Source: Hydrogenothermaceae bacterium (GTDB lineage Bacteria > Aquificota > Aquificia > Aquificales > Hydrogenothermaceae). From it: 64,000 nt of DNA. The translations under genes were made by a program, and so were the position numbers. Within the stretch, counting starts at the first letter, position 1. Each line of letters opens with the position of its first letter. This document shows, piece after piece, positions 1 through 64,000 of this stretch. The DNA lies in contig WIAL01000051.1 of NCBI GenBank assembly GCA_015519975.1, forward strand, positions 1 through 64,000. Reading direction: 5' to 3'. The notes beneath the pieces are model-generated. The model was not told where the DNA came from. It ran no database searches and worked only from the letters and a program-made list of their open reading frames with translations.

Positions 1-174
1 CTATTATATTCTCTATAAAGCCCACAAAAAGCCAGCTTACACAAAAATATATTTTCTATTTAAAATGCAAAATTTAACAATAATTATTATTAATAATTAT
101 TCTTTTATTGAAAAGAACGAAATTAAATATTCTTATTCTTTTTCTAAGTAGCCAAATTAACTTGGTAAATTTTA
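1..174. other. Intergenic region downstream of cas2, CRISPR leader-like
   Basis: This is about 170 bp of very AT-rich sequence between the cas2 stop and the left window edge. No complete gene and no repeated unit is visible. In this subtype the CRISPR array normally follows cas2, so the stretch is probably the start of the leader, with the array just outside the window. That is inference from gene order; no repeat is seen here. Confidence 0.4.
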
Positions 175-441
175 TCATAAAAAATTATCCATATAGCTCT
201 TTTCTATTCCTAAAACCTTTTTCTTTATATTCTTAGGATTTTTCACTTCATAAACATAAACGCTATCTTCTTTTCTGTTCAGTACATCATTTACTTCTGA
301 CATACACTGAGCAAGTTTTCCTTCTGAGATTTCCCCTTCAAATGTGGAAAGTTGCGACCAGTAAAGATATTTCTTTAAAATTTTTCTAACTTTATTTAAT
401 CTTTTATCATCTGTTATGTCATAAGTAACTATCACAAACAT
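175..441 (-). CDS. cas2: CRISPR-associated endonuclease Cas2
   Basis: Cas2 forms the adaptation complex with Cas1 that inserts new spacers into the CRISPR array. The 88-residue product has the expected length, the N-terminal MFVIVTYDI strand carrying the conserved Asp, a YWSQLSTFEGE segment and the SVYVYEV strand. I chose the ATG at 439-441, preceded by GTGGTGGTAAG. An in-frame GTG further upstream would add 13 residues encoded by sequence inside the prophage. Its natural partner cas1 lies 38 kb away, on the other side of the prophage and in the same orientation. Its original operon promoter is therefore disconnected, and expression would need a promoter in the prophage left end. Confidence 0.95.
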   Translation of the reverse strand: MFVIVTYDITDDKRLNKVRKILKKYLYWSQLSTFEGEISEGKLAQCMSEVNDVLNRKEDSVYVYEVKNPKNIKKKVLGIEKSYMDNFL

Positions 442-452
442 CTTACCACCAC

Positions 453-460
453 GCTTTAAA
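453..460. repeat. Left copy of putative target-site duplication GCTTTAAA
   Basis: GCTTTAAA at 453-460 is followed by TG. The same octamer at 38707-38714 is preceded by CA, giving the TG...CA ends of Mu-family elements. Joining the flanks through one copy gives a 28-bp cas1-cas2 spacer. Mu itself makes 5-bp duplications, so the 8-bp length is unusual. Confidence 0.65.
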
Positions 461-801
461 TGGTTTATAATCTTCATCACCGATGAAATGTTTTATCAAT
501 TTATAACACTCAAGCCTTATTAACTGTCTGTAAGACACTTTTCTTTTTAACTTCCTGTGTTTTACTGTCTTGGTATAACATTGCAAAAAAAATTAGAATT
601 AGTTGCAAAATAAATTAGAAAAGTAAGAAAATGTAAAAATATGTAAAGAAACGTAAACGGAAATTCTCAAAATAAATTAGAATTTTTCACTAAAAATTTC
701 TAAACTTTTTTGCGATTTTTGGGAAAATTCTCAAAATAAATGAGAAATTTTCAGACCAATAAACTTGCATTTCTTGCTAAAAAGGCTTAAATTTTAATTA
801 G
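461..801. other. Prophage left end, non-coding, transposase-site array
   Basis: No gene is seen here. From about 581 onwards there are repeated copies of a motif close to TTGCAAAATAAATTAGAA (581, 603) and TTCTCAAAATAAATTAGAA (664, and a variant near 734). These are candidate MuA binding sites. Positions 461-580 lack the motif. A short inverted repeat TGTCT/AGACA lies at 525-537. Confidence 0.65.
664..757. repeat. Left subterminal inverted repeat
   Basis: Positions 664-715 match the reverse complement of 38584-38635 over 52 bp with about 8 mismatches. Weaker similarity continues to about 757, against 38545. Such an extended inverted match at both ends of a transposable phage is best read as the paired transposase assembly sites. 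Confidence 0.75.
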
Positions 802-907
802 TCCACTGGTGAAGTGACAGCTGGAAAATCGGCGCTGCCAGCGGCGGCTTCGGTTAACCCGATGCCGGTATGAGGGGAAGTAGCCGTCCCTCCACTTCAT
901 CAGTGGA
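802..907. ncRNA. GC-rich multi-stem structured element at the MuF 3' end
   Basis: A GC-rich island in otherwise AT-rich DNA. The arms 802-816 and 893-907 pair over 15 bp with one G-T wobble. Inside are a GCTGG/CCAGC stem, a GCGGCT/AGCCGT stem and a TCGG/CCGA hairpin, so the whole can fold as a closed multi-branched RNA. The right arm overlaps the MuF stop codon (900-902). Strand is uncertain. It could be the 3' structure of the late mRNA, a separate RNA, or a decayed IS200/IS605-type end. I do not recognise the class. Confidence 0.5.
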
Positions 908-2324
908 TTTTTCCTTTTAAAATCTCATATTCTTTTGCATTGATATGTTTGATTATCTGCCTTTTTTCAACTTTTCCTAATGTTTTAACCAAGTTCACAC
1001 TGTCTATGTTTTCCAGCTCTTTGTAAATTTCTAATATGTCCTTGAATTCTGGCTCTTGTTTCATAAGTTTCTTTAGTTTTTTAAGTTTATAATTAATTTC
1101 TACAATGATTTTATTTTTCTTTGGTTCTTCTATACTTAATGATACATATATAATGTTTTGATGGACTTTATCTAATAGAATTGCTTCTGGGTTTTCTAAT
1201 ATGTCTGGCAAATTTTTAAGCTCTTTAATATTTAATGAGGATCCTCTTATAGCTTTTACATCTCTTATGCTGTGGATAATTCTTTTATCACTGATTATTA
1301 TTAATGGAGTTTTAGGATTGAAGCCTTTTTCTTCTATTAAATCTCTTAAATCTCTTGGCAACCAACCTATTGGTTTTAGTCTTCCCTTTGGTTTGAAGTT
1401 TGAAGATAATACTTCTTGAATAAAATCTTCAAAGCTTTCTTTTGATTTTACAAAGATTTTCCTTATATTTTTTTCACATTCGTCTTCTGTTGATAGTTTG
1501 ATTTTACAGAAGTAGTTCTTAGCGGTTTTTATTAAATCTTCTATTATTCCGTATTTTATGCTTTTGTCTATTAAGCTGTCTGGGATTTCATAAATTGCTT
1601 TTTCTGGATTTCCTCTAAATTGAAATTCTTGGGATAGGATTTTGTCTTTTAGTATTGTTTTAGGATTTAATTTTGAAGGTTTTATTTTAATTTCTTTTCT
1701 GCGGAGCTCTCCTGTTTCTTCATCTGCTTCTATATAGGATATTTTTTTGCCAAGCTGGCTTTTGTGAACTGGATATACTACCGAACGGCAATTGTGATGG
1801 TTAGGGGGATAGAATTTGTCCCAGAATGGGTCATCTTTTGGTTTTACTGTGCCGTGGAGTTTTCGGCATAGGTTTGTAGTATGTCCGTCTAATATTGCGT
1901 TATACATTAGATATTGGACTGCTTTACTATCTTTAAAATGTCTTATTCTACCTGCATTATAAGCTATCATTACATTGTTGTTATAGTGGGTTGATAGGTG
2001 ATTTGCTGTTAGGTTTGGTAGGATTTTGTGAACTTCCTGCAGAGACTCTGCTTTTGTTTTTCCTTCTTCAAGGTTTTTTGTGTAGATTTGCTTTACCTTG
2101 TTTATTAAATCTTCTGATGATACTTTTGCAATTGTGAAGGCTCTGTATTTTAGATGGGCTGATAGTTTATTAAATTCTTCTTTTTTTAGGGGTATCATTG
2201 ATTTTAGATAGTCTATTGCTTCTTCAAATTTCATTTTGAAGTTGTCGGATAGATTTATTTGTCCTGTTAGTTTTTGGGCGTGGTAGTAGCCTGTAAGGAA
2301 GGATAATAAAAAGGATTTATACAA
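900..2324 (-). CDS. MuF-like head morphogenesis protein with C-terminal nuclease/toxin-like domain
   Basis: The SPP1-gp7/MuF family acts at the portal during head assembly and can be ejected with the DNA. The MuF core occupies roughly the first 200 residues and ends in the family's Cys/His signature (NLCRKLHG...PPNHHNCRS). The remaining ~270 residues resemble the barnase/EndoU/ColicinE5/RelE-like nuclease tails often fused to MuF; the NP-D segment around LENPEAILLD is typical. The first possible start in this frame is the TTG at 2322-2324, but the frame is open back to about 2501 with no ATG, GTG or TTG. The true N-terminus is therefore probably supplied by a -1 frameshift from the portal gene. 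Last gene of the leftward late operon. Confidence 0.85.
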   Translation of the reverse strand: MYKSFLLSFLTGYYHAQKLTGQINLSDNFKMKFEEAIDYLKSMIPLKKEEFNKLSAHLKYRAFTIAKVSSEDLINKVKQIYTKNLEEGKTKAESLQEVHKILPNLTANHLSTHYNNNVMIAYNAGRIRHFKDSKAVQYLMYNAILDGHTTNLCRKLHGTVKPKDDPFWDKFYPPNHHNCRSVVYPVHKSQLGKKISYIEADEETGELRRKEIKIKPSKLNPKTILKDKILSQEFQFRGNPEKAIYEIPDSLIDKSIKYGIIEDLIKTAKNYFCKIKLSTEDECEKNIRKIFVKSKESFEDFIQEVLSSNFKPKGRLKPIGWLPRDLRDLIEEKGFNPKTPLIIISDKRIIHSIRDVKAIRGSSLNIKELKNLPDILENPEAILLDKVHQNIIYVSLSIEEPKKNKIIVEINYKLKKLKKLMKQEPEFKDILEIYKELENIDSVNLVKTLGKVEKRQIIKHINAKEYEILKGKIH

Positions 2325-2494
2325 ATGCTCTGTGTATTCTTCAATTTCTTTCTTGTCAAATTTAGGGTTTTCTATGTTTTTTGAAAGGGCTTTTGTTAAA
2401 AGGTTGGCTGTTTTTTGTTTTGCTTTTTCTATGATTTTTAGGTGATTTTCTACTAATTTTGCGTCTTTGTTTAAGTTCTCTTCAGAACTACTTA
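2325..2494 (-). other. Coding extension in MuF frame between portal stop and MuF start
   Basis: This stretch is open in the MuF frame and encodes a helical, Lys/Glu-rich segment (SSSEENLNKDAK onward) running straight into MuF. It has no usable start codon and no separate ribosome binding site. It is best explained as coding sequence reached by frameshifting from the portal gene. Confidence 0.65.
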
Positions 2495-3691
2495 AAAAAA
2501 ATTTAGGTCTTCTTCACCTCCTATATCGGACATCATTAGTGGTTGTTTGATTGATGTGATAACTTTATCTGTTGGCTTTGGTTTGGGAATTTTTAACCTT
2601 TGGTATAGATAATCTTCAGGAACTGCCAAACCTTTATCTATGGCTTTGAATATGTCTTCTAAATCTGCTTCGTCTGGTATATCAAATCTAAATTCACATT
2701 TTCCTTTTATGTTATTTAGTTCAAGTATCCATTTTATTAAAGTTATGTTTAGTTTTCTTTGTAGATACAAAGCGTCATAAATTGCTATCATTTCAAGTGT
2801 TTCTTTGTGGACTTTTCCAAGGGCGTAAGTTCCTTTTCCTGTGTCTGATGCGTTTGTTGTTAAGGTTTGTTTTGTTATTGCTTTTGATATTGCTAAATCG
2901 CAGTTTCTTATTGTGTTCCAAAATTCTGCAGAGCCTGTTCCTGGGGTAATGGTTTTTACATCGTCTAATCCTTGAAAGAATGCAGAGCTTCCGCTTTGGA
3001 GCTGGGCTAAATCTTCTGCTACTTTTTGGGCTTTTTCTTCTGTTAAGTCTCCTTCTTTTTTTATGCCTGCTACTGGTGGATTTGCAAATTTGTCTTGATA
3101 TGCAAAAAGCTGGTTTATTGTTTCGTATTTCAACTTCCACATTGGAAAGCAGGCTTTTAGTATGCTTTGTCCATATGGGTTTTCTGGCGTTGGGTTTCTT
3201 CTAAAATAAAGAATGCGGTAGTTTGGAATTTTTTTGTAATCGTTTCCTGATTTGTAATATAGGTTTCCTTTTTTGTCCCATTTGAAATATCTTGGGTGGG
3301 CTGGTTGTATGCTTTCTACCTTTAAAAAGCCATTTTCTTCTTTCCAGTTAACGATAAAATAGTAACTTCCATAAGCTAAAAAGTCTAAAAATCCTTTTAA
3401 ATCTTGCTCAAAGTTTATATCTTCAAGGGCTTTTTCTACCTGTTTAAGTGCTTCTTTATCTCCTTCAAGTCCATGCGGTAGTGATAAAACTGCAGATTTT
3501 CTTGCTTCTATTGCTGTTTCTATTTCGTAGTCTGTAAGCATATAATCTATAAGGTCAAAGTATTCTTCTGTGTCTGGTTTTGAAAATAGTTTTTCTGGAG
3601 TTTCTATGAAATCTTGAAAAAAAAGTATGTCTCCTATTCTAAGCTTTGTAGATAAAGATTTTGTGTTATTAGAATCTGTATTTTGGCTCAT
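2492..3691 (-). CDS. Phage portal protein, DUF935 (Mu gp29) family
   Basis: The portal forms the dodecameric DNA channel at the capsid vertex, where terminase docks and the tail joins. The 399 residues match the DUF935 layout: an N-terminal segment with YEIETAIEARKSAV, a core with PAHPRYFKWD and NPYGQS, and a C-terminal TGKGTYALGKVH stretch. It overlaps the upstream gp36-like gene by 23 bp, indicating coupled translation. Its last codons form a slippery heptamer, so part of the protein may be made as a portal-MuF fusion. Confidence 0.92.
   Translation of the reverse strand: MSQNTDSNNTKSLSTKLRIGDILFFQDFIETPEKLFSKPDTEEYFDLIDYMLTDYEIETAIEARKSAVLSLPHGLEGDKEALKQVEKALEDINFEQDLKGFLDFLAYGSYYFIVNWKEENGFLKVESIQPAHPRYFKWDKKGNLYYKSGNDYKKIPNYRILYFRRNPTPENPYGQSILKACFPMWKLKYETINQLFAYQDKFANPPVAGIKKEGDLTEEKAQKVAEDLAQLQSGSSAFFQGLDDVKTITPGTGSAEFWNTIRNCDLAISKAITKQTLTTNASDTGKGTYALGKVHKETLEMIAIYDALYLQRKLNITLIKWILELNNIKGKCEFRFDIPDEADLEDIFKAIDKGLAVPEDYLYQRLKIPKPKPTDKVITSIKQPLMMSDIGGEEDLNFF
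2495..2501 (-). promoter_or_regulatory. Putative -1 frameshift heptamer T TTT TTT at portal-MuF junction
   Basis: On the minus strand the portal gene ends AAT TTT TTT TAA, so the heptamer T TTT TTT is in the classic X XXY YYZ phase directly before the stop. A -1 slip continues as L-S-S-S-E-E-N into the open MuF frame. Polymerase slippage on the eight-T run would give the same fusion. Confidence 0.6.
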
Positions 3692-4073
3692 ATTTTACTA
3701 CCTTCACTGATGTTATTTTTTTTGGTTCTTCTTTTCCACAGTCTCCAAGCCAGTCTTTTAGAATTTGTCTGGCTTCTATTAGTTTGTCTTGGGCAAGGCT
3801 TTCTGTTTCGTTCATTGTGTGAAGTTGATATATGGCGTCTTTTATTAGATAGAGCTTTGCTATTTCTATTTCCCACTCTTCAAGGCTTGTTTTTTCGCAT
3901 TTTATTAGCTTTATAAATAGTTTTTTTACTGATATGTTTATGGCGTTTTGTATCTTTTCATTAGAAATGGAAAGGGTTGTATCGTCAAATGCTATGTGCA
4001 TTAGGTCTTTTTCTGGAACTGCTTTTTTTATGTCTTCTACTGTTATAAGGTTTTGCAAATCTGTTATCTGCAT
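3669..4073 (-). CDS. Mu gp36-like head-tail connector protein (DUF1320)
   Basis: About 134 residues, helical and acidic at the N-terminus (TVEDIKKAVPEKDLMHIAFDD), as in the gp36 family that lies next to head genes in Mu-like phages. I place the start at the ATG of 4071-4073, directly after AGAGGTGGAA, rather than the GTG two codons earlier. It follows the capsid gene after a hairpin and overlaps the portal start. A head completion or neck role is inferred from family and position. Confidence 0.75.
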   Translation of the reverse strand: MQITDLQNLITVEDIKKAVPEKDLMHIAFDDTTLSISNEKIQNAINISVKKLFIKLIKCEKTSLEEWEIEIAKLYLIKDAIYQLHTMNETESLAQDKLIEARQILKDWLGDCGKEEPKKITSVKVVKYEPKYRF

Positions 4074-4084
4074 TTCCACCTCTA

Positions 4085-4107
4085 ATGAAAAGGGGGCTTT
4101 AAGCCCC
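4085..4107 (-). terminator. Hairpin GGGGCTTAAAGCCCC with short T-tract, intra-operon
   Basis: On the minus strand GGGGCTTAAAGCCCC is followed by CTTTTC, between the capsid and gp36-like genes. It could be a partial terminator that lowers expression of portal and MuF relative to capsid, or an mRNA-stabilising end. Confidence 0.5.
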
Positions 4108-4114
4108 GAGTAGT

Positions 4115-5074
4115 TTATGCGATGGTAGCGTCTACTATTGCGTCTGTAACTGGTATAGGCAGTGGTTTTGACTGTCCTTCAAGTTCAATAGCCTTGCCTT
4201 CTGGTTTTTGAGCTACGAATAGAGGCATAGCTTTAAGATTTGCCCTTAAGTCATCAATAGATAAGTATCTAAGTCTAAACGGTGCAGATTTATCAATCAT
4301 CTTTATTTTCGTATCAGGAACTGCTCTAACAAAGTTTCCATCTTTATCTTTATATCCAACTGTAATTGGTTTTATAAAGTAGTTTCCAATGTAAATTCCA
4401 CCATCTTTTTCTTCTACTTTTATTGTTTTCCCAGTGTAAGAAAATGCTATTTCAAGAATTTTTCCATAAGCTTGTTTTCCTGCATAAATTATTACTTCCT
4501 GTCCGTATCCGTTTTCTTGGAGTTTACCTTCCATATCCACAAACAGGTTGTAAAGGTCTTTTAGGTTTGCTGGAAGTGTAGAAGGTGAAAGATCTGCTAC
4601 TGTTCCATAGTTGACCTCGTATAAATCAAGTCCTGACTGCATTTTAATTTGATAAGAAATCTTTCCTGATAGAGTTTGTGCCGCAAGAGCTCCTAATGTA
4701 TCTAAAACTATCTTGTGGAATTTTTGAACTTTTTGTCTAACTATTCTTTCAACTGCTACATCTCCGAGAGCTTTCATATTTACAAGTTCAACAGCATTTA
4801 ATGTTTCGGAAATATCAATAGGCTGAACCTCAATAAAGTTATACTTTGTGTTATCTCCAGCTACATTAACAGGTTGTCCACCACGAAGAACAAGAGGAAC
4901 ATTGCCAGTAATCTCTTTTACTTCTGCATAAGGATAAACAGGAGAATCGTAAGTATCTGCATCTCTCGAGTAAAGGTCTTTGACTATTACATTTGGTCTG
5001 TAAGGTGAGGATTGAATATAGTCTTTTATTTTCTGTGGTGTTAAAAACTTGCTTAAATTAATTTGCATACCCAT
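4115..5074 (-). CDS. Major capsid protein, lambda gpE-like family
   Basis: This 319-residue protein fits the HK97-fold major capsid family E: a conserved N-terminal SPYRPNVIVKDLY region, LVLRGGQPVN followed by an aromatic/charged strand, and a C-terminal RAVPDTKIKMIDKSAPFR segment. The start is the ATG after GGAGGAGTATAA. The decorator gene lies 12 bp upstream and the protease/scaffold gene before that, the usual head order. The shell is built from many copies of this protein. Confidence 0.85.
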   Translation of the reverse strand: MGMQINLSKFLTPQKIKDYIQSSPYRPNVIVKDLYSRDADTYDSPVYPYAEVKEITGNVPLVLRGGQPVNVAGDNTKYNFIEVQPIDISETLNAVELVNMKALGDVAVERIVRQKVQKFHKIVLDTLGALAAQTLSGKISYQIKMQSGLDLYEVNYGTVADLSPSTLPANLKDLYNLFVDMEGKLQENGYGQEVIIYAGKQAYGKILEIAFSYTGKTIKVEEKDGGIYIGNYFIKPITVGYKDKDGNFVRAVPDTKIKMIDKSAPFRLRYLSIDDLRANLKAMPLFVAQKPEGKAIELEGQSKPLPIPVTDAIVDATIA

Positions 5075-5086
5075 TTATACTCCTCC

Positions 5087-5464
5087 TTATATTACCCATA
5101 TTGTTTTTGCTTCTAAGGCTTCTAAAACAGCTGTATCAATAGTTCCTGCTTTTACTTTCAGTGCATTTTTTAGAACTACTCCGTGAACGATTATGTTTGC
5201 AAGGGTCTGTCTATCTGTATCTACTAGATTTGCAAGAACTCCAATAGGTTCTTGAGTTGGATTTCCTGTTGTAGAATCTACTGCTGTCGGATCATAAAAT
5301 ACTAAATCACTTGTGGAAAGGTCTTTTCCTATAATACTTCCAGCTTCTAAAACTCCCTGCCCTAATAGAAGATTTTTTGTAACAATTACTGGCTTATGCT
5401 CTACATCTGCAACGACCTGAACTTCTTTAATATTTACTTCTCCGATTTTTCCGTTTACTGGCAT
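5087..5464 (-). CDS. Head decoration protein, gpD-like
   Basis: The 125-residue product resembles lambda gpD-type decoration proteins, small beta-rich trimers that bind the expanded capsid. The family pattern is visible: LLLGQGVLEAGSIIG near residue 32 and PIGVLANLVD near residue 73. Its ATG overlaps the end of the protease/scaffold gene and it precedes the capsid gene, as in many gpE/gpD phages. Confidence 0.8.
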   Translation of the reverse strand: MPVNGKIGEVNIKEVQVVADVEHKPVIVTKNLLLGQGVLEAGSIIGKDLSTSDLVFYDPTAVDSTTGNPTQEPIGVLANLVDTDRQTLANIIVHGVVLKNALKVKAGTIDTAVLEALEAKTIWVI

Positions 5465-5895
5465 TATTTATCACCTCCTGTGAATATTCTTGCAAGCTGT
5501 GTTGTATCTAAAACATTTTCTTCTTGCGATGTTGAAAGGTTTATGTCTTCAAATAATTCGCTGTTTTGTTTTTGTGGTTTTATGCTTTTAAGGGCTTTTT
5601 CTAACAGGTCAAACGGTGAAAATTGTTTTCCGTCAGATAGGTTTATAACTGGCTTTAAAAGCTGTCCGAACTGTTCTAAAGCTTTTATACCTTCTTCATC
5701 CATTCCAACAGATAGTGCAATATCTTTGAGTCTTTGGATTTTTTCTTGCTTGTAGAGGTTTTCTAAATTGGTCTGGTCTTGTTTTTCTTCCTTTTGCTCT
5801 TTTGTGGATAGGTTGAGTGTTTTTATCTGCTCTTGAACTATCTGGGTTATTGATTTTTGGAACTCTTCATTTTGGATAATGTCTTTAATATCCAT
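5464..5895 (-). CDS. Internal-start scaffold protein (Mu Z analogue)
   Basis: Inside the protease gene, the minus strand reads AGGAGGAAAACAA then ATG, an excellent Shine-Dalgarno seven bases before an in-frame start. The product is the last 143 residues (MDIKDIIQNEEF onward), helical and Gln/Lys/Glu-rich. Mu and lambda use the same nested protease/scaffold arrangement. No experimental evidence, but the site is unlikely to be chance. Confidence 0.7.
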   Translation of the reverse strand: MDIKDIIQNEEFQKSITQIVQEQIKTLNLSTKEQKEEKQDQTNLENLYKQEKIQRLKDIALSVGMDEEGIKALEQFGQLLKPVINLSDGKQFSPFDLLEKALKSIKPQKQNSELFEDINLSTSQEENVLDTTQLARIFTGGDK

Positions 5896-6354
5896 TTGTT
5901 TTCCTCCTGTAGAAAGTTTTATTTCAAAGGTTTTTAAGTTTTTTAGTTCTTCATCTGATAGACTAAGTTGCAGTGGTTCTCCTGCTGTTTGGTCTGCAGG
6001 TGGATATGCTCCTAAAACTGCTAAATGGTGTAAGTAAGCTTTATTTGTTTCTGGGTCAAATTTAACCCCTATGGAAAAGCCATCATATTCTCCTGTGTTT
6101 AAAAGGTTTTGCAGATAACCTGTCATTTTAAGCTCGCCTGCAAGGCAGATTTTGCCGTTTGGCTGTTTAACTGTTTTTACACTAATAACTCTGCCGTAAG
6201 CTGGGTCTCCGTCTTTATAATCTGAAATGTGTCCTAATACTATAGGTGGCTTATAGTTTAGCTCTGAAAATGTTTCTACCACCTGATTTATTATTTCTGC
6301 CGTTAACTCTAATCCGTTTCTTTTTATTCCTTCACAGGCGAGGATTATTTCCAT
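5464..6354 (-). CDS. Mu I-like prohead protease with C-terminal scaffold
   Basis: The N-terminal ~150 residues match the Mu gpI protease: GHISDYKDGDPAYGRVISV, GYLQNLLNTGEYDGFSIGV, and HLAVLGAYPPA with a conserved His. The C-terminal half is helical and charged, like a scaffold. An internal ATG at 5893-5895 with its own strong ribosome binding site should give the scaffold alone, as gene Z does within I in Mu. Confidence 0.88.
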   Translation of the reverse strand: MEIILACEGIKRNGLELTAEIINQVVETFSELNYKPPIVLGHISDYKDGDPAYGRVISVKTVKQPNGKICLAGELKMTGYLQNLLNTGEYDGFSIGVKFDPETNKAYLHHLAVLGAYPPADQTAGEPLQLSLSDEELKNLKTFEIKLSTGGKQMDIKDIIQNEEFQKSITQIVQEQIKTLNLSTKEQKEEKQDQTNLENLYKQEKIQRLKDIALSVGMDEEGIKALEQFGQLLKPVINLSDGKQFSPFDLLEKALKSIKPQKQNSELFEDINLSTSQEENVLDTTQLARIFTGGDK

Positions 6355-6364
6355 ATTTTTTCTC

Positions 6365-6853
6365 CTACACTAAATCTTGAGGTATTACTTCTCCTGAACT
6401 TACATCTACTTTCAAAATTACAGAACCATTACGGGAAACTTCTAAAAACCACACATTTATAGTTAGTTCTTTAGATGAAACTTCTGCTGTTTTGAATTCT
6501 GGAGTGATAACATCTTCTAATATTCCATTTATTCTCATAGAGATGTTGTCATCTTGAACCTGTCCTTGAATAGAATTAAAAACAACTGCTTTTCCTGAAA
6601 GTTTTACGTTTATAAATCCTCTGTTTTTGTTTATATTTTGGAAAGTTAATGGATCTGTGATTTTTATCTTTAATTTTCCTGTTATTGCATCAAATTTACC
6701 TGATGGTATTTTCACAGGAGCATTCATTCCAAAACCGTCGTAATCAAGAAGTTTTCTTTTTGCTTCTACTGAACCTTCTTCAACTTCTCCTAAATATTCA
6801 CTTCCGTTTATCCAGCAGTTGGCTTTTTCAATATTGACTATTTTTGTCCCCAT
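6365..6853 (-). CDS. Tail tube protein, P2 FII-like
   Basis: The 162-residue product matches contractile-tail tube proteins: a short N-terminal strand, EVEEGSVEAKRKLLDYDGFGMNAPV, then beta-rich repeats. It directly follows the sheath gene with a 1-bp overlap, the usual sheath-tube pair. It polymerises into the inner tube through which DNA passes. Confidence 0.85.
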   Translation of the reverse strand: MGTKIVNIEKANCWINGSEYLGEVEEGSVEAKRKLLDYDGFGMNAPVKIPSGKFDAITGKLKIKITDPLTFQNINKNRGFINVKLSGKAVVFNSIQGQVQDDNISMRINGILEDVITPEFKTAEVSSKELTINVWFLEVSRNGSVILKVDVSSGEVIPQDLV

Positions 6854-8052
6854 TATTGGTTACCTCCAAAAAGTTTAGAGAACACTTCTGCAAGTGCATT
6901 TGAGTTTGCTACTCTTTCTATTGTTATTCCCTGCATTGGTGTGGATACTGCAAAGTTGTTAATTCTGTAATGAACATTTCCTGATGCAAGTTCTGAAGCT
7001 GTATTTAGATCAAGGGGAACTTCTGCCTGTCCAGATATAAGTATTCCTTTTGCTTTCCATGTGTTTAAAAGGTCATCTATACTTTCTCTAACTCTGTAAA
7101 CAATAGATGTTGTAGGGTCATAAGGGTTATCAATTATGTTTTCATCAAGAGTTTGGATTAGGTTGTCCTGAATTGTTTCATCAAGTATATCTGCCACTCT
7201 TACCCAGTTTATAAACACATCTGCAGGATGGGTATTTGCAGGATAAGCTGAAGATGTATTACCGAAAAGCCTGTATCCTGCTCTGTCTTTTTTGACTGTT
7301 ATTATCCCTTGTGAGTTTATGTATTGAACTTCGCTTGTTGGGTCATCAGGTATGTATTCATATATAAACTCAAGCCCTAAAACAAATTTTAGCTCTTTGT
7401 TAGATGGTGAATTTTGAAAGCCTTTTTCGTAGTCTGTTTTAACAATCAGCCCTGCAGCTACAGAAGAGAGCCAGTCAAGTGATGGATTTCCTGACAATGC
7501 GTCAAGGGTGTAAACTTTAGGATAAAACACATACACTTTTTTAGAAGAAAAATTGTTTTTAAAGTTTACTGCAGCTGTTATATCTGCTCCTTCTGGAACA
7601 TTAACAAGGGCTATTGCTCTTATCTGGTCTGCAAGTGAAGACATTGCCTGTGCAACTGTTAAATCTTGAGAAAATCCAGGAACGTCTAAAATTTTTGGGA
7701 AAAATCCAAGTTCCTGTTTTGCTTTTTTAAACAGATTTAAACCATTAACAACATCTGTTGCTGATACTGCAGAAACATCTGTGTGAACTGTAGGGTCAAA
7801 AACATTTACAACAAGGACTGTCGTTTCTCTGTAATTAAAGTAATTTCTTAATGCTCTATGGATTGTGTAACCTGCCTGTTCATTTCCGAAAACTTCAATT
7901 GCATCATCCCAGTTTCTAATAGTGTGTATTTTCCAGGGTTCTCCTTGAGGTGCAGTTCCAACAAGTCCTATTATTGCAGATGGAACTTCTACAAACGGGA
8001 TAACACCTGTATTTTTACCCTGAACCTGAACACCATGTAAAAATTCTGCCAT
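6853..8052 (-). CDS. Contractile tail sheath protein, P2 FI-like
   Basis: The sheath surrounds the tail tube and contracts to drive it through the cell envelope. The 399 residues show the family start (MAEFLHGVQVQGKNTG then PFVEVPSAIIGLVGTAP) and a C-terminal subtilisin-like subdomain region with YPANTHPADVFINWVRV. It is the first gene of the leftward head/tail operon. A late palindrome lies about 55 bp upstream of its ATG, and GAGGT precedes the start. Confidence 0.93.
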   Translation of the reverse strand: MAEFLHGVQVQGKNTGVIPFVEVPSAIIGLVGTAPQGEPWKIHTIRNWDDAIEVFGNEQAGYTIHRALRNYFNYRETTVLVVNVFDPTVHTDVSAVSATDVVNGLNLFKKAKQELGFFPKILDVPGFSQDLTVAQAMSSLADQIRAIALVNVPEGADITAAVNFKNNFSSKKVYVFYPKVYTLDALSGNPSLDWLSSVAAGLIVKTDYEKGFQNSPSNKELKFVLGLEFIYEYIPDDPTSEVQYINSQGIITVKKDRAGYRLFGNTSSAYPANTHPADVFINWVRVADILDETIQDNLIQTLDENIIDNPYDPTTSIVYRVRESIDDLLNTWKAKGILISGQAEVPLDLNTASELASGNVHYRINNFAVSTPMQGITIERVANSNALAEVFSKLFGGNQ

Positions 8053-8106
8053 TTTTCTAACCTCAAATGGTTTTGAAATAAAAGATACATAAAAAAGGAA
8101 GGGTAG

Positions 8107-8122
8107 GTGTTATATATAACAC
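8107..8122 (-). promoter_or_regulatory. Late-unit palindrome copy 1, GTGTTATATATAACAC
   Basis: A perfect 16-bp palindrome 55 bp upstream of the sheath gene. Reading leftward it is followed by CTACCC, matching the AACACC side shared by all copies. No TTGACA-like hexamer sits 16-18 bp upstream of its TATA core, which suggests factor-dependent use. Confidence 0.75.
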
Positions 8123-8132
8123 TCGGTATGGT

Positions 8133-8333
8133 CTAATTTGCGAAAAATCTATAAAATTCCTTGATTTTAAAAGGTTCAACTGGTTTTATTTTTTTCTTTT
8201 TGATTTCAACAAGGATGAATTCTTGTTTTAATTTTACGGTAAAGTATTTAAATCCAAATTTTCTTCTGTAAAAGGTCATTCTGTCTGTTTTTGTTTTTCT
8301 CATAAATTCGTCAACAGGCATAAATACGAGCAT
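8133..8333 (-). CDS. Small basic protein, possible DNA-binding regulator
   Basis: A 66-residue basic protein with a helix-turn-helix-like stretch (residues about 8-25, around RKTKTDRMTFYRRK) and a Lys-rich middle. The start is supported by GGGAGGCGATT before ATG. It lies after GemA at the end of the early region and directly upstream of the first late promoter, where Mu carries its middle/late activators Mor and C. I do not recognise homology to them, so a regulatory role is positional inference. Confidence 0.6.
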   Translation of the reverse strand: MLVFMPVDEFMRKTKTDRMTFYRRKFGFKYFTVKLKQEFILVEIKKKKIKPVEPFKIKEFYRFFAN

Positions 8334-8345
8334 AATCGCCTCCCT

Positions 8346-8819
8346 CTAAAAATCTACTGGTTCATCAATCTGGTTTGTATTTGTGGTTTTAGTGGTCATA
8401 CATTTTGCTTTCATATTTTCAAGTGCTTTTAAAACTGCAGGAACTTTATCAAATGGTAGGTTTTCAAGCTTCATTACCTTGAATTTTTTAAATAAAAACT
8501 TATCAAGGCTTTTCTTTGTTTTTTCTCTTGAAACTGTTTTCCACATAGCCTCTATTTTTCTAAGCTGGGCAGGGGTGGCAAACCCCTTTCTATCTCCCAG
8601 CTGGTCGTATTTTTTGGGCTGTGGTTTTTGCTGTTTTTTCTTTGGCTTCCATCCCATATCAACAAAAATAGCAATTAACATATCTGCCTGCTGGTCTGTC
8701 AGGTATTTTGAGCTGTCAACTCCAAAGCAGTTATAAAGGATTTGTCTGTATTCTGTATCTGACAGATTTAGCTCTTTTTTGGCTATGTGTATTTTTGCAA
8801 GGGCTTTTCTTGATGGCAT
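8346..8819 (-). CDS. gemA: GemA-like protein (Mu gp16, DUF1018)
   Basis: This 157-residue protein matches the Mu gp16/GemA family: IHIAKKELNLSDTEYRQIL at the start, a Lys-rich linker, then FATPAQLRKIEAMW. In Mu, GemA affects host gene expression and DNA topology. It lies downstream of the MuA/MuB region, as in Mu. Confidence 0.88.
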   Translation of the reverse strand: MPSRKALAKIHIAKKELNLSDTEYRQILYNCFGVDSSKYLTDQQADMLIAIFVDMGWKPKKKQQKPQPKKYDQLGDRKGFATPAQLRKIEAMWKTVSREKTKKSLDKFLFKKFKVMKLENLPFDKVPAVLKALENMKAKCMTTKTTNTNQIDEPVDF

Positions 8820-8820
8820 T

Positions 8821-9204
8821 TTAGTTTTCCTCTACTGGAGTTCCAAGGGCGTATAGTTTTCTTAATGCTCTTGCTGTTGCTCTACTTTCTGCAAGTTCTA
8901 TAAGTCTATCTGTATCTGAGGCTTCTCTACTTGCAGAACCAAGTCCCTCTGCAGAAACTCCATTTGATAAAATTACTTTTGATTTAACAATTACTACTGG
9001 CTGAGTTTGAATAAGCTCTGAGGATACATTTTTTACTCGTTTTTCTTCTTCTGGGTGGTTATTTGCAAGCCAAAGCAAACCATCAATAGTAATAAATGGC
9101 TTGTCATCTTCTTCTAAAATTACCCAGTGGACGTTTTTTATAAGTCCAAGCTGTTTGAACTGGTTAATGAGTTGTTCTTTTGGGGAAACTGTTTTGTTTG
9201 GCAT
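8821..9204 (-). CDS. Early phage protein with a recombination-protein-like C-terminal motif
   Basis: 127 residues. The C-terminal half has a conserved-looking motif (GLGSASREASDTDRLIELAE followed by RATARALRKL) that resembles the tail of phage Rad52/Erf-like or single-strand-binding accessory proteins. The N-terminal half contains a short beta region around HWVILEEDDKPFITIDG. It precedes gemA with almost no gap. Function is not established; the motif match is from memory and may be superficial. Confidence 0.6.
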   Translation of the reverse strand: MPNKTVSPKEQLINQFKQLGLIKNVHWVILEEDDKPFITIDGLLWLANNHPEEEKRVKNVSSELIQTQPVVIVKSKVILSNGVSAEGLGSASREASDTDRLIELAESRATARALRKLYALGTPVEEN

Positions 9205-9216
9205 TTTCTACTCCTC

Positions 9217-9459
9217 CTAAAGTTTTATTGAAATTTCTTTAACTTTGTTATAAGTTTCTTTATCTATTGAAAGTAAGCCTGCGTTTAAAGCGAGAAGAAA
9301 ATCTTTATGGGTCATTGATACAATCATGTCAAAAAATGCATTTGGTTTTTTTAGGGTTAATTTGTATATTTCAAAGAAAAAGCTAACTTTTGTTATATAC
9401 CAGCCTTCTCTTATAAGTTGAATTAGCTCTGTGGGTGTTATAACTCTAATTTGTTTCAT
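9217..9459 (-). CDS. Hypothetical early protein
   Basis: 80 residues, unrecognised. It starts with ATG overlapping the upstream gene by 4 bp (translational coupling) and is mixed alpha/hydrophobic without a clear membrane segment. It is part of the leftward early operon between the wHTH-repeat gene and gemA. Confidence 0.6.
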   Translation of the reverse strand: MKQIRVITPTELIQLIREGWYITKVSFFFEIYKLTLKKPNAFFDMIVSMTHKDFLLALNAGLLSIDKETYNKVKEISIKL

Positions 9460-9908
9460 CTTTTCCTCCTCAAATCTGTCTTTGAAAAATACTTAATTGG
9501 CACATAAAGGCGGAGTTCTAAGCCTTTGTTTTTGTAGTTTCTAAATTGTTGTTTTAAGAAATATCCTTCTTTAAAAAGCAAGTTTGCATCTATCTCATAA
9601 GCCTCAAACTTTGGAAATTCAACAATAACCTTTTCAAGTCCGTAATCTGGATCTACGTGAAGTCTTTTTAGAAGATGGTAAGGAAATCCAAAGGCTTGAA
9701 GTTTGTAATAAACTGCGTTCATATCGAATTTTTCTCGTTTTGTGAAAGTTTTGCTGTAAAAATCGTAATGTCCTATTTTTCTGTATGGATTTTTTGCCTT
9801 TTTCTTTTTATCTGTCGGAAGTTCTATGTAAACGGTTCCGCCAGCTGAGATGAAATATCTAACTCCTTCTTTGTCTTCAAAAGTTAATGGTTTTATTACA
9901 GCAGTCAT
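9456..9908 (-). CDS. Hypothetical early protein
   Basis: 150 residues, unrecognised, rich in Lys, Tyr and Phe. It begins with a strand-rich segment around VRYFISAGGTVYIELP. It is coupled to the next gene by a 4-bp overlap and lies 2 bp after the wHTH-repeat gene. Position in the early operon suggests a replication or regulatory accessory role, which is only inference. Confidence 0.6.
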   Translation of the reverse strand: MTAVIKPLTFEDKEGVRYFISAGGTVYIELPTDKKKKAKNPYRKIGHYDFYSKTFTKREKFDMNAVYYKLQAFGFPYHLLKRLHVDPDYGLEKVIVEFPKFEAYEIDANLLFKEGYFLKQQFRNYKNKGLELRLYVPIKYFSKTDLRRKR

Positions 9909-9910
9909 GG

Positions 9911-10735
9911 CTAATCTCCTATTGATGGATAGGTTTTATTCTTATTTGAGTCATAAACAGTTGGTGTTCCTATCCTTGGTATCCTGAGGACAGGAGCTTT
10001 TTCCCCTGAGTTTCTTACTAATTTGTAGAGGAAACCATCGTATTGAGTTTTTCTGATAACTTCCAAATAACCAGCCCTTCTAAGATGCTTAATGTAAATC
10101 CTTATAGTTTCTGGATGTATTGGAAGCTCTTTTGAAAGGTCTTTCACTGTAAATTGTGGAAGAGTTCTTATTAGGTTCCATATTTTTTGATACTTCTGGT
10201 TGGGATTTTTAATCTTTATACTTTGAATGTTTTTGTTTAAAGGTGGATAATCTTTTTGCTCTCTTATAAGTTTATAAAGAGTCTCTTTGCCTTCTTTACC
10301 AAATTCTTTAATATATCCAGCTTTCTTCAGGTATCTTAAATAATGTCTTATTGTATCTTTGTTTATAAAGGTTCTGTCATAAATCTGTGAAGTTGTAAAA
10401 GTTTGAAGTTCCAATATGGTTTGCCATATATTCTGTTGTATTTCTGACCTTCTTTGTAGTTTTAAAGGAATTTCTTCGCCCGTGTTTGTATCAATAACTA
10501 CTCTTTTATGATGATTGATTTTTACAGGTTTTATCCCTGTAATTTTTATGGTTCTGTATGCATTCTCCTTTCCTTTTTTTCCAGCAAGCTTTATGTATCC
10601 AGCGGATTTTAGAAATCTTATATAGTGCCTTGCAAAGCTATAAGATACTTGAGCTATCCTTGCTAAATCCCACGCTGTGAAAGGTGTTTTTGTTTTTCTC
10701 ACAAAAGCCCAGGCTTTTTCGTTGTAGGTTGCCAT
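9911..10735 (-). CDS. Protein with three tandem winged-helix repeats
   Basis: 274 residues containing three successive winged-helix units at about 1-62, 95-155 and 175-240. Each carries a turn helix and a wing of the form (F)xRHYIRFLKSAGYIK / TIRHYLRYLKKAGYIKEF / TIRIYIKHLRRAGYLEV. Triplicated wHTH domains suggest binding to repeated or extended DNA sites. It sits directly after MuB in the early operon, where Mu has accessory early genes. It is a candidate for the factor that reads the prophage's repeated palindromes, or a replication accessory protein. No family name is assigned. Confidence 0.75.
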   Translation of the reverse strand: MATYNEKAWAFVRKTKTPFTAWDLARIAQVSYSFARHYIRFLKSAGYIKLAGKKGKENAYRTIKITGIKPVKINHHKRVVIDTNTGEEIPLKLQRRSEIQQNIWQTILELQTFTTSQIYDRTFINKDTIRHYLRYLKKAGYIKEFGKEGKETLYKLIREQKDYPPLNKNIQSIKIKNPNQKYQKIWNLIRTLPQFTVKDLSKELPIHPETIRIYIKHLRRAGYLEVIRKTQYDGFLYKLVRNSGEKAPVLRIPRIGTPTVYDSNKNKTYPSIGD

Positions 10736-10737
10736 TT

Positions 10738-11466
10738 TTACTCCTCAATGCCTTTTCTTAATGCAAAGATTTTCTTAAGATCAGAAACATCTATAACCTC
10801 TTTCTGGTTAGCCCTTGCGTATTCTTCAACAGCTCCAAGGGTAATGACTATTCTTCTGGTGTTTCCATTGGTTTTTTCTTTAAGAACTGCTACTGCATCA
10901 TCTGTAAGGGATACTGTCTCAACAAGTTCTTTTGCAAGTTTTTTTACATCTTTAAGTTGGAGAGGTTTTAAAACTCTTTCTATTCTCACCCTTGAATAAA
11001 ATGCGTGGTATTTACGGATTGTTGGCAAAAACTCTGGAGAACCTACCAAACAAATCGGGCTTCCTGTAAGGTCGTGAACATCCCTTAGCATTTCTACTGC
11101 TCTTTCTTTGTTTGCAAGTCTGTTTGACTCATCTAAAAGTATTAAAGGCGGTTCTTCACGAAGGTTTATAAGGTCCACTATTCTTTTGAATATTCTGTTC
11201 AGGTTTCCTTTTGGTGCTTCTCCAAGTTCAAAGAGTATTTCTTCAAATATGTCTTTTGTGTTCATTGAGGCTGTAATTGAAATGTAAATCGTATTTTTTA
11301 AGTTCTGCGTGAAATACCACGTGCAGGTTTCTGTTTTCCCTATGCCATACGGAGCAGTGATAACTCCAATTTTTGGGCTGTAGTCTGGAGCTTTTCTAAT
11401 GAAATTAACTACTTCTAAAAATGTTGCCACATTGGAAATAGTTGTGATAAACTTATCCTTATGCAT
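10738..11466 (-). CDS. MuB-like transposition ATPase
   Basis: MuB captures target DNA and activates the transposase. The 242-residue AAA+ protein has Walker A APYGIGKTET (about 38-47), Walker B LILLDESN (about 108-115) and a SPICLVGSPEF sensor region. It is shorter than Mu's 312-residue protein and appears to lack most of the N-terminal HTH domain. It lies downstream of MuA in the same operon, with intervening small genes and an HU gene. Confidence 0.9.
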   Translation of the reverse strand: MHKDKFITTISNVATFLEVVNFIRKAPDYSPKIGVITAPYGIGKTETCTWYFTQNLKNTIYISITASMNTKDIFEEILFELGEAPKGNLNRIFKRIVDLINLREEPPLILLDESNRLANKERAVEMLRDVHDLTGSPICLVGSPEFLPTIRKYHAFYSRVRIERVLKPLQLKDVKKLAKELVETVSLTDDAVAVLKEKTNGNTRRIVITLGAVEEYARANQKEVIDVSDLKKIFALRKGIEE

Positions 11467-11779
11467 TTTTTCTTCCTCCTAATTTTTTAGCGTGCCTATA
11501 AGGAATTGAAATCGCATTGGTTGTTCCTTCCATAGCTAAATTTTTGTTTGATTGTGGGGGAACATCTCCCCCTTTTTGTCCAAGTTCATCAATGACGGTA
11601 ATTCTAATCTCATCAGGATTTATAACTTCATGGCTGTAAAGGAATTTTCTTTTTTTAAACGTTGTTTTATCTATTAGTGTTGCAACTTTTATCTGAGGAT
11701 TAAGAGAAAGCAAGAACCAATCAGGACTGAAAGTTTCCACTGTATTTTTATACTTATACTCAAAAACTATCTTACGCAT
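11459..11779 (-). CDS. Hypothetical early protein
   Basis: 106 residues, unrecognised. It overlaps the MuB gene start by 8 bp and the upstream 51-residue ORF by 13 bp, so it is translationally coupled on both sides. It has a beta-like N-terminus and a basic C-terminal tail (YRHAKKLGGRK). Confidence 0.6.
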   Translation of the reverse strand: MRKIVFEYKYKNTVETFSPDWFLLSLNPQIKVATLIDKTTFKKRKFLYSHEVINPDEIRITVIDELGQKGGDVPPQSNKNLAMEGTTNAISIPYRHAKKLGGRKNA

Positions 11780-11922
11780 AGCTTTCCTCCTTTGTAGTTT
11801 TCTATGATTTTTACTGCCTGGGTAAAGGTTCTTGTAAAGGTTTCAATTACTACTTTTTCACCATTTTTAATAATCACTTTGTATTTTTTGACCTTTCCGA
11901 TATAATGTATTTTGGCAATCAT
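11767..11922 (-). CDS. Hypothetical 51-residue early protein
   Basis: A short ORF starting MIAKIHYIGKVKKYKV, preceded by GGAG eight bases before the ATG and ending inside the next gene's start. It is basic and beta-like, and fills an otherwise empty gap in a packed operon. Too short for family recognition. Confidence 0.6.
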   Translation of the reverse strand: MIAKIHYIGKVKKYKVIIKNGEKVVIETFTRTFTQAVKIIENYKGGKLCVR

Positions 11923-11949
11923 CGCTTTACTCCTTTTCAAATTTTTTTA

Positions 11950-11975
11950 GGGGCTTAAAGCCCCTTTTTGTTTTT
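11950..11975 (+). terminator. Rightward hairpin GGGGCTTAAAGCCCC with T-tract
   Basis: On the plus strand the hairpin is followed by TTTTTGTTTTT, a good intrinsic terminator for rightward, antisense transcription. Leftward it has no T-run. The same stem sequence recurs at 4093-4107 in the other orientation. Confidence 0.5.
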
Positions 11976-12250
11976 CAGCCATTAACAGCTGCTTGCAAAG
12001 CTTTTGAAGCTGTAAACTTAACAACTTTCTTTGCAGGAATAATGATTTCTTCACCTGTTTTTGGATTTCTGCCAGTTCTTTCAGCTCTTTCTTTCACGTT
12101 AAACACTCCAAGACCCGGAATTGCTATTCTTTCTCCTTTTCCAAGAGCTTGTGTTAATGCGTTTGTAAATGCGTTTAAGGCTTTTTCTGCCTGTGATTTT
12201 TTTAATCCTGTTTGCTCTGCCATTTTGGCAACAAGTTCTGCCTTTGTCAT
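11975..12250 (-). CDS. Phage-encoded HU/IHF-family DNA-bending protein
   Basis: A 91-residue HU-fold protein with the hallmark GLGVFNVKERAERTGRNP arm and IIPAKKVVKFTASKAL C-terminus. HU is a host cofactor for Mu transpososome assembly, so carrying it between MuA and MuB suggests the phage supplies its own bending protein. It overlaps the upstream gene by 4 bp. Confidence 0.95.
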   Translation of the reverse strand: MTKAELVAKMAEQTGLKKSQAEKALNAFTNALTQALGKGERIAIPGLGVFNVKERAERTGRNPKTGEEIIIPAKKVVKFTASKALQAAVNG

Positions 12251-12567
12251 GACTTGACACCTCCTAATGAAGTTTTTATTAGATAGATTTTGTAGCCTTG
12301 TTTTTTTAGGCTTTGGACTGCTTTTAGGACTTTTTTGTGCTCTTCTTCTTTAGCTTCTTCTAATTTTTTAAATACTGGAATATCCCAGCTAAACTCTCTT
12401 AAAGCATCTTTTTGTTCTTCTTTTGTAATTTCAATTTGTTTCCCTGCTGTAAGCCCTCTTGAAAGCTGGCTTAGCAGATATTTTTTTACTATCTCAGCAG
12501 CTTCCTCATTGGTTAATTCAGACTTTTCTTGAATTTCTTTTTTTGTTTGTGATTTTTCCTTTGCCAT
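12247..12567 (-). CDS. Hypothetical early protein, coiled-coil rich
   Basis: 106 residues, highly charged and helical (KEKSQTKKEIQEKSEL at the start, later HKKVLKAVQSLKKQGYK). No family recognised. It is coupled to HU by a 4-bp overlap and preceded by AGGAGG. It may be a transposition accessory, judged by position alone. Confidence 0.6.
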   Translation of the reverse strand: MAKEKSQTKKEIQEKSELTNEEAAEIVKKYLLSQLSRGLTAGKQIEITKEEQKDALREFSWDIPVFKKLEEAKEEEHKKVLKAVQSLKKQGYKIYLIKTSLGGVKS

Positions 12568-12579
12568 CGGTTATACCTC

Positions 12580-12657
12580 CTATGTAAAAAGTTTTATTGC
12601 GATTATTGGGCTTAATATTGCCCCGAAAATTCCTATTAACGTCAGTATCTCTTCCAT
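12580..12657 (-). CDS. Putative 25-residue membrane peptide
   Basis: A tiny ORF (MEEILTLIGIFGAIL...) consisting of one hydrophobic helix, with GAGGG before its ATG. It lies between MuA and the 106-residue gene, just upstream of that gene's AGGAGG. Real expression is uncertain, but there is no other content in this gap. Confidence 0.4.
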   Translation of the reverse strand: MEEILTLIGIFGAILSPIIAIKLFT

Positions 12658-12667
12658 AGCTTTACCC

Positions 12668-15346
12668 TCAAGCAATTTTTATTTCTATTTCATCAAGGTC
12701 TGGGAATACGCCCATATCCTTGTGTTCCTTGTATTCTTCTGTTTTGCTGTATTCTTTGAGGAACTCATAATCTTCAGCTGATATAGGCTGTCCTTCCTCT
12801 ATAAGGTCAAACAGGGCATAAGCTCTCTGGATTGCTGATGTGTAGTTTTGGGCTTCTTCTTTAGCAAGTTCTTTTCTTTCCTGTTTTTCTTCTGCAAGTT
12901 TTTTGGCAACTTCAACTTCTTTGTTTTCAAACTCTGTTTGTGGTCTTGGGAACTGGACAACTTTTGAAGGCTGGTTATCTTGTTTTGGTTCTTGCCAGCC
13001 TGTAAGCATAATCTCATAAGGGCTTGTTGAATACTCTTCTGTGAACTGTTTAATTTCTTTTCTTTCTGTTTTGGCTTTTTTGTTTGCTTTCTTTCTGGCT
13101 TTTTTAGCTTCTGCAGCTCTTACTTCTTCAGATAATCCTTTTACATCAAATGCTTCACAGATAAATTGCCCCTTAAGGTCATAAACATATATTCTTCTGA
13201 TGTCTGATACATCCTCACGGACAAGAACCCAGCTTTCTTTTCCTTTTTCAAGATAGTAATCAATGAGTTTGTCAGAAATATAATGGGTGTTATGAAGCCT
13301 GATACCTTTGTTTGTAAGTTTTCTTTTGCGTTCTTCACCAAGGAGTATATCCAGAACTCTTTCATCTGTAATTTTAGGCGGTAGTTTTGGAGATTTGGCT
13401 ATAAGTTCTTTAACAATTCCAAAGCTGTGTTTTTCTTTTCTGTATCTCTTCTCCAGATACTCTTCAAGTTTTGATTTTAGGTCTTCTGGAGATAAGAGTA
13501 TTTCAAGGATAAAGTTTTCATCTTTCCACAGTTTTGTAGCCCATTTGCTTCGGCTTTCTATAGCTTTTCTTTCGGCTACTGAATGTCCGATGTATCCTTC
13601 TAATGTTTCAAAAAACTGTGTTGCAATAGTTCCAAAAGCTCTTTCTACGATAGCTTTTTGCTCTGGAGAGTAAGCCTCTGTATAGATAGGTTCTATGTTA
13701 AAACGCTTACAAACCTGTTTGAAATGTTTTGACTGATAAACAGAGCCGTTGTCTGTGATAATTCTTTCTGGAACTCCTACTTCAAGAAGCTGTTTTCTAA
13801 GAAGGCTGTCAACTACAATGTAGCTGTTTTCTCTTTCTGCAAGGACAAATCTGATGTCCCTTGAATAGACATCTATAAAGATTGTTAGTGTTAATCTTTT
13901 TGTTTTTTCTACCATTTTGTCGTCTATTACTTCTTTCCATCTGCACATTACATCTGCTTTAGTAGCATCAAGCATTAGAACCTGTCCATAATACTCGGCT
14001 TTATACTGCTGTGTCTGGTCTCCAAAGGCTGGCATGTATTCAGAACGGAACTTGTCAGGCTCTAAAACCATTTTGATTTTTGCGTCGTTTTCTCTTTTCC
14101 ATTTACTAAACCATCTGGCAAAGGTTGCATAAGATGGAAGTTCATCTTGTATTTCTCCCTGTTGTTTATAGTATTTGAGGGCTTCGTATATTCTGGTTCC
14201 TCTGGTTATGCCTTTACCGATTTGGGACCAGACTATTTTTATCATTTGTGGGGTTATTTTTTGTTTTCTGCCCTTATTTATGTGTTTTGGAAGCAGTCCG
14301 TATAAACCGTGAAGGTTGTAGTCTTCAAGCCATTTGTAAAATGTTTTTAGTGTTATCTGGTCTATACCTATGTTAAGGGCTTTATAAACTGTTATTTTGC
14401 CTTGATTGTAAAGTTTTACAAACAGGCTTTTTGCCTGTCCTTCGGTTAGCTGGGAGTTTCTTTGTCTAAATCTTTCGTAAGCCTGTATGATTTCCAGTTT
14501 TGCGTCTGCTTCTTCTTTGTGGTGGTCTGGAGCTATCATATATAGTCTCATGCATTCTTTGAGTTCCTCTAATGATTTTGTTGATAGGCGTGGAATGAAT
14601 TCTTCTGGCAGGTCGTTGTATTGGTCTGTTAGTTTTAAAATTAGTTTTCTAAATATATCTGGAGGTAGGCTTTCTGTTTTGAACTGTTTTTGATAACCGC
14701 CTTTAGTTGGAACTTCTCTGTATTCCCAATTTTCGGAGTTGGCTCTTTTATTTATAGCTCTTTTTGATATTCCGAGAATATTAGAAAGTTCGGAAGCTGT
14801 AAACCATTCAGGTAATCCGTTTATATGGTTGCATTTTTGGCTATTTTGGTTGACACTTTCGGTTGCATTGGTTGCATTGGTCTGGTCGGTAGTGGTTGCA
14901 TTGATATCTTTTTGTGGTTGCATTGTGGTTGCATTGGCAAGTCCTTTTATATCAATGTTTTCATCGGTTGCATTGGTTAAGTTGACACTTTCGGCTTTAT
15001 TTTCGGGTGTGGTTGCATTGTCAGAGCCTTTATTTTCAATGGTTGCATTGTAGTTGACACTTTGGTTGACACTTTCGGTTGCATTGGTAGGGTTAAGCGT
15101 CAACTCATTTGGTTGACACTTTTCATTAAAAGTTGCATTGTTAAGCGTCAACTGGTTGCATTGCTCAAGTGCTGATTTTATGTCAGATGGTAGGGTTTCA
15201 AAGTAGTAAAATTTAATTGGTTTTCCACCTCTTGGATTAGGTCTTTCTTCATACTTCCAGCCTTCTTTTTTGGCTCTTTTTTCTATTGCTTGTCTGCTTT
15301 TGCCTATTAGCTTTGCTATTTGTTTTGCGGTTAGTAGGTTATGCAT
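12668..15346 (-). CDS. MuA-like DDE transposase
   Basis: It catalyses strand transfer for integration and replicative transposition. Two separate N-terminal winged-helix units (about 1-62 and 178-235) are joined by a linker of ~110 residues rich in Asn-Ala-Thr repeats. The catalytic core shows Asp460 (LMLDATKADV), Asp532 (RIITDNGSVYQSK) and Glu568 (AIVERAFG), a clean D-D-35-E set. An RNase H-flanking beta-barrel region and a helical C-terminus, the likely MuB contact, follow. At 892 residues it is longer than Mu's 663, mostly because of the duplicated head and linker. Confidence 0.95.
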   Translation of the reverse strand: MHNLLTAKQIAKLIGKSRQAIEKRAKKEGWKYEERPNPRGGKPIKFYYFETLPSDIKSALEQCNQLTLNNATFNEKCQPNELTLNPTNATESVNQSVNYNATIENKGSDNATTPENKAESVNLTNATDENIDIKGLANATTMQPQKDINATTTDQTNATNATESVNQNSQKCNHINGLPEWFTASELSNILGISKRAINKRANSENWEYREVPTKGGYQKQFKTESLPPDIFRKLILKLTDQYNDLPEEFIPRLSTKSLEELKECMRLYMIAPDHHKEEADAKLEIIQAYERFRQRNSQLTEGQAKSLFVKLYNQGKITVYKALNIGIDQITLKTFYKWLEDYNLHGLYGLLPKHINKGRKQKITPQMIKIVWSQIGKGITRGTRIYEALKYYKQQGEIQDELPSYATFARWFSKWKRENDAKIKMVLEPDKFRSEYMPAFGDQTQQYKAEYYGQVLMLDATKADVMCRWKEVIDDKMVEKTKRLTLTIFIDVYSRDIRFVLAERENSYIVVDSLLRKQLLEVGVPERIITDNGSVYQSKHFKQVCKRFNIEPIYTEAYSPEQKAIVERAFGTIATQFFETLEGYIGHSVAERKAIESRSKWATKLWKDENFILEILLSPEDLKSKLEEYLEKRYRKEKHSFGIVKELIAKSPKLPPKITDERVLDILLGEERKRKLTNKGIRLHNTHYISDKLIDYYLEKGKESWVLVREDVSDIRRIYVYDLKGQFICEAFDVKGLSEEVRAAEAKKARKKANKKAKTERKEIKQFTEEYSTSPYEIMLTGWQEPKQDNQPSKVVQFPRPQTEFENKEVEVAKKLAEEKQERKELAKEEAQNYTSAIQRAYALFDLIEEGQPISAEDYEFLKEYSKTEEYKEHKDMGVFPDLDEIEIKIA
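14826..15160 (-). repeat. Degenerate repeats encoding the MuA Asn-Ala-Thr linker
   Basis: On the plus strand, GGTTGCATTG or close variants recur about a dozen times. GTTGACACTTT (about five) and GTTAAGCGTCAAC (two) are interspersed. In frame these encode NAT, ESVN and LTLN repeats between the two winged-helix units of MuA. They could be a slippage-prone linker or also DNA sites bound by MuA or a repressor. Confidence 0.7.
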
Positions 15347-15399
15347 TTTTACTTACCTCTGGGGTAAAATGGATAAAAAACAATGGAGGAACTGGTAAA

Positions 15400-15741
15400 A
15401 TGGATTTGCTAAAAGCTTCCAAAATTGTTAATGATTTATCTTTACCTGCACATGTATGGAAATTAGTTGATGTAATCGATTTAGTTTTTGTTCTAAAAAA
15501 GAAAAACAGATTAGAAGAAGAAACTTTCATAATTAGGATTGAAATATTAAAAGATACTTTCAATACATATTTAGTTGCTGTTGTTCCACCGTCTGCATAC
15601 ACATCAATATCAACATATAACTTTTTAAAAGAAATTGGAGACAAACATTTCACGGCTACTTCTCCTGATCCTTATGTTGCTCTTGAGAAAGTTCTTGTTG
15701 AACTAAAGGACTTTTTAGAGAAATATCAGCTAATAGACTAA
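15400..15741 (+). CDS. Hypothetical rightward protein divergent from MuA
   Basis: 113 residues with good coding character (starting MDLLKASKIVNDL), preceded by GGAGGAACTGGTAAA before ATG. It reads against the early operon and ends 85 bp inside the convergent gene at 15656. No family recognised. Its transcript would be antisense to the leader of the MuA mRNA, so it may have a regulatory effect. Confidence 0.55.
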   Translation: MDLLKASKIVNDLSLPAHVWKLVDVIDLVFVLKKKNRLEEETFIIRIEILKDTFNTYLVAVVPPSAYTSISTYNFLKEIGDKHFTATSPDPYVALEKVLVELKDFLEKYQLID

Positions 15742-15907
15742 TAAATCCCTTTTCCTTTTTTGCCTTCTTCTTAATCTTTTTTCCAACTGCTTTATAAGCC
15801 TCTAAATATGCTTCTACCCTTGTTGTTTTTATGTTAGCTTTTAGGTATTTTCTTTCTTCAAACATTTTGTTTACCTCCAGTTTTATTCTCTTTGCTTGAG
15901 CAAACAT
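15656..15907 (-). CDS. Hypothetical basic early protein
   Basis: 83 residues, Lys-rich and helical (MFAQAKRIKLEVNK at the start). The ATG follows GAGGAGATAGTC and lies only 17 bp downstream of a late-unit palindrome, so it is the first gene of that unit, with MuA next in the same direction. It overlaps the convergent plus-strand gene at its 3' end. Confidence 0.55.
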   Translation of the reverse strand: MFAQAKRIKLEVNKMFEERKYLKANIKTTRVEAYLEAYKAVGKKIKKKAKKEKGFISLLADISLKSPLVQQELSQEQHKDQEK

Positions 15908-16139
15908 GACTATCTCCTCGAGGGGTGTTATATATAACAAGCGAAGGTTTTTTTGAATATATCTTTATTAGGAACCTGTAATCAAAATGAGGGTCTAACT
16001 TTTTAATGAAACCTATAATAAAAGCTAATGGTATTAAGAAAGAAAATATAGAAAACAAAAATAGAACTCTAAAAAGATGGAAAACTGTATATAAAAACAA
16101 CAATGCTAAATATTTAAAAATTCGTTTAACCATTTTCAA
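15858..16139 (-). CDS. Putative small membrane protein
   Basis: About 94 residues from a TTG at 16137-16139 that sits eight bases after GGAGG; an ATG two codons later is an alternative. The N-terminal half is strongly hydrophobic (FKYLALLFLYTVFHLF, LFLFSIFSFLIPLAFIIGF) and the C-terminal part is basic. A rightward ORF (16006-16269) with a C-terminal hydrophobic tail occupies the same DNA. I favour the leftward one because of its ribosome binding site and the operon direction. Confidence 0.45.
   Translation of the reverse strand: MKMVKRIFKYLALLFLYTVFHLFRVLFLFSIFSFLIPLAFIIGFIKKLDPHFDYRFLIKIYSKKPSLVIYNTPRGDSHVCSSKENKTGGKQNV
15925..15940 (-). promoter_or_regulatory. Late-unit palindrome copy 2 (TGTTATATATAACACC, leftward)
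   Basis: Matches the palindrome with its conserved AACACC side facing the 15907 gene and, beyond it, MuA. The distal side has one mismatch (TTGTT). The distance to the start codon is only 17 bp, so the transcript probably starts in or at the edge of the motif. Confidence 0.7.
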
Positions 16140-16602
16140 TGCAATCACCTCCGAAATAGAGGAACTTCAAAGCAGTAGAAGTTTCCTTGATAAACTTGGA
16201 GACTTTCTCATTAAAGCTTCTATTGCTGTCCTTTTCCTTTCTATAGCTTATTTTTTCTTTACGAGATAATCCTTTCCCAAAAAGCTCACTAATAAAGCAA
16301 GCTCTTTGAAAAAGGGTCTGCCCTAAAGCAGACCAGTTAATGGAGGGGGATACTACCTTTAGGAGGCTGTGCCCTACATCGGCGGGATACCCTACGGCGG
16401 CGGAAGAGAGGGTGTTATATATAACACTTGTGGATTTTTCTTTAGGTAAAGTTATTTTTATGGAAGTTTTCAAACTTTTATGGAATTCAAATATGGATTT
16501 TTTAATTTTGCTATTTAATATTTCTTCTATATTAAAAGCAGGAGAATTATTGTTGGAAATTGCTAAACTTGATAAAAAACCTGTATATATAAAAGCTTTC
16601 AT
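16126..16602 (-). CDS. Doubtful ORF spanning the structured RNA region
   Basis: A 158-residue open frame whose start is preceded by AAGGAGAATTGAA, next to the upstream gene's stop. However, it runs through the palindrome at 16412, the GC-rich element and the terminator hairpin below, and its middle has atypical composition. The N-terminal part may be a short real gene, and the open frame may persist because the GC-rich DNA lacks stops. A rightward ORF at 16460-16675 with two hydrophobic segments competes for the same DNA. Confidence 0.25.
   Translation of the reverse strand: MKAFIYTGFLSSLAISNNNSPAFNIEEILNSKIKKSIFEFHKSLKTSIKITLPKEKSTSVIYNTLSSAAVGYPADVGHSLLKVVSPSINWSALGQTLFQRACFISELFGKGLSRKEKISYRKEKDSNRSFNEKVSKFIKETSTALKFLYFGGDCIENG
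16309..16334 (-). terminator. Intrinsic terminator of the 16.4-kb RNA
   Basis: On the minus strand the stem GGTCTGC/GCAGACC (16334-16328 with 16321-16315) has a TTTAGG loop and is followed by CTTTTT. This is a strong leftward rho-independent terminator lying between the Ner/CII genes and MuA. Confidence 0.75.
16309..16411 (-). ncRNA. Putative ~103-nt structured phage RNA
   Basis: The leftward unit starts at a late-type palindrome (16412-16427), runs through a GC-rich segment with short local stems and ends in the intrinsic terminator. The terminator loop CTTTAGG can pair with CCTAAAG encoded at 16357-16363, forming a pseudoknot that encloses the middle of the RNA. GC content is far above the surroundings. 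No class is recognised; a packaging-type RNA, a regulatory sRNA or a CRISPR-repeat mimic are all open. Confidence 0.6.
16412..16427 (-). promoter_or_regulatory. Late-unit palindrome copy 3, GTGTTATATATAACAC
   Basis: A perfect palindrome with the conserved AACACC side facing leftward into the structured RNA. The rightward side reads AACACTT and departs from the shared AACACC, which supports leftward use. Confidence 0.7.
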
Positions 16603-16603
16603 T

Positions 16604-16837
16604 TCAATTCTCCTTCCCTTTATGTTGTTTAATGCTGTTAGCTTTGTAATAATCCTTATCAGGAATTTGTTTTGAAATTTTTTCTATCTGAAAAATTAAA
16701 ACTGATATTGAAATAATCAGAGCAACTAACAAAGTAGAAATTAACTTTAATAAAGTTTTTGGTTTATCAAATATCAAATCTAAAACCATATAAATTAAAG
16801 CTGCTTCTACAATTATTGAAGCAATTATCTCTTCCAT
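16604..16837 (-). CDS. Small two-helix membrane protein
   Basis: 77 residues with hydrophobic segments at about 4-22 and 33-50 followed by a Lys-rich tail. The start ATG overlaps the previous stop (TAATG), and AAGGAGAGG precedes it, so translation is coupled to the CII-like gene. Function unknown; inner membrane location is inferred. Confidence 0.6.
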   Translation of the reverse strand: MEEIIASIIVEAALIYMVLDLIFDKPKTLLKLISTLLVALIISISVLIFQIEKISKQIPDKDYYKANSIKQHKGKEN

Positions 16838-17295
16838 TACTTCCTCTCCTTCTCCAGCTTTAGCTTTAGTTGAACTAATGCTTCTATTGCTTCATTTATT
16901 TCCTTGTCAAGTTCATCTATTTCTTTGTTTTCCAAAATTCCGTCTGATATGGCTTTTCCGAACTTTTCAATTACATCTGATGTTTCTTTCATTACTTGTC
17001 CGGTATGCTGTATTAGTTGCCCGAAACCTTCCTCTACTTCTGGCAGAGGAATAACTACGCAGTTTGACCAGGAAGCAAGTTTTTTTAGCGTTTTTACAGG
17101 TCTTATCCTTTTCCATGCACCTACGAATACAGCTAAACTTGGGGTAGAATCCCCATACCTGTAAGCTTTAATCGAACTTGGTTTTGAACCTATAAATTCA
17201 GCTAAATCGATATCATCAAATCCCTTATCCTTTCCTTCCTGGAAAATTTCCATTCCCAGTTCCAGTGCTATGTCTTTAAAGGCAGGTTTACACAT
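16837..17295 (-). CDS. Phage CII-type regulatory protein (CP76/YmfL-like)
   Basis: About 152 residues resembling phage regulatory CII-family proteins: an N-terminal helix-turn-helix region (IDLAEFIGSKPSSIKAYRYG), a central SLAVFVGAWKRI segment and a helical coiled C-terminus. I place the start at the ATG of 17293-17295 because AGGGGGAAATTAGCA precedes it; an earlier start would overlap the upstream gene. It probably acts in the lysis-lysogeny switch with CI and the Ner-like protein. Confidence 0.65.
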   Translation of the reverse strand: MCKPAFKDIALELGMEIFQEGKDKGFDDIDLAEFIGSKPSSIKAYRYGDSTPSLAVFVGAWKRIRPVKTLKKLASWSNCVVIPLPEVEEGFGQLIQHTGQVMKETSDVIEKFGKAISDGILENKEIDELDKEINEAIEALVQLKLKLEKERK

Positions 17296-17308
17296 TGCTA
17301 ATTTCCCC

Positions 17309-17641
17309 CTAATTTTTATTTGCAATTGGGTTTTCAGTTTTTTCTTGTGAATTATTTGGATTTTTCAATGTTTTTGTCAGCTTTTGCTTGGTATCTTTAT
17401 AATCAAAACTACTGGAGGTGTCCTGATGAGCGTAAGGAAACAGGTTAGAAACTCCGAGAAATTTTTCTATCTGGAGAGCTATTCTTTTGGAGCGAGTAGT
17501 TCCATTAAGAATTTTATAAATTGTACTTGTGTTTACTCCGAGCTTACGGGCAATATCAATAGGTCTAATACCCTTTTCTAACAGTAGCTTACGAATATAG
17601 ACTACTTCCCTATTGTCAAGATAGACTTTTTCTCTTATCAT
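17309..17641 (-). CDS. Ner/Cro-like helix-turn-helix regulator
   Basis: 110 residues with an HTH at about 25-46 (RPIDIARKLGVNTSTIYKIL). It is the first gene after the early promoter and divergent from the repressor, exactly where Mu has ner. Ner-type proteins damp early and repressor transcription to favour lytic growth. The C-terminal ~40 residues are polar and Asn/Lys-rich. Confidence 0.75.
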   Translation of the reverse strand: MIREKVYLDNREVVYIRKLLLEKGIRPIDIARKLGVNTSTIYKILNGTTRSKRIALQIEKFLGVSNLFPYAHQDTSSSFDYKDTKQKLTKTLKNPNNSQEKTENPIANKN

Positions 17642-17658
17642 TATTTATAGCTCTTATG

Positions 17659-17670
17659 TGCAATTTTGCA
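17659..17670. promoter_or_regulatory. Candidate repressor operator TGCAATTTTGCA
   Basis: A near-palindrome just downstream of the early promoter -10 box and overlapping the -35 region of the likely repressor promoter. Position fits an operator for CI or the Ner-like protein. It is unrelated to the late-unit palindrome. Confidence 0.45.
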
Positions 17671-17695
17671 TATGTTAGTAATGTTTATTATATGG
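17667..17695 (+). promoter_or_regulatory. Candidate repressor promoter (TTGCAT-N17-TATATG)
   Basis: Rightward hexamers with 17-bp spacing lead toward the CI gene and overlap the early promoter's -10 region. The two promoters face each other and should compete. Confidence 0.4.
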
Positions 17696-17715
17696 TTAGT
17701 TTTGGAAAGTGTCAA
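17687..17715 (-). promoter_or_regulatory. Early promoter, consensus TTGACA-N17-TATAAT
   Basis: On the minus strand TTGACA (17715-17710) and TATAAT (17692-17687) are separated by exactly 17 bp, a full sigma70 consensus, and drive the Ner-like gene and the early region. It is by far the best such match around the regulatory genes. Confidence 0.88.
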
Positions 17716-17757
17716 GTATTTTGTTAAGTTTTGTTTATTTTTGGTTGGTAGGTGTTA

Positions 17758-18447
17758 ATGCTGGTTATGGAAAAAGCGGTAGATAGCAACTCTATAGGTA
17801 GTAGAATTAAGAAACTTATAGAAGTATTAGGTTTAAGTCAGAGAAAATTTGCCAAAGAATTAAACATATCTCATGCCACTATTTCTGAATATATAGCAGG
17901 GAATATAAAGCCTTCTCCAAAAGTACTAAAAGCAATAGAACAAAAATTCAACGTCAACCCCGAATGGCTCCGAGAAGGCAAAGGGGAGATGTTTTTGCCA
18001 GCTATTGAGGAAGAAGAGGAGATAGTAGTTCCTCTTTATCCAGATGTGCAGGTATCTGCTGGGTTTGGTGTAGAGCCGGGGGAAGAAAGAAAAGTTTATG
18101 TTAAGTTTTCATACGAATTTGCCAGAAAATTCTTAAAGCTAACTTCACCTAACGGATTAGAGTTAGTCCCAGTAATTGGAAACTCAATGGAACCTACCAT
18201 TCCATCTGGAGTAATGGCAATAATAAAACTTTACGAAAAAGAAGGTATTATATATGACGGTGGTATATATGTTATCCGTATTGGTAACGAAGTATTCATA
18301 AAGCGAATAATCCGAGATCCTCTGAAAAACAGATTGCTGCTAAAAAGCGACAATCCAGACTACGAACCGATAGTAGTAGAAAAAGAGGATTTAGACAGAG
18401 TCCACATAATTGGCAGATTTATAACATACATACCACCACCGATTTAA
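17758..18447 (+). CDS. CI/LexA-like self-cleaving phage repressor
   Basis: It maintains lysogeny by repressing the early promoter. The ~229-residue protein has an Xre-type HTH (about 24-50, LSQRKFAKELNISHATISEY), a cleavage site Ala101-Gly102 (QVSAGFG), and an S24 peptidase domain with Ser143 (GNSMEPT) and Lys182 (VFIKRI). This implies RecA-dependent autocleavage and SOS induction, unlike the Mu repressor. The ATG at 17758 is preceded by TAGGTGTTA; an alternative ATG lies three codons on. Confidence 0.92.
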   Translation: MLVMEKAVDSNSIGSRIKKLIEVLGLSQRKFAKELNISHATISEYIAGNIKPSPKVLKAIEQKFNVNPEWLREGKGEMFLPAIEEEEEIVVPLYPDVQVSAGFGVEPGEERKVYVKFSYEFARKFLKLTSPNGLELVPVIGNSMEPTIPSGVMAIIKLYEKEGIIYDGGIYVIRIGNEVFIKRIIRDPLKNRLLLKSDNPDYEPIVVEKEDLDRVHIIGRFITYIPPPI

Positions 18448-18482
18448 TAAAGGTTTAATTTTTTTATATAGGGGGAATAAAT

Positions 18483-19088
18483 ATGAATAAAAAACTAAAA
18501 ATAGCATTAGGGGTTTTTATTGCTTTTATAATTATCTTGATTTTAATACCCTCGGAAAATAAAAATTCTGCAAAAACAGAAAGCAATGCTCCAGTAGTAT
18601 CTAAAGTAAACCCTCCCAAAATGGAAAATTTACTTCCAGAAAAGCAATTAATGAAAGAGTTTTTAGACAAATCCTATACATACTATAGACCAAAGATAAT
18701 AGATCTTGGAAATCAAATTATAAATATTGCTGATAATGAGGGTATTTATAGCTATAAATTGAGTAAATTATGTCAACAAGTTTTTAATTTAAAAAAGGAT
18801 TATGATAATTTCACAAAAGAAATTTCTAAAAAGGCTCAAGAATTAAATGTAAAAGATAAATTTTTGAAACTTAAACTTTCATTCATTGATAATCAATGTA
18901 TAGGTAAAACAGCACAATTAATGATTACTTCTATAAATGCATTTTGCGTTAACTACGATAGAAATGAACTCTCCAAAGAGGAACTTCAAAAAGTTTACAA
19001 CTCTTCAAAAAATGAATTCCTGAAATATATAAAAGAAAATTCTAATGAGTTTTTGAATGGATGTTATGAAAAGCTAAGGGAGGTTTAG
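18483..19088 (+). CDS. Membrane-anchored protein of unknown function (lysogenic cassette)
   Basis: 201 residues with one N-terminal hydrophobic helix (IALGVFIAFIIILILIP) after a Lys-rich start, then a soluble helical domain with several Cys. AGGGGGAATAAAT precedes the ATG. It follows the repressor in the same direction and may be expressed in the lysogen. Superinfection exclusion is a possible but unproven role. Confidence 0.65.
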   Translation: MNKKLKIALGVFIAFIIILILIPSENKNSAKTESNAPVVSKVNPPKMENLLPEKQLMKEFLDKSYTYYRPKIIDLGNQIINIADNEGIYSYKLSKLCQQVFNLKKDYDNFTKEISKKAQELNVKDKFLKLKLSFIDNQCIGKTAQLMITSINAFCVNYDRNELSKEELQKVYNSSKNEFLKYIKENSNEFLNGCYEKLREV

Positions 19089-19090
19089 AT

Positions 19091-19663
19091 ATGCCTGATT
19101 TACGCCTGTTAAAAGAAAAGCAAAAATTAAAAAAAGAGATAGAAGCTTTTCAAGAAAATATAGAAAATTATAAAGAAGAGATTAAAAACTTACTTATAAC
19201 AAAAAAAGAGGAAATCAAAGATGAAATTATAGAAAAGATTTTTAAAGACTTTGAAAAGTTCTTCTCTATAAAAGACAAAGAGTTAAAAATCGAAAGAAAA
19301 GAAAATGCAATTTATGCTTTATACGAAGATGAACCTTTAGTAAAGTTAACTATTATAGATTCAGCGAATATTGATGAACTAATAAGGGTAAAGATAGAAA
19401 CAGATAACGAAGATTTTTATATTTCTGCAAAAATATACACTCCCAATTATAAACCTAATTTTACACAAGCAGTTCTTAGCTCGTCTGATGATAGAGAAAT
19501 GATAGAAATGCGACAAAAAAGAAACGCATTAGAAAATGAAAAAGCTATTTTAGAAAACCAGTTAAACTATTTAAAAAGCAAACAGAAGCCATCGATTATT
19601 TATCTTATAAAAGACATAAGATTTTCGTATTTCCAAGAAGTTTTAGAATTTTTATTCAGATAA
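19091..19663 (+). CDS. Coiled-coil protein of unknown function
   Basis: 190 residues with N-terminal coiled coil (about 5-65), a beta-rich middle and a second coiled segment around ALENEKAILENQLNYL. It starts 2 bp after the previous stop, so it is likely cotranslated. No family recognised. Confidence 0.6.
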   Translation: MPDLRLLKEKQKLKKEIEAFQENIENYKEEIKNLLITKKEEIKDEIIEKIFKDFEKFFSIKDKELKIERKENAIYALYEDEPLVKLTIIDSANIDELIRVKIETDNEDFYISAKIYTPNYKPNFTQAVLSSSDDREMIEMRQKRNALENEKAILENQLNYLKSKQKPSIIYLIKDIRFSYFQEVLEFLFR

Positions 19664-19679
19664 GTTTTGAGGTCTTGTT

Positions 19680-20234
19680 ATGTTTACATATGAAGAAGCT
19701 ATGGAGCTCATAAGGGAAGAAAAATTATTACTTTCACCCTTAAACTTATCAAGTTTAAAACGCAACTGGAAAGTAGAATTAAAAAGTAATATCAACGAAC
19801 ATAATAAATTTTTTCTTGATATATATGTTGGTTCTCAAGGTTTCAAAATAATTTTATCTGCAAATTCTAAAACACTAAAAACTTCACATAATCACAGAAT
19901 AGATAAAATACCTTTAATTAGACTTGATTACGGAGGTAGACATAAGAATCCTGAAAAAGCTAATAATAAGATTCCCGACTGGATTGCTCAATTCGCTGGA
20001 AAAGATTTCGATAGGGACGAACCTCATGTTCATATATATGTAGAATCTAACGGTCTTTCTGATTTGAAATGGGCAGTTCCTTTAGATTATTTTGAGTTAG
20101 ATGGAAGAAGATTTTCTTTGCCTTTTATAACTTCTTTTAAGGATTTTCTCTTGGCAACAGAAGAATTTGCATATATCATTAATATTCTAAACTTTTCAGA
20201 TTATTTTAAGGTAAATGGAAGTTTATTTGAGTAA
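19680..20234 (+). CDS. DUF6978-like protein
   Basis: 184 residues with a region DYGGRHKN...FAGKDFDRDEPHVHIY that recalls the DUF6978 family, which is often next to DUF1828/DUF1829 proteins. The pairing is seen here. Such pairs are predicted toxin-antitoxin or defence modules; this is family association, not proof. Codon use is AT-rich like the neighbouring cassette genes. Confidence 0.55.
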   Translation: MFTYEEAMELIREEKLLLSPLNLSSLKRNWKVELKSNINEHNKFFLDIYVGSQGFKIILSANSKTLKTSHNHRIDKIPLIRLDYGGRHKNPEKANNKIPDWIAQFAGKDFDRDEPHVHIYVESNGLSDLKWAVPLDYFELDGRRFSLPFITSFKDFLLATEEFAYIINILNFSDYFKVNGSLFE

Positions 20235-20240
20235 ACGCTA

Positions 20241-21020
20241 ATGAAAGAAAAAGTAAAAGGACTTGTTGGAGAGTATTATCAATGGCTTTTTAATAAGGTA
20301 GATGTTTTAGAGTTAGAAGAATCAGAATGGGTTATTACAGGAACGCCTTTTGAAAACTTTATGGGTGATTTAATTGATTTGTATATAAAAATATCTGGAA
20401 ACGAAATTATAATATCCGACGGAGGAGAAACCTTATCTAACTTAGAGTTTGTAGGGGTAAATATTAATAAGTCCAAAAGAAGAAAACAAATTTTTGAAAA
20501 TATAATAATGACTTATGGAATATCGACTGATGGCAAATCATTATTTGTAAAAGCAACCGAAAAAGACTTTGTAAAGAAGAAACATCAACTTATACAGGCT
20601 ATTTTGCAAATTAGCGATATGTTTCTATTAACTAAAGAAAATATTTCTTCAATTTTTAAAGAAGATGTTAAAACATTTTTAGAAGAAAAAGATATTCCAT
20701 TTACAGAAGACATATTACTTAGAGGTAAAAGTGGTCTTGAATTTAATATAGATTTTTTAGTTTTTTCAAAAAATACTGAAAAAATTATAAAAGCCACAAA
20801 TAATCCAAATAAAAACACCATAGCAACTTTTTTATTTGCATGGGAAGATGTTAAAGAAATAAGAGAAAAAAAGAAAGCATTAGACGCTATTATGATTTTT
20901 AATGATACCAATAAAAAAATTCCTGAAGAATATTTAACAGCTTTAGAACAAAAAAATGCATACTATATTTTATGGTCTGAACGATATGAGACTAAAAATT
21001 TAGAACTATTAGCTGCATAG
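20241..21020 (+). CDS. DUF1828/DUF1829-domain protein
   Basis: 259 residues. The N-terminal half fits DUF1828 (TGTPFENFMGDLIDLYI then IIISDGGETLSNL) and the C-terminal half resembles DUF1829, with an FLFAWEDVKEIR segment. It follows the DUF6978-like gene by 6 bp and closes the rightward lysogenic cassette, convergent with baseplate J. A partner role in a defence or toxin-antitoxin pair is inferred. Confidence 0.65.
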   Translation: MKEKVKGLVGEYYQWLFNKVDVLELEESEWVITGTPFENFMGDLIDLYIKISGNEIIISDGGETLSNLEFVGVNINKSKRRKQIFENIIMTYGISTDGKSLFVKATEKDFVKKKHQLIQAILQISDMFLLTKENISSIFKEDVKTFLEEKDIPFTEDILLRGKSGLEFNIDFLVFSKNTEKIIKATNNPNKNTIATFLFAWEDVKEIREKKKALDAIMIFNDTNKKIPEEYLTALEQKNAYYILWSERYETKNLELLAA

Positions 21021-21026
21021 TTAAAA

Positions 21027-22109
21027 CTACACAATTCTCACCCCTACCACTCTCCCCACACCTACCTCATCTTTTTGAATATCTGTATAAACAGGACTAA
21101 TAACATCAACCTTAAACACTCCTTTTATGTCCATTAGCTTATAAATAAGAATATCAGGATTTATAGGCTTTCCTATTTTGCTTCTTGTTTCAAGGATAAA
21201 TTCTTCTACCCTTTTGTTTGCTTCTTCCAAAATTTGATTTGCCATAGGAACGTAATCTGGGAGTAATGTAAGCTCTACTTCTACATCATAAGGAACCTCT
21301 GTCACAGCATTAACATGGACTAAATCCGTTAAAGGTCTAACATCTTCAGCTGAGAGTATCTGACTAACTTTATCTAAAACTGTCTGTGGAACAGGTAAAT
21401 CTTTTGTCAAAACAATAACAAAAACTTCTCCTGGTGTTGTGGAGTCTGAGTAAGCATTTACATCAATAATAGAGCTATCTGCAGTCATAGCCCAAAAGAT
21501 ATAACCTTTTCTGCTTCCTGCAGTGTTAAACCTCCAGGGTGCAAGTATTATTCTTTCCCTAAAATGCTCGTCATCTTCGGCTTCTGTTCCTCCAGTAGAT
21601 ACTGTTATATTTTCAGCTTTTAGAACATAAGAAACAGGGCTTACAGGCTGGTTTATCTCTCCAGCTACAAATCCATTACCCATTGTTCCAGCTGTTTCAC
21701 ACTGGTAAACCACATCAAAAGTTTGAATATCTGCAGGAACTATTACAGTCTCAACAGGCTTGAAAATAGTTTTACCATCTTTTGCAATAAGTTTAATGTT
21801 CTCATTAATCACTATTTGAGGATGAGGAACTTCAAAGGTGAACCTAACAGTAGTTTTTGCTGGTTGAGGTGGTAGTCTAACAACACCAAGCCATTCACCA
21901 AGTAAATCTAAAGCTTCTCCAGATGCATATCTTAAAAAGTTTTGTTTTCTATAGTAGTTAATCTTTCCTTCAAGATGGGTTCTATTGTAGGCAATTAAAT
22001 CTATTAAAAAACTTTCTACATCAGAAGGGTTAACCCACTTGCCAGTAAGTTTGTAGTAATCCTCACGCAGTTTTGCAATTAACTGGTCTGGAGGGGTTAT
22101 TGTAAACAT
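21027..22109 (-). CDS. Baseplate assembly protein J (Mu gp47/P2 J-like)
   Basis: 360 residues with the family pattern: LREDYYKLTGKWVNPSD at the start, a GEALDLLGEWLGVVRLPPQPA segment near 70-90, and GGTEAEDDEHFRERIILAP near 190. It forms the baseplate wedge. It is the last gene of the leftward terminase-spike unit. Confidence 0.93.
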   Translation of the reverse strand: MFTITPPDQLIAKLREDYYKLTGKWVNPSDVESFLIDLIAYNRTHLEGKINYYRKQNFLRYASGEALDLLGEWLGVVRLPPQPAKTTVRFTFEVPHPQIVINENIKLIAKDGKTIFKPVETVIVPADIQTFDVVYQCETAGTMGNGFVAGEINQPVSPVSYVLKAENITVSTGGTEAEDDEHFRERIILAPWRFNTAGSRKGYIFWAMTADSSIIDVNAYSDSTTPGEVFVIVLTKDLPVPQTVLDKVSQILSAEDVRPLTDLVHVNAVTEVPYDVEVELTLLPDYVPMANQILEEANKRVEEFILETRSKIGKPINPDILIYKLMDIKGVFKVDVISPVYTDIQKDEVGVGRVVGVRIV

Positions 22110-22120
22110 AGCTTATTCTC

Positions 22121-22513
22121 CTATTTTGGAATTTCTATTGGTTTTGTTAATATGTCCATTGCATTTTGATAGCCCTCTAAAACAGAAGCTAAATCAACTG
22201 CTGAAAAACCTAAAACAATGCCAGCTGAATAATCACCAGTTGGAGCATTAGATGCATTATTTATTCTACTAACCAAATTACCGCTTGCTGGAGCAAGTTC
22301 CAAAACATAAAGTCCAGTCCCTTGCAGTTTATTTAAAAGGTCTCCAGTTCCAGCAAGCATATTATTTAAAACATTTATTTTCTGTCCAAGTTGGTCAGCC
22401 ACTGCTGAATATTTATTAAATAAATCTCCTGCTTCTGCTTGTATCTTTCCTAAACTTTGAGCCGAACCTGAAAATACATCTCCAAGTGTTTTACTTTGCC
22501 AAACATCAGCCAT
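22121..22513 (-). CDS. Hypothetical tail-region protein
   Basis: 130 residues, Gly/Ala/Leu-rich and helical with a polar N-terminus (MADVWQSKTLGDVFSGSAQ). It lies between spike V and baseplate J, where Mu-like phages usually have a gp46/W-type protein. The gp25-like W protein is elsewhere in this phage, so this may be an unrelated baseplate accessory. Confidence 0.6.
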   Translation of the reverse strand: MADVWQSKTLGDVFSGSAQSLGKIQAEAGDLFNKYSAVADQLGQKINVLNNMLAGTGDLLNKLQGTGLYVLELAPASGNLVSRINNASNAPTGDYSAGIVLGFSAVDLASVLEGYQNAMDILTKPIEIPK

Positions 22514-22515
22514 TT

Positions 22516-23244
22516 TTATCCTCCTGTTATTTGTTGATTTGGTTGTGAAGTTGTTCCTCCGCTATCTCCTGTATGTGTATGAGTATTGAATGTTGTTATA
22601 GTTTCATCTACCATCATTTTCATACCTGCTGGATTTGTCATTAAACCACCTTGTGCTGTTATAGTTCCTGTTGAAGATATATTACCGAAGATTAACAAAT
22701 TACCTTGTAGTGTTATATTCCCTTCAATTTGCCAAGAAGTCATTTTTAAGTTACCTTGATTAAAAGCTTCTGTTTTTGTTTGAGTTTCCTCTGTTTTTGT
22801 TTTTGATTTTAATGTGATTTGGTTATTTATGTTAACTTCTGCATCTTTTTTTATATCTAAAAACAATTTTCTGTTTTCCCTGTCATACTCAATAACCGTT
22901 CCATCTTTGAATTTCTTAATCCACTTCTCCCTTGTAGCCTCTGGAGGAGTATCTTCCTGTGTATAAAAACTTCCAATTACAAATCCTCGCTCAAAGCTTG
23001 GAGGAGTAAAAACACATAAAACCATCTCATCTATATCAGGTAGCCAATATTCCTTATCAAACTGCGTTTTTGTGTATAAAACAGGTAGCCAATAAGTTGT
23101 AAGACTATCGTGTTCCTCTAACTTCACCCTTACAAGTCCCCTTTCTTCGTCAATAGCAACTACTTTGCCAAGAGCAAAAATCCTGTTAAGCATTGCTTGT
23201 ATATGTTCCACCTGTTCTTTTAGCTCTCTAATATCATTAAACAA
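22516..23244 (-). CDS. Baseplate spike protein V (Mu gp45-like)
   Basis: Tail spike with an N-terminal OB-like domain (GLVRVKLEEHDSLTTYWLPVL), a triple-helix region of repeats and a C-terminal apex HTHTGDSGG, the metal-binding tip motif. The best start is the TTG at 23242-23244, seven bases after AGGAGG and overlapping the terminase stop by 8 bp. It pierces the outer membrane after sheath contraction. Confidence 0.9.
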   Translation of the reverse strand: MFNDIRELKEQVEHIQAMLNRIFALGKVVAIDEERGLVRVKLEEHDSLTTYWLPVLYTKTQFDKEYWLPDIDEMVLCVFTPPSFERGFVIGSFYTQEDTPPEATREKWIKKFKDGTVIEYDRENRKLFLDIKKDAEVNINNQITLKSKTKTEETQTKTEAFNQGNLKMTSWQIEGNITLQGNLLIFGNISSTGTITAQGGLMTNPAGMKMMVDETITTFNTHTHTGDSGGTTSQPNQQITGG

Positions 23245-24781
23245 TTGTTTTCCTCCTCGCTTGAGGTGCCACATAAGATTCTGTTTCTCTTTTAGTTTGT
23301 AGTCCCATTATTGCCTTTTGCAGAGCATCTATAACATCGTCATAGGCAACAGAAGGATAATCTTTTATCTCATCTATTAATTCTTTCTGGTCTTTTTGTA
23401 AATAGATTTGTCCATTTTCAAATAATGGTTGTAAAGTTAAGATTCTTTCTTCTTTTGATAAACGAGGTTTCTCTATTTGGACAGGTAAATATACATTTTC
23501 CTCCATTGCAGCCCACTCTATTGTTTCTTTAGCATAATTTTCCTGAGCCTGTATTCCCTCAAAAATTATTCGCTTAGGTCTCCATCTTCTATATGCGTCT
23601 ACTATAGCTTTTCTAAAACCTTTATAAGTTACATGCTTACCATAAGCTTCTAATACAAATATTCTGGCTGTCGGACGATGTTTCCCAACAATCACATAAG
23701 CATAATAATCTCCTGTTCCTGTAACTGCAGGGTCAACACCCATACTGATTTCTAGGTCAGAAATAGTTGGAAGTTCATTAAAATCATAAAACTTAATCCA
23801 TTCCTCTTGGAAAAATTTAGACTTCTCATCTACTGGTTCATTCATATACTCATTAGCCCAAGCTGTAGATCCTACTGCTTTTCTTCTTTTTTCTAATTTT
23901 TCTTTACTCCATCTTGATTCCCAAATAGATTGTTTATTCTCGTTATATGCAGAAAACCTTAGAAATACCCAATTGTCTAATATTTCATCTTCATTATCCC
24001 AATCTCCTACAATACGCTTATAAATTCTACTGGGAAGGTCATCTCCATGCATTATTGTCTGAGTTAGAATGAGTAAAGCTTCTTCTCCTAATGGATATAT
24101 GGTTGAGAAAAATTCATCATACAACCAATCCCTATATTCCTTATTTTTTATTCTTTTCTTTTTCTGAAGGTCATCTACAATAACCAAATCAGGTCTTTTT
24201 TCATAGTTAGTAATACCTCTCGCCGCAGATTCTATACCAAATGCTGAAATTGCAGCTCCATTTTTTAATTCTATATGTTCTGACTGCCATATTTCTCCAA
24301 CTAAATCTCCAAAGTCTTTTCGTAGTTTTTTATTTGCTTCAAACTCCCTTTTTATCTTACGAAGTTCCTTATTTGCAAGTTTTTGATTTGCTCCAAAGAT
24401 AACGGCATAGGATGTATCGCCTCTTAAAATCTTCCAGATAGGATATGTTCTAATAAATCTTGTAGATTTGGAAAAACCACGGGGCTCTATATCAAGAATA
24501 CCCTCAAAACCTTTTTTAGGTTTTAGTTTTATCCAGTATTTATAATGCATCCAAGGTCTCAGAGCTTTTATATGTTCCTGGGTAAGTTCTCTTTTATTGA
24601 CGATGTCAAATATTATCTTATGATATTCTGCTGGTTCAGATTTGAAGTAATGAGGCATATAAGTTTTAGCAAAAAACCAAAAATCCTCTTTAGCCTTTTT
24701 TACTCTCTCAGCTTTTTGTGTATCTACCGATACATCAACCTTTTCTAAAGCTTTTTTTAATGCTTTTTTCTTTAAGCTCAT
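23237..24781 (-). CDS. Terminase large subunit
   Basis: DNA-packaging motor of 514 residues. The ATPase half has RGFSKSTRF as the Walker A-like loop and LVIVDDLQ as Walker B. The nuclease half starts with MGVDPAVTGTGDYYA and continues to a late Asp in SVAYDDVIDAL. It overlaps the small subunit by 4 bp. It belongs to the Mu gp28-type group of terminases acting on integrated copies. Confidence 0.93.
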   Translation of the reverse strand: MSLKKKALKKALEKVDVSVDTQKAERVKKAKEDFWFFAKTYMPHYFKSEPAEYHKIIFDIVNKRELTQEHIKALRPWMHYKYWIKLKPKKGFEGILDIEPRGFSKSTRFIRTYPIWKILRGDTSYAVIFGANQKLANKELRKIKREFEANKKLRKDFGDLVGEIWQSEHIELKNGAAISAFGIESAARGITNYEKRPDLVIVDDLQKKKRIKNKEYRDWLYDEFFSTIYPLGEEALLILTQTIMHGDDLPSRIYKRIVGDWDNEDEILDNWVFLRFSAYNENKQSIWESRWSKEKLEKRRKAVGSTAWANEYMNEPVDEKSKFFQEEWIKFYDFNELPTISDLEISMGVDPAVTGTGDYYAYVIVGKHRPTARIFVLEAYGKHVTYKGFRKAIVDAYRRWRPKRIIFEGIQAQENYAKETIEWAAMEENVYLPVQIEKPRLSKEERILTLQPLFENGQIYLQKDQKELIDEIKDYPSVAYDDVIDALQKAIMGLQTKRETESYVAPQARRKTIV

Positions 24782-25326
24782 AGTGATTTTTTGATTATCT
24801 CAACAACATTATTTGCAAGTTCTGGATTATCTTTAAATCTTTCTTTTGCTTCTTTTGTAGCTTTTTCAAGAAAACTTTCAAACATTTTGCTGTATTTGTC
24901 CTCAAGCTCTGTTTGAGTTTTTTCTGTATAAGCTGTGGCTCTCATAAAGTTAGAAAGGGTGTTCATTGCATCTTTTATAATGGATAAATGCTTCTCCAAA
25001 CTATCTATATCTGCAGTTTTTGATACATTATCAAGAACATAAATCAGCTGTTGATAGATACCAACCAGAGCAAAAGACAAGCCTTTAGTGGCAGACAGTA
25101 ATTCTCCATTTTCAAGGGTTTCACCAAACATCAGAGCAATATCAAACATATCTTGCTTGTCTTTAAACCAGTTCCAGAGGGATTTATAGCTAATCTCTAT
25201 TCCGTATTTTTCCTCAAGGTAGTTCTCCAGATATTCAAAAGTTCTGCCTTGTCTTCTAAGCTGGATAACTTCCTGTTTTATATGTTCTGGAAGCTTATCA
25301 AACTTCTTCAGCCTTGTCTTTTTCAT
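24778..25326 (-). CDS. Terminase small subunit-like, DUF3486 (Mu gp27)
   Basis: 182 residues with an N-terminal HTH (LRRQGRTFEYLENYLEEKYGIEISYKS region) and a helical oligomerisation segment, as in the DUF3486 family. It selects the packaging start. It is coupled to the large subunit and to the upstream small gene by 4-bp overlaps. Confidence 0.85.
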   Translation of the reverse strand: MKKTRLKKFDKLPEHIKQEVIQLRRQGRTFEYLENYLEEKYGIEISYKSLWNWFKDKQDMFDIALMFGETLENGELLSATKGLSFALVGIYQQLIYVLDNVSKTADIDSLEKHLSIIKDAMNTLSNFMRATAYTEKTQTELEDKYSKMFESFLEKATKEAKERFKDNPELANNVVEIIKKSL

Positions 25327-25622
25327 CTTGCATCCTTTGGAAGCTCTATAGCTTCATCAATTCTTTTTTTGTCAATTAGTAAATATGCTTTTTCTGTAGC
25401 AAATAAAATCGTATCAGCATCAAGATATATAGCTTCCTTTCTTAAATATCCGTCATTAATAAGGTCTAAGACTATATCTTTTAAAATAGACAATTCAATT
25501 GCAGCAGGTTCATAGTATCGAAGCAAAAGAGCATAAATCTCTCCAAGAGTAAGCCCAGATAAAGGCTTAACATTTCTGTAAAATCCAAGTATTCTGCCTT
25601 TTAATTTTGGTTTTTCAATCAT
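25323..25622 (-). CDS. Hypothetical protein near terminase
   Basis: 99 residues, with a winged-helix-like look (LTLGEIYALLLRYYEPAAIE). It fills the position of Mu gp26-type small proteins between the DUF2730 gene and the small terminase. 4-bp overlaps on both sides point to coupled expression. Confidence 0.6.
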   Translation of the reverse strand: MIEKPKLKGRILGFYRNVKPLSGLTLGEIYALLLRYYEPAAIELSILKDIVLDLINDGYLRKEAIYLDADTILFATEKAYLLIDKKRIDEAIELPKDAR

Positions 25623-26053
25623 TTTTCCACCCCGTTATTTTTTAATGCAATATGAAAAAGCTCTTTTATTTCAGCTCTGAATTTTTCATCTCTTTCTATA
25701 AGCGTTTGATGAAGAACTTCAAATTTTCTATTTGTATCATTTACAAGAGCAATAAAATCAAGCTTCTCTACATAATTGTTTTCTTGTTTTAGAATTTTCT
25801 TGTCCAGTTCGTGATATTTTTCTTTTTGCTGGATTTCTAATTGATGATATAAAGAATGAAGTTCCTCTATTTCATCTGAAATTCTGTCAAATTTTTTCTC
25901 AACTGATTTAAAATGCTCAGCTATAAAATCTTTAATCTCTGCAGTTTCTTTAGCTCTGCTTTTATTCTGAAAAAATAAATAAACTATAATGACGATTAAA
26001 ACAGCTACTGGAGGTAGATATTCTTTAATTGATGAAAACAACAAACTCTCCAC
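25619..26053 (-). CDS. DUF2730-like membrane-anchored coiled-coil protein
   Basis: 144 residues with one N-terminal transmembrane helix (PPVAVLIVIIVYLFF) and a long coiled coil. The start is a GTG at 26051-26053 after AGGAGTAGAAA. It is the first gene of the terminase unit, and a late palindrome lies 53 bp upstream. Function in Mu-like phages is not established. Confidence 0.65.
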   Translation of the reverse strand: MESLLFSSIKEYLPPVAVLIVIIVYLFFQNKSRAKETAEIKDFIAEHFKSVEKKFDRISDEIEELHSLYHQLEIQQKEKYHELDKKILKQENNYVEKLDFIALVNDTNRKFEVLHQTLIERDEKFRAEIKELFHIALKNNGVEK

Positions 26054-26106
26054 TTTCTACTCCTGTAAAAATTTTTTATTCAATATAACAAGAGAAAGTG
26101 GAGAGG

Positions 26107-26122
26107 GTGTTATATATAACAG
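26107..26122 (-). promoter_or_regulatory. Late-unit palindrome copy 4 (TGTTATATATAACACC, leftward)
   Basis: The conserved AACACC side faces the DUF2730-terminase unit; the distal side reads CTGTT. A TTGAAA lies upstream, but too close to the core to act as a -35 box. Confidence 0.7.
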
Positions 26123-26127
26123 ATGTT

Positions 26128-27954
26128 TCAAGAAAATAGTATTTCTTTTAAATCAGCAGCAAACCTTTCTTCTTTGTTTGCTGTTACTATTAGTTTTCTT
26201 TGAGCTCTTGTCAAAGCTACATAGAGAGTTTTTCTATCTCTTCTTTTAGCCTTAGCTTTTTTACTTGAGTCATAAGGTAATAAGTGAGCTCCAGTTACTA
26301 TTACCACAGGTCGTTCCAATCCTTTAGCTGATTTATAAGGCATAACAACAAGTTTATCTTCAGGTATATATTTTTTATCTTTTTCACTGTACGATGAGAA
26401 AAAGTGTATTTTATTCTCAGGTAATATATCTTTTAAAGCATTTACATAATGTTGTAGTAAGTTAGAAATAGGGTTAAGAATAAATATTTCTTCAGGTTTT
26501 ATACCATTATTTATCAGTTGTTCGACAATTTCTTTTATTTTTTGGAATTCATTATCAGCTATATAAAATTCTACTTCTTCCCCATCATCTCTCATTGAAA
26601 ATATTTCATCCTCTACAATAGCAGCTTCAAGTTCTTTAAGTTCTTCAATTAATACCGAATCTTTTCTTAATAAGGATACAGCTGTTTTCAGTATGTTCCC
26701 AGGATTTCTATAACTTCTTTTAAGAACCGTAACTCTACCTCTTGCATCATATCCAACATCTTTCCATTTCCAATCTCTTCCATCATAAATTCTTTGAGTT
26801 TCATCAACACCAAAGATAGTAAGGGTATCTTCTTTTGAAATTGATTTTATAATACTAAAAACTTCTTTTTTTAAATCCTGTGATTCATCACAAAGTATGA
26901 CGTCATATTTATCAGATTCTTCTATAAGGTTAGGGTTTTCTTCTATTTTTTGTATTAAAATATTCGCTTGTTCATCTAAATCATCAAATTCATTTACGTA
27001 CTTTATATATAGATCTGTAATTAGTGAATCTACAGTTTTTATATGAAAATCATTTACTGAAATATTTAATTTCCTTAAATTTATTATTTGTTCTATAGAT
27101 GTTTTAATATCATTAATAAGAGAGTTTGCAAAACTTACAATTAATATTTTTTTATCAGGATCTTTTAGTTTTTCATAAATGGCTTTTCCAATTAATACTA
27201 CTGTTTTTCCTGACCCAGCCGTACCTCTTAATATTCTATAGCCTTTCCAGTGCCCGTGTAAAAGATTCTCTTGATATATATCTAATATAGGAATATCTTC
27301 TTCAGATACTTTAACATTTATTTTACTTATGGATAAATGGGGGAAAAGAGCTTTCCTTATTGGTTCAAATTCTTTTTCTGATATGGTTTTATTATAATTA
27401 ACATAGTTATATTCTCTTAACCTACTTATTAATTTTTCTATTAAGTTAGTTTCTCCTCTGAATAAACAGAATTCTTTAGGAACCATACTTTTAAATAGTT
27501 CATCAGCTGATGAATCATACTCTTTTTCTGTTAAATTTGGAAAATAAATGATAAAGCTTATAGGTAAATCTTGTTTTTTAAATCCTGGTGTTTTTTGGAT
27601 CTTTCTATTGATTTTTTCAACAAAGCTGTTTGCTTCTTGTATCGGATTACTTCCATAATCATCATTTTTTCCATAAAATTTACCGTCTTCTTTCCATTTA
27701 CCATTTCTAATAAAGTTTTTATCCCATGCTTTAACTTCTAATACAAGAATTCCAACTTGAGGATGTATCCATAAGATATCAGGTTTTATAAGCTTTCCAT
27801 TTAAGGGAATTGTAGGTTTAAAATATAAAATTGAACTTGTATTAGTTAATCTTTTTCTTAGATTCTCAAAGGCTCTTAACTCTGTTTTGTCATTTTCATC
27901 AAAAGGTTCAAAACTTTCATTCCCGAAGGCAATTAAACCTTGTATATTTTCCAT
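26128..27954 (-). CDS. NERD-domain UvrD-like helicase (moron)
   Basis: 608 residues. The N-terminal NERD nuclease-like domain (about 20-170) has KPDILWIHP and VLEVKAWD. A superfamily-1 helicase follows, with Walker A RGTAGSGKT (about 243), Walker B LCDESQDL (about 356) and a C-terminal YVALTRAQRKL (about 580). It stands between two late units with its own upstream region and lacks the late palindrome. It therefore looks like a moron, possibly a nuclease-helicase defence gene, though a phage DNA-processing role is also possible. Confidence 0.8.
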   Translation of the reverse strand: MENIQGLIAFGNESFEPFDENDKTELRAFENLRKRLTNTSSILYFKPTIPLNGKLIKPDILWIHPQVGILVLEVKAWDKNFIRNGKWKEDGKFYGKNDDYGSNPIQEANSFVEKINRKIQKTPGFKKQDLPISFIIYFPNLTEKEYDSSADELFKSMVPKEFCLFRGETNLIEKLISRLREYNYVNYNKTISEKEFEPIRKALFPHLSISKINVKVSEEDIPILDIYQENLLHGHWKGYRILRGTAGSGKTVVLIGKAIYEKLKDPDKKILIVSFANSLINDIKTSIEQIINLRKLNISVNDFHIKTVDSLITDLYIKYVNEFDDLDEQANILIQKIEENPNLIEESDKYDVILCDESQDLKKEVFSIIKSISKEDTLTIFGVDETQRIYDGRDWKWKDVGYDARGRVTVLKRSYRNPGNILKTAVSLLRKDSVLIEELKELEAAIVEDEIFSMRDDGEEVEFYIADNEFQKIKEIVEQLINNGIKPEEIFILNPISNLLQHYVNALKDILPENKIHFFSSYSEKDKKYIPEDKLVVMPYKSAKGLERPVVIVTGAHLLPYDSSKKAKAKRRDRKTLYVALTRAQRKLIVTANKEERFAADLKEILFS

Positions 27955-28006
27955 TGGTGGAATCCCCCAAATTTTGTTATCTTGGAATTTATTATACTAA
28001 ATTTGG

Positions 28007-28030
28007 AAAATTTCTAATTTATTTTGAGAA
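28007..28030. repeat. Internal 24-bp copy of the prophage end motif
   Basis: Exactly identical over 24 bp to 38612-38635 in the right end. It lies at the boundary between the NERD helicase and the o-spanin gene and includes the o-spanin stop codon. Confidence 0.75.
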
Positions 28031-28306
28031 TATTTCTTCCAGATTTTCACACCAGTTCTTATATTTCAACCAATTTTCACTCAAAATCCTTGCATTCTCT
28101 ACATCAGCACAGTAATAATACTTCCCTTCAAACTTAACACGAAAAATTTGATAAGTTATAAACTCTGGCTTTTTAGGAATAACAGGCTTTTCACACTTAA
28201 TATAAACAGGCTTTTCTATGTATTTGTAAACTATCTTTTCTTTTGGTTTTATGCTGCAGCTACTTACCAATGCTATTAAGCACATTGAAAATAAAGTCTT
28301 TTTCAT
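28019..28306 (-). CDS. o-spanin, Rz1-like lipoprotein
   Basis: 95 residues with a signal peptide and lipobox (LIALVSSC, Cys17), then a Pro/Lys-rich segment. It overlaps the end of the i-spanin gene by 47 bp in another frame, the classic Rz/Rz1 arrangement. It bridges to the inner membrane spanin to fuse envelopes during lysis. The C-terminus is longer than most Rz1 proteins. Confidence 0.75.
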   Translation of the reverse strand: MKKTLFSMCLIALVSSCSIKPKEKIVYKYIEKPVYIKCEKPVIPKKPEFITYQIFRVKFEGKYYYCADVENARILSENWLKYKNWCENLEEIFSK

Positions 28307-28712
28307 TTAAAACCTCTTTGGTTTCGATTTTGAATTTGCATTCTTTTTTTACTATTACTGTTGGCTTTATGTCTTTTGGTTTTTCTGCTTTTAATTTTTG
28401 TAGGTCTGATATTAGTTTTTCTTTTTTGCTTAATAAATTTTGGCAGGTTCTTTTTTGGTATTTTATTTCTTTTTGGAGCTGGTTTATTACTGCTTGCTTT
28501 GCATTTATATTGCTTAAAAAGGTTTTGTTGTTAGACTCACATAGCTTTAAGCTGCTTTCTTTGTTTTTAAGCTTCAGTTTTATTTGTGAAATTTGTTTTT
28601 CAAGGTTTTGGATTTTTAGTTTCTGGTATAAAAAGGCTGATGTTATTAGTGAAAGTAAAATCAAATAAAACAATAGCTTTTTATTTACGGCTTTTAAGAG
28701 AATTGACAGCAT
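28260..28712 (-). CDS. i-spanin, Rz-like
   Basis: 150 residues with one N-terminal transmembrane helix (LLFYLILLSLITSAFLY) and an extended coiled coil, typical of inner-membrane spanins. It follows the holin with a 32-bp overlap and is paired with the downstream lipoprotein gene. Confidence 0.75.
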   Translation of the reverse strand: MLSILLKAVNKKLLFYLILLSLITSAFLYQKLKIQNLEKQISQIKLKLKNKESSLKLCESNNKTFLSNINAKQAVINQLQKEIKYQKRTCQNLLSKKEKLISDLQKLKAEKPKDIKPTVIVKKECKFKIETKEVLNEKDFIFNVLNSIGK

Positions 28713-28920
28713 CTTTTATAACCTTCTTTGCACTTGGAATTGTTTTGTTTATTCCATATAGAGTTGCTATAAGTATCATCTGGTTCATTGGTAGGTCTGG
28801 TATTTTGAGGGTTTTTGCTGTTATGTAGATGGCTGATGAGATGTAATGCATTAGTAGTAAAAATCCTGATATTCTGGTAAAACTCCATTTTCCGTCTGGT
28901 TCTTTAAGCATTGATAACAT
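28681..28920 (-). CDS. Putative holin
   Basis: 79 residues with two hydrophobic segments (ISGFLLLMHYISSAIYI and MNQMILIATLYGI) and a basic C-terminus. It lies between the endolysin and spanin genes. Size, topology and context fit a holin that permeabilises the inner membrane. Confidence 0.65.
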   Translation of the reverse strand: MLSMLKEPDGKWSFTRISGFLLLMHYISSAIYITAKTLKIPDLPMNQMILIATLYGINKTIPSAKKVIKDAVNSLKSRK

Positions 28921-29350
28921 CTTCTCTCTCCAGTAGTTTTAGGATTTTCCTTGAATAGCCTATTTCATCTCCGTTGTAGAGTTTTGCAAATCTTTTTATT
29001 TTGCTTTCATCTTTTAAAAGTTGTTCAACTGTGAAATTAATTTTTTTGAGCTCTGTAAATTTTTGGAAAGCCTTTTCTTGCTCTTCTTCGTCAAATAGAA
29101 AGTCAAAAACTGTTTTTTCAGTCAAAGAATAAAAGTAAAGGTTATAACCCATGATTTGGAATAGTCCCCAGCTTGTGCTTGCTATCATAAGGGCTGTGTA
29201 ATAACTGCATTTATGGATTTCTTTAATCTTTAATATCGCATGGTCATTTGTTTTTGTTTTGAGATTTTCATAAAAAAGCGGCTCAAAACGAACCGCTTGT
29301 GGATTATTGGAACTTTCAATAAGCTTAATAATGTCTTTTAGCTGTTTCAT
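28904..29350 (-). CDS. Endolysin, N-acetylmuramidase-like (DUF3380)
   Basis: 148 residues with the family landmarks IESSNNPQAVRFEP (catalytic-Glu region), STSWGLFQIMGYNL and KRFAKLYNGD. It cleaves peptidoglycan at lysis. It lies upstream of holin and spanins and is coupled to the fibre accessory gene by a 4-bp overlap. Confidence 0.85.
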   Translation of the reverse strand: MKQLKDIIKLIESSNNPQAVRFEPLFYENLKTKTNDHAILKIKEIHKCSYYTALMIASTSWGLFQIMGYNLYFYSLTEKTVFDFLFDEEEQEKAFQKFTELKKINFTVEQLLKDESKIKRFAKLYNGDEIGYSRKILKLLEREDVINA

Positions 29351-29796
29351 GGCAGTGGATTATTTGCTGTAGCTTGCTGGTAAATCTGCTCTTCAATAGC
29401 TTTCATATCAAGTGAAAGAAGTTTTTTAAGTGTTTTATAAGTTGGAAGTGTATTTGTTATCCAGTCCCAAACAAGGTCGTCATATCCATTACCATTTGCA
29501 TTTGAGTAAAAGGTGAGTATTGCCTGTGCTTCTGGGTCTGGTGTGGTTTGGTTTGCGTAAAACTGAACGTCTGCAAGTCCGTTGTAGCCGTATTGTTCGC
29601 AAACATTCTGAAATCTTTGTTTTTCAAGATTTAAAAGCTGTTTTTGCAGCTGCTGTTTGAAATCATTTATTGTGTTTAACGGAACATTTGATACCACCAA
29701 TTGCTTATTTTTATATTCTTCAGTTTGCGAAAGTAGATTTATATCTACGTCTCCTATTAATTTAAATTTCCCATTTTCTATTAAATAAACTGCCAT
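29347..29796 (-). CDS. Tail fibre-associated protein
   Basis: 149 residues directly after the fibre gene. The central part, with a QLQKQLLNLEKQRF coiled segment and a YDDLVWDWI motif, resembles small fibre-accessory or DUF4376-like proteins. Function is inferred from position. Confidence 0.55.
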   Translation of the reverse strand: MAVYLIENGKFKLIGDVDINLLSQTEEYKNKQLVVSNVPLNTINDFKQQLQKQLLNLEKQRFQNVCEQYGYNGLADVQFYANQTTPDPEAQAILTFYSNANGNGYDDLVWDWITNTLPTYKTLKKLLSLDMKAIEEQIYQQATANNPLP

Positions 29797-29812
29797 TTCT
29801 GTTTACCTCCAA

Positions 29813-30673
29813 TTATTTGTTAACGGATGGGATATAAAGTAGATTTCCTATATGTCCTAAAGCAAACACAGGAAAACCAATGTAAAGTGTAATTGTTTGA
29901 GTAACAGTAGTGTTGTTTACCGCATTTAATAAAAATCCTAAATGACCACTTTGTGTATCCTTGTCGACTGTATATAGATTATAAAATCCTGGTTGGTTAG
30001 CAAAGCTAACACCATCTATCGCAGTTCCTTCAGGGTTGTCAATCACATTAATCTGTACTCCAGATGGAATAGATGGAATATATACAGATGCACCTCTTGT
30101 TATTACACTACCTTTTGAAATTTGCTTTACATTTTGATTTAAAGACCATCTGTTTGTCCCGTTTGTTGCTGTATTTGGATTCAGTGTAATGTTAGCTTTT
30201 AATACTCTAAATTGATTTTCAACAAGAAATAACCAAAAATTATTTGGCGGCTGGTTTTCGTCATTAAATAAAGCTTTTGCAAGTATTTGAGAAGCTATTT
30301 TTTGGTCTGTACCAGCAGCTGCATTTCTATCTGGAATTATCAAAGAATAGGTAGCAGATACACCTGGATAATATGTATAGAAATTGTCAGGAAATCCATC
30401 TGCATTAGAATCTATCATAAAATCTGAATTTGTTAAAAGGTTGACACTTCCAAATTCTTTCCTTGCATTTGCAATAAAACCATCCACCTTTGCTTGCTGC
30501 ATAGGGATAGTTTCCACATTGTGAGTGATTAGATTTCCATTTTGGTCATAAAGCTGTATTTGCACTGGATTTGGACTAACTGCAAGGTCTGATAGTTTTC
30601 TTATAGCTTCGTCCGCATTATGAAGCGTGTTATCTGCTTTTTGCTGCAAAGTGCTAAAATCAAATACTGGCAT
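29813..30673 (-). CDS. Tail fibre protein
   Basis: 286 residues, beta-rich, Asn/Thr/Gly-rich and Cys-free, starting MPVFDFSTLQQKADN. It has a long middle region suited to a trimeric fibre shaft or head. It lies between the gpH-like fibre and the accessory gene. Receptor binding is inferred. Confidence 0.65.
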   Translation of the reverse strand: MPVFDFSTLQQKADNTLHNADEAIRKLSDLAVSPNPVQIQLYDQNGNLITHNVETIPMQQAKVDGFIANARKEFGSVNLLTNSDFMIDSNADGFPDNFYTYYPGVSATYSLIIPDRNAAAGTDQKIASQILAKALFNDENQPPNNFWLFLVENQFRVLKANITLNPNTATNGTNRWSLNQNVKQISKGSVITRGASVYIPSIPSGVQINVIDNPEGTAIDGVSFANQPGFYNLYTVDKDTQSGHLGFLLNAVNNTTVTQTITLYIGFPVFALGHIGNLLYIPSVNK

Positions 30674-30688
30674 GTCTATTTAACCTCC

Positions 30689-31411
30689 TTAAATTTTTAA
30701 TCCGTTTAAAATTTTTGTTATTTCATCTGTGTTTTTCTGAACAATAGCTGCCAAGTTATAAAAACTTGCTGCAAGTGCTATCTGGTTTTTTTGTAAGTAA
30801 TAAACCTGCTCTTCTAATTGCTCTATTCTTTGTCTAAACTCTCTATCATTTTTAAAAAGCGTTTGTTTTGCAAGTTTTAAATCCTCTATTTCCTGTCTTA
30901 AAGTTAAAATTCTGTTTCCAAGTGTCATGGAAACGTCAAATAAAGCTGCTGACTGCTCAAATTCATCCATTGACACATTTTGCAAGGATAAAATACTTGA
31001 AGCGTTTGTAAATGAAACTCCAACAAGTAATGGTTTTTCTGTTTGTCCTGTGTATGCTATGTAGTCTATCAGCTGTGTAGAACCATCTGGATTTTGAGCT
31101 GTTATTCTGGGCTGTCCTATGGCAAATAAAGTGCCATCATCTAAAAATAAATAAACTTCTTTTATTAAAAACGGGTTGAGTCCTGCTGGGATTATGCAGC
31201 TGTACTGTATTAAATGGTCATTTACTATTGCTTTAACCTGTGGCTGTCCTTGATAAATTATTCTGTTAGTTGTTGTTCTTTTTGGGTCAAGGTCTCCCTT
31301 TATGTCTGAAACTGCAAATTTAGTTATATCTGCATTTATTCCTGAATTTGCTTTTTCAATTGCTTTTGCAAGTCCTATATCAGTAATTATTAGAGGGTGT
31401 GCTTCAGCCAT
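30689..31411 (-). CDS. Tail fibre N-terminal protein, P2 gpH-like (DUF3751)
   Basis: About 240 residues. The first ~150 match the baseplate-attachment domain of gpH-type fibres (PLIITDIGLAKAIEKA...TDFAVS-like start, then AGLNPFLIKEVYLF). The C-terminal ~80 are coiled coil. I choose the ATG at 31409-31411, nine bases after GGAGG; it overlaps the tail protein I gene. Confidence 0.8.
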   Translation of the reverse strand: MAEAHPLIITDIGLAKAIEKANSGINADITKFAVSDIKGDLDPKRTTTNRIIYQGQPQVKAIVNDHLIQYSCIIPAGLNPFLIKEVYLFLDDGTLFAIGQPRITAQNPDGSTQLIDYIAYTGQTEKPLLVGVSFTNASSILSLQNVSMDEFEQSAALFDVSMTLGNRILTLRQEIEDLKLAKQTLFKNDREFRQRIEQLEEQVYYLQKNQIALAASFYNLAAIVQKNTDEITKILNGLKI

Positions 31412-32036
31412 TTGCAAATACCTCCGTTGTCTGGTCTATGAAACCAGCTTTGACAGCAGAATTTCCTGTAAAGTTTTCTTGAATAGGAACAATGGCAAAA
31501 TATTCTTTTGAACTGTCAATAAATCTGCCTCTTGTCTTAACCTGTTTGTATCCTATTTCATATCCAATTGATATTTTTTCTATGTGGCTTCTTTCGTTTT
31601 TATATTCGTGAATTAGTTTTATGAGCTTGTCTTCTGTTTGTGGTGAAATGTATTTGTTTTTTGAAAATATGTTTACTTTGAAATGGTATGGAGTTCCTCC
31701 ATACTCAAACCATTCTTGGAGCTGTCCCTTCAGACCTAAAAGCTCTAAAACCCTTTTTATCGCCCAGGGTGTTCCCTTTTTTGCTTTCAGCAGAATGTTA
31801 TTTTTTATTAGCTCTTCCTTTTGCTTCCTATCTGTAGCAAGTTCCCATTCTACTTTTGAAATATCAAACTGCCACGCAAGCTCTTCAAGTTCTTCATTGG
31901 ATAAATTTTCAAGCTTATAAACAAATAAATACGGCAGTTTTGCAGAAACTTCTTTAAAATTTTTGCTTTCAAGTTCTGCAAAAGCCTTTAATCTTTTATC
32001 CTTTCTTAAGATGTCTGGTAGTAATTTTTCACTCAT
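31404..32036 (-). CDS. Tail protein I (P2 gpI-like)
   Basis: About 210 residues. Family pattern: LLPDILRKDKRLKAFA at the N-terminus and KKGTPWAIKRVLELLGL near residue 105. It forms part of the baseplate and attaches fibres. It is the first gene of the leftward fibre-lysis unit; the divergent palindrome lies 33 bp upstream of its ATG. Confidence 0.88.
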   Translation of the reverse strand: MSEKLLPDILRKDKRLKAFAELESKNFKEVSAKLPYLFVYKLENLSNEELEELAWQFDISKVEWELATDRKQKEELIKNNILLKAKKGTPWAIKRVLELLGLKGQLQEWFEYGGTPYHFKVNIFSKNKYISPQTEDKLIKLIHEYKNERSHIEKISIGYEIGYKQVKTRGRFIDSSKEYFAIVPIQENFTGNSAVKAGFIDQTTEVFANG

Positions 32037-32068
32037 AGGATTTAAGATAAACAAAAAATAAAAGGCAG

Positions 32069-32084
32069 GTGTTATATATAACAC
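32069..32084. promoter_or_regulatory. Late-unit palindrome copy 5, bidirectional
   Basis: A perfect GTGTTATATATAACAC, extended to AGGTG...CACCT, centred between divergent late units. Both sides read AACACC outward, and the two start codons lie about 33 bp away on each side. This is the only copy that serves two directions. Confidence 0.8.
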
Positions 32085-32116
32085 CTCCTTTGAGAAAACC
32101 ACATAAAATAAAAACT

Positions 32117-32689
32117 ATGAAGCCGATAGTAAATTTTTTAAGCAAAATAGATAAGTTTTCTCAAAATGCTCAAAAACTACCAGAAGCTATAAAGCCTTTT
32201 GTGGTTGCGGAAGTTCAAAAGAATATAGATAACTCTGATGTTAGAAATGCTCCGCTAACTTTAAGACTAAAAGGAAACAAACCACCACTTAGAAATACAG
32301 GACATTTAAGAGCTTCAATTACAGGAAAAGTTAAAGAAGGAAAAGTTATTGTAGGAACTAATTTAAAGTATGCCCCTATTTTGCATTTTGGAGGAGAAAT
32401 AAAACCTAAAAAAGCCAAAAAACTTGCAATCCCTGCAAATAAAAAAATAAAGAAGATGGTAGATTTAGTTGGAGTTAAAGGAGTTTTAGAGCATTTAGAA
32501 AAGCAAGGCTGGAAAATCGTTTTTAAAGCAAAATCAATTTTAGGAGTTCCACCAAAGGGTAAGCCTATTGTTTTATTCATAAGAAGAAAAAAGGTAAAAA
32601 TCCCTGAAAGACCATTTATGGAATTAACAGATGAGCAAATAAACGAATTATACCAGCTTGCAGAAAATATACTTTATGAGGGACTGTGA
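32117..32689 (+). CDS. Virion morphogenesis protein G (Mu gp31-like)
   Basis: 190 residues fitting the phage virion morphogenesis family: APLTLRLKGNKPPLRNTGHL followed by a TNLKYAPILHFGG signature and a C-terminal PERPFMELT. It acts in head-tail joining. I start at the ATG of 32117 rather than the GTG inside the palindrome. First gene of the rightward tail unit. Confidence 0.88.
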   Translation: MKPIVNFLSKIDKFSQNAQKLPEAIKPFVVAEVQKNIDNSDVRNAPLTLRLKGNKPPLRNTGHLRASITGKVKEGKVIVGTNLKYAPILHFGGEIKPKKAKKLAIPANKKIKKMVDLVGVKGVLEHLEKQGWKIVFKAKSILGVPPKGKPIVLFIRRKKVKIPERPFMELTDEQINELYQLAENILYEGL

Positions 32690-33249
32690 TGCTATTTTTA
32701 AAACATTTAAAGCAAAGCTTACAAGAATTTACAAAGCTACCAGTAATAATTGACCCTGCAAATGTTTACCAGCTTCAAGAAATCAGATTAAAACCTCAAA
32801 AGTTTAAACTTGGAAAGCAAGAATATAAAAAAGTTTATGACCAAAACGGCAATGAAATTAAAGGCAAAACAGCTGTTTATTACATAGCAAGCTTACCTGT
32901 TTTAGTAGAACTAAACATTAGAGGGGCTAATAATGAAGATAGCCTCTTAATTTCCGCAATGAAATATTCAGCTTTGCTTCAGCACTTTTTTAAAACTGTA
33001 GATAAACTACCACAGATTAATGAAAGTATTGAAAATTTTACAGTAAAAGGACAGGCAGTAATAAAACCTATAAATATAGAAGGAAACCTTGAGCCTGTTT
33101 TGTTTACAGATAGTGATTTGGAAGATGCAAAAAAATTCCCTGGTTTTCAGGATAGGTTTGAGATTGAGCTTGTTTTTATGGTTGAGCAGATTTTAGATGT
33201 TTCTACTGTACAAAACATTAGATATGCAGGAGTTGGTTATGCTGTTTAG
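32686..33249 (+). CDS. Putative tail terminator/completion protein
   Basis: 187 residues, unrecognised by motif. It lies between gpG and gpU, where Mu has gp37 (tail terminator). It overlaps gpG by 4 bp. The role is inferred from position. Confidence 0.6.
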   Translation: MMLFLKHLKQSLQEFTKLPVIIDPANVYQLQEIRLKPQKFKLGKQEYKKVYDQNGNEIKGKTAVYYIASLPVLVELNIRGANNEDSLLISAMKYSALLQHFFKTVDKLPQINESIENFTVKGQAVIKPINIEGNLEPVLFTDSDLEDAKKFPGFQDRFEIELVFMVEQILDVSTVQNIRYAGVGYAV

Positions 33250-33409
33250 TAAACCTAAATATATAGTTCCTGCCTTTTTGGAAGTTTTATCTGAAGGTAT
33301 AGGTGCAGGAAAACCTTATTATCAAAAAAAGCTCAAAAGAATTAAAGCAAGGCAAAAAAGAAAAAGGCTTAACAAACACAAAAAACTAATAAAAAAAAGG
33401 TTTCGTTAG
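33239..33409 (+). CDS. Small basic tail-region protein
   Basis: 56 residues with a strongly basic C-terminus (KRIKARQKRKRLNKHKK). The ATG overlaps the upstream stop region and follows GCAGGAGTTGGTT. Function unknown; a nucleic-acid-binding or structural linker role is possible. Confidence 0.55.
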   Translation: MLFSKPKYIVPAFLEVLSEGIGAGKPYYQKKLKRIKARQKRKRLNKHKKLIKKRFR

Positions 33410-33790
33410 ATGTTTGGAGCATACGGACATATAGCTTTTGAAATATTTGGAGTTAATCCATCTTCAATTAGAGAAAGACTTGGCAGAAGAAAAGTTAAAC
33501 ACAATGTAATAAACGCCTATCCAATTATTGAAGACACAGGACAAACCACAAGAGAAATAGAAATGGTAATAAACATTGCCCAGCCTTTTTCAGATAACCC
33601 TGAAGATGATTATAAAGAACTTGTTGAACTTATGAATGAAACATCTGCAGAAACTCTTGTAATTGGAGATGAAATATTTGGCAAATTTACAATTGAAAAC
33701 ATTGATAAACAAGCCCAGTATAATCAAAATGGGCAAATAGTAAAAATTACTGCAAATATAAAATTTTTAGAGGTTCAAAATGTGGACTGA
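33410..33790 (+). CDS. Tail protein U (P2 gpU-like)
   Basis: 126 residues, starting MFGAYGHIAFEIF and fitting the gpU family. In P2 it is needed to complete the tail tube at its head-proximal end. It abuts the upstream gene and overlaps gpX by 11 bp. Confidence 0.8.
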   Translation: MFGAYGHIAFEIFGVNPSSIRERLGRRKVKHNVINAYPIIEDTGQTTREIEMVINIAQPFSDNPEDDYKELVELMNETSAETLVIGDEIFGKFTIENIDKQAQYNQNGQIVKITANIKFLEVQNVD

Positions 33791-34004
33791 GTATATCACA
33801 AAACAAGATGACAGATGGGATTTGATAAGCTATCAGTTCTACGGAGTTTCAGATAAGTTTGATATTATTCAACAGGCAAATGAAAAAGAGATTCCACCAG
33901 AAATTTTATACTCACCGCTACTACCAGCAGGTTTAAGGTTAAAAATCCCCATTTTAGAAGAAAAACCAATTAAAAAACTACCAAAACCAGCGTGGAAAGA
34001 ATAA
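33780..34004 (+). CDS. Tail protein X (LysM-like)
   Basis: 74 residues with the gpX/LysM pattern RWDLISYQFYG and an LPAGLRLKIP end. Small baseplate or hub protein. Its TAA overlaps the ATG of the gpD gene (TAATG). Confidence 0.88.
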   Translation: MWTEYITKQDDRWDLISYQFYGVSDKFDIIQQANEKEIPPEILYSPLLPAGLRLKIPILEEKPIKKLPKPAWKE

Positions 34005-34990
34005 TGCAAATCAGACAGCCAAAAATAAAGCTTTTTATAAATGATAAAGATGCCACAAGAGATATATCAGACTTTATTCTTGAGGTAGTTTACACAGACA
34101 GCATTGAAGAAAAAGCAAAAGATGAGCTTCAAATTACACTTGCTAACCACGATAGAAGATTTTTAAAAGACTGGGCTATTGAAACTAATTCAAAAGTAGA
34201 GGCTTCTATAATCTACAACGATAAAGAGTTTACACTTGGAACTTTCTATGTTGGAGATGATTTTACCTGCAAAGCAAAAGGCTCTATTCTTACAATAAAA
34301 GCAACTTCCCAGTCTTTAGAAGATTTAGACAATTTCAAAAAAATCAGAAACGAAGGCTATGAAAACATTTATCTAAAAGATTTAGTTCAACAAATCATAA
34401 ACAAATGCAGTAAAAAATCTATCGTTGATACTCCAGATGTTTTTATAGAAAGAATAGACATAGCTAATCAATCTTACGAGCAGTTTTTAAAACAACTAGC
34501 AAAAAAATACAATTGCAGATTTTTCATAAGAAGTGGTGTAGTAGTTTTTTCAAACCAGCTTCAAACTCAAGAGCTTGATTTAACCAACTACCTGATAGAT
34601 GACCAGATAAGATTTAAAGCCAAAAAAGAAGCAGTAAAAGCAGTTGAAATGCTTTATTATAAACCAAACTCAAAACAAGCCCAGCTTTATAGAGAAGAAG
34701 TTCCAAATGTAAAGCAAGGCAAAACAGTTAGAATTCAAGACATAGCCCATAACCTAAACGAAGCCAAAGAAAAAGTTAGAGCTTATATACAAAAGATTAA
34801 AACCGAGCTAAAAGCAGAAGGAACTTTTACCATTTACGGACAGCCTGTAAATGCAGGGGATAAAGTTATTATTCCAAAAGATAGATACGGCTTTTTAGGT
34901 GGAGTTTATGAAGCTCAAAAAGTAGTTCATTCAATAAAAAAAGATGAAGGTTGGAAAACAAATATCACAATTAAATATGTCGGAGGATAA
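34004..34990 (+). CDS. Baseplate hub protein D (P2 late control D-like)
   Basis: About 328 residues of the gpD/VgrG-N hub family: an N-terminal beta domain (VVYTDSIEEKAKDELQITL) and a central QSYEQFLKQLAKKYNCRFFI motif. It forms the hub that holds spike V. The start is the ATG in the TAATG overlap. Confidence 0.88.
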   Translation: MQIRQPKIKLFINDKDATRDISDFILEVVYTDSIEEKAKDELQITLANHDRRFLKDWAIETNSKVEASIIYNDKEFTLGTFYVGDDFTCKAKGSILTIKATSQSLEDLDNFKKIRNEGYENIYLKDLVQQIINKCSKKSIVDTPDVFIERIDIANQSYEQFLKQLAKKYNCRFFIRSGVVVFSNQLQTQELDLTNYLIDDQIRFKAKKEAVKAVEMLYYKPNSKQAQLYREEVPNVKQGKTVRIQDIAHNLNEAKEKVRAYIQKIKTELKAEGTFTIYGQPVNAGDKVIIPKDRYGFLGGVYEAQKVVHSIKKDEGWKTNITIKYVGG

Positions 34991-34991
34991 A

Positions 34992-35315
34992 ATGGAATAT
35001 AAGCTTACAGAACCTTTTGAATATGAAGGTCAAAAAATAGAAAAATGCACTATAAAAAAGACACAAGTCAAAGTAATAGATAGGATAAAAGCAAAAACAG
35101 AGGCAAAATCGGTTTTTGGAACAGAGGAAGGAGATGCATTTATGCTATGTCTTATAAATAGACTTTGTGATTTTGGAGTAAGCATTCCTTCTTTAGAACT
35201 TGCTGAAAAATTATCTTCTGAAGATTTAGACAATATTGCAATGAAGATAATGGGGATAGATGAGGATTTTTTGCAATATTTAGCGAAGAATTCGGAAGAT
35301 TCACAGAAATCGTAG
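34992..35315 (+). CDS. Tail assembly chaperone (gpE-like)
   Basis: 107 residues from the ATG after CGGAGGATAAA, starting MEYKLTEPFEYEGQKI. It binds the tape measure protein during tail assembly. It lies immediately before the tape measure and carries a slippery heptamer near its 3' end. Confidence 0.85.
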   Translation: MEYKLTEPFEYEGQKIEKCTIKKTQVKVIDRIKAKTEAKSVFGTEEGDAFMLCLINRLCDFGVSIPSLELAEKLSSEDLDNIAMKIMGIDEDFLQYLAKNSEDSQKS

Positions 35316-35449
35316 TCCCAGCACTTGTGGAGTTCGGATATGGATATAAGGAGATTTTAGATATGAGTCCTTCAGAGCTTTTATATGTAGCGGAAATAAC
35401 AGTTAAATACAAAGAAAAACAAAAGGAGCAGATAGAAAATGCAAGGTAG
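34992..35449 (+). CDS. Frameshifted tail assembly chaperone (gpE+E'-like)
   Basis: A -1 slip at T TTT TTG (35267-35273) replaces the last residues with an alternative ~58-residue tail (AIFSEEFGRFTEIVVPALV onward). This frame stays open to a TAG at 35447 inside the tape measure start. Such -1 frameshifting is widely conserved in long-tailed phages. Confidence 0.8.
35267..35273 (+). promoter_or_regulatory. -1 frameshift heptamer T TTT TTG in tail chaperone gene
   Basis: The heptamer is in the correct phase (GAT TTT TTG) and leads into an open -1 frame that ends within the tape measure gene's first codons. Confidence 0.8.
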
Positions 35450-37997
35450 AGAATTTTTACTTCAGCTTGCAGTTGGAGTTAGTGATTTATTTTCAAAAAA
35501 AGTTGATAAAATTAAGGCTAAAGCCAAAGATTTAGAAGGGAAAATCCAAAAGTTAGACAATACTCTGAAAACTATAGATGGATTTAAACAGCTATCACAA
35601 GATATAGAAAAGTTTTCAAAAGCAGAGGTTAAACTTTCACAAAAAATAAAACTACTTGAAGAAAAACACAAAAAGCTAAATCAGGAACTAAAAGAAACCC
35701 AAAGAGAGTATCAAAAAACTGGAGGAAAATCCCAAGAACTTACCCAGAAAATAGAAAAGCTAAAAAGAGAAATAGAGCAAAATTCTTTAGAGCTTGCAGA
35801 AAATAAAGACAAGCTAAAAATGGTATCTCAAGCCAAAGATAAAGCCATAAATGATGCCACAAAATTAAAACAACAACTTCAAAAAGAAGGTATAGAAACA
35901 AATAACTTATCTAAAGAATATGACAGACTTCAAAAAGAACTTAGAGCAACCGCCAAAGAATACGAAAATTTAGAGAAAAAACTATCATCTTCCACACTTG
36001 AAACCTTCGGAGCAAAACTAAAAAGCATAGCTACCATCGGAGGAGTTGGAGCTGCAGCTTCATTTTCCATAAAAGGCATTATAGATAAAGCCACACAAAT
36101 AGACAGACAGGCAAGGCTTATTATCGCCAGAACCGAGCTAACAACAAAAGACCTACAAGCTGTTAAAAATGACCTTACAGACATTTACGAAATTACTGGA
36201 GCTATGCCTGACCAGATAGCAGAAGTTTATACCCAGTTTAGACAGCAAACAAATCTATCTGCAAAAGAGTTGAAAGAAGCCACAATTCAGGCTTTAAAAC
36301 TTCAAAAAATAAACCCAGAATGGGACACAAAAGAAATTACTCGGGCTATAACCCAGATGCAAAAAGCTTGGGGAATTTCAGCAAAAGAAGCTTCAGATTT
36401 AATTATCACTGCCTACCAAAAAGCAGGAGATAAAGCAGGAGATTTACTTGACACCCTGTGGGAATACTCACCATTAATGAAAGAAGCAGGACTAAATGCA
36501 AAAGAATTTACAGCAATGCTCATAGCTGGAGCAAAAGAAGGAGCATTTAATTTTGACAAACTTGCAGACACTATAAAGGAAAGTTTCAAAGCGAGATTAA
36601 CCGATGTTGATATTTGGCAAAATCTGGTAGGTTCTGGAACAAAAGCTGGCGTTATAGACCAACTATTACCAGAAAATAAATTTAAAGAAAAATCCAGAAG
36701 AATAAAACACTATTTAGCCCAGATAAGAGAAGGAATAGAAACTGGAGATGACAAAAAGAAAAAAGAAGGTTATGCGAAATTAATGACAGAACTTGCCACT
36801 TTATATAAGCAGGATGCCAGACTTGCCAGAAACATTATGGAACAGATTTTCGGAACTCAAGGAACTGAGGATATATCTGCAAAAATCCTAAAAGCAATGG
36901 GAGAAGCCTCCCTAAATGCAGATAAAGTTGTTGGAAATTATAAAAATGCCACAGATAAATCTTGGGAAGAAACAAAAACATTTTTCGATAAAATAGCTAC
37001 TGCTTGGAGAAAACTTGAAGCAACATTTATTAAGACAGCAGGAAAATTAGCAAAAGATTTAGCCCCAATAGGAGATTTATTACTAAAAATAGCAGAAAGT
37101 ATAGGAAACTTTGCAGAAAAACACCCACTTTTATCAAAAATAGCACTTGCCCTAATAGGAATTGTTGCAGTATTAGGAACACTTGGAGCTGCAATTCAAG
37201 TTGTCGGAATGATGTTTACATTTGCGTTTGCTCCTTTTGGGGTAATTCTTGGGGGAATTACAGCTTTATTTTCACCTTTAGTTTTAGCAATTATAGGAGT
37301 TGTTGCAGCTGTTGTTATTTTATACAAAAACTGGGATTCTGTATGGAACTGGATAAAAGAAAAATTTCAATCAGCAAAAGACTTTTTATTTTCAGGCTTA
37401 CAAACCCTAAAAAACATATTTGCCAAAGGTTTAAAGCTTGCAATAGATTTTTCACCAATTGGAATATTCTTAAAACTTATAAATATGCTCGTTCAAAAAC
37501 TATTCAACCTTGACCTAAAAAAAGCAGGACAAAAATTAATTCAAACATTTACAGATGGAATTTTATCCTTCATCAAAAAACCATTTGAAATAATAGACAA
37601 AATAAAAGAAAAAGCCAAAGGCATTTTAAAATTCTTCGGTTTTGGGGGAGAAGAAAATCAGAAGGAACTTATAGCAAAACAAAAATTAGAAGGAACTTCC
37701 ACATCTCAATCTATCTATGAAAGAAAAGAAAAATTAACAAAAGAAATCACCCAAACAACCCAGCAAGTAAAACAATTTAAAGAAATCCAGCAAAAAGAAA
37801 AAACCACAAAAGAAATAAAATTAGACGCTCCAATAAGCATCAACGCCCCAATTAATATCACTTCAGATAAACAAAATCTAGAAGATATAAAAAAAACAAT
37901 TATTCAAGCCTTTAGAGAAGGTTCAACAGAGCTAAAATGGGCTTTAGAACAGGCTTTAAGAGATATACAAAATGATAATGAAGGGTATATAGGTTAA
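35439..37997 (+). CDS. Tape measure protein
   Basis: 852 residues; its length sets tail length. It has a long N-terminal coiled coil (about 15-190), the TIGR01760-like middle with LDTLWEYSPLMKEAGL and a long helix set, then hydrophobic segments at about 565-635 that could form a membrane channel. It ends in a polar coiled tail. The start overlaps the frameshifted chaperone's stop. Confidence 0.93.
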   Translation: MQGREFLLQLAVGVSDLFSKKVDKIKAKAKDLEGKIQKLDNTLKTIDGFKQLSQDIEKFSKAEVKLSQKIKLLEEKHKKLNQELKETQREYQKTGGKSQELTQKIEKLKREIEQNSLELAENKDKLKMVSQAKDKAINDATKLKQQLQKEGIETNNLSKEYDRLQKELRATAKEYENLEKKLSSSTLETFGAKLKSIATIGGVGAAASFSIKGIIDKATQIDRQARLIIARTELTTKDLQAVKNDLTDIYEITGAMPDQIAEVYTQFRQQTNLSAKELKEATIQALKLQKINPEWDTKEITRAITQMQKAWGISAKEASDLIITAYQKAGDKAGDLLDTLWEYSPLMKEAGLNAKEFTAMLIAGAKEGAFNFDKLADTIKESFKARLTDVDIWQNLVGSGTKAGVIDQLLPENKFKEKSRRIKHYLAQIREGIETGDDKKKKEGYAKLMTELATLYKQDARLARNIMEQIFGTQGTEDISAKILKAMGEASLNADKVVGNYKNATDKSWEETKTFFDKIATAWRKLEATFIKTAGKLAKDLAPIGDLLLKIAESIGNFAEKHPLLSKIALALIGIVAVLGTLGAAIQVVGMMFTFAFAPFGVILGGITALFSPLVLAIIGVVAAVVILYKNWDSVWNWIKEKFQSAKDFLFSGLQTLKNIFAKGLKLAIDFSPIGIFLKLINMLVQKLFNLDLKKAGQKLIQTFTDGILSFIKKPFEIIDKIKEKAKGILKFFGFGGEENQKELIAKQKLEGTSTSQSIYERKEKLTKEITQTTQQVKQFKEIQQKEKTTKEIKLDAPISINAPINITSDKQNLEDIKKTIIQAFREGSTELKWALEQALRDIQNDNEGYIG

Positions 37998-38014
37998 TCT
38001 TCCTCTATATACCC
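37983..38014. terminator. Hairpin at convergent gene ends
   Basis: GGGTATATAG (37983-37992) and CTATATACCC (38005-38014) pair around the overlapping stops of the tape measure and the leftward 66-residue gene. There is no good T-run, so it may be a weak bidirectional terminator or mRNA end stabiliser. Confidence 0.45.
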
Positions 38015-38194
38015 CAGCTCAACTAACATTCTACCTACAAACTCATCATCAACAATATTTGTCCTTGCCATCCATTCAGGATATGTAAGATTTTTTAAAA
38101 TAGTTAAATCCCTTTGTTTTATCCCCCTATACATTTCAGGATTATCCCAAAACTCCTTAAGATAAATTTCCTCCTCTGTAAACTCCTCTTTCAT
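37994..38194 (-). CDS. Hypothetical small protein, right end
   Basis: 66 residues, acidic and helical (MKEEFTEEEIYLKEFW). It overlaps the gp25-like gene by 38 bp and the convergent tape measure by 4 bp. Unrecognised; possibly a baseplate accessory cotranscribed with the gp25-like gene. Confidence 0.6.
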   Translation of the reverse strand: MKEEFTEEEIYLKEFWDNPEMYRGIKQRDLTILKNLTYPEWMARTNIVDDEFVGRMLVELGYIEED

Positions 38195-38483
38195 TGCTAT
38201 CCCTCACTGTATAATAAATTTCAATAGAAACTTGCCCTGTATTTGGGTTAAAAGAATTTATTTTTACTTTATCTACTTTTATTCTTTTTTCCCATCTGTT
38301 TAAAGTATCATATATAGACGCAATTAAAACAGGTATTTGTTCAATACCTCTATCTAATAGCTCCCATATACCACAACCGAATTCAGGTTCAAAAATCTTT
38401 TCACCTTTCCTGGTAAAAAGAATAATATCAATAGATTGATTTATATCTTCTAATAAGTTAGAGAATTCAGTTTTTAACATCAT
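38157..38483 (-). CDS. Baseplate wedge protein W (T4 gp25-like)
   Basis: 108 residues of the gp25-like/gpW family: IDIILFTRKGEKIFEPEFG and ELLDRGIEQ are typical. It initiates sheath assembly at the baseplate. Usually next to gpJ, it is here isolated at the right end, transcribed inward, and no late palindrome precedes it. Confidence 0.85.
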   Translation of the reverse strand: MMLKTEFSNLLEDINQSIDIILFTRKGEKIFEPEFGCGIWELLDRGIEQIPVLIASIYDTLNRWEKRIKVDKVKINSFNPNTGQVSIEIYYTVRDSNERGVYRGGNLS

Positions 38484-38706
38484 AATAATTTTATCCTACT
38501 TCCAAATATAAAATTTTGCAAGGTTAAATTTATTTTATATACATAAAAAATTTCTCATTTTTTTTGAGAATTTCTATAAAAAATTGCAAAAAAGATTAGA
38601 ATTTTTTACTTAAAATTTCTAATTTATTTTGAGAAATTTTTAATTCAAAAACTGCATTTTTAAAATTTTTTCTAAACTTTTTTATAAAATACAGATTTTC
38701 ATTTCA
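38484..38706. other. Prophage right end, non-coding, transposase-site array
   Basis: No gene. It holds inverted copies of the end motif: TTATAAAAAAGTTTAGAA (reverse strand, about 20 bp from the end), the 24-bp motif at 38612-38635, and further copies near 38590 and 38550. The sequence ends in CA before GCTTTAAA. Confidence 0.7.
38545..38635. repeat. Right subterminal inverted repeat
   Basis: 38584-38635 is the inverted partner of 664-715 (52 bp, about 8 mismatches). Weaker similarity extends to about 38545. Confidence 0.75.
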
Positions 38707-38714
38707 GCTTTAAA
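38707..38714. repeat. Right copy of putative target-site duplication GCTTTAAA
   Basis: Identical to 453-460; the identity continues one further base (T). It lies 9 bp beyond the cas1 stop codon. Confidence 0.65.
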
Positions 38715-38723
38715 TATTTATAC

Positions 38724-39638
38724 TTATCCTCCTATATCCACTTTTCTAATCTTTTTTGAGATTTTATACTTGGCAAGTCTTTCTTCGTAAGCCTTTAAGA
38801 ACTTTTTCCTTCCGTCTTCATTTAAGTAAGCATAGTTCAGGTCTTTGTCAAAATCTTTAATAGTTATCTGACCTGTATTTATCAATGAAAAAATCAAAGG
38901 ATCAATGATAAATGGCTTGAAAATCTCTGCAAGATCAAGGGAAAGAGAAAATCTTTTTTCCTGTGGCGAGTGAAGATAGCTGATTGTAGGGTCAAGCTGA
39001 GTTCTATAAATTTCAGTTAGAACTGTGTTATACATTATTGAGTTCCCAAAGCTGATTAATGCATTTATTGGATTGTCTGGAGGTCTTTTTTCTCTTTTTT
39101 CCATTTGAAAATCTTCATTTTTGATAATTCTATTAAAAAGCTGATAATATCTGTCTCTAATGTTTCCTTCTATTGCCATTAATTCTTCGGATGTTTTTGT
39201 CTCAAAAATTTTAGGTAAAAGTTCTTTTTCTATGTCTTCATAGTCCTTAGGATTTATACCATTTTTTCTTAAATTTCTTAAAATATGATGAACGGCTCCT
39301 TCTATAAAAGAAATTGCTAGATATTGCCTTTTATCACTATCCAAATAATGCCTTACTTGCTCAACTAAAAGTGAACCTGAAACGTTTTTCTTTCTTGGCA
39401 AAAAACTTCCTGAATAAAAGCCGTAGTAGTTATAAAAATGGATAGGAATATCATACTGAGAAAGATAGTTTAAAGCTTTTGTGTTTATATCAAGTTCGCC
39501 AAATACATAAATTGCATCAATATCATTTATTGGAAGAGCTTTTTTAACAGCTTGCCCATCCTGCTCCATTTCAAAATATAAAGTGTTCTCTTTTCTCCTA
39601 AGCCTTCCGTTTGAGTTAATATAAAATCTGCGGGACAT
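38724..39638 (-). CDS. cas1: CRISPR-associated integrase Cas1
   Basis: Spacer-integration enzyme of 304 residues. The N-terminal beta domain is followed by a helical catalytic domain with the metal ligands visible in EGNIRDRYYQLF (Glu), SYLHSPQE (His) and SLDLAEIFKPFIID (Asp/Glu). It belongs to the I-B type. It is the last host gene before the prophage and starts 3 bp after the EVE-HNH gene. Its normal neighbour cas2 is on the far side of the insertion. Confidence 0.96.
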   Translation of the reverse strand: MSRRFYINSNGRLRRKENTLYFEMEQDGQAVKKALPINDIDAIYVFGELDINTKALNYLSQYDIPIHFYNYYGFYSGSFLPRKKNVSGSLLVEQVRHYLDSDKRQYLAISFIEGAVHHILRNLRKNGINPKDYEDIEKELLPKIFETKTSEELMAIEGNIRDRYYQLFNRIIKNEDFQMEKREKRPPDNPINALISFGNSIMYNTVLTEIYRTQLDPTISYLHSPQEKRFSLSLDLAEIFKPFIIDPLIFSLINTGQITIKDFDKDLNYAYLNEDGRKKFLKAYEERLAKYKISKKIRKVDIGG

Positions 39639-39641
39639 AAT

Positions 39642-40553
39642 TCAACCTTTAAAAATATTTTCATTATGCCATTTTAAAAATTCTTCAGAGGTCCCTTTTA
39701 GTTTTATATTTTTATTTTCAAATTCAGAAATGAGTGGATGGTTTCGTAAATCTGAATGTGCTGTGGGTGATACAGTCAATTTTCCATTTTTTATAGTTAT
39801 CAATCCTGCATCAAACAAATGATGATGAACTTTGCAAAGAGCAATTCCGTTTTCCTCTATATCAGGTCCTCCATCTTTAACAGGTTTCACATGGGCAGCG
39901 TCTACAATTGCACCTTCATTTGGTATACCGCATATTGCACATTTATTTTCGTAGTTTTGTTTTACCTTGATAGAAAAAGAAGGGTCTCTTTTGTACTTTC
40001 CTATAGTGGCAACAATCTTTTCCCTCTGTACGGTAGTAATAATATCCTTACTCTTTTCAATCTCTTTTAGCAACTTGTCAGTAAAAAGAGCAATTAATTC
40101 TGAATTTTGATGATATCGTGCAGGCATAAAATTATAATTCGGTTTGTAGTTCAAGATTTTAGCAACTTTTTCTGAATTTACATCAATAGATATTAAACTA
40201 TCCGGATCTATCAGATAAATATATTCCCACGTTTCTCCTTTTTCATTTTCACCCCATAAATATTTAGCAAGATCTTTATTATGAAATTTATCCACAACTT
40301 GTCCAAGTAAATAAAATTTCCTTTGGGAATAAAATGCTACAAGATCCCCTATTTGCAATTTTTCCCAGCTACTTTTTGGAACTCTAGACGGAGTTACTCC
40401 CCAAACATTGAATTTTTCCAGATCTGTTTTAAGTTCTTTTTGAAATCTTAAAATTTCAGCGCTATCGACTGTTCGGAAAATTGTTTTTTCTAAATGTTCT
40501 TTTACCAATTTTTCTTTTATACTAGCCGGTTGTAAGAAGATCCCTCTTTCCAT
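39642..40553 (-). CDS. EVE-like domain fused to HNH nuclease
   Basis: 303 residues. The N-terminal ~150 residues look like an EVE/PUA-type modified-base reader (VPKSSWEKLQIGDLVAFYSQ, then FYLLGQVVDKF). The C-terminal HNH has CAICGIPNEGAIVDAAHVKP and GIALCKVHHHLFDAG. EVE-HNH fusions are known as modification-dependent restriction enzymes. It overlaps the helicase gene by 32 bp and precedes cas1 by 3 bp. A restriction or defence role within the cas operon is inferred. Confidence 0.8.
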   Translation of the reverse strand: MERGIFLQPASIKEKLVKEHLEKTIFRTVDSAEILRFQKELKTDLEKFNVWGVTPSRVPKSSWEKLQIGDLVAFYSQRKFYLLGQVVDKFHNKDLAKYLWGENEKGETWEYIYLIDPDSLISIDVNSEKVAKILNYKPNYNFMPARYHQNSELIALFTDKLLKEIEKSKDIITTVQREKIVATIGKYKRDPSFSIKVKQNYENKCAICGIPNEGAIVDAAHVKPVKDGGPDIEENGIALCKVHHHLFDAGLITIKNGKLTVSPTAHSDLRNHPLISEFENKNIKLKGTSEEFLKWHNENIFKG

Positions 40554-43500
40554 TAAAATTCTCCCAAAATTTATTTAAATTTTTTATATCTTCCTCAGTT
40601 GTATATATACAGCAATTTTGTTCACCATTCCAATCTTTTACATTTAAAACTTTTATCCCAGCTTCTTCGTATATCTTTCTCTTGATTTTCCATTTTTCCA
40701 AATAATATGGATCGTTTAACAGTCCTAAGTGTTCCCAGTATATATTTTTATCAGTAAAATAAAAATCTGGTAAAAGCTTTTTACCATTTAGGGCAATCTC
40801 TTTTTCATACTCATAATTCCAACCTAAATGATCAAATAAAAGCATTAAAATAGCTTCAGATATACTACGGGTGATTAGTCCGTTATGGGCTATTATTTTA
40901 AAATTGGTATCTGGTTCAATATAAGTTTGCTCTTTCTCTATTAGTTCGGTTCTTTTCTTCTCACGATAGTCCTCTTTATTTTCAGATGATCTATCCTGAT
41001 ATTTAAACTCTAATTTCTCAGCAAAACTTTTTATGTTAATCTCTTTTTCGAAAACTAGCTTAATATTTGTTTTATCTTCTGAAACGGTCTCGTTTTTTAT
41101 CCTGCCTTGATAGGTGTTTAAGTTGACTAAATGAATCTTTTTGCCATTAGTTTCAAAATCTGCCCCCGAAGTTTTGTAATTGTAAGAAATATCATTCAGC
41201 TCAAGTAGTGCCGAGATATATAAATCAAGCTTTGATAAAAGTTTCACGTTTTGTATAGAAACATATCCTGTGGACTCAGGTAGTTCCAAAAGATTTTCTC
41301 CGAATAGCTTACTGCTTCTTTCTATTTCCAACGGCGTCTCGTAAAGAAGTTCTTCATTTTCCACAAGCAAATAAAGTTTTTTCTTGGCTCTGGTTAAAGC
41401 TGTATATAAAAGTTCTCTGGTAAACAGGTTTCCAATGTTTTCAGGCAGTATAACCACAACTGTATCAAACTCGCTCCCTTGAGACTTATGGATTGTGATA
41501 GCATATGCATAGTCATACTCATAACCCATTTTATCAGCTGAAAAAGGAATAACCTGTCCACCTTTGAATTTGATTTTTTTGTCACTAACACTTCCTATCA
41601 TCCCATTGAATGTTTCTACACAATTTTCTTTATCAGGAGGGCAGTATGTATTTATAAGCTTTATGATTTTTGTATTTTCCCAATCAAATTTATCTTTATT
41701 AAACAGGCTGTTTATATATCTGTTTAGATGATTACTTCCTGAGTATCCTTCTTTCTTAGGCATCAAAATCTGGAAAGTTTCAGGATCTTGAGCAAGTTTT
41801 TCTTTTGTTATTCCCTCTTTCTGGATTATCTGGTTTATAAGATCTTCAAGCTCTTTCTGACTGGAAAATTTTAGGATTTGGAAGTTGTTTTGATTAATGA
41901 CATCGGTTAAATAAGGCTTTACATCTTCTGGCGTAAGATTCTCATTTCTCAGTTTATTGGCCAGCTGGATAAATTTATCACTGCTTCTATAACTTTTTTC
42001 CAGTTTTATAAGATATTTTGAGCGTAGACAATTCTGCTCAAGGAAATTGTAAATATCTTTTGCAGGATAACCGTAACCTATTGGAGGAAGTTGTTTTATA
42101 TCTCCAACAAAGATGATTCTTTTGATCTGTCCAAGATCTACTGCGTTTAAAAGATAATAAAGCAAGTCTAAGGGAACCATTGAAATTTCGTCAATTATAA
42201 GATTTTCAATTTCTTGAACTTCTCCATTCCCATTAAAAATAAATAGCTCATTATCCATAAAACCGTTGGATTTTAGAAAATAGTGGATAGTTTCAGACTC
42301 CAGACCTTCTTCTCTAAGCCTTTCACTTGCTTTTCCTGTAGGTGTGAGGATTTTGAAATTTTCCTCTAGCTCATCCAAAACTTCAGTAAAAATCTTGATC
42401 ACCGTTGATTTGCCAGCTCCTGCAACACCTGATACAAAAGTAAGTTTATTTTCTAAAAGTTTTTGTATTGCACCTTCTTTCTCTTGAATTTCGTCTTCGG
42501 GAATATCACCAAGTACATTTTGGATGGCGTTTTTTATATATACACCGTTAATTTTTATGGTGTGTTTTAGCAAATTTTTTATATTTTTTTCAACTTTTTT
42601 CTCAATTTCTGCTAGCTTCTTTAAAGTAAGGTATTTTTTATCCCAATCTATTTCTATATTCTCGTTAATCTCAGGAGTCTCTAAGATTTTTTCAAAATCC
42701 AGATCTAAATTTCCTGTTCCCAAACCAGAAGAAAGTCTTTTTCTAATATAGTTTTCCATATCTTTAAAAGAAACCCAGATAAATCCAGGATCATCTCTGT
42801 AAACTTTGAAGTATTCGTGTATCAGGGCCCTTATTCTGTAAGGATTGAGATAAAAATTTTTGGCAATTTTGTTTTTGTTTTCTTCACTGTGATTGCCTTG
42901 ACGATAAGTTTCAATACTTCTTTTATACTCGCCGTAGTCAATATCTTCGAAGCTCAGATTAATACTGCCGTCAAGAGAAGGGATGAACTCTTCATACAGA
43001 ATATACGGGTTCTGCTTGATCTGATTGATGCTCAAAATATTCTTATCTATCAAAAGTTTTATTCTTTCTATAACTTTTTCATTTGATATTGGATAGTAAA
43101 CAATTATGTCTTCAAGTAACTGGATAAAATCTTCTGAAATATCATCCTTAGGATGTAGGTTTTTCTTCTTGCTTCCTATGAAAAACCTTTTGCCGTTTGT
43201 TTCAAAGAAATAGTTATGGTTTTTAATTGTTTCAAACAGTAGTTTCTTGATATCCTCTTCAAATTCCAAGTTTTCTTCATAATCATTAAATGCAGTCCAC
43301 CAGTATAAAAATCTTCCTACTGCAGGAAGCCCTGGATATTTGAAGGATAAATATGTTTTTGTGAGCTGTTGAATTTTTGCATCTATTTTTGAAAAATTTC
43401 CACCAGTTGAAGGATCTATTCCATAAAACTCAAGAAGAGAGATAGCCTGTCTGAGCTTTTTCAGGTATTTTATAAGAATATGCTGTGGAATAAATAAAGA

Positions 43501-44310
43501 AAGATTTCTAAAATATTTTTCATCCTGAGGTTCAACTTTAAGTATATTTTTGACCTGCTCTAAAAGCTCTTCATTTCCTGAATCAATCAACTCCTGAAAC
43601 GGAAATCTATATCTATCTTCTTCATCAAGGATAAAACACCACTCCTCTCCCCAACGACCACCTGTGTTGCTTTTGTTGAAAATCTCTGTTTGCCCACTTC
43701 CACGGGAAATAAAGTTGTCATTCTTGTCTTTAATAACCGAATAACCAACAACAAACTTTCCAGACTCTTCAGGGAAATTAACAGTATAGAAAAGGGCAAT
43801 TGAAGATCTATTGATATGTTTTCTATAATCTTGAGGAAAATATTTCACCTGATTCCAATTTCTTACAAAATCCCACGGTTTTTGATCTTTCTTTTTACAA
43901 ATTTTTAAAGCTTTTTCATCAAATTTATCCATTTTCCTTGCAGGATTTTTTGTATGAACGTATGGATTTTCTTCTCTAAAGGCTGAAAAACTATCGCACG
44001 GTGGAATATCAGCTATTCCATTTTCATTCTCTAGCTGAGCACTATGGATAGTGCAAATATATCCAAGTTTTGAATGTTTTAAAAAGCATTTATTTTGATT
44101 TAGATAGTTATTTATATAATTTTTTGCTTTTGATGTATCCGTATAACATTTATTGTTATTTATGACCAGTGTTCTATGTATAAAAAGGTTCGCATCCTGC
44201 TGACAGGATAGATTGTTTTTAGGCTCCTTGCAGCTCTCCCCATCCCAACCGTTGTCGTGCCAGGTCAATCTAACTGATACATGTTTTGTTATATTACTTT
44301 GGTTTTTCAT
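40522..44310 (-). CDS. Large RecD2/TraA-like helicase with C-terminal nuclease domain
   Basis: 1262 residues. The N-terminal ~600 residues are unassigned, with a Cys-rich patch early on and a helical region. A superfamily-1B helicase follows: Walker A SGVAGAGKST (about 627-637), Walker B LIIDEISMVP (about 705), TIHKSQGSEFD (about 937), then a TALTRAKKKL motif. The last ~110 residues resemble a PD-(D/E)XK nuclease (ISEAILMLLFDHLGW, LLPDFYF, YWEHLG). It overlaps both neighbours. A DNA-degrading defence or repair machine is the likely role. Confidence 0.8.
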   Translation of the reverse strand: MKNQSNITKHVSVRLTWHDNGWDGESCKEPKNNLSCQQDANLFIHRTLVINNNKCYTDTSKAKNYINNYLNQNKCFLKHSKLGYICTIHSAQLENENGIADIPPCDSFSAFREENPYVHTKNPARKMDKFDEKALKICKKKDQKPWDFVRNWNQVKYFPQDYRKHINRSSIALFYTVNFPEESGKFVVGYSVIKDKNDNFISRGSGQTEIFNKSNTGGRWGEEWCFILDEEDRYRFPFQELIDSGNEELLEQVKNILKVEPQDEKYFRNLSLFIPQHILIKYLKKLRQAISLLEFYGIDPSTGGNFSKIDAKIQQLTKTYLSFKYPGLPAVGRFLYWWTAFNDYEENLEFEEDIKKLLFETIKNHNYFFETNGKRFFIGSKKKNLHPKDDISEDFIQLLEDIIVYYPISNEKVIERIKLLIDKNILSINQIKQNPYILYEEFIPSLDGSINLSFEDIDYGEYKRSIETYRQGNHSEENKNKIAKNFYLNPYRIRALIHEYFKVYRDDPGFIWVSFKDMENYIRKRLSSGLGTGNLDLDFEKILETPEINENIEIDWDKKYLTLKKLAEIEKKVEKNIKNLLKHTIKINGVYIKNAIQNVLGDIPEDEIQEKEGAIQKLLENKLTFVSGVAGAGKSTVIKIFTEVLDELEENFKILTPTGKASERLREEGLESETIHYFLKSNGFMDNELFIFNGNGEVQEIENLIIDEISMVPLDLLYYLLNAVDLGQIKRIIFVGDIKQLPPIGYGYPAKDIYNFLEQNCLRSKYLIKLEKSYRSSDKFIQLANKLRNENLTPEDVKPYLTDVINQNNFQILKFSSQKELEDLINQIIQKEGITKEKLAQDPETFQILMPKKEGYSGSNHLNRYINSLFNKDKFDWENTKIIKLINTYCPPDKENCVETFNGMIGSVSDKKIKFKGGQVIPFSADKMGYEYDYAYAITIHKSQGSEFDTVVVILPENIGNLFTRELLYTALTRAKKKLYLLVENEELLYETPLEIERSSKLFGENLLELPESTGYVSIQNVKLLSKLDLYISALLELNDISYNYKTSGADFETNGKKIHLVNLNTYQGRIKNETVSEDKTNIKLVFEKEINIKSFAEKLEFKYQDRSSENKEDYREKKRTELIEKEQTYIEPDTNFKIIAHNGLITRSISEAILMLLFDHLGWNYEYEKEIALNGKKLLPDFYFTDKNIYWEHLGLLNDPYYLEKWKIKRKIYEEAGIKVLNVKDWNGEQNCCIYTTEEDIKNLNKFWENFNGKRDLLTTG

Positions 44311-45403
44311 AATTTCCTTTAAACCTCTCCACCGGATATTTTTGTTTCGTTTTTTCCAGTTTTTCTTCTGTGATTTTTAAAATATCTATTCCAAGCTTTT
44401 CCGATAAATGAAGCAAATATGTAAAAATATCTGCTATCTCGTAGCCTATCTCTTTTTTCTCCTCTTGGGAAATATCTTCTGGTTTTTTGTCCCACCACTG
44501 GAAATGCTCCAGTAATTCTGCAGATTCTATGGAAACTGACACTGCCAGATTTTTTAATGTGTGATACTTTTCCCACTGTCTTTCTTTGACAAAATTTTTA
44601 AGTTCGTTTTTCAGTTTTTCCAATGAATAACAGGCTTTTGGGTCATATTTGAAAATCATTTCTTCTAAAAGCTGGTTAAACTTTTCTGTTTCTGGGAGAT
44701 CTTTTTCAAATTCAAAATTTTTCAAAAACTGCTCGTAATATTTTATTTTTTCCTCAATAAATCGGTTTAGTTCCTCAACTTTTGGATACAAATCCAGTTC
44801 TCTTTTTTCCTTTTTTATTATTAACAGATTTTCTACGGCATTTCTGACATTTTGTTCTAATTGGGTTTTTTCTAAAAGTTCGTTGAATAGAATCGGTGGG
44901 ACTGTTTTATTTTTTTCAATCCAGATTAAAGAAAGTATCGGGCGAATAACATAAAAATATTTTTTAATTTTAACTTGCTGTGTTTTTAGATATGTTCTGT
45001 AATTGGCTTTTGCCATATTGAGGTAATGATGTATCATTGCTTTTGGATTAAAGGAAAGGTTCGCAAGTTCTTTTATTTTTTGAAAAAACTCTTCATCTTT
45101 TTTGTAAACTATAGGAGAGTTCAGCCACTCAATAATGGAAGGATTGGATTTTCTAAGTAAAAATAATGCTTTTTTTAAATCCCAGCCAACAAAATCAAAC
45201 GGTTCTTCGGTGATTTCTATTGTATCTTTTTGTGGCAATATGGATAAGTAATAATCAAGCTTATTTACATAAATAAACCTAATGTCGTAATCACTATCGG
45301 GAGACTCAAATCCCCACGCCCTGCTCCCTGACTCACAGGCATAAAGAATTGTGATGTTGTTTTCTTTTTCAATTTCTTCTAACTTTTGTTGTATTTTACT
45401 CAT
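44294..45403 (-). CDS. RlaP-type nucleotidyltransferase fused to MazG-like pyrophosphatase
   Basis: 369 residues. The N-terminal ~250 match the RlaP/YcgL polymerase-beta-like family, with GSRAWGFESPDSDYDIRF holding the GS and DxD ligands. The C-terminal ~110 look like a MazG/dCTPase domain (ESAELLEHFQWW, GYEIADIFTYLLHL). RlaP is linked to RNA repair and MazG-type domains hydrolyse NTPs or dNTPs, so the fusion suggests nucleotide or RNA-end processing. It overlaps the helicase gene by 17 bp. Confidence 0.85.
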   Translation of the reverse strand: MSKIQQKLEEIEKENNITILYACESGSRAWGFESPDSDYDIRFIYVNKLDYYLSILPQKDTIEITEEPFDFVGWDLKKALFLLRKSNPSIIEWLNSPIVYKKDEEFFQKIKELANLSFNPKAMIHHYLNMAKANYRTYLKTQQVKIKKYFYVIRPILSLIWIEKNKTVPPILFNELLEKTQLEQNVRNAVENLLIIKKEKRELDLYPKVEELNRFIEEKIKYYEQFLKNFEFEKDLPETEKFNQLLEEMIFKYDPKACYSLEKLKNELKNFVKERQWEKYHTLKNLAVSVSIESAELLEHFQWWDKKPEDISQEEKKEIGYEIADIFTYLLHLSEKLGIDILKITEEKLEKTKQKYPVERFKGNYEKPK

Positions 45404-45421
45404 TGTTTAATATCCAAAGAT

Positions 45422-46453
45422 TTAATTAAGAAAATTTTTAAATTTTTCTATAAATTTTTCCTTTTCAATAAATGCTACTTCTTCTACCTTGGGTTCGTGA
45501 AAATTTTGCTTTTGATACTCTAAAAGAATAACTTTCTTTTTACTAGGATTATTTATATCATCCAAGATTCTACAATCTTGAGCATCACCATCTATTAATA
45601 TATTAGGATATTCTTTTAGTAATATTTTTTTTAAGTCTTTAGTAACTATTACGGATATATTTAGATTTTTGGGTAAAACAAAGTTTGATTTTTTAGCATT
45701 TTCCTTATCGTAAGAATAAGTAAGATGATAATTCGATGGAATTTGGTTTGGATTTCTAGGAATTTTAGTATAATCATAGAACAAAATATCATAAAAAAGG
45801 TCAAAAATAGTCAATTCATCATCATCTGTAAATTTTCTATTTTTATTCCTTTCTAAGGAAAGATTAATTCTTTTTTGTAGATATGTTTCTACATTATTAA
45901 TTTCATTACTTTTAATTTTTCTATTATCAATTTTATATCGATATTGTCCTAAATTATAATTTTTCTTTTCAAGCACTTCTTTAATGTCTTTACATTTAAA
46001 TTTCTTCTCTTCCCATCTGATATCTGAGTAACCATTTAATCGAAGTACGGGATAATAATTATTCCTTTTACAATAATTTATAAAATTTATAATTTCTTCT
46101 ATAAGTTTGGTAAGAAATCCACTAAAATCATCATGATACCAAAGAGTCCTATTTAATTGGCTTATAAACTGATTTCTTCCAGGATTTCCTGGATATGCAA
46201 AGCAAATTTTTTCACATATCCCAGCATTTGGACAAAGATTTTTCCCAGATAAATTATGAGGAACAAATAAAATTTGGGCAATGTTTATTCTGTATTTGTT
46301 TAATGGTTCCTTAAATCTACGGCTCCTTGAATTTTTTGAGAGCGTTAAAATATAAGAAGGTTTTTTATTCAAAATATCTTCTGTGATTTTTATAGCACTT
46401 TTGGGCCATATACTATGAATTGTTTCGTTTATTTTATTTATAATATATACCAT
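45422..46453 (-). CDS. GP88-like protein of unknown function
   Basis: 343 residues. A Cys-rich stretch (LCPNAGICEKICFAYPG), LRLNGYSDIRW and a late DGDAQDCRILD match the pattern of the phage GP88 family. The biochemical role is unknown. It lies 24 bp after cas4 and 18 bp before the RlaP fusion. Finding a phage-type family inside a cas operon is unusual. The family call is from motif memory. Confidence 0.65.
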   Translation of the reverse strand: MVYIINKINETIHSIWPKSAIKITEDILNKKPSYILTLSKNSRSRRFKEPLNKYRINIAQILFVPHNLSGKNLCPNAGICEKICFAYPGNPGRNQFISQLNRTLWYHDDFSGFLTKLIEEIINFINYCKRNNYYPVLRLNGYSDIRWEEKKFKCKDIKEVLEKKNYNLGQYRYKIDNRKIKSNEINNVETYLQKRINLSLERNKNRKFTDDDELTIFDLFYDILFYDYTKIPRNPNQIPSNYHLTYSYDKENAKKSNFVLPKNLNISVIVTKDLKKILLKEYPNILIDGDAQDCRILDDINNPSKKKVILLEYQKQNFHEPKVEEVAFIEKEKFIEKFKNFLN

Positions 46454-46477
46454 TTTGCGTTTCCTCTTTTTATTATA

Positions 46478-46990
46478 TTATCCATAACAAAACTCATAAT
46501 ATGCACATTTTTTGCAATAAAGAACATCTATAACAGGTGGAGGTTTTCCCTGTTTTAAAATTTTATCAATTTCTACTAATGCTTTTTCTATCTCTTTTTC
46601 ATACTCAGGAGTTAGTTCTATATATTCTCTTTTTCTTTGTTTAGGATAGTTTATTATGCCTTTTTTGTTAATTCCAAGTTTCTTCAGGTAGTAGAGATAA
46701 TAAAGGATCTGCATTTTATCGGCTTGTGCCATTTTGTCAGAGTATTTAACTTCGCGGATATTCAGGCTGTCAACAATATCTATTGAAATCAGATTATCTA
46801 TCAGAACTTCCTTTGGTTTGTCCCTTTTATAACTATTCTCATGAAGCAGTGCTCCCATCAGAACTTTGTCAGATTTACTCTCCATACTGATATTCCTATC
46901 AAAAAGCCATAGCTTTCTGGGACAAATAAAATAATAATTGACCTTTATACCGTTAGTCTTAAGCTCTTCGAAGTTTATTTCTTGTTGCAT
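46478..46990 (-). CDS. cas4: CRISPR-associated exonuclease Cas4
   Basis: 170 residues. An iron-sulphur Cys set is visible (ICPRKLW near residue 24 and CKKCAYYEFC at the end), with RecB-type nuclease residues around IREVKYSDK. It trims pre-spacers for Cas1-Cas2. It overlaps the transglycosylase gene by 16 bp. It is separated from cas1 by four non-cas genes, unlike the usual cas4-cas1-cas2 order. Confidence 0.93.
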   Translation of the reverse strand: MQQEINFEELKTNGIKVNYYFICPRKLWLFDRNISMESKSDKVLMGALLHENSYKRDKPKEVLIDNLISIDIVDSLNIREVKYSDKMAQADKMQILYYLYYLKKLGINKKGIINYPKQRKREYIELTPEYEKEIEKALVEIDKILKQGKPPPVIDVLYCKKCAYYEFCYG

Positions 46991-48279
46991 AAGGCTATAA
47001 AATTTTCTTCTTTATTTAAATTTAATATTTTTTGATAGAAAATATAAGTATTATGAAAACCTCTTCTTTTATTTCTATTTGCCCCACGGAAAATGATTAT
47101 GTCTATACTTAATGATTGGCATATTTCGCAGTTGCATTTTTTCCAAATTTTGCTTTCTAAGGTTTCTTTATATAACTCGTAAAATTTTTCCTCATTAAAG
47201 CTATCTCTAAGAAAAAATTTATCATAGGAAATGACTTCTTCTAAAATAGCGTCTATATTTTTAATATGTCCTCTATCAAAATCACGAAGTAATTTTAAAA
47301 TTTGATTTTCTTTTTTTTCTATTTCACTCAACTGAATATTACTAGAAATTTTGTTTCTCGTTCTTGATATTTGACTTTGAGGAACTCTTATGGCTGAATA
47401 CCATTTTGTATCAACCCCCAAATAGTTGTGAGTTGCTCTTAGCCAGGATTTTCTATAGTACGAAGCACTGTCAAAACTATATATATTATATTCTTTCATC
47501 TTATTAATGAGACTTTCTCTTAAAATTCCTAAAAGGTGTATTTTAATTTTTGTTGTATCTATCTCCTTATTTATTTCATCTAAAAGTTCTGATATAAATT
47601 CTGTTTTTCGGGGAACTAATCCACCAAAAGCTAAATATTCATATCCCTGTTCAATAAGTTGTTTAGCACTATCTATGTAGGTTTCAATACTGTATCCCTG
47701 AACAGCTCCTACAGGAATAAATGATTTATTCTTTGATAATTTTAAAAACTTGTATGCATTTTCTATGCTTAATTTTCTTCTATATTCTTTTTCTTCCTTG
47801 GACAATACTACTTTAAATTTTCCGTTCTTTTGTTGTGTAACTTCCGCGAAAGAGAATTCATCTATTTTTGATCTATCTTCTAAGATGATGACATCTGAAC
47901 AAATATGGTCGACAGATATTCCGTAATCAAAACCCAGGCTATCATAGTGATAAACTGCCTTTTCAACATCAAGTATAGGATTTTTTTCGTTAATATAAGT
48001 GAATGCTCCACAATCTCCCATAATATAAAATTGTGTAGGAAGCCTTAAATATTCTCTTATGTTATAGGAATTCCTTATCTTCGGCAAACCATTTTCTTTT
48101 ATAAGTTTTAATTTCAGCTCAAATAATCCTAAGCTAACTAATATTCCGTCATAAATAGGTTTTCCTAAAATCTCATGTGCAAATATTGAGTTCTCAAAAC
48201 CTGTTTTTGTATAAGTTTCAGTCAAGGGGTCAAAATCTTTATGAACCCAATCTTCCCAGTATGGTAAGAAATATTTCAT
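46975..48279 (-). CDS. TGT-fold transglycosylase, DpdA/TgtA5-like
   Basis: 434 residues with full TGT catalytic and zinc features: Asp89 in MGDCGAFTY, Asp124 in GISVDH, GAVQG, LAFGGLVPRK, HLLGI, nucleophile Asp270 in YSFDSASYYRK, and the zinc set Cys382, Cys384, Cys387, His409 (CNCEIC...FHN). Divergence from housekeeping tRNA enzymes and the non-tRNA context favour the DpdA type, which inserts 7-deazaguanine into DNA. It starts 1 bp after the HerA stop and overlaps cas4, so it is part of a coupled block. No preQ0 synthesis genes are in the window; substrate supply must come from elsewhere. Confidence 0.82.
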   Translation of the reverse strand: MKYFLPYWEDWVHKDFDPLTETYTKTGFENSIFAHEILGKPIYDGILVSLGLFELKLKLIKENGLPKIRNSYNIREYLRLPTQFYIMGDCGAFTYINEKNPILDVEKAVYHYDSLGFDYGISVDHICSDVIILEDRSKIDEFSFAEVTQQKNGKFKVVLSKEEKEYRRKLSIENAYKFLKLSKNKSFIPVGAVQGYSIETYIDSAKQLIEQGYEYLAFGGLVPRKTEFISELLDEINKEIDTTKIKIHLLGILRESLINKMKEYNIYSFDSASYYRKSWLRATHNYLGVDTKWYSAIRVPQSQISRTRNKISSNIQLSEIEKKENQILKLLRDFDRGHIKNIDAILEEVISYDKFFLRDSFNEEKFYELYKETLESKIWKKCNCEICQSLSIDIIIFRGANRNKRRGFHNTYIFYQKILNLNKEENFIALCNKK

Positions 48280-48280
48280 C

Positions 48281-50245
48281 TTATCTGTCCCATAGACTTT
48301 TTAAAGGCTGTGGATGTTCTCTTCCTTCTTTAGATAGCCTATTTCTGAATTTTACCATTAAACTTTTTCTTATTTTTAGAGCCGTTCCTGTTATTATAGA
48401 GACCCCTCTTTCAACCAATTTTAAGTTTTCTATATCTTCTTCTGAAATTGATTCTCCAACACTTTTTACAAAGCTTAGATCTTCTGGGTTTATTACTCTA
48501 TGGAGTATTAAAGTATTACATTGTGATACAGGTATATTATCAACTGCTGAGGGTTTTTGGGATATTATTATCAATCCTAACCCCATTTTTCTACCTTCAG
48601 TAGCTACTCTTCTAACTATATTTCTTGCCGCTTTACTTGCAGGATGATCTATATCTTCAATACCAGATTTTGGAATTAAAACTCTCGCTTCCTCTATTAC
48701 AAATGTAATTTGACTGTCTCCTTTATTGATGGATAATTCTTTTGATTTGTATTTAGAAAATGCATTGTAAGCTACATCATATAGTAATCCCCTCTGCATA
48801 ATTTCAGGACTAACATCAGATAAATCAAGATTGATGTTTGATATTATGTTGTACTTTCCGTTCTGTGAAGCAAAGTCTGTTATAAAATTTTTGTTATTTA
48901 TCGGAATTATTCCATTTTTCTGCAAGGTTTCTAATGTTGTAATTGCTTTTTCTATTTTTCTGATTATTGCAGCCCGTGATCTATCTCTATCTGGTAGAGA
49001 TTTTGCTCTTATTAATAATTCATTTAAGAAATTATTATTATTATCTATATATCTATGATTTTCAAGCTCTTCCAACCAATTAATAAAATATCCTTCTTGA
49101 GCTTCTGTAATTTCTTCTCCTGAAAAGGCAGAAATAAGATTTAAAATGTAATATTTATCATAACCATTATAATCAAATTCAATGCTTGGATATGCTGCCA
49201 AGGTCAACTTTATAACACGGTATAGAATTTCTTCTGGTACACCAGATTCTTCTTTAAATTTATGGAAAGAATATTCATACTTTCTTAAAAATTCATCGAG
49301 TTTTTTATATAATTCTCCTTCATTATCTATATCAGGAATTTCCTTTTCTAATACTGACATAAGCATAATTAATCTAAATAAAAGAGAGCTTAGCTTTAGT
49401 TCTTTACACATTTCTTGAAGCAAAAGTTGATCCAAATTAGAAATGGAACTATTTTTATAAATTTTTTCCTTGCAAAATTCTTTTCCAAAAACTAATTTGT
49501 CATTTATCTTCTCTTGTATCCATAAATTCCAATTTTCAATTAGATACTCTTGATATTCTTTTAGAAAATTTTTTAGCTCTTTATTTTCATTAATTTTATT
49601 TTTCATAAATTTAGTAAATCTTTCTTTTACGAATCCCAGGTTTATATAATCCCCGTGTGGGTCAAATATAATACTTTTTGCACCTCTAATAGTAAGTTCT
49701 TCCAATAAAGTACCGGTTGTAGTTGTTTTCCCCATCCCTGTCATTCCAAATATTCCACAATGCATTGTAATAATTTCATCACCTTTTAAGGAAAATTTTG
49801 CTAAGTTTTCTTCTTCATTAGGAGTTTGGATATATCCAGGATATAGATTATAGGCTTTATCTTCAAAAAACAGATTTTCTAAATTTTCAGCTTCTAAAAA
49901 ATAAACATCTGCTCCAGTTTCTACAGGTTTGGTTAAAGCAGTAATATCATTTCCACTAAGTTCTCCTAAAACTTCACATTCCGCTGTAAAAAACATAAAT
50001 CTTTCAGACTTCAAATACTTAGAAATTTCAGAACCAATTTTTTTCTTTTCTACAAAGAATTTTATAGTTTCAGGTGAAAGTAAAGGGTTTTCTGTAATTA
50101 TATCAATTACTTTTCCAACAACTTTATATTCTTTCATATCAACATAAACAAAAGCATTTTTCAAAGATTGCTCTAAATCGCGTGGAAATATAAAAGTAAA
50201 TTTGTTTGTAGAGGCCTCTCCAAACACTGTTCCTATTTTGCTCAT
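48281..50245 (-). CDS. HerA-like bipolar helicase/translocase
   Basis: 654 residues. An N-terminal HAS-barrel-like domain is followed by a FtsK/HerA motor with Walker A GIFGMTGMGKTT (about 164-175), IIFDPHGDY, and a late Walker B ITFVIEEARVLIP followed by LGLIIISQKPS. HerA forms a hexamer that pumps DNA into NurA. It overlaps NurA by 4 bp and is followed by the transglycosylase 1 bp later. Confidence 0.92.
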   Translation of the reverse strand: MSKIGTVFGEASTNKFTFIFPRDLEQSLKNAFVYVDMKEYKVVGKVIDIITENPLLSPETIKFFVEKKKIGSEISKYLKSERFMFFTAECEVLGELSGNDITALTKPVETGADVYFLEAENLENLFFEDKAYNLYPGYIQTPNEEENLAKFSLKGDEIITMHCGIFGMTGMGKTTTTGTLLEELTIRGAKSIIFDPHGDYINLGFVKERFTKFMKNKINENKELKNFLKEYQEYLIENWNLWIQEKINDKLVFGKEFCKEKIYKNSSISNLDQLLLQEMCKELKLSSLLFRLIMLMSVLEKEIPDIDNEGELYKKLDEFLRKYEYSFHKFKEESGVPEEILYRVIKLTLAAYPSIEFDYNGYDKYYILNLISAFSGEEITEAQEGYFINWLEELENHRYIDNNNNFLNELLIRAKSLPDRDRSRAAIIRKIEKAITTLETLQKNGIIPINNKNFITDFASQNGKYNIISNINLDLSDVSPEIMQRGLLYDVAYNAFSKYKSKELSINKGDSQITFVIEEARVLIPKSGIEDIDHPASKAARNIVRRVATEGRKMGLGLIIISQKPSAVDNIPVSQCNTLILHRVINPEDLSFVKSVGESISEEDIENLKLVERGVSIITGTALKIRKSLMVKFRNRLSKEGREHPQPLKSLWDR

Positions 50246-51888
50246 AGAATTCCTCCTCTTGATAAAAAGTCTCTTTTAAACAACTCAAGTATAGAATTTA
50301 TCATTGGTTTGATTTCACTAACAGGAATATCTTCAGAAATGAGAGTATTTATAAGTTTTTCAGATACGAAACCTTTTGATATTGTTTTAAATGTTTTTGA
50401 CGGAACTCTAACTAAATCATCTACATATTTAAGCATTATTGGAATTCCATAGTATTGATATGGATAACTAAAAAGATAAATACTTGCTATCAAATTCTTT
50501 ATCTTCTCTTCTTCATAATTTGGGAACTCTATTCTTAATGGGGCTTTCAATTCACTGGTTCGTATATAAGTCATAAAAAACTTAATATCAGGAATAATTT
50601 TTTCTATTATCAATCCTTCTAAAAACTCTTCTTGCCAGCCTGGGTCTGCACTACCAAACCTCCAATTTGTAATATCATAATTTTTATTTATTATTTCCTT
50701 TTTATTCGTTGTTATCCCTCTATGCCTTCTTATTTCTACAGGATTTAAATAGACAGCTGTTTCATCTTTAAAATCTAAAGAAAAAGTTAGAACTTGGTCA
50801 TCCTTAATGTTAAGTTTTATTATGTTATTCAAAAGTTTCTCAGAATTTTCTATAGGATTTATTTTTTTCTTATTGAGTAAATTCTGTATTTCTTTATATA
50901 AATTACTCGTTTTATTTTCAGATATATATTTGATAAGTGCCTGGATAAAATATACCTTAAGGAATTCGGTTGTTCTTTCTGTAGATTTTACACAAGATAC
51001 AAAATTAAAATCATATTCTTTACTCATTTCAATTAAGATTTTCAAAAGAAAAAAGTAAATTACAATTCCAGGCACTTCATTTGAATTTAATTGCAAGATA
51101 TTTTTAAATTCATTTTCGCCTCTTAACTTTCTATCAATATCTTTATAAATTTCATTTCTAAATATTAATTCTAATAATTTACCTGTTGCTATATCATATA
51201 GCTCTAAATTTTTGTCTAAAATTTTTATCTTCGTAGGTGGAAGAATATCTCTATTTATGTTTTTATCTAGAGTAAATATTTTTTTCAGCTCATCTTTAGA
51301 AAACTTAACCGTCAAAAATGGTCCCAACATACGAATTAGAGGACCATCCAATAATACTGAGTGAATTTTTTCTCCCTCAGATATAAGAATTGCTGAAGCA
51401 TAAATTCCAACAAGAAGATTTTGAATATAAGTTTGAAGCTCTATTTTTCTTTTAACTATATCTGAGTCTTCTAAGTACTTTATAGAAGAAATAATGGATA
51501 AAATTCTTTCATCCTTATCTTCTTTAGCTAATTTAAATCCAAAAGCAAGGCTATTTCTATAAAAAACTGAACCAGCTATTTGCTCTTCTTCATGTTGGGA
51601 TTCATCGATGGAAATTACCCATTTCCCTTCAAAAGTTTCAATTACTTTTTCTAAAAAGGAGTCATTTAATTCATTAATTTTTATAGGATAGGTAATATCT
51701 TTTACCTTTACTGTGTACTTTTTATCAAAAATATTTTTTATTTGAGTAACTAAAACTAAATAAGAATCCAGCTTAGATTCTATCTCTTCATCTTCCTCAA
51801 AAGATACAAAGATGTTTTCAAATATTTCTTCTAAAGATTTTCTTCGAGCTTCATCTTTAAAAAATGGAAGAGGTAGTTGAAAAGCCAT
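50242..51888 (-). CDS. NurA-like nuclease
   Basis: 548 residues, longer than typical NurA. Metal-ligand Asp residues are seen at Asp95 (VISIDESQH) and Asp181 (SVLLDGPLI). The C-terminal YPYQYYGIPIMLKYVDDLV matches the NurA closing motif. It works with HerA as a helicase-nuclease in DNA end processing and in several defence systems. It overlaps DUF6884 by 32 bp and HerA by 4 bp. Confidence 0.85.
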   Translation of the reverse strand: MAFQLPLPFFKDEARRKSLEEIFENIFVSFEEDEEIESKLDSYLVLVTQIKNIFDKKYTVKVKDITYPIKINELNDSFLEKVIETFEGKWVISIDESQHEEEQIAGSVFYRNSLAFGFKLAKEDKDERILSIISSIKYLEDSDIVKRKIELQTYIQNLLVGIYASAILISEGEKIHSVLLDGPLIRMLGPFLTVKFSKDELKKIFTLDKNINRDILPPTKIKILDKNLELYDIATGKLLELIFRNEIYKDIDRKLRGENEFKNILQLNSNEVPGIVIYFFLLKILIEMSKEYDFNFVSCVKSTERTTEFLKVYFIQALIKYISENKTSNLYKEIQNLLNKKKINPIENSEKLLNNIIKLNIKDDQVLTFSLDFKDETAVYLNPVEIRRHRGITTNKKEIINKNYDITNWRFGSADPGWQEEFLEGLIIEKIIPDIKFFMTYIRTSELKAPLRIEFPNYEEEKIKNLIASIYLFSYPYQYYGIPIMLKYVDDLVRVPSKTFKTISKGFVSEKLINTLISEDIPVSEIKPMINSILELFKRDFLSRGGIL

Positions 51889-52291
51889 TTATGATATCCT
51901 CCAATTTTCGAATATCCCCCATGTTTCCATAACCAAAAGAAATAAACCTTTTATTTAACTTTTTTGCTATGATTTCCAAACAGTTATAGTATTCCTTTCG
52001 AGCACCACCTTTATAATAAATAATAATGTCAAAGTTTTCCAGCACACTTTCAATTTGATCTTTCAGATTCTCACATTGCTTTTCATCCATTATTTGATTA
52101 TAAGGAGCTATTATTTCATCTCCATTTACAAGCCCATATTTTGCACTTAGGATATAAAAAGGAATATTTAGTTCTTTACTTCTTTTATAAAGATGTCTTA
52201 TACGAGAAGATTTATACAAATTTCCTGCTTTAGTTGGTTTATCTTCTTTTTTATTCCCACAAGCTGTTATCAAAACTATTTCTTTTTTCAT
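51857..52291 (-). CDS. DUF6884 protein (YaaA-like)
   Basis: 144 residues matching the DUF6884 pattern: ITACGNKKEDKPTKAGNLYKS, FYILSAKYGLV and a closing Gly-rich strand. The YaaA-like fold suggests nucleic-acid or nucleotide-related chemistry. It sits between the AAA ATPase (4-bp overlap) and NurA (32-bp overlap). Association with TGT-like enzymes is seen here; a shared modification pathway is inferred. Confidence 0.8.
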   Translation of the reverse strand: MKKEIVLITACGNKKEDKPTKAGNLYKSSRIRHLYKRSKELNIPFYILSAKYGLVNGDEIIAPYNQIMDEKQCENLKDQIESVLENFDIIIYYKGGARKEYYNCLEIIAKKLNKRFISFGYGNMGDIRKLEDIINGFSTTSSIF

Positions 52292-53583
52292 AATAAATAC
52301 TCATAAGCAGGGATTATTTTAATTTTATAGCTATCTACTTCCAATTCATCTTTTTCATCAAAAGTTAATATTAATCCTTCATTTAAATCAAAGTATTTCA
52401 ATGCTTCTACCAATCCTTCTATTTCTCTCTTTTTTGTTTTTTTATCTGCAATGGAAAAAGTTACTTGAACAGGCAGGATTTTTTCATTTTCAACAACTAT
52501 AAAATCACATTCTCTCTTTTCTTTAAAGTAAAAAACTTCTTTATTTAAAGCTTTAAACTCCTTCAGCAGTAAGTTTTCTAATAATATTCCTTTTTTTTCT
52601 TTAAATGAAAAACTCAAAGCATTTAAAAATCCATTGTCAATCAAATACACTTTCTTCTGTGATAATTCTGACTTTAAAACTGATTTTGTGTATTTTTTTA
52701 TCACTATTGAGAAAAATATAGTTTCTAGGATTTCAAGGTATTGGTACAAACTATCTCTCGCTGTTCTGTATCCTTGAGATTTTAACTCATTATAAATGTT
52801 ATTAATAGATAAAGGCTTTCCTACATCTTCTACAACTCTTTTTATGAAATATTTTAAAACTAAAAGATTTTTTATCTGATATCTTTCTATAACATCTCTG
52901 TAAAGCATCACTTCAAAGTATTCCTGCAAGACCTTTATTTTTAAGTTTTTATCCTCTAAAAAAACAACTTCTGGAAAACCTCCAAACTCCATATATTCCA
53001 CAAATAAGGACTTTATTTTTGCTCTTTTTTCTGTGTTGTATATATCAGTTTTTTTAACTTTAAAATTTTTAAAATTCAAAAACTCTTTAAATGTAAGAGG
53101 ATAAACTGTAATAGAAATATTTCTACCTCTCAAAGATGTTGCAATTTCTGAAGATAAAAGTTTTGAGTTAGAGCCTGTAATAAAAATATTTTTTGTATAA
53201 TTGTCATAAACTCTTCTAATGAATTTTTCCCAGCCTTCTATGTTTTGAACTTCATCAAAGAAAAAGTAAACTTTATCTAAAGAAATATCTGGATAAATTT
53301 CCTTATACGCTTCTATAAGTTGATTTAACTCCTCTCTTGTTATCTCAAGTCGTTCATCTTCAAAATTTATATAAACTATTCTTTCTATCGGAATTTTTTG
53401 CTGTTTAACTAATCTTTTGATTGTCTGAAAAAGAATGAAAGTTTTTCCACTTCTTCTAACACCAATTACAGATATTATTTTATTGGTATTAAGTGGAATT
53501 TCTATATTACGGTCTATAATTTCTGGTAGTTTTCTGCTTTGAAACTCAACGATAAGTTGTTTAAAAATTTCTTTCACTTTCAT
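52288..53583 (-). CDS. AAA ATPase with DUF4143 domain
   Basis: 431 residues. The AAA_14 part has Walker A GVRRSGKT (about 42-49) and Walker B VYFFFDEVQ. The C-terminal DUF4143 half has a KRECDFIVV nuclease-like strand. This ATPase family is widespread and mobile in thermophiles, with unknown function. It follows cas3 by 41 bp and is coupled to DUF6884 by a 4-bp overlap, making it the possible first gene of the embedded block, or a passenger. Confidence 0.85.
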   Translation of the reverse strand: MKVKEIFKQLIVEFQSRKLPEIIDRNIEIPLNTNKIISVIGVRRSGKTFILFQTIKRLVKQQKIPIERIVYINFEDERLEITREELNQLIEAYKEIYPDISLDKVYFFFDEVQNIEGWEKFIRRVYDNYTKNIFITGSNSKLLSSEIATSLRGRNISITVYPLTFKEFLNFKNFKVKKTDIYNTEKRAKIKSLFVEYMEFGGFPEVVFLEDKNLKIKVLQEYFEVMLYRDVIERYQIKNLLVLKYFIKRVVEDVGKPLSINNIYNELKSQGYRTARDSLYQYLEILETIFFSIVIKKYTKSVLKSELSQKKVYLIDNGFLNALSFSFKEKKGILLENLLLKEFKALNKEVFYFKEKRECDFIVVENEKILPVQVTFSIADKKTKKREIEGLVEALKYFDLNEGLILTFDEKDELEVDSYKIKIIPAYEYLL

Positions 53584-53624
53584 AAGGAAATTTTACCATA
53601 TTTTTTCCTTTTCATAAGGAAATT

Positions 53625-55925
53625 TTACAAAAATATATCTTTATCAAACTGATAATTTTTGAGGGCTTCTTTATCTATTCTTATACCAAGTTCATCATCA
53701 TAAACAAAGTATTCTGCAAGTAGGTATATATTTAAATCCTGATCTAAAATTTCGTAAGGATTTTTACTTTTAATTTTTTCGTCCAAAACCCAATAAACAG
53801 GAATTGGAACTTTTAAATCATTTATCTTTTTTAAGATTTCTATTTTCTTTAGCCTTCTTTCTTTTTTATTCTCAATATCTTTTAGATTTTTATATTCATC
53901 TAACAGTTTTTCAACGTTTTCCTTAAACACATAAGGGATAGCCTCGAAAGTAAAAGTATCTCTGAAAATAGCTTGAGCTTCTTTTTTGAATAAGTATTCC
54001 CAGTTTGAATTAAGAACTTTTTCAACTTCTTTCCATTTTTCAAAATATTTTGAGTTTAGTTCTTCTAACTTTTCTCTTGAGTAAAGGATTTCAACAATTT
54101 TTCTTTTTTCTTTGGATAATAGATAGCCTTCATTATCTAAATGCTGATTAATCAGCTTTAAACTTTCTTCTCTTAAAACTTTTTCATAAACCTGTGATAT
54201 TCTTTTTTCATCAACTTGAGAAAGAATATAAACATTTTGTTCTTTCCCTTTGTAATCTTCTTTTCTATGTCTCCAAACTCTTCCCATTCTCTGTATGAGG
54301 CTATCTGCAGGAGCAACTTCTGTAAATAAAACATCAAAATCTATATCAAGTGAAGCTTCTACAAGCTGTGTTGAAATCCAGATTTTGCCTTTTCCAGTTT
54401 CATAATCTTTTTTTATCTGTTCTTCTTTATCTTTTCTAGTTTTCCAGATAAAACGGCTATGGAGGAGATTTTTATCTTGGTAGTTTAATTTTTCATAAAC
54501 TTCTTGTGCAGTGCTTACAGTGTTTACCAGAACAAGAACATTCTTTCCACTTTTTGCTATTTTTGTAATATCCTCTAATGCTTCAAAAATATTTTTTTCT
54601 AATATTTTTACTTTGTGTCTTTTGGTGTTATCTATTGTATCTGGTTCGTCTGTTTTTACTTCAAAGCCAAGTTTTTCAAACTCTTTTTTTATTATTTGTG
54701 GAAGTGTGGCAGTTATTATTAAATACCTTGCTCCAAGTTTTGTTGTTTCTTCTATCTGTCGTAGGATTGGAACTATCTGGGCAGGGTCAAAGCCTTGAAT
54801 TTCGTCAATTATAATATCTGAATAGGACAAAGTAGCGTAGATTTTTTCATAAGTTGGATATTTGAAAACCGCCGTAAAAAGCTGGTCTGCTGTTGATATG
54901 GTAATTGGTTTTGATAGGTTTTTAGTATTGTCGTAGTCCCTTAAAACTGTAAAGTCTTCCTTTTCTCTATTTTCATAAATATAAAACAGACTTGTTGAAT
55001 GCAGAAGGCCAACCTTATCATTGCCAAAAATTTCTTTCATAGTTTCAAACATTGCATTTGTAGAGGTTCTATTTGGCAGGACATAAAACATTTTCCTTTT
55101 TGACCATATAGCTGCAAGGCCTGTTTTCCCAAGTCCTGTATCTGCAACTAAAACAAGGTTTTCTTTATCCTTAAACTTCTCTTGAAAAGGTCTTAATTTT
55201 TGAGGTTTCTTGTTGTTTTTTAAATAATTTAAAAACAATTTTTCTCTATTTTCTTTTATAGGTTCTTCTTCTATTACTAAATCTTCTCCAGATGCAGAAT
55301 GGTCTATCCTTATAAGTAGTCCTGCTATTTTGATAAGGGTTTTTATAAAATCATCATCAGCTCTTAGTTTGTTATTTAATTCTTCAATGGTAGCTACATT
55401 GTCAACTATATACTCAAGATGTTTTTTGTAAAAATCTTTTGTTTCTTCTGATAAGCTTGTTATCCCTAGATGTGAAAAAAAGTTAGAAATGTTTTCTTCT
55501 ATCTCACTGATTAATAAATCTATCCCAGAATAGTTTAAAAACTCTCTTCCTCTGGCGTGATGGTTGATTATTGAGTAGATGATAATTGTTAGTTCTTCAA
55601 ATGGGAATTCATTTTGTAGTTTCCTAAGAAATAACGGAGATAAGTATTGGTGAGGAACTTTATCATCTCTTATTTTCCCATTGCATTTAACAAGTTTCAG
55701 CTTAGGATTTACAGGAAGTTTACACTGAAAAAGTTTATTCAACTTTCCATAGTCGTGATATTCAATAGCTACTTTTAAAAGCCCTTTTTCTTCATCTGTT
55801 AAAACATTGGGATAACACTGATCAAATATCTCAAACTGATAAAATAAAACCTTAATATGCTCTTCTAAAGTAGTTCCGTCTGATTTAGCAAGATGGGTTT
55901 TGAGATGGTTATTTAATGAAAGCAA
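53625..55925 (-). CDS. cas3: CRISPR-associated helicase-nuclease Cas3 (HD first)
   Basis: 766 residues. The HD nuclease has His57-Asp58 (EYHDYGK) and His122-His123 (NHHARG). The helicase has Walker A ADTGLGKTG (261-269), DEIQ (374-377), TAT (405-407) and the RMGRVWRH motif VI. It degrades DNA marked by the I-B Cascade complex. It follows the UDG-like gene by 35 bp in the I-B block. Confidence 0.94.
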   Translation of the reverse strand: MLSLNNHLKTHLAKSDGTTLEEHIKVLFYQFEIFDQCYPNVLTDEEKGLLKVAIEYHDYGKLNKLFQCKLPVNPKLKLVKCNGKIRDDKVPHQYLSPLFLRKLQNEFPFEELTIIIYSIINHHARGREFLNYSGIDLLISEIEENISNFFSHLGITSLSEETKDFYKKHLEYIVDNVATIEELNNKLRADDDFIKTLIKIAGLLIRIDHSASGEDLVIEEEPIKENREKLFLNYLKNNKKPQKLRPFQEKFKDKENLVLVADTGLGKTGLAAIWSKRKMFYVLPNRTSTNAMFETMKEIFGNDKVGLLHSTSLFYIYENREKEDFTVLRDYDNTKNLSKPITISTADQLFTAVFKYPTYEKIYATLSYSDIIIDEIQGFDPAQIVPILRQIEETTKLGARYLIITATLPQIIKKEFEKLGFEVKTDEPDTIDNTKRHKVKILEKNIFEALEDITKIAKSGKNVLVLVNTVSTAQEVYEKLNYQDKNLLHSRFIWKTRKDKEEQIKKDYETGKGKIWISTQLVEASLDIDFDVLFTEVAPADSLIQRMGRVWRHRKEDYKGKEQNVYILSQVDEKRISQVYEKVLREESLKLINQHLDNEGYLLSKEKRKIVEILYSREKLEELNSKYFEKWKEVEKVLNSNWEYLFKKEAQAIFRDTFTFEAIPYVFKENVEKLLDEYKNLKDIENKKERRLKKIEILKKINDLKVPIPVYWVLDEKIKSKNPYEILDQDLNIYLLAEYFVYDDELGIRIDKEALKNYQFDKDIFL

Positions 55926-55960
55926 TTAAATTAACCCTTTAAAATATTTTTTAGATTTGC

Positions 55961-56833
55961 TTACCTTAAACATTCTGTATATTCCTTTATTTTTTCTTCA
56001 ATAAAGATTTTTATTTCTTCATCAGTAGGTAATTTGACATTAGCATATTTAATATTAGACTGTAAATTAACATCAGGACACCCCATATTTTGAAATTTAT
56101 TTTTATATTGACCTTTCCCATTTAACAATTCACGGAAATTTTCTATTTCTTCTTTTGAAAAGTGATCAGAGACTTTTTTCTTCTTTCTAGAATTAGGATG
56201 AGGCAAATATATTGTGGGTATTCCATTTTGTGAACTGCAGTTTGCTTTTATGTAATTTTTGGCAATACTTCCAAATACTATTATAAGCTTAGCTCCTGTT
56301 ATTCTTAATATATCACAACAAAAATTTCCTGCACATACAGGTAAGGCTTTTTTTACCCCTTTTTCATTTGAAGATTTGCAATGAACCAGTTCTGTTAAGC
56401 AGTAATCTATCCCGGGTTTAGCAGGTCTTCCAAGAATTTCTTCTACTCTTCTTTGTATACTTGACCAGTACCTCACTGGATTACTTCTACTTCCATCTTT
56501 ATTTAACACCCTATTATTTAAAACCCAGCTATATCTTCCTCTGTCTTTGAATCTGTTTATAAAAAAGTCTGCTATCATTGGATCTGGCCAATCTAAAGTT
56601 GGATATAATTCACAACTTGAATATGCTGGATTTGAGCTAATTACTAGTATAGGTGCATTAACTATATCTCCATTCCATGGTTCTGGTAATTGAAAATCAC
56701 AAAGACTCTTAACATTTCCACAAATACGCTGAAAATTAATAATATCATCACAAGGGTGGGATGTATCACTTTCCATAAGTAATTCACAAAAGTTTGAACA
56801 TTTTACAATATCAAATAATAATCGAGGAACCAT
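55961..56833 (-). CDS. Uracil-DNA-glycosylase-like protein in the cas operon
   Basis: 290 residues. UDG-fold features are visible: motif A-like LVISSNPAYSS, an ELVHCKSSN stretch, IIVFGSIAK and a motif C-like LPHPNSR. Cys clusters (CSNFC near the start, CAGNFCCD centrally) may bind an Fe-S cluster. The canonical catalytic motif is altered, so its activity is uncertain. It is placed between cas5 and cas3, where subtype I-B has no such gene. It may recognise modified bases. Confidence 0.7.
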   Translation of the reverse strand: MVPRLLFDIVKCSNFCELLMESDTSHPCDDIINFQRICGNVKSLCDFQLPEPWNGDIVNAPILVISSNPAYSSCELYPTLDWPDPMIADFFINRFKDRGRYSWVLNNRVLNKDGSRSNPVRYWSSIQRRVEEILGRPAKPGIDYCLTELVHCKSSNEKGVKKALPVCAGNFCCDILRITGAKLIIVFGSIAKNYIKANCSSQNGIPTIYLPHPNSRKKKKVSDHFSKEEIENFRELLNGKGQYKNKFQNMGCPDVNLQSNIKYANVKLPTDEEIKIFIEEKIKEYTECLR

Positions 56834-56857
56834 TATCTTTTCTCCTATTAAATAGTT

Positions 56858-57496
56858 TTATATCCAATATAAAATATATTCTCCATCAAAATTGTTTATA
56901 TCTTTAACCACTGTTCTTGTCTTTGTATAAACAAGGTTTATTGGTTTGTAGCCTGTTATATTTTTATTTTCATCAACTACTGTATCAAGTGCCATGTTGA
57001 AGAGGCTTCCTTTTTGCCCTTTTTCTTTAGTCCAGATTAGATAGATATTTGTCCAGTCGTGGTATTTATCTTTATATTTGTTAAATGGAATTTCTTCCAA
57101 ATTTTCTTTTACGAATATATCTATTATTAAATCTTCTTGTCTTCCAAGTCTAAAGATTTTTGGAGAATTTTGGATCGCCTTTATAATTTTTTCCTCAAAT
57201 GGAGATTTTATGTGGATAATCCATTTGCATTCATAGAGTTTTTGGATTGGGATTATATTTGTTTTTATTTCCTTTTTGGTTTCCAAGATTAGTTGTTCTT
57301 TTTCTATAGAAACGCTTTTATAACTCCCCTGAATAGAAAGTTTTGTGTTCTCATAGTTTATACTCTCATAGTCAGTTATAGCTCTTAAAAAGCCGTAAAT
57401 AGTAGACGGTAGTGGAAGAGGATAACTAAGATATGGATTTCCTACTGTTGGAATTCTAAAGTGCGCTGTTTCCTGATATATTTCAAGCCTTATCAT
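56858..57496 (-). CDS. cas5: Cas5, subtype I-B Tneap (Cas5t)
   Basis: 212 residues. The N-terminal ferredoxin strand (LEIYQETAHFRIP) and the LPLPSTIYGFLRA motif are characteristic of Cas5t. It caps the crRNA 5' handle in Cascade. Its start lies 3 bp after the cas7 stop. Confidence 0.93.
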   Translation of the reverse strand: MIRLEIYQETAHFRIPTVGNPYLSYPLPLPSTIYGFLRAITDYESINYENTKLSIQGSYKSVSIEKEQLILETKKEIKTNIIPIQKLYECKWIIHIKSPFEEKIIKAIQNSPKIFRLGRQEDLIIDIFVKENLEEIPFNKYKDKYHDWTNIYLIWTKEKGQKGSLFNMALDTVVDENKNITGYKPINLVYTKTRTVVKDINNFDGEYILYWI

Positions 57497-57499
57497 TTT

Positions 57500-58486
57500 T
57501 TAGCTCTCTTTGAATATTTCTTCTAGTATCTCGTTTACCACTTGATTGTAATTCATAAAATCTGCAGTTTTTATTGTCTTTCCTTCAGAATTTGCAAAGT
57601 TTATAAGCTCTTGTGCTAATTCTTCTGTATTTAAATAACCACCTTCAGATAGTTTTTCTTTTAAAAATTGTTTCATAAGCAGATAGTATTTAGGTGCTAT
57701 ATAATCAATGGAAAATGCTGCAAAGAATGGACTTAAGTTTCTTTCAGAACCTTCTATTCTTTTGGCAAGTTCTCCCATACCTTCTAAAAGCTCTTTTAAT
57801 CTTCTTTTTCTTTCTTCTTGTTTTAGAACTATTCTGGTTGTTTTTTGTCCCTTTTCATTTTCAAAGTATTCAATACTTTCAACGATTTCAGCCCATTTTT
57901 GAACTTGTTCATCTGTTATTCTCTTATCAAGTTTTAAAGCTTTATATATTTTCTTGATTTTTTCTTCTAAAGGGTCATTTTCTTTGATTTTGGTATCGAC
58001 TGTGTAAATTTCCTGTATTCCTACCCTATCAATCTCTATTCCAAAGGGCATGAGATAAATTCCGTAGAAATTTTCCTTGTTTATTATATTAGCTTCATCT
58101 TCACCGTATAGTTTTGATATTGCCATATTTGTCATAAATTCCATGTCGCCAAAGTAGTTGTTTATTGAAATTCCGTTATCTACTAGAAATGTTCCATATC
58201 TTTCATACTTAGGCTTTGCAACCATTGTTCCTGCAAAATCGAACTCCTCACTGTCTATGATGGTTCCAGTTCTTTGAACCACTCCTCCTTCTTTTGTAAC
58301 CATCGGTATAGACCAGCCTTTGTTTTGTTGTAGCGCTGTCCATAATGCTCTTTTGTAGGAAACTGGAGAGAAAAAGACTTTTATTCCTTCAGGAGTAGTG
58401 ATTTTCTTCACCGTAGCAATATTTCCTATCCCATCTCCCCTGTTTACTACTCCTGTTTCAATAACAAAAACACCTGTAAGTTTCAT
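57500..58486 (-). CDS. cas7: Cas7 (Cst2/DevR family)
   Basis: 328 residues starting MKLTGVFVIETGVVNRGDG, with FFSPVSYKRALW as the family signature. It forms the Cascade backbone on the crRNA. It lies between cas8 and cas5 in the standard I-B order. Confidence 0.94.
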   Translation of the reverse strand: MKLTGVFVIETGVVNRGDGIGNIATVKKITTPEGIKVFFSPVSYKRALWTALQQNKGWSIPMVTKEGGVVQRTGTIIDSEEFDFAGTMVAKPKYERYGTFLVDNGISINNYFGDMEFMTNMAISKLYGEDEANIINKENFYGIYLMPFGIEIDRVGIQEIYTVDTKIKENDPLEEKIKKIYKALKLDKRITDEQVQKWAEIVESIEYFENEKGQKTTRIVLKQEERKRRLKELLEGMGELAKRIEGSERNLSPFFAAFSIDYIAPKYYLLMKQFLKEKLSEGGYLNTEELAQELINFANSEGKTIKTADFMNYNQVVNEILEEIFKES

Positions 58487-58523
58487 TTTTTTATCCTCCG
58501 TTTATATTTTTAAATTTTATGTA

Positions 58524-60116
58524 TTACAAACTTTTTCCTTTAACAATTTCTTCTTTTTCTGTTGCAACTTTTTCCCCTGGTTTTCTTGTTATTACTGCAA
58601 GAGCAATTGTTGTAGCTATGTCCTTATATGTATCTTTTGTTATCATTTGCAGTAGATTGCTGTCTATTGGTGCATCGTAGCTAATCATAACCCTTGTTAG
58701 TGTTTCCATAAATTGATTAAAAGTTCCTTTTGAGGCATCTAAAAATGAGTTTGAAAGTGAAATTATTTTGTTGTTAAAAGTATTCCAGTTAATCTCTCCG
58801 CCTTCTGATAAAGATGAGAAAACTCTTCCTCTTAAGAACTGCCCGTATTCTTTAAAGGCATTATACATATCCATATTTAATTCCTCCTCTAACTTGAAGT
58901 GCATTTTTAAAATTTGAAGTAATACACTTATATAGAACCCTTTTACCGGTGGATTTTTAACATTATTTTGCCTAAAGTTTTCTGCCATCAGAGCAAGTTT
59001 TAAAAATCTCTGGACTATTAATATCAGTTTCTGATTGTTTACAATAGCATGTGAGAGTTCTTTTGATAGATTTATAGTCTGATATCCTTGTTTATCTTTA
59101 ACCTGTCCCCAAAGGTTGTCTTTATAGTCTGTGTAAAGTTTGTTCAGTTCATTTTCTAATTTTATTAAGTTTTGAATTATTTCCTCTGTAAGGAGATAAA
59201 AATCTAAATTTGGATTTTGTGGGTCAAGGTAAAACTCTAATATCTGTAATTCTCTAACATATCCTTCTTTCTTTAACTGTAGTTTTTCATAATCAATAAT
59301 TCTTTTTGTGAGCTCTCCTATATTTGAAATTTTCAGTCCTTCGTTTAAATCTTCCAAATCTTGTAAGTTCGGTCTATAAACTGAAATAGCATTTAGCTCA
59401 TTTCCTAAAAAGGTGAAAGATTGAGTAATTGCGAGGTTAGAAGCAAGACAGTAGGGACATATAAAAATAGATGGTTCTCCAAACCAAAATGCATTAAACT
59501 GTGCGGGTGCGAAGAAAAACGTATCTCTTGTGATTCTTTTTCCTTTATTTTTATGGCAAAAAGAACAGTTTTCTTCTCCTATATCTTTATAAAGTTTATC
59601 AACTGCTTTTTGGAAAACTTCTTTTCCTCTAACTTTCATATCAGCTTGAAAATTTAAAAGAATGCTGTTGAGTAGATTAACTGTTTTACTCCAGAGAATA
59701 TCTTCTATTTCTTGCACAGAAAAAGATTTTTCGAGAAAGTTTTTGGATAGAAATTCATAAATCTCTTTAGATAAATCTTTTATAACTTTTTCTAAGTTCT
59801 TTTCTTTTTTAACCAAGTTTTCAAGATTTATTTTTACAAGAGGTTCTGTTTTTTCTTTAGAAAGTTTCTCAAAATTTTTCTTAGCTTCTTTATCGTCTTT
59901 GAACAAGGTATCTGCTACTTTTTCTAAGAAATAATCTCCAAATTTTTGAGAAGTTAACTTTAATATTATTAACTCTAAAATCTCTTCAGGCTTTTTATCT
60001 ATTTCTATATAAAAACTTCCATCAGTTTTATAATCTTCTTTAAAAAAGTTTAAAATTCTCTTCAACCCATAAACTCCAAGGTCATATTGAAAGTTTCCAG
60101 TTAGGGAATAATTCAT
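58524..60116 (-). CDS. cas8: Cas8/Cst1, CXXC-CXXC large subunit of I-B Cascade
   Basis: 530 residues with the two defining zinc pairs CSFC (about 182) and CPYC (about 222), plus FFFAPAQFNAFWFG between them. It recognises the PAM and recruits Cas3. It overlaps the upstream nuclease gene by 4 bp. Confidence 0.92.
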   Translation of the reverse strand: MNYSLTGNFQYDLGVYGLKRILNFFKEDYKTDGSFYIEIDKKPEEILELIILKLTSQKFGDYFLEKVADTLFKDDKEAKKNFEKLSKEKTEPLVKINLENLVKKEKNLEKVIKDLSKEIYEFLSKNFLEKSFSVQEIEDILWSKTVNLLNSILLNFQADMKVRGKEVFQKAVDKLYKDIGEENCSFCHKNKGKRITRDTFFFAPAQFNAFWFGEPSIFICPYCLASNLAITQSFTFLGNELNAISVYRPNLQDLEDLNEGLKISNIGELTKRIIDYEKLQLKKEGYVRELQILEFYLDPQNPNLDFYLLTEEIIQNLIKLENELNKLYTDYKDNLWGQVKDKQGYQTINLSKELSHAIVNNQKLILIVQRFLKLALMAENFRQNNVKNPPVKGFYISVLLQILKMHFKLEEELNMDMYNAFKEYGQFLRGRVFSSLSEGGEINWNTFNNKIISLSNSFLDASKGTFNQFMETLTRVMISYDAPIDSNLLQMITKDTYKDIATTIALAVITRKPGEKVATEKEEIVKGKSL

Positions 60117-61048
60117 GATTGCTCCTCAAAAATGTTAATTTCTTTTAAGCTATTTAGAAATTTTTCTTCCCACGTATCTAGATTACATACAGTCATATTA
60201 AATAAACTGGAAACAGCATCTGCACCAGCAGATTTTATTTCTGTTATCAACATAAAAGCTCTATTTTGAGGAATTCCTAATAATTTTGAAATTTCTGAAT
60301 ATTTATGAACGTACTGTTGATAATCCCCTGTTTTAGTTTCAAACCAAAATATTTTATCCTTAATTTTAAAAAGTACATCGAGTTCAAAATTTTTTCCGTT
60401 TGGAAGTTTTATTTGTATATTTTGTAAATGATCATAGTCTACTCCTTCAACAAGTCCTTTTCTATTTAAATTGTCTTTTATTTTTAACACTAAATAATCT
60501 TCTAACCATTTCCCATTTATAAAATTAATAACCAAAGGTTCTCTAAGTGGATCTGCATATAATATATATTTTGGGGATTTAGAATATTTATATTCTTTTA
60601 GAAAAGCTATACTATGTAAATTGGATGCAAGTTGACATATATAAGTAATTTTTTCCTCAGGATAATCTTTCATATATATTCTTATTGGGATACCCGTATT
60701 TAAACTTTTCTTTAACTTTTTTAGAAAATCTTTTATATATTCATATTTGTCTCCAATAAATTTTGAAATTGTATCTAATGATGTAGATTTTTCTTCAGAT
60801 GTAATATTTACAATAGAAAAATTTTTCTTTTCTAAAAAGTCTATAATTTCATCTTTTATTTGATAATTGTTTTCATCTGTTATTTCTATGTCTGGTTTAT
60901 TTTCCTGTTTTCCTTCTCCATTAATAGGAAAGTTTTCAATATTATTTTCATGTTCTAATAATAATTTAGAAATATTTTTTAGTGCTTTTCCAATTTCTTC
61001 TAAAGAAGAACCTATGTTTTCTATTTCTTTAATTATTTCTTTTTTCAT
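60113..61048 (-). CDS. Card1/Can2-like PD-(D/E)XK nuclease without an evident CARF domain
   Basis: 311 residues. The C-terminal ~150 have a restriction-type core: FELDVLFKI and FWFETKTGDYQQYVHKYSE, like the nuclease half of Card1/Can2 (DUF1887) effectors. The N-terminus is coiled coil and the middle looks like a winged-helix or other helical domain; the CARF landmarks of Card1 are not obvious. It lies between cas6 and cas8. As a Cmr system shares the operon, cyclic-oligoadenylate activation is possible but unproven. Confidence 0.65.
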   Translation of the reverse strand: MKKEIIKEIENIGSSLEEIGKALKNISKLLLEHENNIENFPINGEGKQENKPDIEITDENNYQIKDEIIDFLEKKNFSIVNITSEEKSTSLDTISKFIGDKYEYIKDFLKKLKKSLNTGIPIRIYMKDYPEEKITYICQLASNLHSIAFLKEYKYSKSPKYILYADPLREPLVINFINGKWLEDYLVLKIKDNLNRKGLVEGVDYDHLQNIQIKLPNGKNFELDVLFKIKDKIFWFETKTGDYQQYVHKYSEISKLLGIPQNRAFMLITEIKSAGADAVSSLFNMTVCNLDTWEEKFLNSLKEINIFEEQS

Positions 61049-61076
61049 TTACCTTCTCCTAAAGTTTCTAAATAAT

Positions 61077-61874
61077 TCACCCTAAAACCTCCACCATTCC
61101 AAAGCCTTGTCCAGTTCGATTGCCTATGCCGATTTTGTAAAGGGTTTCTAGATCTTTTGGATTTCCTGAAAGTTTAAATATCCCAGAATTTCCTGTCAGA
61201 TACATAACTGGCTTTCCTGTTTTTTCTCTAAATGCTTTTAGGGTGTGTTTTACGACCTGTTTATTCATTTTTATGGGTTCAAATTTAAGTGGTTCCTCTA
61301 AGCCATTTCCTTTTATGTGAGGAGATTTTAGTATTCTGTCTGTTATTTCATTTAGATGGTATTCAAACTTTTCATCTGAGAATAAAACAGGATTATCATT
61401 TTCGTCTTCTATAATGACTGGAGAATTTGTTTTAAACACTACCGTATTTGATCTTATAGACCTTTCGTTTAAAGGAGATACTTTTTTAATTTCCCATACT
61501 ATTTTTTTACCATCAATAAGCATATTTTTATCTGAGCTAAAATCAAAAATGTGTAGTCTTTTTAATCCATTGAACAAACTTATCAAAAAACGATAATCTA
61601 AAGCTGAAATAAATAAAGATAAATAACCTTCTTCTATTTCAAATACTATGTCTTCAGTGGTAAAGTTTTCATCTATTTGTATTTTTGCTTTTGTAGTTTT
61701 TTTATTTGGTGGTAAAACAAGATTAAAGCTAAATGGTTTTGTTATTTTATCTTTATAAAGTTTACTCTTGTAATCTTCATCTGATTTTTTCAGAGCTTCT
61801 TTAAAAAGAGAAACAACTCTATGCCTATATAAAATAGGAATTTTGTTTGTTTTAATAAGTATTCTAATTCTCAT
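61077..61874 (-). CDS. cas6: CRISPR RNA endoribonuclease Cas6
   Basis: 265 residues with two ferredoxin-like halves and the Gly-rich loop GIGNRTGQGFGMVEV at the C-terminus. It processes pre-crRNA and probably feeds both the I-B and III-B complexes, as the only Cas6 seen. Confidence 0.95.
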   Translation of the reverse strand: MRIRILIKTNKIPILYRHRVVSLFKEALKKSDEDYKSKLYKDKITKPFSFNLVLPPNKKTTKAKIQIDENFTTEDIVFEIEEGYLSLFISALDYRFLISLFNGLKRLHIFDFSSDKNMLIDGKKIVWEIKKVSPLNERSIRSNTVVFKTNSPVIIEDENDNPVLFSDEKFEYHLNEITDRILKSPHIKGNGLEEPLKFEPIKMNKQVVKHTLKAFREKTGKPVMYLTGNSGIFKLSGNPKDLETLYKIGIGNRTGQGFGMVEVLG

Positions 61875-61945
61875 AATTTCCCCGTTTTAATTCTTTTATT
61901 TATATAAACGCAAAAATTTCTAAAAATCTGACAATTGTTTTTTAT

Positions 61946-63067
61946 CTATTCTAAAATTCCGTATCCTAATGATGTTTTGGCTCCTATACCTATGTATTCC
62001 AATGCTTTTTTTAGGTCTTCTTCTAAATTTCCATCATAAGCACTTGTATTTTTAAAATAAAAATTGAACTCTGTATTTTCTGGAATTGCCAAAAATATTA
62101 TTGGAGTTGGATTTTGCCAGTCTGCTGGTGGTTGAGGTTCTTTTTCATTTTGATAGTAGTTTGGATAATGAACATTCATAATATCTACATCAAAACCTTC
62201 AAACTTTGTAGGATACGCGTCTAAAATTATGAGATTTCCCTTTTGTTGTTGATTTCCAAAAATTTGAACGATTTTTTCAATTTTCTCTTGAAAAATGGAA
62301 TTTACGAAATCTATAAGTTCCTGTTTTTTTGCTTCTAATTCTTCTTTGGATAAATCTTTATCTATTTCTTTAAATTTTTTGTCAAAATTTCCATTTTGTA
62401 TTTTTTCTATAAGTTTTTCCTTTTGCTGGTTAAACTTATCTGACTGGTATTTTTCTATTAAATTTTCTACAACTAAATATTTAAAACCGTCCCAATCCAC
62501 TAATTCCCAAATCTTATAAGCTCTAAGGACTCCCTTTATAGCAGACGCTGGTATATAAGGAACTCCATAAATATGATGAAGTTTTATTGATGTTTCCAAA
62601 ACTGAATCTACACCAAGTCCTACTATAAGTCTTGATGATGTTCTTAAGGAGAAATATTTATCAGAAATAAAATTTTGTATATTATTGATATTTTCAATGT
62701 ATTGGTTAATTTGGGGATAAACTCTTTTTTTTAAAATATTACGATATTTTTCAATTCCATTTTTTAAATCAATTACAAATTGTTTTTTATATTCCTTTCC
62801 TGAAATCTTATATTTTTTACTTCTTTCGTTGATCTCAAAAGTTTTTCTGATTGCAACACTAAAAACTTTATCATCTTTTATTAAAGGCAAATAAGAAACA
62901 GTTTTTACTAAACTGATATCATTTATTTTAGAAATGTTTTTATCCTCAAATTCCAAAAAATCAAGATATTTATTTAATAGGAGGGAAACATTCTCTATCT
63001 GCCAACTAAAGTTGGAAAGGGCTGTTTTTGTATCTTTTAAAATAACTGATGATAATGTCTTAGCCAT
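61946..63067 (-). CDS. cmr6: Cmr6, type III-B RAMP
   Basis: 373 residues. RAMP motifs: LIVGLGVDSVLETSIKLHH, GVPYIPASAIKGVLRAY, a central coiled insertion and a C-terminal GIGAKTSLGYGIL. It caps the 3' end of the crRNA in the Cmr complex. It starts 1 bp after cmr5. Confidence 0.93.
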   Translation of the reverse strand: MAKTLSSVILKDTKTALSNFSWQIENVSLLLNKYLDFLEFEDKNISKINDISLVKTVSYLPLIKDDKVFSVAIRKTFEINERSKKYKISGKEYKKQFVIDLKNGIEKYRNILKKRVYPQINQYIENINNIQNFISDKYFSLRTSSRLIVGLGVDSVLETSIKLHHIYGVPYIPASAIKGVLRAYKIWELVDWDGFKYLVVENLIEKYQSDKFNQQKEKLIEKIQNGNFDKKFKEIDKDLSKEELEAKKQELIDFVNSIFQEKIEKIVQIFGNQQQKGNLIILDAYPTKFEGFDVDIMNVHYPNYYQNEKEPQPPADWQNPTPIIFLAIPENTEFNFYFKNTSAYDGNLEEDLKKALEYIGIGAKTSLGYGILE

Positions 63068-63068
63068 T

Positions 63069-63503
63069 TTAATCTCCCTTTTTCAGCATTGCTTCTGAAA
63101 ATCTCTTAAGCCAGTTTAAAAGCCTTAAAGTTTCTTCTGTTGCGAACATGTATTCTTCTGTTTTTGCTTCTAAGATGATTGGATTTAAGATTTTAGCTAT
63201 GTTTTCTTTATTTTTTAGTTTTTCTAAATTGTTAAACCATTCTTCTTTAAATTCACCTTTAACTACTTTTAAATCCGTTTCATTAAAAAGCCAGTTTGAT
63301 ATGATTGCAATTGCGAATAAGTGTTGTTCTTTCCCTTTTGAAAATAAAAAGGAAAGAGTATTTCCAAGTCCATTAGTCAGTATTAAAGTTGGAAGTCTTC
63401 CAATTAGAGAAGAAAAATCTTTTTCATAATCTTTATTAATAACTTCATTTATCATTCTAAAGGCATAGTTTGCTCTTTTTTGTTCAAGAGTTTTATTACT
63501 CAT
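63069..63503 (-). CDS. cmr5: Cmr5, type III-B small subunit
   Basis: 144 residues, helical, starting NKTLEQKRANYAFRMI as in Cmr5. It forms the small-subunit filament that contacts target RNA. It overlaps the cmr4 end by 8 bp. Confidence 0.92.
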   Translation of the reverse strand: MSNKTLEQKRANYAFRMINEVINKDYEKDFSSLIGRLPTLILTNGLGNTLSFLFSKGKEQHLFAIAIISNWLFNETDLKVVKGEFKEEWFNNLEKLKNKENIAKILNPIILEAKTEEYMFATEETLRLLNWLKRFSEAMLKKGD

Positions 63504-64000
63504 TTTTTCCCTCCAATATAGAAACCTTCGTAAATCCTCTTCCTAAGGTTTCATCTCCGCCAAATTGGAAAATTTTGCTATCCATGAAATTTGTAATTTT
63601 TTCTATATTCTTAGAGTTTTCTGTTCGTGAAAATATCAGATTATAAAAAACAGTTTCAGCAGGAACCAATTCTTCATACCATAGAGCTCCTTCTTTTACT
63701 GTTCCTGTAGTCTGGTCAATTCGTGTCCTTGCATTAACTTCTGTATGATTTTTCACAAAATATCGAAAACTATCATTTGGCAAAACTGCTATTTTTTTTG
63801 TATCAATATCCAGACCTAATTTATCAAAGCTATTTTTAAGGTCATTATCTATAGATACTTCAAAACTTAGTTCTTCTAAAACAAGATATTGGTTGTTAAT
63901 AACTGGTTCTTCTGAGCTAACTATAGCACCTTTATTTTTTAAATTCTCTTCATTAAAATTTATTTTTATTCCTGTATCCCTTTCAAATCTTTCTAAAACA
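63496..64000 (-). CDS. cmr4: Cmr4, type III-B backbone (partial, 5' end outside window)
   Basis: The C-terminal part of Cmr4, with VLPNDSFRYFVKNHTEV then KEGALWYEELVPAETVFY and the closing GGDETLGRGF. The frame is open to the window edge. The N-terminal part with the catalytic Asp for target RNA cleavage lies outside. Other cmr genes presumably precede it. Confidence 0.94.
   Translation of the reverse strand, partial: VLERFERDTGIKINFNEENLKNKGAIVSSEEPVINNQYLVLEELSFEVSIDNDLKNSFDKLGLDIDTKKIAVLPNDSFRYFVKNHTEVNARTRIDQTTGTVKEGALWYEELVPAETVFYNLIFSRTENSKNIEKITNFMDSKIFQFGGDETLGRGFTKVSILEGKNE

Follow-up and report, generated by a model that had tools for sequence, protein, structure and literature searches.

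Within the window (the whole stretch of DNA analyzed here, 64,000 nucleotides from a Hydrogenothermaceae bacterium in the phylum Aquificota), six open reading frames (ORFs) on the minus strand occupy positions 46478-53583. Adjoining ORFs overlap by 4, 32, 4, and 16 bp or, at one joint, are separated by a 1-bp gap, in agreement with an earlier note on this DNA that described six tightly coupled genes in one direction. The block sits inside a cas operon: upstream lie cmr5/cmr6, cas6, type I-B effector genes, and cas3, and downstream lie genes for a GP88 protein, RlaP-MazG, a large helicase (PADLOC PDC-S68), HNH, and cas1. The block and its cas3 and cas1 context comprise the following features.

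53625..55925, minus strand: Cas3 (type I-B), upstream context; PADLOC Cas3b 3.7e-171
52288..53583, minus strand: AAA_14/DUF4143 ATPase, optional upstream neighbor; Pfam 4.1e-37, PADLOC PDC-S01
51857..52291, minus strand: DUF6884 protein, DpdC-like, 144 aa, core, always first; Pfam PF21818 2.5e-14
50242..51888, minus strand: NurA-like nuclease, 548 aa, exchangeable module; PF09376
48281..50245, minus strand: HerA translocase/helicase, 654 aa, exchangeable module; DUF87 1.6e-19, PADLOC HerA 9.5e-36
46975..48279, minus strand: predicted DpdA DNA-guanine transglycosylase, 434 aa, core, always last; NCBIfam NF041059
46478..46990, minus strand: Cas4 (I-B type), cas adaptation module, outside the core; PF01930 3e-55, PADLOC Cas4b 1.1e-60
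38724..39638, minus strand: Cas1, downstream context; PF01867 1.3e-91

Profile, tree, and active-site comparisons identify the TGT-like protein as DpdA, the DNA type of the enzyme, and not as a tRNA enzyme. The protein scored well above the cutoff of the NCBIfam equivalog model NF041059 (353.7 bits; cutoff, 200), whereas its match to the tRNA Tgt family PF01702 was weak (15.5 bits; cutoff, 26.3; E = 0.0095). The sole PDB sequence matched by the DpdA profile was 7UI4, a DNA-guanine transglycosylase (6.4e-71), and no tRNA Tgt chain was among the PDB matches at E ≤ 0.01. The earlier note had raised the question of whether the protein groups with tRNA enzymes; in our tree, it grouped with dpd-island enzymes in a clade separate from tRNA Tgt, including the host's own, with a very long dividing branch. 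The host genome encodes a separate canonical Tgt (G000:C36). The two catalytic aspartates and the zinc site that the note had recognized are present (D89, D270, and C382/C384/C387/H409), and all 24 of the DpdA rows compared retain both aspartates and the Cys3-His zinc site. The suggestion that this enzyme acts on DNA is thus one on which the equivalog model, the 7UI4 match, and the tree all agree.

The gene at the other end of the core encodes a protein with a DUF6884 domain, which on profile evidence is a DpdC-type domain. The window protein matches PADLOC DpdC models (best, 1.5e-6), and the DpdC of an Enterobacter dpd island (PADLOC 6e-142) matches PF21818 at 6e-5. Motifs are common to DUF6884 and DpdC, with the window protein matching only the N-terminal domain of DpdC, and the dpdC domain has been listed as DUF6884 (PMC11888242). 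Conserved residues include C11, LSAxxG, and PY, and dN/dS is 0.12. The AlphaFold model is fair (pLDDT 86), with no significant PDB match. In Picosynechococcus and Paenibacillus, DpdA carries DUF6884 as an N-terminal fusion, and alignable N-terminal extensions occur on the DpdA proteins of Allocoleopsis, Nostoc, and Scytonema. Because its DUF6884 domain is of the DpdC type, the locus appears to be a variant of known Dpd systems and is less foreign than the earlier note implied in stating that no system with this set had been described; the exact set, however, was not found in the literature searched, which missed several primary Dpd papers.

Between these two genes lie an adjacent NurA nuclease gene and HerA ATPase gene. 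Two kinds of evidence support the NurA assignment, profile matches and the conservation of acidic residues: the window protein falls just under the 21-bit cutoff of the NurA Pfam profile (20.2 bits; 4.5e-4), PF09376 was matched by seven of seven NurA homologs (best, 2.7e-10), and DES95-97, DGP181-183, and D372 are invariant. NurA had no PDB sequence match, and its poor AlphaFold model (pLDDT 46) was not used to assign a fold. HerA matched HerA chains in the PDB (such as 9x1l, 8xau, and 4d2i) and has an invariant Walker A motif (GMTGMGKT) and Walker B motif (FVIEEAR). With the DUF87 match, these results bear out the helicase-nuclease pair named in the earlier note. NurA had no match on plasmids, and plasmid matches to HerA span only ~30% of the protein; viral contigs yielded no match to NurA or DpdA and one distant locus for HerA.

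DpdB (PF14072, a DGQHR/DndB-like ATPase) was absent from 12 of the 13 DpdA genomes tested. The single PF14072 match, in genome G131, lies on a contig other than that of the DpdA locus and scores like a true DndB, and an Enterobacter dpd plasmid, used as the positive control for this search, was detected. None of the Aquificota DpdA loci has a DpdB gene; at the DpdA loci of the fecal phage and of Azospirillum, a DndB-family gene is adjacent. A PADLOC scan of ten window proteins matched none of dpdD-dpdK, and comparison of the other loci by blastp and Pfam identified NurA-HerA or UvrD-PDDEXK in place of dpdD-K. QueC is encoded in all 136 Aquificota genomes, so preQ0 should be available to DpdA. 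In Salmonella Montevideo, preQ0 insertion employs DpdB; since DpdB is missing here, DpdA would have to act unaided or with the help of some other ATPase, HerA for example.

Strong DpdA matches occurred in 17 of the 136 Aquificota genomes, distributed over 4 of 41 Hydrogenothermaceae and 13 of 22 Desulfurobacteriaceae, with none in the remaining Aquificota; these counts cover the phylum, and the contig scan beyond it used two narrow peptide patterns that do not establish absence there. At every locus with both ends in sequence, DUF6884 is first and DpdA last. Because this pair recurs in two families (at about 55-60% identity), with a NurA-HerA version in both, its recurrence is far beyond chance, and the search for recurrence suggested by the earlier note thus found DUF6884 and DpdA with a motor-nuclease in Hydrogenothermaceae and Desulfurobacteriaceae. 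The inner module, by sequence comparison, is swappable, consisting of NurA-HerA, UvrD with a PD-(D/E)XK nuclease, or both, as listed by genome (G000 contains the window).

NurA-HerA: G000, G009, G026; partial in G004
NurA-HerA-UvrD/PDDEXK: G115, G117, G119
UvrD/PDDEXK, fused: G114, G116, G118
UvrD and PDDEXK as two genes: G122, G130, G131, G133, G134, G135
HerA with UvrD and PDDEXK: G121, where the contig begins within HerA

In locus L033, an apparently missing nuclease gene was an ORF-calling artifact; the sequence can be aligned almost from end to end in a single frame. Two Thermovibrio loci (L034 and L035) differ in that NurA-HerA is cleanly present only in L035; their flanks and shared genes are 89-99% identical in nucleotide sequence (upstream genes plus DUF6884, 98.7%; UvrD, 89%; DpdA, 92%). 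Loci with NurA-HerA fall into two separate, supported groups in the DpdA tree, which indicates that the module was gained or lost more than once, in a direction that the tree cannot tell. Each of the eight Aquificota genomes that encode this NurA belongs to the DpdA-positive set of 17 (p about 1e-8 if genomes are independent, a figure that ignores relatedness). The NurA-HerA pair of G131 is an orphan, located away from the DpdA locus on another contig. In Scytonema, the DUF6884-DpdA fusion adjoins homologs of the same UvrD (3e-85) and PDDEXK (3e-42) proteins.

Among the neighborhoods checked, linkage to cas genes is confined to Hydrogenothermaceae. Both the window and G026 have cas3 upstream of the block and cas4/cas1 downstream, the order after the block in G026 being cas4, RlaP, the S68 helicase, and cas1. 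In G009, DUF6884-NurA-HerA-DpdA lies downstream of cas3; the run of genes on that strand ends with dpdA, the following gene lies on the opposite strand, and neither cas4 nor cas1 is adjacent. No cas genes were present in the Desulfurobacteriaceae neighborhoods checked; an apparent Cmr6 near the G117 locus turned out to be a redoxin. The AAA_14 gene is present in G009 and absent from G026 and the Desulfurobacteriaceae loci, and cas4 adjoins dpdA in G026 and not in G009 or the Desulfurobacteriaceae copies. The earlier note had counted both genes as members of the set; from gene order, they are optional neighbors, outside the core.

Synonymous divergence of the block between genera is low (dS 0.18-0.55; dN/dS 0.06-0.19), whereas the Tgt genes of the same genera are saturated at synonymous sites (protein identity, 79-81%). 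These substitution patterns therefore indicate that the locus moved between genera and stayed functional under purifying selection. Given the dS of cas6 (0.63-0.73), the surrounding cas locus probably moved too.

We consider it reasonably probable that the locus is a DpdB-less restriction-modification system of the Dpd type, in which DpdA and the DUF6884 protein would mark host DNA and NurA-HerA would attack unmarked DNA. Modification-linked restriction, one of the functions proposed in the earlier note, stands as the best reading because DpdA is consistently coupled to a motor-nuclease. This reading starts from features that the sequences show directly, namely, the gene identities, the conserved active sites, the constant outer pair with its interchangeable inner module, the lack of DpdB, QueC together with a separate Tgt, the transfer, and purifying selection. 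Inference enters with the identity of the modified base, the location of that base in host DNA, and the restriction of unmarked DNA. Guanines in host DNA would be exchanged by DpdA for preQ0 from the cell's queuosine pathway, and the nitrile would be converted to the amide (ADG), probably by the DpdC-like DUF6884 protein. HerA would act as the translocase that captures unmarked DNA, and NurA as the nuclease that degrades it, roles suggested by the position, exchangeability, and co-occurrence of the pair; in relatives, the UvrD-PD(D/E)XK helicase-nuclease would perform or share this degradation. The proposed modification chemistry follows known Dpd biology as given in published accounts, which also describe restriction of unmodified DNA by the S. 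Montevideo dpd islands (PMC12839542, PMC11888242, PMC12707154).

It is unlikely that the locus instead serves repair, with HerA-NurA or UvrD-PDDEXK resecting ends, DpdA/DUF6884 recognizing or exchanging damaged guanines, and no role in defense. HerA-NurA is also the classical archaeal end-resection repair pair, which counts against a restriction reading, and the hosts are thermophilic. The DUF6884 protein YfjM has likewise been linked to DNA lesions, being among lesion interactors (PMC11701544). However, the patchy spread within the two families, the intergeneric transfer, the placement in a cas operon, and the exchangeable nuclease modules fit defense better, and DpdA groups with dpd-island enzymes.

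The earlier note also proposed self-marking for spacer selection through Cas4, that is, a CRISPR auxiliary in which DpdA/DUF6884 marks self and HerA-NurA feeds only unmarked ends to Cas4-Cas1-Cas2. The positions beside cas3 in three genomes are consistent with this, as are the listing of NurA/HerA among putative CRISPR auxiliary genes (PMC10910872) and the occurrence of nurA-csm6-herA near Pyrobaculum arrays (PMC3396285). Yet the consistent cas linkage expected of such a module is not seen, given the lack of cas genes beside the Desulfurobacteriaceae loci checked and the G009 block with no adjoining cas4 or cas1. Among the Hydrogenothermaceae relatives, moreover, the neighboring I-B effectors are 27-35% identical, compared with 86-93% for the block, so the block does not appear tied to one effector. 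We therefore regard this role as quite unlikely. Similarly doubtful is a combined version, in which NurA-HerA would be a restriction motor sensing 7-deazaguanine marks, with the CRISPR-embedded form feeding products of unmarked DNA to Cas4-Cas1-Cas2; if true, adaptive spacer acquisition would thereby be linked to innate defense by self-marking.

The polarity of the system is not given by gene content alone, and modification-dependent attack on 7-deazaguanine DNA exists (GrwAB; PMC12137116). Nevertheless, a reversed logic, in which DpdA/DUF6884 would tag incoming DNA for destruction by the nuclease module, is very unlikely, as there is no obvious means to aim DpdA at foreign DNA only and known dpd islands protect self (PMC11888242). 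Finally, it is highly improbable that the TGT-like protein modifies tRNA and lies in this neighborhood by chance, since the weak PF01702 match is opposed by the equivalog score, the 7UI4 match, the tree, the separate Tgt, and the recurrent locus.

The locus looks like a compact, undescribed form of Dpd mark-self, destroy-foreign defense in heat-loving vent bacteria. It resembles CRISPR-linked NurA-HerA (Pyrobaculum nurA-csm6-herA, PMC3396285; FLSHclust auxiliary genes, PMC10910872) in the proximity of the pair to cas genes, but DpdA/DUF6884 is not described there. BRC systems (PMC12839542) likewise lack DpdB and have a HerA/FtsK translocase, accompanied in some loci by a TGT; they differ from the present locus, which has NurA and DUF6884 and in which no PglZ, DUF6079, DUF4007, or GNAT was found. 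PglZ and DUF6079, the BRC core with HerA, were absent by Pfam from the window genes scanned (38.7-63.5 kb). The cyanobacterial and Paenibacillus clusters (L045, L046, L060, L061, and L065) share DUF6884 with DpdA, and that of Scytonema also shares the UvrD and PDDEXK homologs; there, however, the two domains are fused, whereas here they are flanking genes. Some of these clusters have a DGQHR/DndB (DpdB-type) gene, or a second TGT-like protein and DEAD helicases, and NurA-HerA was seen in none of the five.

The S. Montevideo dpdA-K islands are alike in DpdA, a DpdC-type domain, helicase/nuclease genes, and the host preQ0 pathway. The locus described here differs in having no DpdB and no identified dpdD-K, in its short stand-alone DUF6884 protein in place of a full-length DpdC (about 300 aa), and in its inner module of NurA-HerA and/or UvrD-PDDEXK. 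The locus suggests that DpdB is dispensable and that a survey built on dpdAB, like that in PMC11888242, would overlook systems of this kind. Little work has addressed how unmarked DNA is destroyed by Dpd systems. Known islands have as many as eight candidate genes for restriction, whereas the restriction side here seems cut to two, NurA and HerA; these belong to well-studied families, sit between two modification genes, and are interchangeable with a UvrD-nuclease. The locus thus offers a four-gene, probably thermostable, and testable version of the Dpd restriction question.

Type I-B effector genes adjoin the block (the DUF6884, NurA, HerA and DpdA genes), and we compared this effector region among three Hydrogenothermaceae genomes.

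Window 53625-60116, type I-B effector region
G026 24691-30299, type I-B effector region
G009 36162-43484, type I-B effector region

Where alignable, the effector genes share 27-35% identity, whereas cas6 and the downstream block are 86-96% identical among the same genomes; this disparity in sequence conservation suggests that the effector module was replaced. In the window, a 311-aa protein (60113-61048) with a weak match to a Card1-like endonuclease (PF09002, 0.0014) adjoins the effector genes and cas6.

Two further features lie within the cas operon of the window, the first of them between cas4 and cas1.

44294-46453, GP88-family protein and RlaP-MazG fusion
40522-44310, RecD/UvrD-like helicase (1262 aa) matching PADLOC model PDC-S68

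RlaP, of the RNA-repair polymerase beta family, carries the MazG-like domain as a fusion; G026 retains RlaP without GP88. The helicase, whose C-terminal part weakly matches PDC-S69, is conserved in G026 (84% identity), flanked by RlaP and cas1.

The contigs G000:C43 (the window's genome) and G026:C1 each carry both the block and a CRISPR-like array, near 68848 (near 4848 in extracted locus L011) and near 42614, respectively; the array repeats, GTTTTATCTGAACTAAGTGG and GTTTTATCTGAACTATATGG, are related to each other.

Among clusters with a DUF6884-DpdA fusion, L045, L046 and L061 encode an additional short TGT-like protein (about 307-315 aa), flanked by DEAD-box helicases in two of the three.

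NurA-HerA pairs also occur outside DpdA loci.

L028 9971-13616 (G131:C2, Desulfurobacteriaceae), orphan NurA-HerA pair, RHS-repeat gene nearby
L059 3083-9785 (IMG/VR contig), NurA-HerA pair, integrase nearby

The DpdA locus of G131 is on a different contig from its orphan pair. The L059 pair adjoins a C5-cytosine methylase, Vsr and a restriction enzyme resembling AspBHI; judging from this gene neighborhood, NurA-HerA may be paired there, in parallel, with another kind of modification.
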